Source of the DNA: Deltaproteobacteria bacterium
GTDB lineage: Bacteria; Desulfobacterota; Desulfobulbia; Desulfobulbales; Desulfobulbaceae
Direction of reading: 5' to 3'
DNA length: 37,887 nt
Assembly (NCBI GenBank): GCA_024280455.1
Contig: JAJRQC010000173.1
Span: 1-37,887 of the forward strand
Shown: in pieces, positions 1 through 37,887 of the stretch
How the letters are laid out: every line of letters begins with the position of its first letter
How positions within the stretch are numbered: the first letter of the stretch is position 1
Position numbers and translations under genes: made by a program
The notes under the pieces: model-generated
Told to the model about the DNA's origin: nothing
Databases searched by the model: none
What the model saw: the letters and a program-made list of their open reading frames with translations, nothing else

Positions 1-321
1 CTTTTTTTCGAAAAAAACGCACCGGGAAAGAAAAAACTTGGGGTTGTGGCCTGATGAAGAAGAATCCTTTGCAGAGTGGTTACTATCTGAGAATTAATAT
101 CGAGTTGCTTCGGCCGAAAAAGGCTGTTTTTGGACAGACACGAGTTAGGAAAGATTTGCATTATGTGGCTAGATGTTATTGTGTCCTCCGGCAACCGGTC
201 GTTTTCTTTGCCTTCCCTGGCATTGATGAAATCAATATATTCATCACCACTCATCCTTTGTCAAGCACGGTGGCGAGGCATTACCTCTGCAAGCCTTCAG
301 GGGGAGATAAGTTATGCTATA

Positions 322-473
322 TTGCACAGATTGCACAGTGTTGTGCTGACGTGGAAAAATAGGGCACCTTGTAACGTGGTTGATTTTGTGTCATTATTAC
401 AGGTAAACTAGTTGACACCGTTTTCTTTAACGGGTAGTTTCACGTGCGTATTGTGCATTTGTGCTCAACGTGC
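322..473. promoter_or_regulatory. Clustered TTGTGC-type motifs
   Basis: TTGCACA occurs at 322-328 and 331-337, followed by TTGTGC in the opposite orientation at 341-346. A second group lies on the plus strand with GTGC cores starting at 444, 453, 461 and 470, two of them as full TTGTGC hexamers (451-456, 459-464). The spacing of about 9 bases within each group recalls tandem binding sites of a DNA-binding protein. The same hexamer recurs in the divergent hemY/hdr intergenic region. Binding is inference; no regulator is identified. Confidence 0.3.
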
Positions 474-508
474 ACATGCTGCCAGGGTTTGCTCCGTTTT
501 GTCCAGCG

Positions 509-656
509 AATGGTAAAGTGCCGGAACCTCTAATAACTGGCCCTGTCAACAGTAAACGTTTTTAAGGTGGCGAGTCGCTTACCCATCTCCTCCTTTAACC
601 AGTGAGCGTTTTTGCCCGGGTAAACAACTCATTAGAGGTTCCGGCACTTTACCATT
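509..656. repeat. Perfect 26-bp inverted repeat flanking ~96 bp
   Basis: Bases 509-534 (starting AATGGTAAAGTGCCGGAACC) are exactly the reverse complement of 631-656. The arms are separated by 96 bases that encode no ORF. Matching stops cleanly at both arm ends, which is typical of terminal inverted repeats. Inside are two related segments, AGTAAACGTTTTT and AGTGAGCGTTTTT. The element could be a MITE-like non-autonomous mobile element or a long regulatory hairpin. I do not recognise the family. Confidence 0.7.
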
Positions 657-944
657 TCAACGTGGCATGTGACAGAGTGACAGCATCGTGAAAAGGATTT
701 CCAGCAAGCCAGACAGGAAACAGTGACCTCGGCTTCGGTGAATTACCAGAGCCTGAGGTTTGTCGCTCAATCCGAATTTTTTATTCCCTCGACAAGAGGG
801 CAGGCAAAACGCAGACAATTACCTAACCGAGGGCGTCACTGAATTCTGACGGAAAAAGGAGAAAAGAGTGGTTCGATCATCAGTTATTCCTTCATGATCG
901 ATCGCCCTGAAGATAACAACCCAGCAGCCGACAGAGGAGGATGT

Positions 945-3329
945 ATGAACAGTAGTCTGGCAGCCGATCAAACCACGGCATTGGTTTACGGACACTCTGC
1001 AGAAGCACTTCATATTATCTGCTTGATAATATTTGTATTTTGCGGAGTCAAGGCCCTTTTTCACAAAGACTTGAAAAAGATTTTAATCTATTCTCTCGTC
1101 GGCCTGGTTGTTGATGTTCGTTCGTTACTGACCATTGATTCCCCCTTTGCTTTTGCTGCTTTTCTCTTTCATGTTTTTAATTTTTTTGTCTGTATCGGCA
1201 TGATGTATATGGCTGCCCGTGCACTGGAAAAGGCGGTCGGCTCTAACAGTTTAGATGACATGCGTGGGGCAGGCAGGGTTGTCCCACGAATTGGGATCCC
1301 CCTGGCAGCCGGTCTTTTCGCCATGATGGGGCTTCCGCCTTTTGCCACCTTTTTCAGCAAACTTGTCATGGTCTCCGCCTTTATCGATGCCGGCGGTTAC
1401 GTAAGTCCCACCCTGCTGGCAGCAGGAGAACTCCTTTATTTCCTCGTCTTTATCAGGGTGATCAAAATTGTCTTTCTCGACAGATACAAAGGATCCCCTT
1501 TACAGGACAGGGAATGGAAAAATGTTGCTCCCCTGTACGGCCTGCTGGTCTTTTCCGTCATTGGCGGGCTCATACCACAGATCGCGGTCAAGCCTTTCCT
1601 CCCCCTGGCCGGATTGATGGGAGCGCCGGGCTACGGCATTCCTCCCCTGACCATCTCCTGGCCCCTTCCTGTTCTCTGGCTTATGGCCGGCGCAGCTGCT
1701 GTCTATTATTTTGGTCGTACATCCAATAAAAAGGCGGGACTTCTGTCATCGCTGGTGTGCCTTTCGGCCATGCCCACACTTTTGTTGAGCAGTGCCGGAG
1801 TATACGGTCTCAGCTTTGCCGTTCTGATTCTCTTCATGGCCACGTTGCAGTTTTTTTATTCCGTGAGCTATATGGAGCATTCCCACCATCAGTACAGGTT
1901 CTACACCTGTTTTCTTATCATGATATCAGGACTGCTGGGTGTCAGTCTGAGTCAGGATATCTACAGCACATTTTTCTTCTGGGAAATCATGAGCGGCTGG
2001 ATCATGTATCTTGCCCTTGCCCACGAGGAGGATGCTTTTTCCGTTCAGGAGGCCACAAAATATTTCATCTTCAACTATCTGGGGGCAGCCTTTCTGGTCG
2101 TAGGTATACTGATCATGTACGATGTAACCGGCCATTGGGATTACGGTAAAATGGCTGAAAATTTTCAGTACACCGAACGTATGGCCTTTGCAGTCCTGCT
2201 GTTGACAATCGGTTTTATTATGAAGGCGGCCCAGCTGCCGTTTCGAATTGACTACTGGATGCATCCCAAGCCTGCTCCAACCCCCATCAGCGGATACATT
2301 TCATCAACGGTGCTGAAGAGCGGTCCGTTCATGATGGTTAAAATATTTTTTATCGCTTCCCTCGGGGCCACTGCCACGACATTCCTGCCCCTTGACCTCA
2401 TCAAACATGTCAGCGGCTGGATCGGGGCCCTTACCATAATCATGGCGGCCTCATTCGCGATGCTGACCAACAGCATGAAACGCCTTCTGATCTTCCATAC
2501 AGTCAGTCAGCTTGGCTATGTGATAGTGGGATGCTCGCTGATGACCTCAATGGGCCTGGCAGGTGGCCTTCTCCACTTTGTCAATCACATGTTTTTCAAA
2601 AACCTTCTGTTTCTCTGTGCCGGCGCAGTTTTTATCTCAACAGGTACCGACAAGATGGATCAACTCGGCGGTCTGGGAAGGAAGATGCCCCTGACCTTTA
2701 TCTGTTTCATGATCGGCGTGCTTTCCATTTCTGGAGTCCCGCTCTTCAGCGGCTTTATCTCCAAATGGATAATCTATCACGCGGTTATGGATACAGGGTA
2801 TATCGGCATAGCGATTCTTTCGCTGTTCGGCAGCGTCCTGACCCTGGCCTCGTTTGTCAAGTTCATGCACTCGGCCTTTCTCGGACAGATGCAGGACAGG
2901 GTCAGGGAGGCCAGGGAGGCCTCATGGTACATGCTGGTTCCCATGTCGATACTGGCTGGCTTAAGTGTATTGCTCGGCATCTTTCCCGGCATGGCCCTGA
3001 TGCCGATAAACAGCATGCTGGTCGATTTCAACCTGCAGCCGCTGCAAATAACCATTTCCTCGGTAACAGACGGTGTTGACAGCATCAACATGCTGTTCAT
3101 GCTTGCAGCTTTGTCGCTGGGCATGGGGGTTGCCGGCTTGCTGTATTTCCTGACCAGAACCAAAACCAGAAAAACCCATGTATTTGTTTGCGGTGTCGAC
3201 GACCTAACTCCGGAGGATTCCCATGTATCTTCCGTCAATTGCTACGAAGACGCAAAAAAGATTATCAAGGGCGCAGTAAAGTTGATGAAAAAAACCATAG
3301 GACTGAAAGGTGATTACGTTGAGCGCTAG
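945..3329 (+). CDS. Group 4 hydrogenase antiporter-like membrane subunit (one-and-a-half Proton_antipo_M domains)
   Basis: Proton- or sodium-translocating membrane subunit of an Ech/Hyf-like hydrogenase, related to NuoL/NuoM and MrpA/D. Residues ~15-260 form a half-length antiporter module beginning at the helix with LKKILIYSL. Residues ~270-740 form a complete second module with the conserved TM5 glutamate (FFWEIMSGW), TM7/8 lysines (IMKAAQLPF, STVLKSGPF) and the LLIFHTVSQLGY helix. The product is 794 aa. I place the start at 945 because GAGGAGG lies at 934-940; an in-frame ATG at 894 lacks a good site. It overlaps the next gene by about 20 bases. The missing first half of module one is unusual and could be ancestral truncation or a genuine subtype. 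Confidence 0.85.
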   Translation: MNSSLAADQTTALVYGHSAEALHIICLIIFVFCGVKALFHKDLKKILIYSLVGLVVDVRSLLTIDSPFAFAAFLFHVFNFFVCIGMMYMAARALEKAVGSNSLDDMRGAGRVVPRIGIPLAAGLFAMMGLPPFATFFSKLVMVSAFIDAGGYVSPTLLAAGELLYFLVFIRVIKIVFLDRYKGSPLQDREWKNVAPLYGLLVFSVIGGLIPQIAVKPFLPLAGLMGAPGYGIPPLTISWPLPVLWLMAGAAAVYYFGRTSNKKAGLLSSLVCLSAMPTLLLSSAGVYGLSFAVLILFMATLQFFYSVSYMEHSHHQYRFYTCFLIMISGLLGVSLSQDIYSTFFFWEIMSGWIMYLALAHEEDAFSVQEATKYFIFNYLGAAFLVVGILIMYDVTGHWDYGKMAENFQYTERMAFAVLLLTIGFIMKAAQLPFRIDYWMHPKPAPTPISGYISSTVLKSGPFMMVKIFFIASLGATATTFLPLDLIKHVSGWIGALTIIMAASFAMLTNSMKRLLIFHTVSQLGYVIVGCSLMTSMGLAGGLLHFVNHMFFKNLLFLCAGAVFISTGTDKMDQLGGLGRKMPLTFICFMIGVLSISGVPLFSGFISKWIIYHAVMDTGYIGIAILSLFGSVLTLASFVKFMHSAFLGQMQDRVREAREASWYMLVPMSILAGLSVLLGIFPGMALMPINSMLVDFNLQPLQITISSVTDGVDSINMLFMLAALSLGMGVAGLLYFLTRTKTRKTHVFVCGVDDLTPEDSHVSSVNCYEDAKKIIKGAVKLMKKTIGLKGDYVER

Positions 3330-4266
3330 TATTCTTGCTTATCTGTTCTTTCCCGGGGGCATGTTTGCCATTATTTTCGGGCTGTTGTTGCTCGGCATGG
3401 AACGAATAGCCGTTGCCAGATTCCAGGGGAGAATCGGCCCGCCCATTTTTCAGAACCTTTTTGACGTCATTAAATTGCGGACTAAGGAGTTTCTGGTTCC
3501 TGAAGACGCGACCAACCGGCTGATGTTTATCATCGCTCCTTTTTTTGGTTTCGGCGGCATGATGACGGCCATTTTCATTCTGCCGGTCAGTGGCGTTTAC
3601 GACGGAGCAGGAGCGAGCAGTGACCTTGTCGTCCTGATTTACCTCATGGCACTGCCGGCCGTTTCCCACATCTTTGGCGGCAGCTCATCGGGATCGACCT
3701 ATGCGGCCATCGCTGTCTCCCGTGAAGCCATTCTCATGTTCGCCTATGAGATTACCTTCGTCATAGTTCTTTTTACCGTCGCGCTGCAGGCCGGAGCAGG
3801 TGATGGCGCGCTGTTCTCCCTCAAGGGCATTGTTGATTACCAGGTGCGGAACGGATCGTTTGTCCATGACCTGAAAATGATTCCCGCCTTTGTTGCTTTT
3901 GTCATCTTCATGCTTGCCACCCTTGAAGTGCCGCCATTTCATATTGCCGAAAATGATGGCGATGTCATGAAGGGATACTACATGGAGTATAGCGGCATGC
4001 CGCTGGCCGTGTTCGAACTGACTCATGCCCTGAAACTGCTTGTACTCATCACGGTTCTTCAGATCTTCTTCATGCCCGGTCTTGCCGGCGGCAGTATAGT
4101 CGTCAATCTTCTCTGGTATATGATGAAATCGGCAGCAATTGTCATCGGCATTGCACTTGTTCATGCATCCATGCCGAGCTTCAGAGTAGACCAGGCCTTC
4201 AAATTCCTGATGATCGTACCTGTCTTTCTTGCTCTTTTGAGCCTCGGACTGGTCTTGTTTTTATAG
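3310..4266 (+). CDS. echB: Group 4 hydrogenase membrane subunit (EchB/HyfC/NuoH-like)
   Basis: Membrane anchor of the NuoH/HycD family, which docks the soluble hydrogenase module to the antiporter-like arm. The 318-residue protein has about eight hydrophobic helices. It shows the family's early RFQGRIGPP and DVIKL loop and the VPPFHIAENDGDVMKGYYMEY loop with acidic residues expected near the quinone-like cavity or ion path. The start is GTG at 3310, overlapping the preceding gene; a TTG at 3319 with AAAGG upstream is an alternative. The echB name is by family analogy; subtype assignment within group 4 needs a phylogeny. Confidence 0.88.
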   Translation: MITLSASILAYLFFPGGMFAIIFGLLLLGMERIAVARFQGRIGPPIFQNLFDVIKLRTKEFLVPEDATNRLMFIIAPFFGFGGMMTAIFILPVSGVYDGAGASSDLVVLIYLMALPAVSHIFGGSSSGSTYAAIAVSREAILMFAYEITFVIVLFTVALQAGAGDGALFSLKGIVDYQVRNGSFVHDLKMIPAFVAFVIFMLATLEVPPFHIAENDGDVMKGYYMEYSGMPLAVFELTHALKLLVLITVLQIFFMPGLAGGSIVVNLLWYMMKSAAIVIGIALVHASMPSFRVDQAFKFLMIVPVFLALLSLGLVLFL

Positions 4267-4274
4267 GAGATACC

Positions 4275-4715
4275 ATGTTATCCAGATATGCAGTAAAATC
4301 ACCATGGCTCTTCAGGATCAATACCGGTTCCTGTAATGGATGCGATGTTGAACTGGCCACCACCGCGCTGATTCCACGTTATGATGTGGAGCGTCTGGGG
4401 TGCAAGTATACCGGGTCACCCAAGCATGCAGATATCGTTCTGGTCACCGGACCTATTACCGCCAGATCTGAAAGTTATCTGATTCGGATGCTCGATGAAA
4501 TTCCAGAGCCCAGAGTAGTGGTGGCAATTGGTATCTGCCCGATCAGCGGTGGAGTATACAGAGACAGTTACTCAATCCGTGGCCCGCTTGACAAATTTGT
4601 TGAGGTGGACGTGAATGTTTCAGGGTGCCCTATACGTCCGCAATCCATCCTTGATGGTGTTGCCCAGGCAATCGGTATCTGGAAAGAGAAAATAAAAATT
4701 TTTCACAAGGCATGA
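4275..4715 (+). CDS. echC: Group 4 hydrogenase small subunit (EchC/NuoB-like)
   Basis: Small subunit carrying the proximal [4Fe-4S] cluster next to the NiFe site. The 146-aa protein has the NuoB-family cysteines in CNGCDVE near the N-terminus, GICPISGG in the middle and GCPIRP near the C-terminus. It is cytoplasmic, with no Tat signal, unlike the Hyb-type small subunit elsewhere in the window. An AGGAGA lies just upstream of the ATG, and the next gene starts 3 bases after the stop, so translation is probably coupled. Confidence 0.92.
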   Translation: MLSRYAVKSPWLFRINTGSCNGCDVELATTALIPRYDVERLGCKYTGSPKHADIVLVTGPITARSESYLIRMLDEIPEPRVVVAIGICPISGGVYRDSYSIRGPLDKFVEVDVNVSGCPIRPQSILDGVAQAIGIWKEKIKIFHKA

Positions 4716-4718
4716 GAT

Positions 4719-5222
4719 ATGGCTCAATTCTTTACCATCGCTCTTAGAAATTTCCTCAAGGGGCCGACCACCGATCCCTACCCGTTTGGTGAAACCTACA
4801 CTCCGGAAAACTATCGCGGCATAATCGCCTATTCTCCTGAGCTCTGCATAGGTTGCGGCACCTGCGAATATGTCTGCCCCAGTGGTGCGATTAAACTCCG
4901 CCATCATGAATCCGGAATGAATTTCTCCTACTGGCTGAGTACCTGTTGTCATTGCGGTAACTGCGGCTATTACTGCCCCACCGATGCGGTGTTTAATTCA
5001 AACGATTTTCATACCGCCCGGGCACAGAGTGAAAAATATGACGCGACAATAAACGATGATATTGCCTCTGTTCAGTGCAGCAGGTGCGACGCCATGATTC
5101 CCAGGGCTGTGGATGCGTTGCTTGCCCGTGCCTATGATGAGATAACCGATACAGTCCGTCATCGGGCATCACTTTGCCCTGACTGCCGGCGACTGGAACA
5201 ATTTGAGAGGATGTATTTATGA
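4719..5222 (+). CDS. echF: Group 4 hydrogenase ferredoxin-like subunit (EchF/NuoI-like)
   Basis: A 167-aa electron-transfer subunit with two [4Fe-4S] motifs, CIGCGTCEYVCP and CCHCGNCGYYCP. Two further cysteine pairs, CSRC and CPDC, lie in the C-terminal third and could bind an extra metal or cluster; that extension is not part of the basic EchF. The protein should wire the small-subunit cluster to ferredoxin. Its stop codon overlaps the next start as ATGA. Confidence 0.88.
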   Translation: MAQFFTIALRNFLKGPTTDPYPFGETYTPENYRGIIAYSPELCIGCGTCEYVCPSGAIKLRHHESGMNFSYWLSTCCHCGNCGYYCPTDAVFNSNDFHTARAQSEKYDATINDDIASVQCSRCDAMIPRAVDALLARAYDEITDTVRHRASLCPDCRRLEQFERMYL

Positions 5223-5746
5223 CAATAGCGAAAAAGGAGATGGTCTCTGTTCTGCTTGCACAACTGAAGATATATGTAACGTCAGGATATGAACATAGAT
5301 TTTCTCATTTTGATCATCTCGGCAATGAGGATGTGTATATATCACTGCATGATAAGGGCGATATCGGCAAGGTGGCAAGCGTTTTTCAGCATCATGGCGG
5401 CCGTGTTATAACGATTACGCCCTACGTTGTCGATTCCGGGTACCAGATCGCTTATCATTTTGATGTGACCGGAATAGTGCTGACCGTTACGCTCCTGACA
5501 GAAGATGGTTCGGTTGATTCGATAACGCCAATCCTGAAAAGTGCTGACTGGACTGAGCGGGAAATGCAGGATCTGTTTGATATCAAGATCATCGGACACC
5601 CCAACCCGGATCGTCTGATCCTTGATGAAAGCATGGCACAAGGGATTTTCAAGGAATATATGACGCTTTCCGACGCCATGACCGGGGCCGCCACAAACAC
5701 CCTTTGGGAGAGGATTAACGAAGCCAAGGGAGGACATGATGAGTGA
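5219..5746 (+). CDS. echD: Group 4 hydrogenase NuoC/EchD-like subunit
   Basis: A 175-aa member of the 30-kDa complex I subunit family. The signature lies in the second half: ADWTEREMQDLFDIKIIGHP followed by NPDRLILDE. In related hydrogenases this subunit brackets the large and small subunits. Translation starts inside the ATGA shared with the preceding stop. It overlaps the start of the large-subunit gene by a few bases, as expected in a tightly coupled operon. Confidence 0.88.
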   Translation: MTIAKKEMVSVLLAQLKIYVTSGYEHRFSHFDHLGNEDVYISLHDKGDIGKVASVFQHHGGRVITITPYVVDSGYQIAYHFDVTGIVLTVTLLTEDGSVDSITPILKSADWTEREMQDLFDIKIIGHPNPDRLILDESMAQGIFKEYMTLSDAMTGAATNTLWERINEAKGGHDE

Positions 5747-6824
5747 AACCTACAGGGTTCCGGTCGGGCCTATCCATATAGCCCTGGAAGAACCCGTTTA
5801 TTTCAAGGTCAAAGTCCATGGTGAGAGCGTTGAAGATGTGGACATTCTGAGCGGGTTTGTCCACAGGGGCATGGAGGCACTGGTTCTTCGTCGGAATTTT
5901 CTCCAGAATATGATTATTACGGAGCGGACCTGCTCCCTCTGTTCCAATAATCATCCCTTTACCTATATCATGGCGGTGGAAAAAATCGCCGGGGTCCGGA
6001 TTCCGCCAAGAGCTGAATACCTGCGGGTCATAGCGGACGAGGTGAAACGGGCAGCCTCTCATCTTTTCAATGTGAGCATGCTTGCACACCTTGTCGGTTT
6101 TCATTCACTGATGACCCAGACCATGGAGACAAGAGAAGTCCTCCAGGACGTGAAAGAGTCTATCTGGGGCAACCGGATGGACCTTGGAGCCAATACCATC
6201 GGCGGGGTGAAATACGATCTTGATAAAGAACAGATTCGCTACCTGATCAAGCAGCTGAACCTGATCAAAAAACCGATCAGGGAGCTTACGAATATTTACA
6301 GTAACAACCGCATTGTCCGGGCCCGAACAGAGGGGGTCGGCCTGTTGCCGAAAGAGGATGCCGTCCGCCTTGGCGTTGTCGGCCCGACCGCTCGGGGTAG
6401 CGGAGTGAACAATGACATACGGGCCATCTATCCATATGTCGTCTACGATAAACTGAACTTTGAGGTGATCCTCGAGGATGGCTGCGATGTCAGAGCGCGG
6501 GCACTTGTCAGATTGAGAGAGGTGTTCCAGGCCATTGATCTTGTTGAGCAATGCCTGAGAGGCCTCCCTGATGGGCCGGTAACAACCCCGGGATTACCTC
6601 GCATTCCTGAAGGGGAAGGTGTGGCCAGAACAGAAGCTCCACGCGGAGAACTGTTTTTTTACGTCAAGTCAAACGGTACCGACAAGCCGGAGAGGATGAA
6701 GTGGCGGGTTCCTACCTATCTGAACTGGGAAGCTTTGAAAGTGATGATGCCTGGAAATAAAATTGCCGATATTTCAGTAATTTTCAACAGCATTGACCCG
6801 TGCATTTCCTGCACGGAAAGATAG
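5739..6824 (+). CDS. echE: Group 4 [NiFe]-hydrogenase large subunit (EchE-like)
   Basis: Catalytic large subunit of the membrane-bound hydrogenase. Both CxxC nickel motifs are present: TERTCSLCSNNH (C65, C68) and DPCISCTER (C355, C358). All four ligands are cysteine, unlike the selenocysteine enzyme later in the window. The protein ends three residues after the second motif, so it has no C-terminal extension and needs no maturation endopeptidase, as known for several Ech-type enzymes. Of the tandem ATGs at 5736 and 5739, the second has the better spacing from GGGAGG. Length is 361 aa. Confidence 0.92.
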   Translation: MSETYRVPVGPIHIALEEPVYFKVKVHGESVEDVDILSGFVHRGMEALVLRRNFLQNMIITERTCSLCSNNHPFTYIMAVEKIAGVRIPPRAEYLRVIADEVKRAASHLFNVSMLAHLVGFHSLMTQTMETREVLQDVKESIWGNRMDLGANTIGGVKYDLDKEQIRYLIKQLNLIKKPIRELTNIYSNNRIVRARTEGVGLLPKEDAVRLGVVGPTARGSGVNNDIRAIYPYVVYDKLNFEVILEDGCDVRARALVRLREVFQAIDLVEQCLRGLPDGPVTTPGLPRIPEGEGVARTEAPRGELFFYVKSNGTDKPERMKWRVPTYLNWEALKVMMPGNKIADISVIFNSIDPCISCTER

Positions 6825-6837
6825 GAGGCATATGGCC

Positions 6838-7338
6838 ATGACAGCAGCAGGGAATGCATTTGTTCTGTGCGACGCGGAACTCTGTACCGGATGCACCATG
6901 TGTGAGAGGAAATGCGGCTTTGGCCATTATGGCCTGACCGCCAAAGAGGCAAAGGCCGCCGGCATAAAGGTCTATTCCAGAAACAAGGTCATAAAAAACA
7001 AGGAGGCCGACCGAAAGGCAGTCCTGCAGTGCAGGCACTGCGAGGATCCCGCCTGCCTGCGTGCCTGTCCATTGGGCGTTATTCATGTGGACAATGGTAT
7101 TGTCCGGGTAAATGAAGAGGACTGTATCGGCTGCGGAACCTGCGCCATTGTCTGTCCCGTAGGCGCGATCATTGTCCGCGATGTACAGAACCCGGAAACC
7201 GGGTCAAGCCGACCTGTCGCTCTTAAATGTGATCTCTGTTATGACAAGGAGACCCCGGCCTGTATTGCGGGGTGCAAGTTCAAGGCGTTATCCTTGGTGA
7301 CCTGGGAGGAGTACAGGGCAGCCAGCCTTCCGGAGTGA
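6838..7338 (+). CDS. Four-cluster ferredoxin subunit (HycB/HydN/CooF-like)
   Basis: A 166-aa polyferredoxin with four [4Fe-4S] motifs: CTGCTMCERKC near the N-terminus, CRHCEDPACLRACP, CIGCGTCAIVCP, and CDLCYDKETPACIAGC. This layout is that of HycB, HydN and CooF, which feed electrons between a partner dehydrogenase or ferredoxin and a hydrogenase. I choose ATG 6838 because the AGGAGG at 6823-6828 is 9 bases upstream; ATG 6832 would leave only 3. It follows the large subunit by 13 bases and so belongs to the operon. The electron partner is unknown. Confidence 0.85.
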   Translation: MTAAGNAFVLCDAELCTGCTMCERKCGFGHYGLTAKEAKAAGIKVYSRNKVIKNKEADRKAVLQCRHCEDPACLRACPLGVIHVDNGIVRVNEEDCIGCGTCAIVCPVGAIIVRDVQNPETGSSRPVALKCDLCYDKETPACIAGCKFKALSLVTWEEYRAASLPE

Positions 7339-7390
7339 ATGATCAGGAATGACGGAAATACAAGAAAATGTCCTCGCCGAAGAAATCAGA

Positions 7391-7732
7391 ATGCATGAAT
7401 ACAGTATTGTTCAGTCGTTAATTGCAACGTGTGCCAGGGTGGCTCGTGAGCATACCGTAGAACGAATTGTGAAGGTTCATATAACTGTCGGCAAGATGTC
7501 CGGAGTTGACCCTCACTTTCTCGAAACGGCCTACCGGTTCTTCCGTGAAGAGACTGTATGTGAACATGCGGAATTAGCAGTGGATATTGAAGAGATAGAG
7601 GCCAGGTGTGAGGAATGCACGAATATTTTTCCTGTTAAAGATCTTTGTTTTGTCTGTCCTGTATGTAAATCACAACAAGTACTTGTGACTAAGGGGAAAA
7701 CGCTGCTGGTTACACATATTGAGGCCCAATAG
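7391..7732 (+). CDS. hypA: Hydrogenase nickel incorporation protein HypA
   Basis: Nickel-delivery metallochaperone that acts with HypB before large-subunit closure. The 113-aa protein starts MHEYSIVQSL, where the N-terminal amine and His2 bind nickel, which fixes the start at 7391 rather than an upstream ATG. Its zinc domain is intact, with CEEC and CPVC pairs. It ends the group 4 hydrogenase operon. The window holds a second, zinc-loop-less hypA at 32315, so this is the only complete copy here. Confidence 0.92.
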   Translation: MHEYSIVQSLIATCARVAREHTVERIVKVHITVGKMSGVDPHFLETAYRFFREETVCEHAELAVDIEEIEARCEECTNIFPVKDLCFVCPVCKSQQVLVTKGKTLLVTHIEAQ

Positions 7733-7804
7733 AGTGCAAGAACATCAGGTATGCAGTTTTCGTAAACGTTCACCAAGAGGCGCATAAGGTTTAGAAGCCC
7801 ATAT

Positions 7805-7827
7805 TGGTAAGTGTTTACCAGTTTTCT
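7805..7827 (+). terminator. Possible rho-independent terminator of the group 4 operon
   Basis: TGGTAA-GTGT-TTACCA (7805-7820) can form a six-base-pair hairpin with a tetraloop and is followed by GTTTTCT. It lies 73 bases after the hypA stop. The stem is AT-rich and short, so efficiency is uncertain. A related segment, GTAAACGTTCACC at 7762-7774, can pair imperfectly with its 3' arm. Confidence 0.4.
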
Positions 7828-7857
7828 ATGACTTATACCTTTACCCTGGGCGTGTTT

Positions 7858-8907
7858 CTATTCAAGGACGGCCCGACATAGGATTGCTGTTTTTATAAAG
7901 CAAATCGCCAGAAGGAGGTAGGTTTTAATCCTGACAGGATCTGCACCATCAGCCCATGTTTGCTGCGTGCAATGAGGTGATACACTTTGAGGTGGCGTTT
8001 TCCACCAGGCAAAGAATTTTTCGATCTCCCCGCGGAGTTTGTAAATCAGGGCGATATCTTTAGCTGTGAGATCGAAACGATCCGTTGCGACCCAATATTT
8101 AACATCGTCAATGATGTAACCGATAAGACGCAAAGGCTTTTGAGTTTGTTTTGTTCCCGGCTGACCGAGCAGTACCTAGGCATCGTAAAAAACAATGCTG
8201 TCGGGATCAACTTCGTATTGCTACAGACAGGTCTTGTGGGTATTGCCTTTAATCCGGCAAACAAAATGTTTCTGTTCTTCCTGGAGGCCGTCAAAGTTTT
8301 GATGATCTTGATAACCACGATCAAGGATTCCGGTCTGACCCGGCTCCAGAATCTGGCGCACAAAAGGACGCTCAGCCCCTTTGCCATCGGTCAAGAACAA
8401 TTTCTGAGGAATGTTCTGGTTGACATTAAATCCAAGGTGGAGCCGGGCCTTTTTCGATTTATTGCGGTAATCGGCCCATCCCATTGACAAAACAGCATCA
8501 ATTAATGACCAGTCAATGGAGATAAGCTCGCCAAGGTGAGCATATTTTTTCGGCAACAGAGAAACTGCCCGCTTTTGCAGCTCTTGGAAAACATAAAAAA
8601 ATTGCTCAAGTCCACGTTCATTGATTGCCTCTGAAAATGAGCTTCTGCTTATTCCATCTTCCGGGGCAATGGAATTTCGGGCAAAGTCATCTTCCTTGAG
8701 AACCTGAATCAGTTCTCTTGCGGAAGTATACTCTTGCAGATGGAAAAAGATTAATGCGTTAAGCTGGTCTTCAACATTCATTTGCAGAGGCCTGTTTCCT
8801 CTTGATTCCAAGCGGGGGGCAGACTGTAGGATGTTGCCCGGTGGCCTGGTAAGCTGACTGAACGATGGCGCGAAGCAACGGTGCTTGTAGATAATTTTGC
8901 GATGCAT
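7858..8907 (-). pseudogene. Decayed IS4-family transposase
   Basis: DDE transposase remnant of about 350 codons. Intact parts include the first catalytic region (LISIDWSLIDA), the second (GILDRGYQDHQ) and the IS4-family Y-(2)-R-(3)-E-(6)-K signature in YKLRGEIEKFFAWWK. The frame is broken four times. There are in-frame TAG codons at 8223-8221 and about 40 bases later (near 8176). One extra A after WWK near 8000 shifts the frame, and the original frame resumes near 7925; the region between reads KRHLKVYHLIARSK in the shifted frame. It cannot make active transposase. I could not fix the terminal inverted repeats. Confidence 0.9.
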
Positions 8908-8941
8908 TTCATAACTTATTGTAATTTATTTTAGGTAAACC

Positions 8942-8967
8942 CCCGGCTTTGCCGGGTGAGTCGACTC
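8942..8967. repeat. GC-rich hairpin and adjoining palindrome at the IS/integrase junction
   Basis: CCCGGC-TTT-GCCGGG (8942-8956) is a strong hairpin, followed at once by the palindrome GAGTCGACTC (8958-8967). It separates the transposase remnant from the recombinase fragment, so it may mark an element end. There is no T-tract for termination on the plus strand. Its origin is not clear. Confidence 0.5.
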
Positions 8968-9351
8968 GTCCCAATGTCACGGTCATTGACTGATTATTGT
9001 AAGCAGTTTGCTGAAAATATGAGCTTTGATATGGCCAGTGAAGGTTATTTTTATCCATCCAGGGATGCCGGCAGATACCACAGAACACCTGTGTATGTAA
9101 GATTCAAACAATTCATGAGGATTGCAGGAATATTTCCAGAAGGAGCAGTAGGCCCAAGAGTTCACGATATTCGGCACACCTATGCTGTGCATGCTCTTGA
9201 AAAAATGATTAATGACGGGCAAGATGTGTATTGTACACTTCCCATTTTAAGCACATATTTGGGACACCGTGGCATTGAAAGCACAGAAAAATACTTGCAG
9301 AGCGGCCAATTGGCAGTTTCTTGGAAATACCGCCGGGCGTGGCAAATATAA
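8968..9351 (+). pseudogene. Tyrosine recombinase C-terminal fragment
   Basis: The catalytic C-terminal region of a phage-type integrase. Visible are HDIRHTYAVHAL, with the conserved H-x-x-R and following residues, and LSTYLGHRGIESTEKYL, with the G-H and the nucleophilic tyrosine. The N-terminal DNA-binding half is missing, because similarity begins at VPMSRSL right after the hairpin and palindrome. The family-like tail is also lost after KYL. There is no start codon with a ribosome binding site. With the IS remnant it marks a scar between the two hydrogenase operons. Confidence 0.8.
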
Positions 9352-9555
9352 CAAAACACGAAAACAAATAACTTCAATAAAAGCAATGTACGGCTACCCG
9401 CTTGTAAAAGATTTTCGCCAAAAGCTATGTCATGAGTAAAATGGACCTTACCAACAGTTTTGGAGAAGTTACAATTTCCTAACCGGACACTACTGAAAGC
9501 AAACACCTTCTTTCATGGCACCCTTCAGCTGTTAATGAATTGTTCCGGCCGGAAC

Positions 9556-10062
9556 TCACCGATCAGCATTCATTTTTTTCTTCAAAAGAATGTCCTGTAC
9601 TTTCAGGCGCTCCACAAGTAAAGCAATCATTGTGTCAACCACCGGCTCAAGGGTATCTGACAGGCCCATGCCGACATAGAGCTCCTGAGGGACTGTCGTC
9701 AGCATTTCAATATGAACCGGTGCTTTATCACGTAACTTGCATAAATCTATAATTTCGACCAGGCCAACCTGATGAGGAGAGAGCCTGGTTTGAATATCTT
9801 TAGAGTGTATATCCTGATCAGTGAAACAGTGTATCGTCCCAGCATCAGATGAGAGATTTACAGTGTCAATGATATAGAGCACATCTACAGCTTCAATAAA
9901 CGGTGAAAGCAGTATCCCGGCGGTTCCCCCATCAAGGACTCTTACATGATCAGGAATAAGGTACTGTTGTTCCAGGCGTTCAACACAAATGGGTCCAAAC
10001 CCTTCATCCTGCAGAAGCGTGTTACCAACACCAAGAATGCCAATTTTTTTGTGTGTGTCCAT
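9556..10062 (-). CDS. hybD: Hydrogenase maturation endopeptidase (HybD/HyaD-like)
   Basis: Nickel-dependent protease that removes the C-terminal extension of the Hyb-type large subunit after NiFe(CN)2CO assembly. The 168-aa protein has the family start IGILGVGNTLLQDEGFGP, with the conserved metal-binding Glu, then the Asp in VLDGGTAG and the motif SPHQVGL with its metal-binding His. It is the last gene of the minus-strand run and lies downstream of its substrate gene. The ATG lacks a strong ribosome binding site and is preceded by a hairpin, so expression may be lower than that of the structural genes. Confidence 0.93.
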   Translation of the reverse strand: MDTHKKIGILGVGNTLLQDEGFGPICVERLEQQYLIPDHVRVLDGGTAGILLSPFIEAVDVLYIIDTVNLSSDAGTIHCFTDQDIHSKDIQTRLSPHQVGLVEIIDLCKLRDKAPVHIEMLTTVPQELYVGMGLSDTLEPVVDTMIALLVERLKVQDILLKKKMNADR

Positions 10063-10079
10063 AAAATTTTAATAAAGAA

Positions 10080-10107
10080 CCGGGAGAGGTTTCACAACCA
10101 CTCCCGG
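10080..10107 (-). terminator. Intercistronic hairpin between large subunit and protease genes
   Basis: CCGGGAG (10080-10086) pairs with CTCCCGG (10101-10107), and inside it GGTT pairs with AACC around a TCAC loop. On the minus strand it lies between the large-subunit stop and the protease start and is followed by TTCTTTATT, a weak T-rich tract. It could be a partial terminator or an mRNA-stabilising hairpin that sets different levels for structural and maturation proteins. Confidence 0.5.
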
Positions 10108-10156
10108 TAAAAAAAGTAGTGTAAGGCCGAACATCGAAACAATGCAGGCCGCTTAT

Positions 10157-11863
10157 TTAAAGAACCTTGACCGTGGAAAACTCTTTTCCCTGCGGGTCAA
10201 GCATATGAACAGCACAGGCCATGCAGGGATCAAAAGAATGAATGGTTCTGAGAACCTCCAAGGGTTTTTCCGGATCTGCTATCGGGTTACCAATCAGGCA
10301 ACGTTCATAATAGCCTGGTTCATCGTTTGTGCCCATTGGTCCGGCAAGCCATGTTGAAGGCACCACTGCCTGGTAATTTCTAATTATCCCGTTTTCTATT
10401 ACTATCCAATGGGAAAGAGTTCCCCGGGGCGCTTCATGCATCCCTACGCCTTTCGCCTCTCCTTCTGGAAAGTGCGGTTCATTAAACGTAGTATAATCAC
10501 CGGAATTGATATTATTAATCAGAGCGTCCCATTGTTGAGTCATTGCATCGTGTACAACTGCGGCCCTGATACTCCTGGCAATATGTCGTCCCATTGTGGA
10601 AGGAAGAATATCAATTTCATGTCGGGTTGAGCCGATAGAGTTAATCTGATCAAGCATCCACCGGGTATACTGCAGAGCCGGTTTATGCCGTGCAGCATTC
10701 ATCGCAAGGACGGATGCGACAGGGCCGACTTCAGCTGGTTCATTCAGGAACGATGGGGACTTCACCCATGAATATTTTCCTTGCGGATCCTTCTTGACAC
10801 TAAACTCCGGGTTTGTCTCTTCCACATAGGGATGACGTGTCCAGTCGCCTGCGTAGAAAGAATGTTTAACGCTTTCTTTGACGTTATCTGAAAAAAACGG
10901 ATCATGGAAGGTACTTATACGTCGGAAATCGTCTTCTTCACCAAGTTTCAGATAACCTCCAGGCATGGCAAACATGGTCCCCTTGTCATCCATAGGCATT
11001 TCCATGACGGACAGATATGTCCCATTGCCTTTGCCGTAACTGCACCATTCCGGATACATTGCAGCAATCGCAGCGACATCGACCATGTAAACCTGATGTA
11101 TAAAATTACGAACTTCATCCATCAGTGTCTTAATGTAAAACAGTCTCTCCATGGTCAAAGTGGCCGGACTGTCAAGATTGATGGGATTGGCAACACCCCC
11201 GACAGCAAGATTTTGAATATGCGGTGTTTTAGAACCAAGTATCGTCACGACTTTGTTTATTTTCCGTTGATACTCCAGAGCTTGAAAGTAGTGGGTCGCG
11301 GCAATCAGGTTTACCTCCGGCTCCAGTTGCATGGCAGGGTGCCCCCAATACCCACTGGAAAACGGTCCCAGCTGCCCGGATTCGATAAGTCCTTTCAGCT
11401 TGTCCTGGGTTAATTTAAAGTCCTGGTAACTATTATCCTTCCAGGGCGAAAGCTGCTGGGCAAGACCGGCAGCCTTTCTGGGATCGGCTTTCATTGCCGC
11501 AGATGCGATATCTACCCAGTCTACCGCAGACAATATATAAAAATGTATTATGTTATCGGCAAGACAATGTGCACCAACAATCATGTTGCGGATATATTGG
11601 GCATTTACAGGAACCTCCATGTTCAGTGCATTTTCAACCGCCCTGACCGAAGCCATGGCATGCACTGTGGTGCACACTCCGCAGATACGCTGGGCTATCA
11701 GCCATGCTTCCCGAGGATCACGTCCCTTAAGGACGGTTTCGATACCTCTCCACATTGTTCCTATAGAACGAGCATTTACAACCTGGCCCTCTTCGATTTC
11801 ACATTCTATACGAAGATGTCCCTCTATACGGGTAATCGGATCAATTACAATCTGTTCAGACAT
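10157..11863 (-). CDS. hybC: Periplasmic [NiFe]-hydrogenase large subunit, group 1 (HybC-like)
   Basis: Catalytic subunit of a membrane-attached uptake hydrogenase, 568 aa. The first nickel motif is RICGVCTTVHAM (C61, C64) and the second is DPCMACAVH (C547, C550). All four ligands are cysteine. After His553 a 15-residue tail, MLDPQGKEFSTVKVL, follows and should be cut off by the endopeptidase encoded next. There is no signal peptide: the protein should be co-exported with its Tat-bearing small subunit. It sits 11 bases after the membrane-anchor gene. Confidence 0.96.
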   Translation of the reverse strand: MSEQIVIDPITRIEGHLRIECEIEEGQVVNARSIGTMWRGIETVLKGRDPREAWLIAQRICGVCTTVHAMASVRAVENALNMEVPVNAQYIRNMIVGAHCLADNIIHFYILSAVDWVDIASAAMKADPRKAAGLAQQLSPWKDNSYQDFKLTQDKLKGLIESGQLGPFSSGYWGHPAMQLEPEVNLIAATHYFQALEYQRKINKVVTILGSKTPHIQNLAVGGVANPINLDSPATLTMERLFYIKTLMDEVRNFIHQVYMVDVAAIAAMYPEWCSYGKGNGTYLSVMEMPMDDKGTMFAMPGGYLKLGEEDDFRRISTFHDPFFSDNVKESVKHSFYAGDWTRHPYVEETNPEFSVKKDPQGKYSWVKSPSFLNEPAEVGPVASVLAMNAARHKPALQYTRWMLDQINSIGSTRHEIDILPSTMGRHIARSIRAAVVHDAMTQQWDALINNINSGDYTTFNEPHFPEGEAKGVGMHEAPRGTLSHWIVIENGIIRNYQAVVPSTWLAGPMGTNDEPGYYERCLIGNPIADPEKPLEVLRTIHSFDPCMACAVHMLDPQGKEFSTVKVL

Positions 11864-11874
11864 TTATTTACTCC

Positions 11875-13023
11875 TTACGGGTTGGATTCAACGGGTTTAT
11901 GAACTTCAAAGACCGGAAATATTTTGACAAATAGAGTGTACGCTGCAATTTCCATGGCAATAAGGCCATAAGTGATCACCTGCTCACCCACTGAAGGGAA
12001 ATATTTCCATCCGGTTCCCGGGTCAAATCCGATGATATAGGTGTTGAAACGGAACAGCGAGCCGCCAAGCAGAATTGCAACAGCGGCAATAAAAAGGGCT
12101 CTTGGATTTGAGCGATTGCTGGCGGAAGATAAAATAAACAGACCAATCAGCAGCAGTAAATTCTCAAGCAGGAACATATTGCCCAGGAAACTACCGGAAA
12201 ACGCATGCCCCATCTCGCCACGCATGAAAATGTTCTGGAAGCGAATTACCAAGTAAAAACCAAGAATCCAGGTCATGATACTGGAGATCTTGGAAAACAT
12301 TGACGTCTCATCTCCAAGGTCATACACGCGGGAAGAAATCGTTCCCTCAAAAATGACCATGGCAAATCCCATGAAGAGTGCTGTTAAGAGGAAGAGGAGG
12401 GGGAGGGAACTGGTATGCCAGAGAGGATCCAATTTGAATCCGGCCATCAGCATCATGGTGCCCAGTGAAGACTGATGCATGGTTGGAAGCAAAACGCCAA
12501 GGGCAATCAAGGCAAAAACAACTCTGTTTAGAATTTTACCAAAATTCTTCAGTTGCCATTTCTCAACAAAGGCAGGAGAAAACTCAAGCCAGAGAACAAA
12601 GATATACGTCCCTATACACATTGCGACCTCGAACATGACCGAGTGGAAATTCATCTGCCATGGCAGGTACAGGTTATAGGCATTAAGATAACGGCCGATA
12701 TCAAGAAAGACCGAGACACCTGCCAGAGTGTAGCCGAACATAGAGGCCAGCAGGGCCGGTCGTACCAGAGGATGGAATTCTCCCTTATTAAGGACATAAA
12801 CCATCAGTGCCATCACATAACCACCGCAGGCAAATGCCGAACCAACAACAACATCATAAGCAATCCAGATCCCCCAGGGGAATCCGTCATTCAAATTTGC
12901 TATTGATCCGATTCCAAAGATAAACCGTTTTGCAGCAAAATAGATGAAGAAACCTGTTATCATGAGACAGATCATAAAAGTGGGCGTAAATATTCTGCCA
13001 CCTAATGGCTTGGCTTTACTCAT
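11875..13023 (-). CDS. hybB: Hydrogenase membrane subunit (HybB/NrfD family)
   Basis: Integral membrane protein of 382 aa, with about ten hydrophobic helices, of the NrfD/PsrC/HybB family. In Hyb hydrogenases it passes electrons from the FeS protein HybA to the quinone pool. Its start codon overlaps the hybA stop as ATGA. The family carries no haem, in contrast to HyaC-type cytochrome b anchors, so the enzyme should be of the Hyb (group 1c-like) type. Confidence 0.93.
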   Translation of the reverse strand: MSKAKPLGGRIFTPTFMICLMITGFFIYFAAKRFIFGIGSIANLNDGFPWGIWIAYDVVVGSAFACGGYVMALMVYVLNKGEFHPLVRPALLASMFGYTLAGVSVFLDIGRYLNAYNLYLPWQMNFHSVMFEVAMCIGTYIFVLWLEFSPAFVEKWQLKNFGKILNRVVFALIALGVLLPTMHQSSLGTMMLMAGFKLDPLWHTSSLPLLFLLTALFMGFAMVIFEGTISSRVYDLGDETSMFSKISSIMTWILGFYLVIRFQNIFMRGEMGHAFSGSFLGNMFLLENLLLLIGLFILSSASNRSNPRALFIAAVAILLGGSLFRFNTYIIGFDPGTGWKYFPSVGEQVITYGLIAMEIAAYTLFVKIFPVFEVHKPVESNP

Positions 13024-14018
13024 GACACCCCTCCTTCCGAATCGGTTCTTTTTTGATCATTCTCCGCCTCTTCCGTATTTTTATTCTTTTTTACCATGAA
13101 AACGAGACCGGCTAGAACAACCAGCGGGTACACCATACCTTTATAGATAGCATATTGAATACCACTGGCCATGGAGACAAAAGATTCTTTTGGAAAGGCG
13201 GGCAGGCCAAATTTTTCATACTTGATGGCTGACATATACATTACCTGGGTACCGCCCAACTCCTCTCTGCCATAGACATGATGGACATATTTCGCAGCCT
13301 TATATTGATGAAACTTGCCGGAGTTCAGCGAAGAAACTGGAAAGTCATACACCTTTCCAGATTTCATCTGCAGCCGTCTTCTTGTTTCAATAATCAGATC
13401 AGAGACCTTGCCGAAGAGGGAAGCTCCAGTAGGGCAGGCTGAACAACATGCGGAGATTCCACCCTTTTCCACCAGATGACTGCAGAGCTGACACTTTACA
13501 ATCTCCGGGTAGGGAGAATCCCATTCAAATTTAGGGATATTATAAGGGCAGGCGACCTGGCAGTAACGACAACCGATACAGGCATCTTTGTTGTAGGAAA
13601 CAATTCCTGTGGATTCGTCCTTGATTAATGCTGAAACAGGGCATGCCGTCACGCAGGAAGGGTCAATACAGTGCAGACACTGCCTTTTGATAAAGGCATA
13701 ACCATCTGTTTCAGAGTCCTTTTCCTCCCCCGTGCCATTGGAGAATTTTTTTATTATATTCAGGGTGTCCGAAGAAAGATCCTGCGGATTGTCCCACACT
13801 TCTTGATCACCCGTGAAGTCAGGCTGCATGTTATTGGCCCGTTTGCAGGCAGGCATACAGGCGTTACAACCTACGCATAACGTCGAGTCATAAAGAATTC
13901 CCACCGCATCTGGTGGTAAAGCCTGCACAGTTCTTGCCTGGCTGGAATCAACATCCAGCGAAAGCAGGGCCAGGCTACCGGCGGCACCTTTAAGAAAGTC
14001 ACGCCTCTTTATTTTCAT
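13020..14018 (-). CDS. hybA: Tat-exported four-cluster FeS subunit (HybA-like)
   Basis: Periplasmic electron carrier between the hydrogenase small subunit and HybB. The 332-aa protein begins with a Tat signal (KRRDFLKGAAG). It has four FeS motifs: CVGCNACMPAC, CLHCIDPSCVTACP, CIGCRYCQVACP, and CQLC with CCSACPTGA. It ends with a hydrophobic anchor helix (GMVYPLVVLAGLVFMV) and a charged tail. The start at 14018 is set by AGGAGG at 14025-14030; an upstream in-frame ATG at 14060 lies inside hybO. It overlaps hybO by 20 bases. Confidence 0.94.
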   Translation of the reverse strand: MKIKRRDFLKGAAGSLALLSLDVDSSQARTVQALPPDAVGILYDSTLCVGCNACMPACKRANNMQPDFTGDQEVWDNPQDLSSDTLNIIKKFSNGTGEEKDSETDGYAFIKRQCLHCIDPSCVTACPVSALIKDESTGIVSYNKDACIGCRYCQVACPYNIPKFEWDSPYPEIVKCQLCSHLVEKGGISACCSACPTGASLFGKVSDLIIETRRRLQMKSGKVYDFPVSSLNSGKFHQYKAAKYVHHVYGREELGGTQVMYMSAIKYEKFGLPAFPKESFVSMASGIQYAIYKGMVYPLVVLAGLVFMVKKNKNTEEAENDQKRTDSEGGVS

Positions 14019-15123
14019 GTTTATCCTCCTTTCCGCTGAGTTTAGCAGTAAAAACAGCACCTGCTCCGATTGCCACTCCGGCTGCTCCGGCCATCAAGGC
14101 TGCCGATTTGACTGACACGCCTTCGCCACGTTCAAGGGTAATCGGGGCATGAGCGGCAGCTGGAGTTGTGTGTATTACCGGGCTCGTCGTAAATTGTGGA
14201 ATATTAAAACCAACACCTTTTTCAGCGCATCCAAAGCAGGGATGGCCGATACCGACAGGCCAGCAACCCGAACCGGCATCGCCGAATTGCATGGTGGAGC
14301 AGTTCGCATAGGTCACTGGGCCCTTGCAACCAAGGTAATAGAGGCAGTACCCCTGTCGATGACCTTCATCGCCAAAACTTCTGGCAAATCTGCCGTTATC
14401 AAAATGTGGCCTACGTTCACAGTGTTCATGAATTAGGCGTCCATATGCAAATTTTGGTCTGTTTTCGTCATCCAGAACGGGCATTCTGTTAAATGTCAGG
14501 TAATGAATAATGGTGGAAAGAAGATTGTAGGGATTCGGTGGGCACCCGGGCAAGGAAATTACTTTCTTCTCCGGTAACACCTCTTGCACACCAACGCAAC
14601 CCGTCGGATTAGGATCCATAGCTGCCACGCCGCCCCATGAGGCACAGGAGCCGATAGCTATGACGGCACCGGCTTTTGCACCGATTTCCTTGACGGTCTG
14701 TACGAAATTTTTGCCGGCGATCCGACAGAAAACGCCACCGTCTTTCATAGGTATGGCTCCCTCTATAACCAGTATGAATTTTCCGAAATTTTCTTCGACC
14801 GCTTTATGGAGGGCTTCTTCAGCTTGATGGCCGGCACCTGCCGAAACCGTTTCATGGAAATCCAGGGATATGAGGTCAAAAATCAGTTTTTCAAGGGTCG
14901 GATGCTCCGATCTGAGCAATGACATGCTGCAACCTGTACATTCCGACCCGTGAAGCCAGATAACAGGTGGACGGGTTGGACTGGTTATAGCATGAGCAAT
15001 TTTCGGCACCACTGTTCCCGGCAGGGCCATTGTCGCGGCCACAGCGGAGCAGAGTTTCATGAAGTCCCGACGAGAAACATTACCCAGCCGCTTCTGGACT
15101 TTTTCAAATTCTTCCTGTTTCAT
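13999..15123 (-). CDS. hybO: Periplasmic [NiFe]-hydrogenase small subunit (HybO-like)
   Basis: Small subunit of the uptake hydrogenase, 374 aa. It begins with a Tat signal (SRRDFMKLCS) followed by a hydrophobic stretch. Proximal-cluster cysteines are in GSECTGCS, GSCASWGG and PGCPPNP. Medial and distal cluster ligands are in HEHCERR, YYLGCKG, NCSTMQFGD, SGCWPVG and HPCFGCAEKG. A C-terminal helix rich in Ala and Gly (LMAGAAGVAIGAGAVF) should anchor it to the membrane. It is the first structural gene of the hyb set and lies 122 bases after the haem-motif lipoprotein gene. Confidence 0.95.
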   Translation of the reverse strand: MKQEEFEKVQKRLGNVSRRDFMKLCSAVAATMALPGTVVPKIAHAITSPTRPPVIWLHGSECTGCSMSLLRSEHPTLEKLIFDLISLDFHETVSAGAGHQAEEALHKAVEENFGKFILVIEGAIPMKDGGVFCRIAGKNFVQTVKEIGAKAGAVIAIGSCASWGGVAAMDPNPTGCVGVQEVLPEKKVISLPGCPPNPYNLLSTIIHYLTFNRMPVLDDENRPKFAYGRLIHEHCERRPHFDNGRFARSFGDEGHRQGYCLYYLGCKGPVTYANCSTMQFGDAGSGCWPVGIGHPCFGCAEKGVGFNIPQFTTSPVIHTTPAAAHAPITLERGEGVSVKSAALMAGAAGVAIGAGAVFTAKLSGKEDKHENKEA

Positions 15124-15245
15124 ATTTTTCCCCCTGGTTTAAATTCATGCTCTTGGCTGGAGCACTGTGCATGTAGACGGAATTCTGTTATTTCAACGAG
15201 CCTGATTGTTCCTCCGTCCCCTTGGCGTTCAAGCCGTTTGTCACA

Positions 15246-15566
15246 TTATTGATCCGTTATTTTTTCAGGCGAGTTCTTCTCCTGCTCGCGTCTTGTGCAG
15301 GTTGCATTAAAAGAATCTGATTTTGCCAGGCACTTGGCGATTATTTCCTTTTGTTCCCTAGAAACAGAAGCATTCATTCTGTTCATTTGGTCTATGATTC
15401 TACGCCAGTATTTTCTGCTCTTGTCGTTTTGGTCGCAGGTCTTGTTCAGAGAGTGACAACTGGTACATTCTGATTGAATACTTTTGATGCAGCTTTCTCC
15501 CGTCGAACACCCTGTAAGTCCAGGCAGTAAAAGAAGAACAATAAAAAAAATACGCACAGCACTCAT
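15246..15566 (-). CDS. Small lipoprotein with one CxxCH haem motif
   Basis: A predicted 106-aa periplasmic lipoprotein. A hydrophobic signal ends in the lipobox LTGC, so the mature protein starts at that cysteine. A single c-type haem motif, CTSCH, follows, with more cysteines nearby (ESC, KTC, AKC, ATC). I chose ATG 15566 because GGGAGGG lies 6 bases upstream; two earlier in-frame ATGs lack this. It lies between hypE and hybO on the same strand, so it may donate or accept electrons for the hydrogenase. I do not recognise the family. Confidence 0.7.
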   Translation of the reverse strand: MSAVRIFFIVLLLLPGLTGCSTGESCIKSIQSECTSCHSLNKTCDQNDKSRKYWRRIIDQMNRMNASVSREQKEIIAKCLAKSDSFNATCTRREQEKNSPEKITDQ

Positions 15567-15617
15567 GGTCACCCTCCCCATTGTTTGACTTTTCACAAGA
15601 TTATCTTCATGCCCAAA

Positions 15618-16628
15618 TCAGCAAATCCTTGGTAATGGTTCCCCTGACAGCGGTTCGACCAGTCGGTGACCGCCTGAAGTTGTAGTCAACACTACCCGGC
15701 CCGGGTATTTTTTTGTTACCTTGCCGATAATACAGCTATCCACGCCTTCGCTCACGGAACACATTGCTGCAAGGATTGCCTCAGCTTCTTCAGGTGCGGT
15801 AATTACCAGGCATTTGCCCTCGTTGGCAAGATACAGAGGGTCAAGCCCCATCAGCTCACAGGCGGCACGTACCTCGCCGTGCATGGGGATAGCCTGTTCA
15901 TCGATCTCCATGCACAGGTTGGTGGATTTTGCGATTTCACTGAGAGTGGTGCCAAGGCCGCCCCGGGTCGGATCACGCATGGTGTGCACAGCACCGGGTG
16001 CTTCTGCCATGATTTTCTTCACTAGAAAATGGAGCGGCCTGGTATCGCTCTTCAGGTTTCCGTCAACCTGTAGGCTGGCACGGCTGGTGAGAATGGTGAT
16101 TCCGTGGTCGGCAAGTGTTCCGGAAAGGAGAATAATATCACCGGATCGTGCCTGCCTGGCAGTCACATTGATGTCCACTTCGACAATTCCGATACCTGAA
16201 GTGTTGATGAAAACTTTATCAGCTTTCCCCTTTGGGACTACTTTTGTGTCACCTGTCACCACAGGGACTCCGGCGTAATCGCAGGCATTGGCAATGCTTT
16301 TAATGATCTCTTCCAGCTCTTCAACAGCAAACCCTTCTTCAAGTATAAGTCCCAGGCTCAAGCATATCGGCCTGGCTCCCCGCATGGCCAGATCATTAAT
16401 GGTACCGTTCACTGCAAGTTCACCAATATTACCACCGGGGAAAAAAATTGGATCCACCACATAACTATCCGTAGAAAAGGCGAGCTGGCCATGTTCAGGC
16501 GGTAAAACAGCAGCATCTTCCAACTGGTTCAGGACAGGATTTTTTAAATACTTGAGAAACAGAGAACCTATCAGGTTTTGACTGACCAGACCGCCACTTC
16601 CATGGTCAAGTAAAATATATTTGTCCAT
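15618..16628 (-). CDS. hypE: Carbamoyl dehydratase HypE
   Basis: HypE converts the carbamoyl group received from HypF into the thiocyanate that becomes the CN ligands of the NiFe site. The 336-aa protein has the AIRS/PurM fold signatures HGSGG at the start, EDAAVL, the FSTDSYVVDP loop and DPTRGGLGTTL. It ends PRIC, with the C-terminal cysteine that carries the carbamoyl or cyanide group, so it looks fully functional. It is on the same strand as hypD and hypC, with one unrelated membrane gene between. Confidence 0.96.
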   Translation of the reverse strand: MDKYILLDHGSGGLVSQNLIGSLFLKYLKNPVLNQLEDAAVLPPEHGQLAFSTDSYVVDPIFFPGGNIGELAVNGTINDLAMRGARPICLSLGLILEEGFAVEELEEIIKSIANACDYAGVPVVTGDTKVVPKGKADKVFINTSGIGIVEVDINVTARQARSGDIILLSGTLADHGITILTSRASLQVDGNLKSDTRPLHFLVKKIMAEAPGAVHTMRDPTRGGLGTTLSEIAKSTNLCMEIDEQAIPMHGEVRAACELMGLDPLYLANEGKCLVITAPEEAEAILAAMCSVSEGVDSCIIGKVTKKYPGRVVLTTTSGGHRLVEPLSGEPLPRIC

Positions 16629-16664
16629 ATATGTTTAGGCTCCTTTTGTTGAGTAAAGAATGTC

Positions 16665-17513
16665 TCATTTGCCAGGGAACAAACGATTGCTGATAAGGGT
16701 AAGGAGAATAGCAAATGAGATGGCCGCTACTCCCATGAGAACATTATAATAGGCCGGTGCCACCAGGGCCAGGCGGATAAACATGGTTGCCAGGGCATAG
16801 CCGGAATTACGAAATATTGAAAAAAATGAAGGGAGGAAACATTGGGATATAAGAACAATTAAAATATCTGTGATAATAAGCAGGGTGTAAAAAAAATGAA
16901 AAAAATCACTATGCCCCTGACCAGATACTAAACGGTAAATGTTGTCCCCTCCCATGACAACGAAGCTTCCCAATAAAAACAGAGAGACAGCTTTTTTAGC
17001 AGACACAAAACGGTACAGGTCTCCAGTCTGCTCTCCGGTTTCTGCTGAATGTTTTTGAACTATATAATAGGCACCGAGCAGACCGAAAATAAACAGGGAG
17101 CCAAAACCATCGGACATGATCCTCAGTATCGCATCTTCATTTCCAGTAAAGTTGATCGGTTCAGGCAAGTGTGAAAGCTCTTTGAAGGCATCACGAAGCA
17201 GGATAAGGGCAAGCAGTTCAAACTGCTTGCCAACAGCCCGGGAAAAAGAGCAGGGTAAAATAAAAATCAGGCTCAGTACTTCAAGGATAAGTATAATTGT
17301 AAAGGCAGTTCCAATGGCATGAAAATGATTCGTTGGAATAAACGTTGCCAGCGACTGTGGCAATAACTGTTGCCGGTTTAATTCTATCAACAGGAGATTG
17401 ATCAGGAATACACAAACCAGGAAGAAAGAAATTTTTTTATGAACCCGCTCATGCTCCCAAAACATGTGCAGGGTGTCAAAGCGATATGTAAACTGTTGAT
17501 AGAATAAATCCAT
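16665..17513 (-). CDS. Unrecognised multi-pass membrane protein between hypE and hypD
   Basis: A 282-aa protein with roughly seven hydrophobic stretches (around residues 27-45, 66-92, 133-150, 172-190, 206-228, 235-255 and 258-275). It starts MDLFYQQFTYRFDTLHMFWE; the ATG at 17513 lies 36 bases after the hypD stop, and the stop is 36 bases before hypE, so co-transcription is likely. Features include an HERVHKK cluster before the first helix and a polar loop (ELSHLPEPINFTGNEDA). I see no nickel-permease motif such as H-x4-D-H. A role in hydrogenase maturation or metal or electron supply is only suggested by position. Confidence 0.75.
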   Translation of the reverse strand: MDLFYQQFTYRFDTLHMFWEHERVHKKISFFLVCVFLINLLLIELNRQQLLPQSLATFIPTNHFHAIGTAFTIILILEVLSLIFILPCSFSRAVGKQFELLALILLRDAFKELSHLPEPINFTGNEDAILRIMSDGFGSLFIFGLLGAYYIVQKHSAETGEQTGDLYRFVSAKKAVSLFLLGSFVVMGGDNIYRLVSGQGHSDFFHFFYTLLIITDILIVLISQCFLPSFFSIFRNSGYALATMFIRLALVAPAYYNVLMGVAAISFAILLTLISNRLFPGK

Positions 17514-17549
17514 ACTTGTTTTCCTGCTGAACAGTACCTTGGTTGAAAA

Positions 17550-18638
17550 TCAGACCAGGCCGCCATAGCGATGCCAGGCGGCGCAGGTCCCCTCGCTGGA
17601 TACCATGCAGGGGCCCACCGGCGAGCCGGGAGTACACCGCCTGCCAAAAAGCGGACAGTCCCTGGGGCCGCAGATTCCTTTTAAAATTTCGCCGCAGCGG
17701 CATCCTTTTGGTTCTGCTGATTCAACCGGGGTAATATTCAATCTTTTGGTTGCGTCAAAATGTTCATATGCTTTCCGCAGCCCAAGGCCGCTTTTTTCGA
17801 TTACGCCAAGGCCACGCCACCGGCAGTCGACCGGAGTGAAAATTTTTTCAACAAGACCACGTGCCTTTACATTGCCTTTGCGAGTAACCACTCGACCGTA
17901 ACAGTTTTCAATTGTCGGTCGTTTTCCCTGAATCTGCCTGACCAGGGAAACAATGGCTCGCAGGATATCCGTTGGTTCAAATCCGGCCACAGCACAGGCC
18001 AGTCCATATTTATCGACCAGAAATTGAAAGCTGTCGGAACCGGAAATAATACTGACATGGCCAGGACAGAGCAGGCCATCCACCTGCAGCTCAGGGTCCT
18101 GCATCAAAGCGTCAAGAGGCGGCGGCATGACCTTGTTGGCCGGAAAAATAAAGAAATTATCAATACCCTGCCGCTCCGCTTCCAGCACCGTGGCCGCAAT
18201 GGTCGGAGTGGTGGTCTCAAAGCCGACACTTAGAAAAACGACCAGCCGGTACGGCCTCTCTTTTGCCAGAACAAGTGCATCCATTGGAGAATAGACAATC
18301 TCCACCTTTGCACCTGCCGCCCGGGCCTCGGCCAGTGAACCACGTGCTCCGGGCACACGGATCATGTCACCAAAGGTGGTTACCGTTACCTCCGGTCGGG
18401 ATGCCAATTCGATAAAACCATCGATAACGCCCGATGGCGTAACACAGACCGGACAGCCGGGTCCGGAGATCAGCTGAACCTTATCCGGCAGCATATCGCG
18501 AAGTCCATGCCGGAATATAGACATGGTGTGGGTGCCGCAAACCTCCATAACGCGAACCGGATCGGTAGTGATTCGGTGGAGCGTATTGCACAGTTTGTCA
18601 ACCAGTTCACGGCTGCGGTACTCGTCTACGTATTTCAT
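17550..18638 (-). CDS. hypD: Hydrogenase maturation protein HypD
   Basis: FeS scaffold that, with HypC, assembles the Fe(CN)2CO unit. The 362-aa protein has the conserved EVCGTHTMSIFRHG and GPGCPVCVTP motifs. A C-terminal cysteine set (CRCGEILKG, DCPLFG, CTPGSP, GPCMVS, GTCAAW) binds the [4Fe-4S] cluster. It overlaps the hypC stop by 4 bases, so the two partners are translationally coupled. No damage is visible. Confidence 0.96.
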   Translation of the reverse strand: MKYVDEYRSRELVDKLCNTLHRITTDPVRVMEVCGTHTMSIFRHGLRDMLPDKVQLISGPGCPVCVTPSGVIDGFIELASRPEVTVTTFGDMIRVPGARGSLAEARAAGAKVEIVYSPMDALVLAKERPYRLVVFLSVGFETTTPTIAATVLEAERQGIDNFFIFPANKVMPPPLDALMQDPELQVDGLLCPGHVSIISGSDSFQFLVDKYGLACAVAGFEPTDILRAIVSLVRQIQGKRPTIENCYGRVVTRKGNVKARGLVEKIFTPVDCRWRGLGVIEKSGLGLRKAYEHFDATKRLNITPVESAEPKGCRCGEILKGICGPRDCPLFGRRCTPGSPVGPCMVSSEGTCAAWHRYGGLV

Positions 18639-18907
18639 GTGAACTTTCCGCCGGGTTCCTCTTCTATGTCATTGGCAATCTCCCGTAGAAGCTGCAGGCT
18701 TTTTTCAGCATTTTCAGTATCCAGGCAGTTAATGGCAAATCCGGCATGGATAATCAGGTACTCACCGATCTCGGGCATACGATCCACCAGGTCAAGGCGA
18801 ATCTCTTTTTTCATTCCGTCTGCATTAACCACTGCGATAATTGGATTAAGAAGGCTGTCACCGCTGCCCTTGATTTCAACAACCTGCATGGGTATGGCAA
18901 GACACAT
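18635..18907 (-). CDS. hypC: Hydrogenase assembly chaperone HypC
   Basis: Small chaperone that carries the iron unit and docks to the large-subunit precursor. The 90-aa protein starts MCLAIPMQVVEI; Cys2 is the essential iron ligand. Its 5' end overlaps the out-of-frame tail of the damaged hypF gene (18876-18907). No second hypC/hybG is in the window, so this copy may serve all three hydrogenases. Confidence 0.96.
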   Translation of the reverse strand: MCLAIPMQVVEIKGSGDSLLNPIIAVVNADGMKKEIRLDLVDRMPEIGEYLIIHAGFAINCLDTENAEKSLQLLREIANDIEEEPGGKFT

Positions 18908-20079
18908 TTTCTTTTCCCTCTGTTAACTTTTTGTTTACGACATACAGCTGCCCCAGGGCAATGCCGCCATCGTTGATCGGGACCAGTTCACCGGTGTACG
19001 TGGTGCAGCCGTTTTCTTTTAAACGACGACGAAGTAGTCGCAGGGGCAATTTGTTCTGAGAACAACCCCCCTCCAAGTAAAACGGTATTGGTCGCAGGGT
19101 ATTTCACAAAAAAACTGAGTAAAATCTTGATGGTCGAGCGCACAAGCCAGAGGTGGAAGTAGAGGGCAATCTCAGTATTGGAGACACCTTTCCGCAGGTC
19201 TTCCAGAAGCCAGTAGATAAACGGTCGATAATCCAACAACAAGTTGTCGTTGTCCTGCTTGATGGTGGCAAAATAGCGACTTGAAACCGGGATAAAATCT
19301 GCCCTCTCATATGCATCCCAGGCAAGAGTCTCAAGTTCCATGGCCACCTGTCCTTCAAAGTCTACCTCCAGGCGGAGGCCAAGAAGAGCGGCCACTCCAT
19401 CAAAGAGCCGTCCGACGCTTGATGTTTGTGGCGTGTTAATACCAAGCACCATCATCTGGCGGATCCCGAAAAGCAATTCGCCTGGTGTCTTGCAAAGAGC
19501 TTCCGGCAATAAGGAGGTGTTTGATATATCTATCCCGGTGCCGGCAAGCAGAGCAATTTCCAATCGCCAGATTTCCCGGCCAGCGAGGTCACCACCTGGT
19601 ACCTGAAACTGTGCCAGGTGACCAAGTCGTTCATAGTCGGCCCCTTTCACATGGAGAAATTCCCCTCCCCAGATGGTGCCGTCGTCTCCAAGGCCCGCTC
19701 CGTCAAAAAGAACTGCGATTCCTTCCTCAAGGCCATGTTCCGCCATAATGGCAGCAGCATCAGGCGAGATGACGGTAGTGTCCCGCCCATTAGAATCACT
19801 TACCCCGATGATAAACCTGTCCGGTAAGTGTTGCTCATCTGTCTGGCGGATCTCCAGACTGTCAACTGTTGCCAGGGTCGGAGGAGCACGCCTGGTCGTT
19901 TCTATGAAACTGTCTAGGTCACCGGTGCGGCCGAAAAGATTTATTTCAACCCCTTGTGTGGAGTTAACCACTACACCGTTTAAGTCAAGACGGTTTGCCA
20001 GGTTATACACAAAAGGTCTGAAGCCGACCCCCTGCACAATGCCCTTCACGGTGACAGCTATTTGTATTTTTTCCGGCAT
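18876..20079 (-). pseudogene. hypF: hypF with internal deletion and a frameshift
   Basis: HypF normally has about 750 residues: acylphosphatase, two zinc fingers, YrdC and Kae1-like domains. Here the acylphosphatase part (GIVQGVGFRPFVYNLA) runs to VISPDAA and joins at once, in frame, to AIMAEHGLEEGIAVLFDG of the Kae1-like domain. Both zinc fingers, the YrdC domain and the HHHAH motif are absent, a loss of some 370 residues. Near 19063-19072 a run of six G on the coding strand shifts the frame: upstream reads LLGGG, and downstream family sequence (CSQNKLPLRLLRRRL, ELVPINDGGIALGQ) continues in another frame to the stop at 18876. It should be inactive as a carbamoyltransferase unless this is an assembly error. 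Confidence 0.88.
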
Positions 20080-20113
20080 TGTAGTGAGTTCTCTGTGAGC
20101 TGACCTGACCAGA

Positions 20114-21535
20114 TTAAAAATAGATACTTTCCGGCATGTCGATATCACGGTTACATATCCTGTCGGAGATAATCGAATCTACAGTTCGCCTGGCCTCAAT
20201 TATCATGTCATTTATTCCGATACCACCCCATCCAGAACCACATATATGTAATCCGGGATTTTCAACCATAACCCGCTTCTGCCATTCTAAAAGCCCCAGG
20301 TAACCATCCTCAAGCTGAGGGATCCCTGAACCGGCATGTATGATTTTGGAAAATACTGGATCACCCGAGATGGGGAGAAGTTGTGAAATGTCACGCAGTA
20401 CGTTGGCGAGTAATTTCCCATCATCCATTCTTACTCGTTCGGGATGACGTCGCCCACCGACCAGCACCTCAAGAAGAACATGACCTCTGGGCGATCGACC
20501 GGGAAACATGTTGTTCGAAAACATGGCGCCTAGCGCAAACCGTTTTTCCTGCTCCGGCGCGAGATAGCCGAAGCCAGCCGGAAATTGGCCCGTATCGGGG
20601 TAGCCGAGGGCAACATTTACTATCCGTGCTGTCGGTAAAGCTGTTATGGGAGAGGGGGGTATCTGGTAATTTTTATTTATAATATGCAGAGCAGCATTCA
20701 CCGGAAGGGCAAAAACAAGATTATTGCAATAATTAACGTTATCCGGCCCGATAACTTTCCAAAGTTTGCCGTGCTTGCAAAAGGATCTTACTTCGTAGTC
20801 GGAACGCAAATCGCAGTGTTCTGTATTGTTGAGCAACTGGCCAGTCAATGTTAAAGTAAGTTGTTCCATGCCTTCTGGAAAATTCTGCATGGCCGGCGGT
20901 TTTTTCGACTTCTGTTTATCGCAAACTGTAAACAACTCCTTTTTGAAGAGCCCCATCAAAACTGAACCGTGCTGCCGCTCCAGATGCCTTAGCCCCGGCA
21001 TAATTGCGTCAATTTTGATTCGTTCCGGATCTCCTGAAAAAGTTCCTGTCAGCGCAGCGTCAACCAGTGGTAATATACCGGTACCAAAGCGATATTCAGC
21101 CCAGTTTTTTACTGATGGCTCACCGGAGAGTGGTTTCTTCCACAAGTCGGCAAGAAGCCTGAATTTCGCCAGTGGACCTAATATCTTTGTTCTCAGGCAG
21201 GGGAATGGTTCCAGGGGAATGCGATGAAGCCTGTTTTCTTTGCAGATATATCGTGAAAACAATTCAAGCGGCGCCTGCTGAGCAACATGATCCAGGCCAA
21301 TATCCTTGAGCAGATTTATACTTTCCGGACAGTTATCAAGAAAACCATGTGGGCCGCCCTCAATCAGGAATCCTTCCTCCCGATAGGTGCGCACGGCCCC
21401 GCCGACCCGCTTCTCTTTTTCCAGCAGAAGTGTCCGGTGGTTCGGATTCTGCCGGAAAAGAAACCATGCAAGGCTTAAACCACTCAGGCCGGCCCCGATG
21501 ATAATTGTGTTGTAGGTCTTATACGTTTTATTCAT
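20114..21535 (-). CDS. hemY: Protoporphyrinogen/coproporphyrinogen oxidase (HemY/HemG-type flavoprotein)
   Basis: FAD-dependent oxidase of late haem synthesis. The 473-aa protein starts with a Rossmann FAD fold (TIIIGAGLSGLSLAWFL, then an acidic E in LLLEKEKRVGG). It ends with the family's GSGWGGIGINDMIIEARRT FAD motif. Which porphyrinogen it uses cannot be told from sequence alone. It leads the hyp/hyb run on the minus strand, with 35 bases to hypF. The link to hydrogenases may be haem supply for c-type cytochromes. An in-frame ATG at 21541 is an alternative start; 21535 has an AGGA 5 bases upstream. Confidence 0.9.
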   Translation of the reverse strand: MNKTYKTYNTIIIGAGLSGLSLAWFLFRQNPNHRTLLLEKEKRVGGAVRTYREEGFLIEGGPHGFLDNCPESINLLKDIGLDHVAQQAPLELFSRYICKENRLHRIPLEPFPCLRTKILGPLAKFRLLADLWKKPLSGEPSVKNWAEYRFGTGILPLVDAALTGTFSGDPERIKIDAIMPGLRHLERQHGSVLMGLFKKELFTVCDKQKSKKPPAMQNFPEGMEQLTLTLTGQLLNNTEHCDLRSDYEVRSFCKHGKLWKVIGPDNVNYCNNLVFALPVNAALHIINKNYQIPPSPITALPTARIVNVALGYPDTGQFPAGFGYLAPEQEKRFALGAMFSNNMFPGRSPRGHVLLEVLVGGRRHPERVRMDDGKLLANVLRDISQLLPISGDPVFSKIIHAGSGIPQLEDGYLGLLEWQKRVMVENPGLHICGSGWGGIGINDMIIEARRTVDSIISDRICNRDIDMPESIYF

Positions 21536-21541
21536 AACCAT

Positions 21542-21839
21542 CCTGTTTAGAGAAAAGACTCGACACCAACGGTGGATAGTCTGTAACTTGTCATTTCGTC
21601 ATACCGTGTTAAAATGTGCGTTTTTGATTTTTACGAGACCGTCAATTTTGATAGCCTCGAAGCACGGTTCATTTTTTATACAAAGATACCATTAAAATAT
21701 AAAAGCCCACGTGGAAAACGCAGTGATTGTGCAATTTGTGCGTAGTTGTGCCGAGATTTTATTCTTTCAGGCGTTGACATCACACCGGTAACCTATTAAA
21801 TAAAAAAAATCAATATAAATGCACAACGGCGGAGGCTGT
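21542..21839. promoter_or_regulatory. Divergent control region for the hemY-hyp-hyb and hdr-mvh runs
   Basis: This intergenic stretch holds TTGTGC three times on the plus strand (21727-21732, 21736-21741, 21746-21751), spaced 9 and 10 bases. A consensus TTGACA -35 box lies at 21774-21779 with an AT-rich -10 candidate at 21796-21802, suited to the plus-strand operon. TGCACAA (the same motif reversed) recurs at 21820-21826 and 21841-21847, exactly 21 bases apart, around the protease start. It may be the binding site of a shared hydrogen- or redox-responsive regulator. I could not define a minus-strand promoter. Confidence 0.4.
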
Positions 21840-22340
21840 ATGCACAATGCTAATCCTTTCGGACTGATGGTTTTCGGTTGTGGTAATGTGCTGATTGGTG
21901 ACGACGGATTCGGACCGGCCGTAATTGCCGACCTGGAATCTGGATGCATCGCCTCGCCTGAAGTGGTATTGAAAGACGTGGGAACAGGAATCCGGGAATA
22001 TTTGTTTGACTTCATTCTTGCCCCTGAGATTGCCCCGAATATGCTCATTATCCTAGATGCAGTTGATTTTAAGGATCGCGAACCGGGTGAGGTCTTTATT
22101 ATTACTCCGGACACCATCCCTGCTGAAAAAATCCATGATTTTTCCCTGCATCAATTTCCTACCATAAACCTGTTGCAGGAACTTGCCGAACATACCGGCT
22201 CAACCGTGTACATCATTGCGGCTCAGGTTGAATATATCCCGACAGCAATATCGCCGGGCCTGACACCCGCCATGAAAAAGGCTGTACAGCGGGCAAGCAT
22301 GGAAGTGAGACGGATAATAGCTGCAACCTGTGCCCAATAA
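21840..22340 (+). CDS. Group 3 hydrogenase maturation endopeptidase (FrhD/HycI-like)
   Basis: A 166-aa nickel-dependent protease for the Mvh-type large subunit encoded downstream. Motifs include VFGCGNVLIGDDGFGP, with a metal-binding Asp where HybD has Glu, DAVDF, and a later H in FSLHQFP. The start at 21840 is set by GGAGG at 21831-21835; an in-frame ATG at 21819 lacks one. It opens the operon 15 bases before the HdrD-like gene. Its expected substrate is the selenocysteine-containing large subunit, whose tail follows DPU-MSCATH. Confidence 0.9.
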   Translation: MHNANPFGLMVFGCGNVLIGDDGFGPAVIADLESGCIASPEVVLKDVGTGIREYLFDFILAPEIAPNMLIILDAVDFKDREPGEVFIITPDTIPAEKIHDFSLHQFPTINLLQELAEHTGSTVYIIAAQVEYIPTAISPGLTPAMKKAVQRASMEVRRIIAATCAQ

Positions 22341-22355
22341 AAAAGGAGGCCTTAT

Positions 22356-23846
22356 ATGAATTATGAGTTCAGAGTCAATGAGCTGGCCGAGGAATTCGGT
22401 GTTCACAGAAATACGATCCGTAACTGGATAAAAAGCGGAGCGATCAAAGTCGACAAGGGGCCTGGACGTCAGTACACTATGGAATGGGAAGATTATCGGG
22501 CCCTGTGTGAAAAGTTCGGGCGTAAACCCCGTTTGAACCCTAATCATCATTATGATCCGGCGGAGTTGCAGAAAATTTCCACGGTGGTTGAGCTGCCTCC
22601 ATTCCATCTGGACAGTCGAAGAAAAACCCTTTACGACGATCCCTCATGGGCCGACACTTGCCTTACCTGCGGCACCTGCGCCTCAGCCTGTCCTATTTCA
22701 GGCATTGACGGCCTTGACCCCCGTAAGGTCGTACGCATGGCCTTTCTTGGCCTGGAAGAAGAACTGCTCGCATCCAACTGGCCCTGGAAATGTACCATGT
22801 GTGGAAAATGTGAAGAAGCATGTCCAATGGACGTAGAAATCGTGCAGCTTATGCGTCGTATTCGCTCACGTCGTGAACGGGACAAAGTGCCTGGACCCAT
22901 TCACAAGGGTGTGGTCACCTGCCTGGAGCGAGGAAACAACCTGGGTATTCCTAAGGAAGATTTTCTTTTTCTTCTTGAGGAGCTGGGTGATGAACTGGCT
23001 GAAGACGGATGCACAGGATTCAAGACACCGCTGGATAAGCATGGTGCCAGGTTGCTGGTAACAGTGAATTCCAAGGAACCGTTTGCCGAACCAGATGATC
23101 TTAAATGGTGGTGGAAAATATTTTACGCTGCTGAGGAATCCTGGACCATCCCCTCCAGCAATTGGGAAGGTGTCAACTGGGGTTTATTTTCAGGGGACGA
23201 CGAGGCCATGAAGACCATCGTCGGCCGAATTGTTGATAACATGCGGCGACTCAACTGTTCGGCCCTGCTTTTGCCGGAGTGAGGCCATGCATACTATGCG
23301 ACCCGGTCCGGGTTGCAGAAATGGTATCCCGAAGCACTCAATGAATTTAAGATATATTCTATTTTTGACCTGTTGATGGAATATATAGAGAATGACAGGA
23401 TTACCCTGAATCCCGAATTGCACACCAAGCTGACAACATATCACGACCCATGCAATTACGGCAGGAAATCGCTTAAAGCCTTTGGACACGGTTACTTTGA
23501 AGAAGGCCGCACAATCACCCGTGCCTGTTGCCCGGATTTTATCGAGATGATCCCTGCAGGAAACGGCAACTACTGCTGTGGCGCCGGCGGGGGAGCCTGG
23601 GCGATGCCCTATTCCGCAGAACGGGTCTATTACGGTAGGGTCAAGGCCAGGCAAATTCAGGAAACAGGGGCGGAACTGGTTATTGCTCCATGCCATAACT
23701 GTCGTGACCAGTTTAAAAAATCTCTCAACCAGGAATATGAGCTTGGGATTGAAGTTAAATATTTATGGGAGCTGGTATCGGACTCTCTTATCCTTCCGGA
23801 GACCGTAGCACAGGATTCAGGCACAAACGAACACGGAGACCATTAA
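22356..23846 (+). CDS. HTH-ferredoxin-HdrD-like selenoprotein
   Basis: A 496-aa protein read through one UGA (23280-23282, residue 309). Residues ~5-35 form a MerR/excisionase-like helix-turn-helix (VNELAEEFGVHRNTIRNWIK). Residues 102-112 and 146-156 are HdrC-type [4Fe-4S] motifs (CLTCGTCASACP, CTMCGKCEEACP). The rest resembles the HdrB/HdrD CCG domain: LLPE-U-GHAYY, HDPCNYGRKS (C366), CC at 391-392, CCGAGGG at 407-408 and CHNC at 446-449. In relatives the UGA position is the Cys of ECGHA. Frame and similarity continue on both sides, and a SECIS-like hairpin follows. A start with AGGAGG 7 bases upstream supports the HTH as part of the protein. It is likely the disulfide-reducing subunit of the Hdr complex; a regulatory role for the HTH is speculative. 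Confidence 0.88.
23298..23316 (+). promoter_or_regulatory. SECIS-like stem-loop of the HdrD-like gene
   Basis: GCGACCC (23298-23304) pairs with GGGTTGC (23310-23316), seven pairs including one G-U, around a GGTCC loop. The loop begins 22 nt after the UGA at 23280-23282. Bacterial SECIS elements lie just downstream of the UGA within the coding region and have a GGU-type apical loop for SelB, as in E. coli fdhF. Binding by SelB is inferred. Confidence 0.75.
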
Positions 23847-23847
23847 T

Positions 23848-26800
23848 ATGTTGAACAGCAAGACTGTTGGGTCGGCCATGGTGGTCGGAGGTGGCATTGC
23901 AGGGATGCAGGCCGCTCTCGATATTGCAGACGCTGGATATTTTGTCTATCTGATTGAATATACGGGGGCTATCGGAGGCGCCATGGCCCAGCTTGATAAA
24001 ACCTTCCCTACAAACGATTGCTCCATGTGAATTATTGCGCCAAAACTGGTTGAGTGCGGTCGGCACTTGAACATAAAGTTAATGACACTCTGTGAGGTGA
24101 CGGAAGTTGCCGGCGGAGTAGGGGATTTCAGGGTAACCGTCATGGAGCGCCCTCGGTATGTTGACGTGGACAAATGTATTGCCTGCGGAGAGTGCGCAAC
24201 AATATGTCCGAAAAAGGTAGATGACGAATACAATGCCGGAACCGGAAAACGAAAAGCCGTGTATGTCAAATACGCCCAGGCGGTTCCATTGAAATATCAG
24301 ATTGATGAACAGGCCTGTATCCGGATGAAAAAACCAGGTCGTTGTGGAGCCTGTGCAAAGGCATGCCCTGCCGGAGCCATTCGTTTCGATGACACCGAAA
24401 AGATGCATGAAATTGAGGTTGGATCCATAATCCTTGCCCCTGGGTTTGAAGGGTTTGACCCCAGTGGTACCGGGGTGTACGGATATGGCGATTATCCAAA
24501 TGTTATCACCTCCATGCAGCTTGAACGTTACCTGTCTGCTTCCGGCCCCACTGAAGGACAGCTGGTTCGTCCATCCGATGGAAAACCGGTGCGCAGGATG
24601 GCCTTCCTGCAGTGTATCGGCTCCCGGGATGAAAACGTCTGCGGAAAGAGTTACTGCTCTTCGGTCTGCTGCATGTATGCCATCAAAGAGGCGGTTATTG
24701 CCGGGGAGCATGTCCCGGAGTTGCAGACTTCCATTTTTTACATGGATATGCGAACCCATGGTAAGGGATTTGATGAATACTACCAGCGGGCAAAAAACGA
24801 GGCCGGAATACGTTTTGTTCGCTGCCGTGTCAATGGGGTTGAACCCGAAGGCAAGAGAGGGGATCTGCGGCTCCATTATGTCAACGAAGAGGGACGTCAG
24901 GTGGAAGAATTTTTTGATCTGGTTGTGCTCTCCATCGGCCTGGAAACGCCCAGGCATGTTCTGGAACTTGCAGAAAAAACGGACATCAGGCTGACGCCGC
25001 ATAATTTTGCCGCTGTTTCAGATTTTGCACCGGTATCCACATCGCAGGCGGGAATTTTTGCCTGTGGTGCCTTTGCCGGCCCCAAGGATATCCCTCAGTC
25101 TGTCATGGAAGGGTCAGCCGCCGCAGCCGCAGCTGCAGATATTCTTTCCCCGGCCCGGCATGAAATGACCATGGAGAAAACCTTTCCACCTGAACGTGAT
25201 ATCCTAGGCGAAGCGTTACGAATCGGTGTTTTTGTCTGTCACTGCGGATCCAATATTGCAGGATACGTAGACGTAGAAGAGGTTGCCGATTACGCGGCCA
25301 CCCTGCCTGGGGTGGTACATGTGGAGCGCAATCTGTTCACCTGTTCCCAGGATACTCAGGAATTGATGGTCAAGGTAATCCAAAAGCAGAACCTCAACAG
25401 GATTGTTGTTGCAGCCTGCACACCCCGAACCCATGAACCACTGTTCCATGAAACGATCAAGGCGGCCGGCTTGAATGAATATCTCTTTGAGATGGCCAAT
25501 ATCCGCAATCAGAATTCCTGGGTACACGCTGGCGATAAAAAGGTCGCAACACGAAAGGCACAGGATCTGACCAGAATGGCTGTGGCAAAGGTCGCCTGGC
25601 AGAATCCGCTGCAGAATTTTGCCGTGCCCATCACCCATAATGCATTGGTTATCGGGGGAGGGCTGGCCGGAATGGCTGCGGCCAGAAATCTTGCCCGACA
25701 GGGATTTCCGGTTGACCTTGTTGAACGTTCGGGGGTGCTTGGCGGTAATGCCATTCATCTACATAATACCTGGTCCGGAGAACATATCCCCCATCACCTG
25801 TATGGATTGATCAGTGATGTCTCCAACAGCAAGATGATCACCATCCACTCCGAAACCGAGGTGGTCGAGGCTCAAGGGTATGTGGGTAAATTCAAAACAA
25901 CCATAAAGGGCAGAAACGGCGTAAAGCAAATAATAGAACACGGCGTGACGATTGTTGCCACCGGTGGTGGCCGATTGATGCCGGATGAATACGGCTATCG
26001 TAAGTACAGGGGAGTCGTCTCTGCCATCGAATTTGACAAGCTCTGGGAAATTAATGACAAACAGGTCCGGGCCAGCAACGCTTTTGTCTTTATCCAGTGC
26101 GTCGGTTCCCGGGAACCGGAGCGCAATTATTGCTCCAAGGTTTGCTGCACCCATTCGGTACAATCAGCCATTGAATTAAAGAAAGAAGACCCAGGTCGCC
26201 GTGTGTATATACTCTACCGTGACATGAGAACCTATGGCCAGCGGGAAACCCTGTACAAAAAGGCCAGGGAAATGGGCGTGGTGTGCATCAATTATGAGCT
26301 GCATGGCAAGCCCAAGGTCGACAGGAGCGACAACGGTTTTGAGGTCGAGGTCTGGGATCATGTCCTGCATAGACCACTGCTCATCTCTGCAGATATGATT
26401 GTTCTTGCAGCAGCCATTATTCCTGGCAGCGGTGCAAAAAAACTGGCCCGTATGTACAAACTTCCAATGGATAAGTATGGTTTTTTTCAGGAAGCTCATA
26501 CCAAATTGCGACCAGTTGACTTCGCTACCGACGGAATTTTTCTTGCCGGCATGGCCCATTATCCCAAACCTGTAGAAGAATCTATTGCTCAGGCTCTGGC
26601 TGCCTCGGCAAGAGCAGCGACCCTGTTGTCCAGAGACCAAGTCCTCCTGGATGCTATCAAGGCCGAGGTCGATCCGGATTGCTGTGACGGTTGCGCGCTC
26701 TGTATAGACGTCTGTCCTTACCATGCCATCAGTCTGGTGGAAGAGACGGATGATGCCGGTGTTCTCCACAAGCTGGTGACCATTAACAAGGCTCACTGCA

Positions 26801-26907
26801 AAGGTTGCGGACTCTGCCAGGGTACCTGTCCCAAACGCGGCATTGCGGTTGCAGGCTTTACCTTTAAACAGCTTGAAAGCCAGCTTGACGCCGCTCTTGC
26901 TATGTGA
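23848..26907 (+). CDS. hdrA: Heterodisulfide reductase subunit HdrA, selenoprotein, extended form
   Basis: Flavin-bifurcating core of the Hdr-Mvh complex, 1019 aa including Sec61 (UGA 24028-24030). The context is TNDCSM-U-IIAPKLVE where the family has TNDCSMC. There is a first FAD fold (GGGIAGMQAALDIADAG), two [4Fe-4S] motifs at ~110-121 and ~157-173, then a second, complete HdrA: an N-terminal CHCGSNIAG domain, a second FAD fold (~598, VIGGGLAGMAAARNLA) and a C-terminal two-cluster ferredoxin (~945-957, ~984-994). It is therefore a tandem HdrA lacking only the first copy's N-terminal domain. HdrA is a known selenoprotein in some methanogens. The gene begins one base after the previous stop. 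Confidence 0.93.
24049..24072 (+). promoter_or_regulatory. SECIS-like stem-loop of hdrA
   Basis: GTT plus GAGTGC (24049-24057) pairs with GCACTT and, after one bulged G, AAC (24063-24072), leaving a GGTCG loop at 24058-24062. The loop begins 27 nt after the UGA, slightly farther than in the three sister genes. The loop resembles that of the HdrD-like gene (GGTCC). Confidence 0.7.
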
Positions 26908-26930
26908 ACTGTTAAAATGGAGAGAATACG

Positions 26931-27356
26931 ATGCGTTTTGAACCAAAAATAATCGCCTTCTGCTGCAACTGGTGTGCTTATGCTGCCGCAGATCTGGCAG
27001 GTACATCCAGAATGCAGTACCCTTCTAATGTCCGTATAATCAGAGTCATGTGTACAGGCATGGTCCACCCTGAAATGATTTTGCGATCCTTTGCCAAGGG
27101 TGCTGACGGGACAATGGTTCTGGGCTGACATCTTGGTGAATGTCATTACCTGGATGGTAATCACAAGGCCTTGTCCCGGGTGGATATGCTACATGAGTTA
27201 ATGGAAGATTTCGGCTATGAAAAGGATCGGCTCATGCTGGCCTGGTGTTCATCTGCTGAACCGGACAAGTTTGTTGAAGCTGTCACCACCATGACTGCCC
27301 ATATAAAACAACTTGGCCCTATTGCTGCTGATTCGTATGCTTGGCAGTCTGCATAG
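26931..27356 (+). CDS. mvhD: MvhD/VhuD electron-transfer subunit, selenoprotein
   Basis: Small [2Fe-2S]-type adaptor that passes electrons from the Mvh hydrogenase to HdrA. The 141-aa protein includes Sec66 (UGA 27126-27128). It shows [15 protein letters not shown] and [13 protein letters not shown] before the UGA, and [20 protein letters not shown] after it. The family has GCHPGDCHY, so Sec replaces the first of two conserved cysteines. The frame continues to a stop at 27354-27356, and the C-terminus matches the family ([16 protein letters not shown]). VhuD of some methanogens is likewise a selenoprotein. It lies between hdrA and mvhG, the usual order. Confidence 0.93.
27141..27165 (+). promoter_or_regulatory. 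SECIS-like stem-loop of mvhD
   Basis: TGTCATTACC (27141-27150) pairs with GGTAATCACA (27156-27165), ten positions with one C-C mismatch, around a TGGAT loop. The loop starts 22 nt after the UGA. It is the longest and most regular of the four stem-loops. Confidence 0.8.
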
Positions 27357-27365
27357 GAGGATATT

Positions 27366-28310
27366 ATGGCCATACGTATAGCTGAAGAATGGTTGCACTC
27401 CTGCTCAGGGTGTGAAATTGCAATTCTGAATACCGGTGAAGCTCTACTCGAGCTGCTTAACAAAGTCAATTTTGTTCATATTCCGATTCTTATTGATCAT
27501 AAATACTACGGTCAGCTTGGCGATGGCGAGGAGCTTACGATTCCGGAAGCTGAGATTGGTCTTATTTCAGGAGGTGTTGCCAATGAAGAGCACATTGAGG
27601 TACTCCTGGAGATGCGAAAAAAATGTAAGGTGCTGATTGCTCTCGGCCCCTGTGCAACCCATGGCGGACTGCCCTCTCTGATCAACTTATGGGGCATGGA
27701 AGAGGGGTTGAAGGAGTATTACTCTACTCCGACCACTGATATATGCACGGTGCCCGACGAGATTGTGCCTAGGCCCCTTGACCATGTCTACGCAGTGGAT
27801 GAAAAGGTGGAAGTTGATATGCTCCTGCCCGGCTGCCCCCCCAATCCGGCATTGATCATTGAGGTGCTGACCGCACTGATTGAGGGCAGGGATCCGGCCA
27901 TCCCCGCCAAATCCGTTTGCGATACCTGTCCCACCCAGCGTGAAGGAAAGGGAGGGGTGACAAAGGTCCGCCGCTTTGTACAAAATGCCCAGTATGACCC
28001 TGATAAACCCATTGAAGAGATGCGCTGTCTGCTGGAGCAGGGGCTTCTGTGTATGGGGCCGGTGACTGTTGCCGGGTGCGCCTCCGGGGCTGGCCGTGGG
28101 GCACCTTCATGCATCAGCGCCCGGGTTCCCTGCAGGGGATGTTTTGGCCCTGTACGGCGGGAAGGAAATCAGATGCTGGACATGATGAACGCTCTGGCAA
28201 GTAATGGAATTGATTATAAATCTGTTGTCGATCGGCGATCTTTACTACGTTTTTCCGGTTCACACGGCCTGCAGCGGAAGCTGCCGGTCCGGAAAACGAC
28301 GGGGGAATAA
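27366..28310 (+). CDS. mvhG: Group 3 [NiFe(Se)]-hydrogenase small subunit (MvhG/VhuG-like)
   Basis: Cytoplasmic small subunit, 314 aa, without a signal peptide. It carries FeS ligands in HSCSGCEIAIL, LGPCATHGG, PGCPPNP, CDTCPTQ, and the C-terminal set AGCASGAG, PSCISARVPCRGCFGP. It passes electrons from the NiFeSe site to MvhD. An AGGAGG lies 7 bases before the ATG. All its ligands are cysteine; no UGA interrupts it. Confidence 0.94.
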   Translation: MAIRIAEEWLHSCSGCEIAILNTGEALLELLNKVNFVHIPILIDHKYYGQLGDGEELTIPEAEIGLISGGVANEEHIEVLLEMRKKCKVLIALGPCATHGGLPSLINLWGMEEGLKEYYSTPTTDICTVPDEIVPRPLDHVYAVDEKVEVDMLLPGCPPNPALIIEVLTALIEGRDPAIPAKSVCDTCPTQREGKGGVTKVRRFVQNAQYDPDKPIEEMRCLLEQGLLCMGPVTVAGCASGAGRGAPSCISARVPCRGCFGPVRREGNQMLDMMNALASNGIDYKSVVDRRSLLRFSGSHGLQRKLPVRKTTGE

Positions 28311-28313
28311 AAA

Positions 28314-29762
28314 ATGGGCAAGGTAATTAATATACAACCGGTGACACGGATCGAGGGGCATGCCAGAATTGCTATTCATCTTGATGATAACGGCAACGTG
28401 AACGATGCTTTTCTCCATATCATGTCCTTGCGGGGATTTGAAAAATTTATCGAGGGCCGGCCTGCTGAAGAGGTCCCTCGTATAGTGAACCGCATCTGTG
28501 GAATCTGTCCCTGGATGCATCATCTTGCCTCCAATAAGGCGGTTGATGGCTGCTTTGATGTCATCCCGACCCCGACCGGGCATAAACTGCGTGAGATGTG
28601 CCAGATCATGGCCCATATCAATGACAAGATTCTCCACTTTTTCTTTCTGGCCGCACCCGACTTTGTCTTAGGGCCGGATAGTGACTATTCGGTACGGAAT
28701 GTTATCGGGATAGTCAAAGAGGCTCCTGACCTTGCGGCCCGGGTTGTAAAGATGCGGCAGCTTGGTCAGATGATGCTGGAGCGTTTTGCAGGTAAGGCGA
28801 TCCATCCCGTTGCCGGTGTGGTAGGCGGGTTTGCAAAGCCCATGACTGAGGAGGAGCGTAAAGGTTTGCTGGAAGACACCAGGACACTGCTTGACTTTGC
28901 CCTCTTCAGTATGGATTATGCCAGAAATTCAGTTTTTCCCAAGTATGAAGATATTATTGCAAAACTGGGAACTATCACGACCGGTTTTCTTGGAACTGTA
29001 GACGAGATGGGATCTTTGCAGCTCTATGACGGCGATCTGCGACTGATGAAGGCGGATGGAACCATGACTGATTTCCCGGTCAGCGCGTATGATCAGTATT
29101 TGTCCGAGCATGTTGAATCCTGGACGTATGGTAAAATGCCCTATGCGAAATGCTGGGGCGAAGGTTTTTCCATGGATCTGGATACACCTAAAGGTGTGTA
29201 TCGGGCAAACACCCTTGCCCGAATCAATGTGGCTGATCAGATTTCAACCCCTCATGCCCAGGAAGAGCTGGAAGTGTTTAGAGAAAAATTCGGGCGACCC
29301 GCCCAGGGGACACTTCTTTATCACTGGGCCCGGCTGATTGAACTGGTTTATGTCTGTGAACGGACTATTGAGCTGCTTGAGCAGGACGATATTACAGGCG
29401 CAGATATCCGGGCCATGGTCGAGCCGAAGGCTGGACGTGGAATCGGTGCAGTGGAAGCACCCCGAGGAACGCTCATCCATGACTACACCACTGATGAGAA
29501 TGGCTGTATTATCAAAGCCAATATGATAGTCGGCACAACACACAACATCGCTCCTATGAATATGAGCGTAAAAGAAGCAGCCGTCAGTCTGATCCATGAT
29601 GGTGTCTATGACGAGGGTTTGCTCAACAAGGTGGAAATGGCAGTGCGCGCCTACGACCCCTGAATGTCGTGTGCCACACATCGCCTGGATGGCGGTATGT
29701 CTTTGACGGTCACCATGGTAGATCATACGGGAAAAGCTATAGAAACACTGACCAACACCTAG
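28314..29762 (+). CDS. mvhA: Group 3 [NiFeSe]-hydrogenase large subunit (MvhA with Sec)
   Basis: Catalytic subunit, 482 aa read through UGA 29661-29663 (Sec450). The N-terminal motif is RICGICPWMHH (C62, C65). The C-terminal motif is AYDP-U-MSCATH, where Sec takes the place of the first cysteine, the terminal nickel ligand replaced in known [NiFeSe] hydrogenases. After His a tail of about 26 residues (RLDGGMSLTVTM...) runs to TAG at 29760-29762 and should be removed by the protease at 21840. If UGA were a stop, the enzyme would lack two nickel ligands and be dead. In methanogens the equivalent Sec lies on the separate peptide VhuU; here it is in one chain. Confidence 0.95.
29678..29700 (+). 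promoter_or_regulatory. SECIS-like stem-loop of mvhA
   Basis: ACAT plus CGCC (29678-29685) pairs with GGCG and, after a two-base bulge, ATGT (29691-29700). The TGGAT loop at 29686-29690 is identical to that of mvhD. The loop starts 22 nt after the UGA. Confidence 0.72.
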
Positions 29763-29773
29763 AGGTTTCAGCC

Positions 29774-30022
29774 ATGAGAAACGAAAGGAAGCAGCAGAGA
29801 CGACGGGTTCGGGCGGAAAATCCGGCTGGAGCCTGCGGGTATATCGGCCATCTGACCGCTGATGAACTGAAGGAGCGGGCCATTGGCGATAATGTCGACG
29901 GTACCTGTCCGGTTTGCGGCATGGTTCACCTCTCAAGGAGTGAGATCGAAGAGTTGGAACAACAAAAGATTATTGACTCGGACCGGTTTGGTGACATCAA
30001 AGATGAGGCCGAAGCGAACTGA
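29774..30022 (+). CDS. 82-aa hypothetical protein with a CPVCGM motif
   Basis: Starts MRNERKQQRRRVRAENPAGA, a very basic N-terminus, followed by a helical stretch and GTCPVCGMVHLSRSEIEELE, which resembles one half of a zinc ribbon. One further cysteine (ACGYIG) precedes it. AGAGG at 29761-29765 serves as ribosome binding site, overlapping the mvhA stop. I do not recognise the family. Its place directly after the selenohydrogenase suggests an accessory role such as metal handling or complex assembly, but nothing in the sequence proves that. Confidence 0.65.
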   Translation: MRNERKQQRRRVRAENPAGACGYIGHLTADELKERAIGDNVDGTCPVCGMVHLSRSEIEELEQQKIIDSDRFGDIKDEAEAN

Positions 30023-30068
30023 ATTTTTTTGTACATCTCGTGTTTTTTTGTTTTGCTTACATGCAACC

Positions 30069-32312
30069 ATGACAAAACTACTGCTACGAACTTTTTTCCC
30101 TTTCCTCGTCTGGTTTAAAGGGTACTCCAGGGAAACCCTGAAACATGACTGTATAGCCGGGGTTACAGTGGCCCTGATTTTAATACCCCAGTCTATGGCC
30201 TATGCCCAGCTTGCCGGCCTGCCTGCATACTATGGGCTGTACGCATCATTTCTCCCGCCCATGGTTGCAGCCCTGTTCGGCTCCAGCCGCAGGCTGGCAA
30301 CTGGTCCGGTGGCTGTTGTATCCATGATGACGGCAGCCAGCCTTGAACCATTGGCTATTGCCGGAAGCGAGGCCTACATTGCCTATGCCATCCTGCTGGC
30401 TTTCTGCGTAGGTGTATTTCAATTCATGCTTGGCGCTTTACGGCTTGGCGTTATTGTCAACCTCCTCTCTCACCCCGTTATCACAGGATTCATTAATGCG
30501 GCAGCCCTTATTATCGCATCCAGCCAGCTCTCAAAATTATTTGGAGTCCACGTAGACAAGGCGGAGCATTATTACGAAACCATGGAGCGGGTTTTCAGTG
30601 CAGCTTTTCACTTTACCCATTGGCCGACTTTTTTCATCGGAATGCTGGCTCTTATTATAATGATTGGCTGCAAACGTTGGAAGCCGGGCCTGCCCTATGT
30701 TCTTTTCGCGGTTATCCTCACAACTCTTTTTTCATGGCTTACAGGGTATGAAAATAACAGATATGTCACGGTAGATGATATAAAAGTAGCTGGACTCAAG
30801 ACAATAATAAATGAGTTGAATTCCAACCTTGATCATATCCTGCAAACGGTTTCCGTTCGAGCCATCATTACAGAGGATCCATCCGCCCCGTTTGATGATT
30901 CTCACGTCAAAGGAACTCAAGAAGTCTGCGGCAGCTGTCATATCAGCCGGGATGTAGAACTTGGACAGCTGAAAAATGACACCCGGGTTAAAAATAAAGA
31001 AGATATTCCTCTGAAAAAAATGCTCGAACTCCATCTGATGGCGGGTGTCCTTGATCAGTATCTTGCCGAAGAAAAAGAGCGTGCTATAGCTCTCAGAAAA
31101 CAGCTTCGTTCCATACAACTGGTTTCAGTCATGAATACTGACGGTTCACTCGTTTATATGCAACCGGGAGATATCTCAACTGAAAAACGGGCTGAAAAAA
31201 ACACCTGGCGGATCGGTATCGGAAACAATGCTCTGACCGTAGACAATATCCTGCTCATTGGAGGCGGCGAAGTCGTGGGAACAGTCCCCAAAGGGCTCCC
31301 GAAATTTTCCGTACCCAGCTTTGACCTTTCAATCATAAAACAACTTATTCTTTCTGCAATTGTCATTTCCATGCTCGGCTTTATGGAGGCAATTTCCATT
31401 GCCAAGGATATGGCCGCCCGCAGCGGCAACCGTCTTGATCCCAACCAGGAGCTCATCGGACAGGGGCTGGCCAACATTGCAGGTTCCTTCAGTGGCAGTT
31501 ATCCGACTTCAGGTTCCTTTTCCAGGTCAGCTGTTAATTCCCAGGCCGGTGCTGTAACCGGGATGTCCTCTGTTTTTACCAGTTTTTCAGTGGTCATTGC
31601 TCTGCTTTTCTGTACTCCACTGCTTTATTATCTTCCCCAATCAGTCCTGGCTGCCATTATCATGATGGCCGTGATGGGACTGCTGAATATTCGCGATATC
31701 AAACACGCCTTTGTTGTTGACCGCGCCGACGGCATGATCAGTATTATCACCTTTGTTGCCACGATGTTTTTTGCCCCTCATCTGGATAAAGGTATCACGC
31801 TTGGCGTGATTCTCTCGGCCGGCATATTCTTTTATCGAAAAATGCGGCCGGTGCTTGCCGAACTTTCCTTATGGACAGACGGCCATTACAGAAACGCAAG
31901 GACTTTCAATATTAAACAGTGTAAGTACCTCGCAGTTCTTCGATTTGACGGGCCACTTTTTTACGGTAATATCAGTTACCTTGAAGATGAGGTACTGAAA
32001 ATTATCCGTAGCCAGCCGGAGCTGAAAATCATTCATTTCAAATGCAATGGTATAAACGAAATCGACACATCCGGCGAACATGCCCTCACCCTCCTTGTTG
32101 AACGGCTTCAATCTACAGGGTACAAGGTCTACTTCAGCGGAGTAAAAGAGCATATCATTGATATTCTTTATCGCACCGGGCTGTTGGAAGAGATTGGAGA
32201 GGATCATATCTTTCCAACTCTAGCGGATGCCATGAAAGTCATCTGGCCGATGGCCCACGAGGTGTCGGATGAAGAAGTCTGTCCGCTGAAAAAAGTGCTT
32301 TTGAATGATTGA
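30069..32312 (+). CDS. SulP-family anion transporter with a CxxCH-bearing insert
   Basis: Membrane transporter of the SulP/SLC26 family, 747 aa. The N-terminus has the family signature IPQSMAYAQLAGLPAYYGLY, and the core continues with GFMEAISIAKDMAARSGNR and a C-terminal STAS domain (~620-730). Between SWLTGYE (~225) and VVGTVPKGLP (~400), where relatives have a loop of some 20 residues, lies an insert of about 170 residues. It contains CGSCH (287-291), a c-type haem attachment motif, and a stretch resembling a ligand-binding or sensor domain. By SulP topology this loop is extracytoplasmic. Substrate (sulfate, bicarbonate or other) is unknown. ATG 30069 has a poor ribosome binding site. Confidence 0.88.
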   Translation: MTKLLLRTFFPFLVWFKGYSRETLKHDCIAGVTVALILIPQSMAYAQLAGLPAYYGLYASFLPPMVAALFGSSRRLATGPVAVVSMMTAASLEPLAIAGSEAYIAYAILLAFCVGVFQFMLGALRLGVIVNLLSHPVITGFINAAALIIASSQLSKLFGVHVDKAEHYYETMERVFSAAFHFTHWPTFFIGMLALIIMIGCKRWKPGLPYVLFAVILTTLFSWLTGYENNRYVTVDDIKVAGLKTIINELNSNLDHILQTVSVRAIITEDPSAPFDDSHVKGTQEVCGSCHISRDVELGQLKNDTRVKNKEDIPLKKMLELHLMAGVLDQYLAEEKERAIALRKQLRSIQLVSVMNTDGSLVYMQPGDISTEKRAEKNTWRIGIGNNALTVDNILLIGGGEVVGTVPKGLPKFSVPSFDLSIIKQLILSAIVISMLGFMEAISIAKDMAARSGNRLDPNQELIGQGLANIAGSFSGSYPTSGSFSRSAVNSQAGAVTGMSSVFTSFSVVIALLFCTPLLYYLPQSVLAAIIMMAVMGLLNIRDIKHAFVVDRADGMISIITFVATMFFAPHLDKGITLGVILSAGIFFYRKMRPVLAELSLWTDGHYRNARTFNIKQCKYLAVLRFDGPLFYGNISYLEDEVLKIIRSQPELKIIHFKCNGINEIDTSGEHALTLLVERLQSTGYKVYFSGVKEHIIDILYRTGLLEEIGEDHIFPTLADAMKVIWPMAHEVSDEEVCPLKKVLLND

Positions 32313-32314
32313 CC

Positions 32315-32560
32315 ATGCATGAATTATCTTTAGCACAAGGGTTGTTGACCCAACTTGGTGAGCTGGCCACAACTCACGGGGCGACAAAAATAATTACGGT
32401 AAAAGTGAGTGTCGGCAATGATTCAGGAGTAGTGGTCGACTCTTTTTCATTTGGTTTTAATGCAATTAAGGCGGAAGATGAATTGACTGAACATGCAATT
32501 CTTGAGATAAATTTGACTGCAGGTACGGACCTTATCCTGACCCAGGTGGCGATGGAATAA
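32315..32560 (+). CDS. hypA: HypA-like protein lacking the zinc domain
   Basis: An 81-aa HypA paralogue starting MHELSLAQGLLTQLGEL, so the nickel-binding MHE end is kept. The sequence runs through the beta-sheet part to ILEINLT and then joins AGTDLILTQVAME, which matches the extreme C-terminus of full HypA. The loop with the four zinc cysteines is missing, and the protein has no cysteine at all. It sits 3 bases after the SulP stop and 40 bases before hypB. It could bind nickel but not zinc. It may be a specialised chaperone, or a decayed copy complemented by the full hypA at 7391. Confidence 0.82.
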   Translation: MHELSLAQGLLTQLGELATTHGATKIITVKVSVGNDSGVVVDSFSFGFNAIKAEDELTEHAILEINLTAGTDLILTQVAME

Positions 32561-32600
32561 CTTTTTCTCTCCACTTCAACCTTAACACTTGGTAGGAAAA

Positions 32601-33311
32601 ATGTGTGATACATGCGGATGCCATATATCTGATGGTACAAACGAGAATATTGTTGAAGTTCATCAAAGTCTGCTGGCGGCTAACAGAGAACAGGCTGAAA
32701 AGAATCGGCATCATATCGAATCGATGGGGGCCGTTGCGATCAATATGATCTCAAGTCCCGGTTCGGGAAAGACCACCTTACTTGAACATACACTTGATCG
32801 GATAGGTGACAAACTGAAAATCGGCGTGATTGAAGGCGATATTGAAACGGAACGTGATGCCGACCGCATACGAAAAAAAGGGGTACCTGTGGTCCAGCTC
32901 ACTACCGGCGGAGCCTGTCATCTTGATGCACCGCTGGTTCACAAGGGATTACATGCCATTGAAGATCAGGCCGATGCTGGGAAGTTTGACCTTATCTTCA
33001 TCGAAAATGTCGGCAATCTGGTCTGCCCTGCCACCTTTGATCTGGGCGAACATGTCCGTATCATTCTGGTTTCGGTACCCGAGGGTTCGGATAAACCTGC
33101 AAAATATCCAACTACGTTTAATGGTGCCGACATCTTCATGATTACTAAGGTCGATCTCCTGTCTTACTTTGATTTTTCCGTTGAAGAGGCTGAAAAAGAG
33201 GCCTTGCGTTTAAATCCCGGGTTAAAAATCCTGCAGGTCGGTGCTCCATCAGGTCTGGGTATGGATGACTGGATTTTTTATCTCAAAGAACTCATCATTA
33301 AAGACAGGTAA
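32601..33311 (+). CDS. hypB: Hydrogenase nickel incorporation GTPase HypB
   Basis: GTPase that supplies nickel with HypA. The 236-aa protein has an N-terminal metal site MCDTCGCH, a P-loop SSPGSGKTTLLE, GDIETERDADRI, the metal-binding GGACHLDAPLV, IENVGNLVCPATFDLGE and the guanine motif TKVDLL. The start at MCDTCGCH is preferred over an in-frame codon four residues upstream. It has no His-rich nickel-storage stretch. It looks intact. Confidence 0.96.
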   Translation: MCDTCGCHISDGTNENIVEVHQSLLAANREQAEKNRHHIESMGAVAINMISSPGSGKTTLLEHTLDRIGDKLKIGVIEGDIETERDADRIRKKGVPVVQLTTGGACHLDAPLVHKGLHAIEDQADAGKFDLIFIENVGNLVCPATFDLGEHVRIILVSVPEGSDKPAKYPTTFNGADIFMITKVDLLSYFDFSVEEAEKEALRLNPGLKILQVGAPSGLGMDDWIFYLKELIIKDR

Positions 33312-33389
33312 ATATTGTACGAAAATTGTCCTTCTGTGTTGCAAAAAGCAGAGGTCTGTTTAATAGAACAACGTCTCTGGAGGTAACAG

Positions 33390-33950
33390 GTGAACTCACG
33401 CAGGGTAGAGGACCTGATGGTGCCATTGTCCGAATACGCTACCGTATCGGCAGGATGTTCGTTGCGAGAGGCTGTGGTCGCCCTGGAAAAGGCTCAGCAA
33501 AAATTTGGTCAAGCAAAGTACAGGCATCGCGCCATATTGATTCTAAATGAAAAAAACAGGGTCATCGGGAAGCTGAATCAACTCGATGCCGTCAGGGCGC
33601 TTATACCTGTGCGTCATGGAAATTATGGGACGGATGAACTCGGTTGTTTTGGTTTCAGCAACAGGTTTGTAAGAAAGCTGTACCAACATTATCGCCAACA
33701 GTCCGTACAGTTGCCAGAACTTTGCAATAATGCAAGAGCATTCAAGGTGGAAGATTATATGTGCTCGCCATTCGAAGATGAATGCATTGATCACAAGGCT
33801 GATCTGGCCACAGCCATCCATCAGCTGGTGCAGGAAAACCTTCGTTCACTCCTCGTTACGAACCACGGTGAAATCGTCGGTATATTGCGACTTGCTGATC
33901 TGTTTTCCGCAATCTATCATACTGTGGCCAGACAATCAGGTCGGATATGA
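33390..33950 (+). CDS. CBS-domain protein
   Basis: A 186-aa protein with two CBS-like halves: residues ~5-75 (VEDLMVPLSEYATVSAGCSL to KLNQLDAVRAL) and ~118-180 (VEDYMCSPF to GEIVGILRLADLFSAIY). Between them is a basic linker. CBS pairs bind adenine nucleotides and gate partner proteins. The start is GTG, with GGAGG 6 bases upstream. Its stop overlaps the next ORF (ATGA), so the beta-helix protein is probably its partner. Confidence 0.85.
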   Translation: MNSRRVEDLMVPLSEYATVSAGCSLREAVVALEKAQQKFGQAKYRHRAILILNEKNRVIGKLNQLDAVRALIPVRHGNYGTDELGCFGFSNRFVRKLYQHYRQQSVQLPELCNNARAFKVEDYMCSPFEDECIDHKADLATAIHQLVQENLRSLLVTNHGEIVGILRLADLFSAIYHTVARQSGRI

Positions 33951-35365
33951 AAGAACTCCTCAAACTTTACAGGCGCATTGTTCAACGGGTCAATATAAAT
34001 CTGCGGGAATTCAATTTTGACGTTGAACCTCTCATTTGTGACCTTGTCTCTTTCGATGAGCTGGAAAAAGTCCATGGTTTTTACGCTATCACTTCACAGC
34101 ATCCGCTTGATTTTCAGTTTCGCGATTCCAACTTGGCTGGCAGTTATTTTTTAGGGAAATGCCGAACAACAAATTCCATCCTTTATAAAAGTGATATTCG
34201 AGGGGATGAGTGGAAAAAAAAGGGTACCGTTTTTTATATTGGTGATTTCCAGATACCACTGACCAAAGATGAAGGGATTCATATTGAAGATAGTCTTTTC
34301 ATTAAAACCCTGGTCCATAACTTTTCCCATGACCCTGAAACTCCGGAACGTTTTACCATAAGCAACACCGTGTCTGCCCACTATGCCAACATTCACGGCT
34401 CACCTACGGATGGTACTTTTTTAGAGCCATTTTCCACAATAGATCTTACCACGGTCAACGATTGCATTATTGGGGCATTTTCCTATATCCAGGCGGGAGA
34501 GATCAATCATTTTCATATTAAACCTGGAACTGTCTGGGTACGAAGTGCAGGAACTTTTAATTTTCTATACAGGTACCCAGCTGATGTCTTACACCGATAT
34601 ATTCGATTTTATCCAGGCTCTCCACCTCAGGGAATATTCGTTGAATTCGTTAACAAATATAAGGAAGCATTTGAACGGGTCTTTGAAACGGTGAAAATTA
34701 AGTCCGCTTTTGCTGTACCTCCCAATACGTCTCTGGATCGTTTTGCAGCGATAATACCGAAGATTTCTATTAAAGATAATGTGTTGGTAGCCCAACGAGC
34801 CTTATTGCAGAATTCTAGCCTTGGTAGAGGGGCAAATGTTCAGGAGAATTGTTTTATAATTAATTCAAATCTTGCCGGCTACAATGTTACCGCCCATGGC
34901 GCCAAGCTTATTGATGTGGATATGGAGGAAATGGTATTTGTCGGATTTAACAGCTTTCTAAGCGGGCAAGGTTGTCGACTGACCATTGGTAGAGACTCTA
35001 TCATTATGCCCCATACCATTATTGACATTCAGAAGCCGTTGCATATTCCAGCCGGCAGCCTTGTGTGGGGTGTCGTGACCTGTGAAGATGAGCTGGCAGC
35101 AAACTCCATTTCCCTTAAAGTCCTTCGTCAATTGGAAGACGGCTTTTGCAGGGGTAACCTTGTTTTTGAAGGCAGTGGCAATCAATTTGTGTCAGCATTT
35201 CAAAGTCGTATTCAGCATATCCTCGATGCAAATGGAGCATTTTATGATGGCGAAGACAATAAAGGACATGCTCAAAAAAACCAGAACATATCGTTTAATA
35301 TTATACAGCCTTATTCTGAAGGGAGCAAAAAAGGGATTTATCCGACAATTATTATTAGAAAATAG
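33947..35365 (+). CDS. Left-handed beta-helix (hexapeptide-repeat) protein
   Basis: A 472-aa cytoplasmic protein with hexapeptide-type repeats, clearest around residues 270-385 (ISIKDNVLVAQRALLQNSSL, AGYNVTAHGAKLIDVDM, LTIGRDSIIMPHTIIDI). A shorter set lies at ~170-200 (NDCIIGAFSYIQAG). This fold is common in acyl- and nucleotidyl-transferases, but no catalytic domain is evident. The long N-terminal part has no motif I recognise. It is coupled to the CBS protein by a 4-base overlap and followed 26 bases later by PPK2. Function is unknown. Confidence 0.75.
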   Translation: MKELLKLYRRIVQRVNINLREFNFDVEPLICDLVSFDELEKVHGFYAITSQHPLDFQFRDSNLAGSYFLGKCRTTNSILYKSDIRGDEWKKKGTVFYIGDFQIPLTKDEGIHIEDSLFIKTLVHNFSHDPETPERFTISNTVSAHYANIHGSPTDGTFLEPFSTIDLTTVNDCIIGAFSYIQAGEINHFHIKPGTVWVRSAGTFNFLYRYPADVLHRYIRFYPGSPPQGIFVEFVNKYKEAFERVFETVKIKSAFAVPPNTSLDRFAAIIPKISIKDNVLVAQRALLQNSSLGRGANVQENCFIINSNLAGYNVTAHGAKLIDVDMEEMVFVGFNSFLSGQGCRLTIGRDSIIMPHTIIDIQKPLHIPAGSLVWGVVTCEDELAANSISLKVLRQLEDGFCRGNLVFEGSGNQFVSAFQSRIQHILDANGAFYDGEDNKGHAQKNQNISFNIIQPYSEGSKKGIYPTIIIRK

Positions 35366-35391
35366 GTGATGGCCTGACTGGAGAATGCCAC

Positions 35392-36453
35392 ATGATTAAG
35401 AAGAAAAATAGCGGTTCAACGCCTGATGCTGCAACGAAAAAAAAAGACAATCGAGAGACACCTTCGGTAAAGGGATCAAGCAAAATTGGTATCAGCAAAA
35501 GCAAGAAAAAGACCCCGGCACGCAAATCAAAACAGTTGACGGGCCGTAAACAAAAAAATCCGGAGACTATTTTGCTTCGAAAGAAAGAGGTGAATCTCAA
35601 AGAACATTTAAAAGAATATCGACAATTGCAAAAAGGTTGCCCAAGCCTGAATAAATATCAGAAAAAGGCAATTCGGCGTTATTATCGTGAAGAGGCTCTT
35701 AAACCATTTCAGGCTGAATTGATCAGGATGCAGAAGTGCTTGGAACACAATAGACGGCGGATGATTATTCTCTTTGAAGGACGTGATGCGGCAGGAAAAG
35801 GTGGTACAATTCGCCGGGTGACCAGATACATGAACGAAAAACATTACCGGGTCGTTGCCCTGGGAAAACCAACCGAACATGAAAAGACTCAATGGTTTTT
35901 CCAAAAATACACCGCCCAGTTTCCACGGGGAGGAGAAGTCGTCCTCTTTGACCGTAGCTGGTACAACAGAGCGGTTGTTGAACCGGTCTTTGGATTTTGT
36001 TCCCCTGAGGAATATAAAAACTTTATGCGTGGAGTAGTTGGATTTGAGAAAGACCTAGTGCGACAGGGTACTATTTTGGTAAAATTATATTTTTCCGTAA
36101 CCAAAGAAGAGCAGGCAAAACGATTTGACAGACGTAAAACTGATCCACTGCGACAGTGGAAACTGTCAGAAATCGATGTTCAGGCTCAGGACCGATGGGA
36201 TGAATTCACCAACATGAAATATGAAATGCTGAAAAAAACCCATACCAATATCGCTCCATGGACTATTATTCGTTCCAACGACAAACAACTTGCCCGTTTG
36301 AATGCCATGAAGGTGATTCTCAACTCCGTCCCTTATGAAAGAGGCAACCTTGACCTTGATTATGTACCTGATTCAAAGGTGGTCATTTCAGGCTCTCGTG
36401 AAAAAGAGATCATGGATGCCCAGCGAATTAAGCTTGGCAGTTTTGTTGGTTAA
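35392..36453 (+). CDS. ppk2: Polyphosphate kinase 2 (PPK2)
   Basis: Transfers phosphate between polyphosphate and nucleotides. The 353-aa protein has Walker A FEGRDAAGKGGTIRR, the lid region RQWKLSEIDV and Walker B-like FDRSWYNR. About 70 N-terminal residues are unusually rich in Lys, Ser and Thr (KSKKKTPARKSK) and are probably disordered; such a basic tail could bind polyphosphate. A single kinase domain fits class I or II; the nucleotide preference cannot be assigned. It is the last gene of the hdr-mvh run. Confidence 0.92.
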   Translation: MIKKKNSGSTPDAATKKKDNRETPSVKGSSKIGISKSKKKTPARKSKQLTGRKQKNPETILLRKKEVNLKEHLKEYRQLQKGCPSLNKYQKKAIRRYYREEALKPFQAELIRMQKCLEHNRRRMIILFEGRDAAGKGGTIRRVTRYMNEKHYRVVALGKPTEHEKTQWFFQKYTAQFPRGGEVVLFDRSWYNRAVVEPVFGFCSPEEYKNFMRGVVGFEKDLVRQGTILVKLYFSVTKEEQAKRFDRRKTDPLRQWKLSEIDVQAQDRWDEFTNMKYEMLKKTHTNIAPWTIIRSNDKQLARLNAMKVILNSVPYERGNLDLDYVPDSKVVISGSREKEIMDAQRIKLGSFVG

Positions 36454-36456
36454 AAC

Positions 36457-36472
36457 CATCCTGGCCAGGATG
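36457..36472. repeat. 16-bp palindrome after ppk2
   Basis: CATCCTGGCCAGGATG is a perfect palindrome starting just after the ppk2 stop codon. It can fold as a hairpin or bind a dimeric protein. There is no T-tract, so it is not a classic terminator. From here to 36620 I see no gene. Confidence 0.5.
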
Positions 36473-36622
36473 AGGGACCGTGGCACTACCGATGAGCAGA
36501 ATGTTGTCCTGTGCTGGGCCCTGAACTTTTGCTCGTCGGAGCCCGGAACAACTTTCTGCGGGCTCTCCACGGAGTGCATATTGCCGGACAGCTGCGGAAA
36601 GCCTAGTCTTCTGCGTTTAAGT

Positions 36623-36660
36623 GGACTGCCGGGTAATCGGCAGTCCTTGATTTGCCTTTA
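36623..36660 (+). terminator. Probable transcription terminator
   Basis: GGACTGCCG (36623-36631) pairs perfectly with CGGCAGTCC (36638-36646) around GGTAAT, followed by TTGATTTGCCTTT. The stem is strong but the T-tract is broken. It lies between the ppk2 operon and the toxin-antitoxin promoter, a sensible place for termination. Confidence 0.6.
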
Positions 36661-36672
36661 AAGGAATAACCC

Positions 36673-36702
36673 TTGCACGTACAGATTAAAGTACGTTATA
36701 AT
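36673..36702 (+). promoter_or_regulatory. Toxin-antitoxin promoter with palindromic operator
   Basis: A -35 box TTGCAC (36673-36678) and a perfect -10 TATAAT (36697-36702) are separated by 18 bases. The spacer is filled by the palindrome ACGTAC-N8-GTACGT (36677-36696). Phd/YefM-type antitoxins repress their own promoters by binding such palindromes, so this is the likely autoregulation site. The antitoxin ATG follows 30 bases after the -10 box. Confidence 0.75.
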
Positions 36703-36732
36703 GCACAAAATTCTACGTGAAAGGTGCTTGAT

Positions 36733-37014
36733 ATGCAAAGGCTAAGGATAGATAAAGATATACGTTCAATGTCGGAATTCAGGACAGGAATTGCTTCATT
36801 TCTTAAGCAAGTTCACGATACAAAAAGACCACTGATTATTACTCAGCACGGCAAAGGTGCTGCTGTTTTGTTGGATGTAGGCGAATATGAAGCTATGCAG
36901 GAAAAAATTGAATTGTTAAGTGATGTACAAGAATCTATCAGCCAGATTGAAAACGGAAAGGGAATACCCCACAACAGCGCAAAGGATATGATCTTAAAGA
37001 GAATATCCAAATGA
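36733..37014 (+). CDS. Antitoxin of the Phd/YefM family
   Basis: A 93-aa protein whose N-terminal half is the DNA-binding Phd/YefM domain (SMSEFRTGIASFLKQVHDT, PLIITQHGKGAAVLLDVGEY). The C-terminal half, which should wrap the toxin, is acidic then basic. I use ATG 36733, with AAGG 8 bases upstream; a GTG at 36724 is possible. Its stop overlaps the toxin start as ATGA. It neutralises the partner toxin and represses the operon by analogy to the family. Confidence 0.9.
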   Translation: MQRLRIDKDIRSMSEFRTGIASFLKQVHDTKRPLIITQHGKGAAVLLDVGEYEAMQEKIELLSDVQESISQIENGKGIPHNSAKDMILKRISK

Positions 37015-37307
37015 AAATTATCTGGTCTCCATTGGCTATAGATAGAGTTTCAGAAATTGCAGAATATATTTCCAAGGACAATCCAAGAGCTGCAGCTGGA
37101 TGGATTGAAGATATTTTTGAAAAAGACCTAATCTTAAAATCATCCCTCAAGATGGGTCGCACGGTGCCGGAAATAAACAGCAAGGAGGTAAGAGAAATTA
37201 TTTTTGGTAATTATCGCATAATCTACCGAATAGAAAAAAATAATATTTCAATTCTTACTATCCGTCACACAAAGCAAATACTACCTATAGACGAAATAAT
37301 AGCATAA
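37011..37307 (+). CDS. ParE/RelE-superfamily toxin
   Basis: A 98-aa protein with the ParE-like pattern: IIWSPLAIDRVSEIAEYI at the start, a helical hairpin, MGRTVPE, and the strand-rich end REIIFGNYRIIYRIE and ISILTIRHTKQIL. ParE-type toxins poison gyrase and RelE-type ones cleave mRNA. The sequence looks closer to ParE, but activity cannot be decided by eye. It appears intact. Confidence 0.9.
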   Translation: MKIIWSPLAIDRVSEIAEYISKDNPRAAAGWIEDIFEKDLILKSSLKMGRTVPEINSKEVREIIFGNYRIIYRIEKNNISILTIRHTKQILPIDEIIA

Positions 37308-37337
37308 CTAAAGGCTGATCGTGCTGAGCTAAAGCCC

Positions 37338-37718
37338 ATGCCTTTGGATTTTCTTGCAGGGTTGGTTGAAATCGGCAAGTGTTACCCCGTGGGTGAGTTA
37401 CCGAAAGACTTTGATTTTCAAAAACTGTCAGGAAGCCGTTTTGGCGTGCACCGGGGAGATGAAGACATCAACGTTGAGATTCTCTTCAGCAGACGTGTTG
37501 CCGATTATGTCAAAGAGAGGATATGGCACTCAGGCCTGCACATAGAGGAACATAAAAGCGGCGACGTAACCCTGTTCCTGACAGTCAATCACCTGCTGGA
37601 ACTAAAACGGTGGATACTATCCTGGGGAGTCGAGGCCAGGGTACTTGCACCGGACAGCCTGGCCCGGGAGATCAGGCAGATACTGCTTGATGCCGCCAAC
37701 TGTTATGAAAAGATATAA
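37338..37718 (+). pseudogene. C-terminal fragment of a WYL-domain transcriptional regulator
   Basis: The 126-aa frame matches only the C-terminal part of WYL regulators: INVEILFSRRVADYVKERIW, HSGLHIEEHKSGDVTLFL, ELKRWILSWGVEARVLAP, SLAREIRQIL. The helix-turn-helix and most of the WYL domain are missing. In-frame sequence upstream runs into the toxin's stop codon, so the rest is not recoverable here. No ribosome binding site precedes the ATG at 37338. It is probably a relic left when the toxin-antitoxin cassette entered. Confidence 0.8.
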
Positions 37719-37860
37719 ATGTGCGAGACTACCACCTGGCTTTGGCACTAATTGTCATAGACTATAATTCTTCATCAGAAAGTGAGGGTGAATTTCTGAC
37801 GTTAAGCGCAGGCCGTGCCTTTATGTTCTCCAGTATAAACACAACGATAGGAGAATACAA

Positions 37861-37887
37861 ATGTTATCGTCAGGAGTTGACACAGTA
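37861..37887 (+). CDS. Possible start of a gene running off the window
   Basis: ATG at 37861 is preceded by AGGAG about 8 bases upstream and opens MLSSGVDTV up to the window edge. TTGGCA (37742-37747) and TATAAT (37763-37768), spaced by 15 bases, could be a weak promoter. Nine codons are too few to name it. Confidence 0.35.

Follow-up and report, generated by a model that had tools for sequence, protein, structure and literature searches.

A SulP permease with a predicted periplasmic c-type haem in the linker between its gate and core domains, encoded in a hydrogenase island

The window, that is the whole stretch of 37,887 nucleotides that was analysed, is a hydrogenase island (Table 1). Its SulP gene is preceded by HdrA-MvhD-MvhG-MvhA and followed by genes for HypB, a CBS protein, a hexapeptide-repeat protein and PPK2, and a scan for promoters and terminators around it found no excess over shuffled sequences. 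The best start of the gene is the ATG at 30069 within a listed open reading frame of 809 aa (29883-32312; frame checked). The product matches the Pfam family Sulfate_transp (PF00916, E 1e-108) in two separate stretches and, at its C-terminus, the STAS domain (PF01740, E 2e-17), it scores 450 bits with the sulP model TIGR00815, for which the cut-off is 380, and its closest solved relative by sequence is SULTR4;1 (7lhv, E 7e-113). By these matches the protein is a SulP/SLC26 permease, and anion transport is predicted for it.

Table 1. Coordinates of the SulP gene, of its insert and candidate functional residues, and of the hydrogenase genes in the window.
Feature	Position	Strand	Basis
SulP/SLC26 anion permease with STAS domain, haem-type, 747 aa	30069..32312	+	PF00916, PF01740, TIGR00815
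Insert between TM7 and TM8, residues 231-397	30759..31259	+	alignments; AlphaFold2 of insert
CGSCH, haem c attachment motif (C287, C290, H291; residues 287-291)	30927..30941	+	invariant, 25/25 haem-type
His322 in LHLMAGVLDQY, candidate distal haem ligand	31032..31034	+	25/25 haem-type
Glu440 on TM8, equivalent of H+-coupling Glu347 of AtSULTR4;1	31386..31388	+	alignment; 25/25
Arg486, equivalent of substrate-stabilising Arg393 of AtSULTR4;1	31524..31526	+	alignment; 25/25
HypB, hydrogenase nickel-insertion GTPase, adjoining SulP	32589..33311	+	Pfam CobW/HypB/UreG
MvhG and MvhA, [NiFe] hydrogenase subunits, directly upstream of SulP	27366..29663	+	Pfam, NCBIfam
Periplasmic Hyb-type [NiFe] hydrogenase cluster: protease, large subunit, HybB, HybA, small subunit, mono-haem c ORF	9556..15596	-	NCBIfam, CxxCH scan
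HypE, HypD, 90-aa ORF in HypC position, HypF-like protein	15618..20148	-	NCBIfam; 90-aa ORF by synteny only
Ech-like complex-I-type cluster: proton-antiporter, NADHdh and 49-kDa-type subunits	894-6824		

Several of the surrounding genes have peculiarities of their own. Counted without its mono-haem c ORF, the Hyb-type cluster spans 9556-15123. This small ORF (15246-15596, minus strand), which lies beside the gene of the hydrogenase small subunit, has a lipobox-like start and a CTSCH motif and is weakly SorB-like (E 1.6e-6, below the cut-off); its counterparts at loci L074 and L033 likewise carry a CxxCH, and its product might accept electrons from the hydrogenase by means of a single haem. The frame of HdrA extends on the 5' side beyond the TTG listed as its start if an in-frame TGA is translated (23845-24126, context DCSMUIIAPK), and the protein probably contains selenocysteine; an unlisted MvhD-like ORF with one in-frame TGA, situated between HdrA and MvhG (26931-27353), probably encodes a selenoprotein MvhD. 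HypF is recognised only as a protein of 386 residues (18991-20148, minus strand) that matches acylphosphatase and the C-terminal part of the HypF model; it apparently has no central region and may represent a deletion or a degenerate copy. A second Hyb-type large subunit in the same genome (G000:C76:15791-17485) is 55% identical to that of the window and has an internal TAG.

Where in the permease is the additional sequence located? The SLC26 fold consists of a core domain (TM1-4 and TM8-11) and a gate domain (TM5-7 and TM12-14), which are joined by two linkers on the outside and one on the inside (PMC8298490). Since two of the linkers are outside, with the N-terminus and the STAS domain in the cytoplasm, the linker between TM7 and TM8, which harbours the insert, is placed outside. 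The topology rests on homology, because the AlphaFold2 model of the full-length protein (pLDDT 46) was unusable. Haem c is attached to proteins outside the cytoplasmic membrane, and thus motif and topology agree. The insert is therefore predicted with near certainty to face the periplasm as part of the extracellular core-gate linker, the side to which the sequence-only reading had also assigned it. In solved homologues the same linker comprises only a few residues; positions 225 and 397 of the profile align with residues 307 and 314 of prestin, which leaves about 165 residues as extra. The coordinates given earlier for the insert agree with those found here, and the earlier estimate of some 170 residues replacing a loop of about 20 was right for the insert and too large for the ordinary loop, which has rather 5-10 residues in the solved structure that was checked.

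Modelled alone by AlphaFold2, the insert of about 167 residues forms a helix (243-268), a flexible loop with the CxxCH, a second helix (315-347) and a small beta region; the mean pLDDT is 70, the helix pair is confident and the CxxCH loop stays below 50. No Pfam family matched the insert, a PDB search with the insert profile yielded nothing convincing (best E 0.019, to an unrelated-looking protein), and fold searches retrieved only generic helical hairpins (Foldseek best E 0.9; VIA-align Z up to 8.5). The sensor-like stretch that had been noticed in the insert belongs to a scaffold common to haem-less relatives, and the insert itself is not recognisable as a sensor domain. Two specific identities were considered and rejected. 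An extra transmembrane helix, as which the insertion of the SulP group Ci was read (PMC5840216), is at odds with the hydropathy, as no TM-like stretch was found in the insert (maximum KD19 0.98), and is not suggested by the insert model either. A Tll0287/Cache domain (PF11845) was not matched by any of seven insert sequences at E values up to 1; the same genome has seven PF11845/Tll0287-like domains, none of them at the SulP locus.

The CGSCH is the sole CxxCH of the SulP protein, and its earlier reading as a haem c motif is supported: each of 25 haem-type sequences, drawn from the families f1, f91 and f78, keeps a CxxCH. C287, C290, H291 and H322 are invariant throughout this set and are among just 12 invariant positions of an insert that otherwise diverges strongly, with a mean entropy of 1.89 bits as compared to 0.76 and 0.79 for the two membrane-domain halves and with identities to the window sequence of 23-59%. 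Seven different pairs of residues occupy the xx positions of the CxxCH, and synonymous changes are seen in the codons for its Cys and His. A chance occurrence of the motif is ruled out by its conservation in 25 of 25 sequences, the synonymous codon changes and the seven xx pairs. M324 is not invariant among the haem-type sequences and for this reason is the weaker candidate for a ligand than H322. The simplest reading of the conservation pattern is a bis-His c-type haem. Homologues of c-haem attachment proteins, both CcmF/CcmC-like (Ccm) and ResB/CcsA-like, are encoded in the genome, and judging from these features it is very probable that haem is actually bound and covalently attached at the CGSCH.

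The insert is not a peculiarity of this genome, a view ruled out by homologues in other genomes of the phylum. Whole-genome searches found its scaffold in many of these; among genome contigs a single-sequence query had no match, whereas a query with an alignment detected seven loci, among them loci of Desulfobulbus, an uncultured Desulfocapsa and 'Candidatus Desulfobulbus rimicarensis'. The homologues fall into two groups. In the haem-type sequences the insert has 159-173 residues, whereas 41 haem-less homologues in the phylum, one of which is a paralogue in the window's own genome (G000:C61, L002), have an insert of 131-140 residues devoid of CxxCH; the additional part in the haem-type is the loop between the two helices. 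In one alignment H322, within the motif LH..AG, occurs in 14 of 14 haem-type and in none of 41 haem-less sequences, whereas both groups have N251 and W380. As H322 and the length of the insert differ and N251 and W380 are shared, the haem features distinguish a clan on a common scaffold. A tree of the core columns, from which the insert was left out, separates the same numbers of haem-type and haem-less sequences (14 and 41) by a single branch with an SH-aLRT of 100; this tree is quick and unrooted, and gain and loss of the haem motif are indistinguishable in it. The sequence-only reading had held that orthologues with the same insert and no CxxCH would speak against it. Such proteins exist only as a separate clan with a shorter insert and without the second His, and all members of the window's clan keep the CxxCH. 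The haem-less relatives probably correspond to the SulP group Ci of Marietou et al. (2018).

The hydrogenase setting, pointed out before from the window alone, is confirmed and recurs in other genomes. Hydrogenase or hyp genes adjoin the SulP gene, within the fetched flanks, at 15 of 21 haem-type loci on contigs of more than 5.6 kb and at 0 of 21 haem-less loci (Fisher p 1e-6, for loci that are not phylogenetically independent). The haem-type SulP clusters of f1 and f91 contain HypB too. In f91 the genes stand on one strand in the order small subunit, large subunit, cytochrome b, SulP, HypF, HypC-like, HypD, HypE, protease, HypA-like and HypB, and in G012 the SulP gene lies between Mvh and a hydrogenase that is 82% identical to the f91 type and 55% to that of the window, indicating that different hydrogenases can stand beside the same kind of SulP. 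As gene orders and hydrogenase types differ, the linkage persists across rearranged clusters and different hydrogenases. A linked hydrogenase gene was not found at six haem-type loci (G206, G510, G492, G483, G002 and G007). On the level of whole genomes the co-occurrence gives no support, because hydrogenases are nearly universal in these groups with or without a haem-type SulP (37 of 42 genomes). Other neighbours recur as well. In f78 and G483 (L072, L112, L113) a conserved gene for a universal stress protein, not hydrogenase genes, adjoins the haem-type SulP. In G007 and G002 a divergent neighbour of SulP (L076:5033-5725 and L075:3930-4469) looks exported and has a C-terminal CIGCH, and is possibly a partner cytochrome. 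The CBS-domain protein and the hexapeptide-repeat protein of 472 residues (33390-35365) follow SulP-HypB in several f1 clusters, and homologues of the latter are also found near haem-less insert SulPs at L130 and L133.

Which anion could be transported? In AtSULTR4;1, Glu347 serves in H+ coupling and Arg393 in stabilising the substrate (PMC8298490), and the equivalent E440 and R486 are invariant in the 25 haem-type sequences and in the haem-less members too. Because SULTR4;1 is the closest solved relative and E440 and R486 are conserved, sulfate is the first guess, and from this homology it appears to be the likely substrate. The coupling Glu does not by itself fix the substrate, since other bacterial SulPs have an acidic residue at this position as well. 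The same haem protein could instead carry bicarbonate or another anion for H2-driven carbon fixation, given that bicarbonate or dicarboxylates are the substrates of most characterised bacterial SulPs (PMC5840216), that Mvh/Hdr and Ech-like clusters are also present in the window and that a relative from a vent was described as autotrophic (PMC7117923). However, the SulP scores far better to SULTR4;1 than to BicA or SLC26Dg, stays below the NCBIfam cut-offs for BicA and DauA and has a Glu where BicA has its Asp, and a substrate other than sulfate is accordingly regarded as unlikely. For one relative a sulfur-disproportionating lifestyle was proposed (PMC7117923), and in sulfur disproportionators net export of sulfate would also be possible.

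How might a haem act in such a transporter? In the best reading, to which we assign a probability of roughly 45%, the protein is an H+-coupled sulfate (anion) transporter, in which a periplasmic c-haem hairpin senses the redox state and gates transport. The SulP would move sulfate together with protons and would carry a single covalent c-type haem where a helical hairpin on the periplasmic side has its tip; the ligands of the iron would be H291 of the CGSCH and, on the helix that leads back, H322. This hairpin lies in the extracellular linker between gate (TM5-7) and core (TM8-11), two domains that shift relative to one another in the transport cycle. The haem could exchange electrons with periplasmic redox partners such as c-type cytochromes that are charged by the nearby [NiFe] hydrogenases, a change of its redox state could alter the hairpin and thereby favour or hinder the core-gate movement, and as an outcome sulfate transport would be matched to the supply of hydrogen. 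Every step beyond the binding of haem is one that we infer. We know of no SulP that was shown to be gated through the TM7-TM8 linker, and redox gating of transport by the haem is itself put forward tentatively, at somewhat less than an even chance; the fuller proposal of a secondary transporter that is gated by a covalent haem in its core-gate hinge, and in which sulfate transport is tied directly to the redox state of the periplasmic hydrogenase, is a shade more tentative still.

Alternatively, the haem may serve electron transfer or docking, such that the SulP is a membrane anchor through which electrons of the hydrogenase reach a periplasmic cytochrome and transport is unaffected. Invariant bis-His-like ligands suit electron transfer, the linkage to hydrogenases would be accounted for, and ORFs for mono-haem c proteins are found in the Hyb clusters of the window, L074 and L033, with another beside the SulP of G002 and G007. 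Nevertheless, the coupling Glu and the substrate Arg are fully conserved, neither a second redox centre nor a quinone site was recognised in the SulP, and haem-less relatives keep scaffold and transporter, all of which makes this role improbable. Still less probable is a haem that senses a ligand such as NO, CO or sulfide, the binding of which would displace H322, change transport and protect sulfate metabolism. A precedent is provided by the DUF3365/Tll0287 family of c-haem Cache domains, which arose when a CxxCH fragment was inserted into a scaffold already present and the signalling members of which behave as NO sensors (PMC12889525), but the insert is not recognised as Tll0287-like even though the genome has seven such domains, the second His is invariant and so points to six-coordination of the haem, an arrangement better suited to a redox change, and the recurrent neighbours are hydrogenases. 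A last alternative is that no haem is attached and that the CxxCH together with H322 serves to bind zinc or another metal, or to make a disulfide. Two Cys and two His could also hold zinc, yet this is very unlikely, as a periplasmic CxxCH is the standard attachment motif where c-haem attachment systems exist and its xx residues show the free variation known from cytochromes c.

Should the haem gate transport, a single protein would link electron flow to the movement of the terminal electron acceptor, and it would become testable by what means sulfate reducers adjust their uptake of sulfate to the hydrogen available, with the haem-less sister group as a natural control. The position in the core-gate linker would then mark a site at which the SLC26 fold might be switched by redox state. 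A literature search that lacked most subscription journals found no previous description of a c-type haem in an SLC26/SulP protein. A group of SulPs with a long insert is already described in sulfate reducers, namely group Ci (Marietou et al., 2018; PMC5840216), with about 710 residues and an insertion of about 90 residues relative to Rv1739c. The likeness lies in the insert within a SulP; haem or hydrogenase are never mentioned in that paper, and the insert of the window differs by having a CxxCH and H322 and no TM-like stretch. Group Ci proteins mostly have Ala or Ser at the first position of the PXYGLY motif, which reads AYYGLY in the SulP of the window. With AtSULTR4;1 (7lhv; PMC8298490) the protein shares the SLC26 fold of 14 TM helices with a STAS domain, the conserved coupling Glu and the substrate Arg, whereas AtSULTR4;1 has a short TM7-TM8 linker and no haem, and its Thr388 is Ser in all haem-type sequences. 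Outside the SulP family, the DUF3365/Tll0287 proteins are comparable in that a CxxCH fragment was acquired by an extracytoplasmic domain whose scaffold already existed (PMC12889525), but they have a Cache fold, are signalling or stand-alone proteins and show no sequence match to the SulP insert. The c-haem PAS sensors GSU0582 and GSU0935 and DcrA are chemotaxis receptors with a PAS-type fold, not transporters; they likewise hold a periplasmic c-haem domain between TM helices, for which sensing of redox state or ligands was proposed (PMC3460858).
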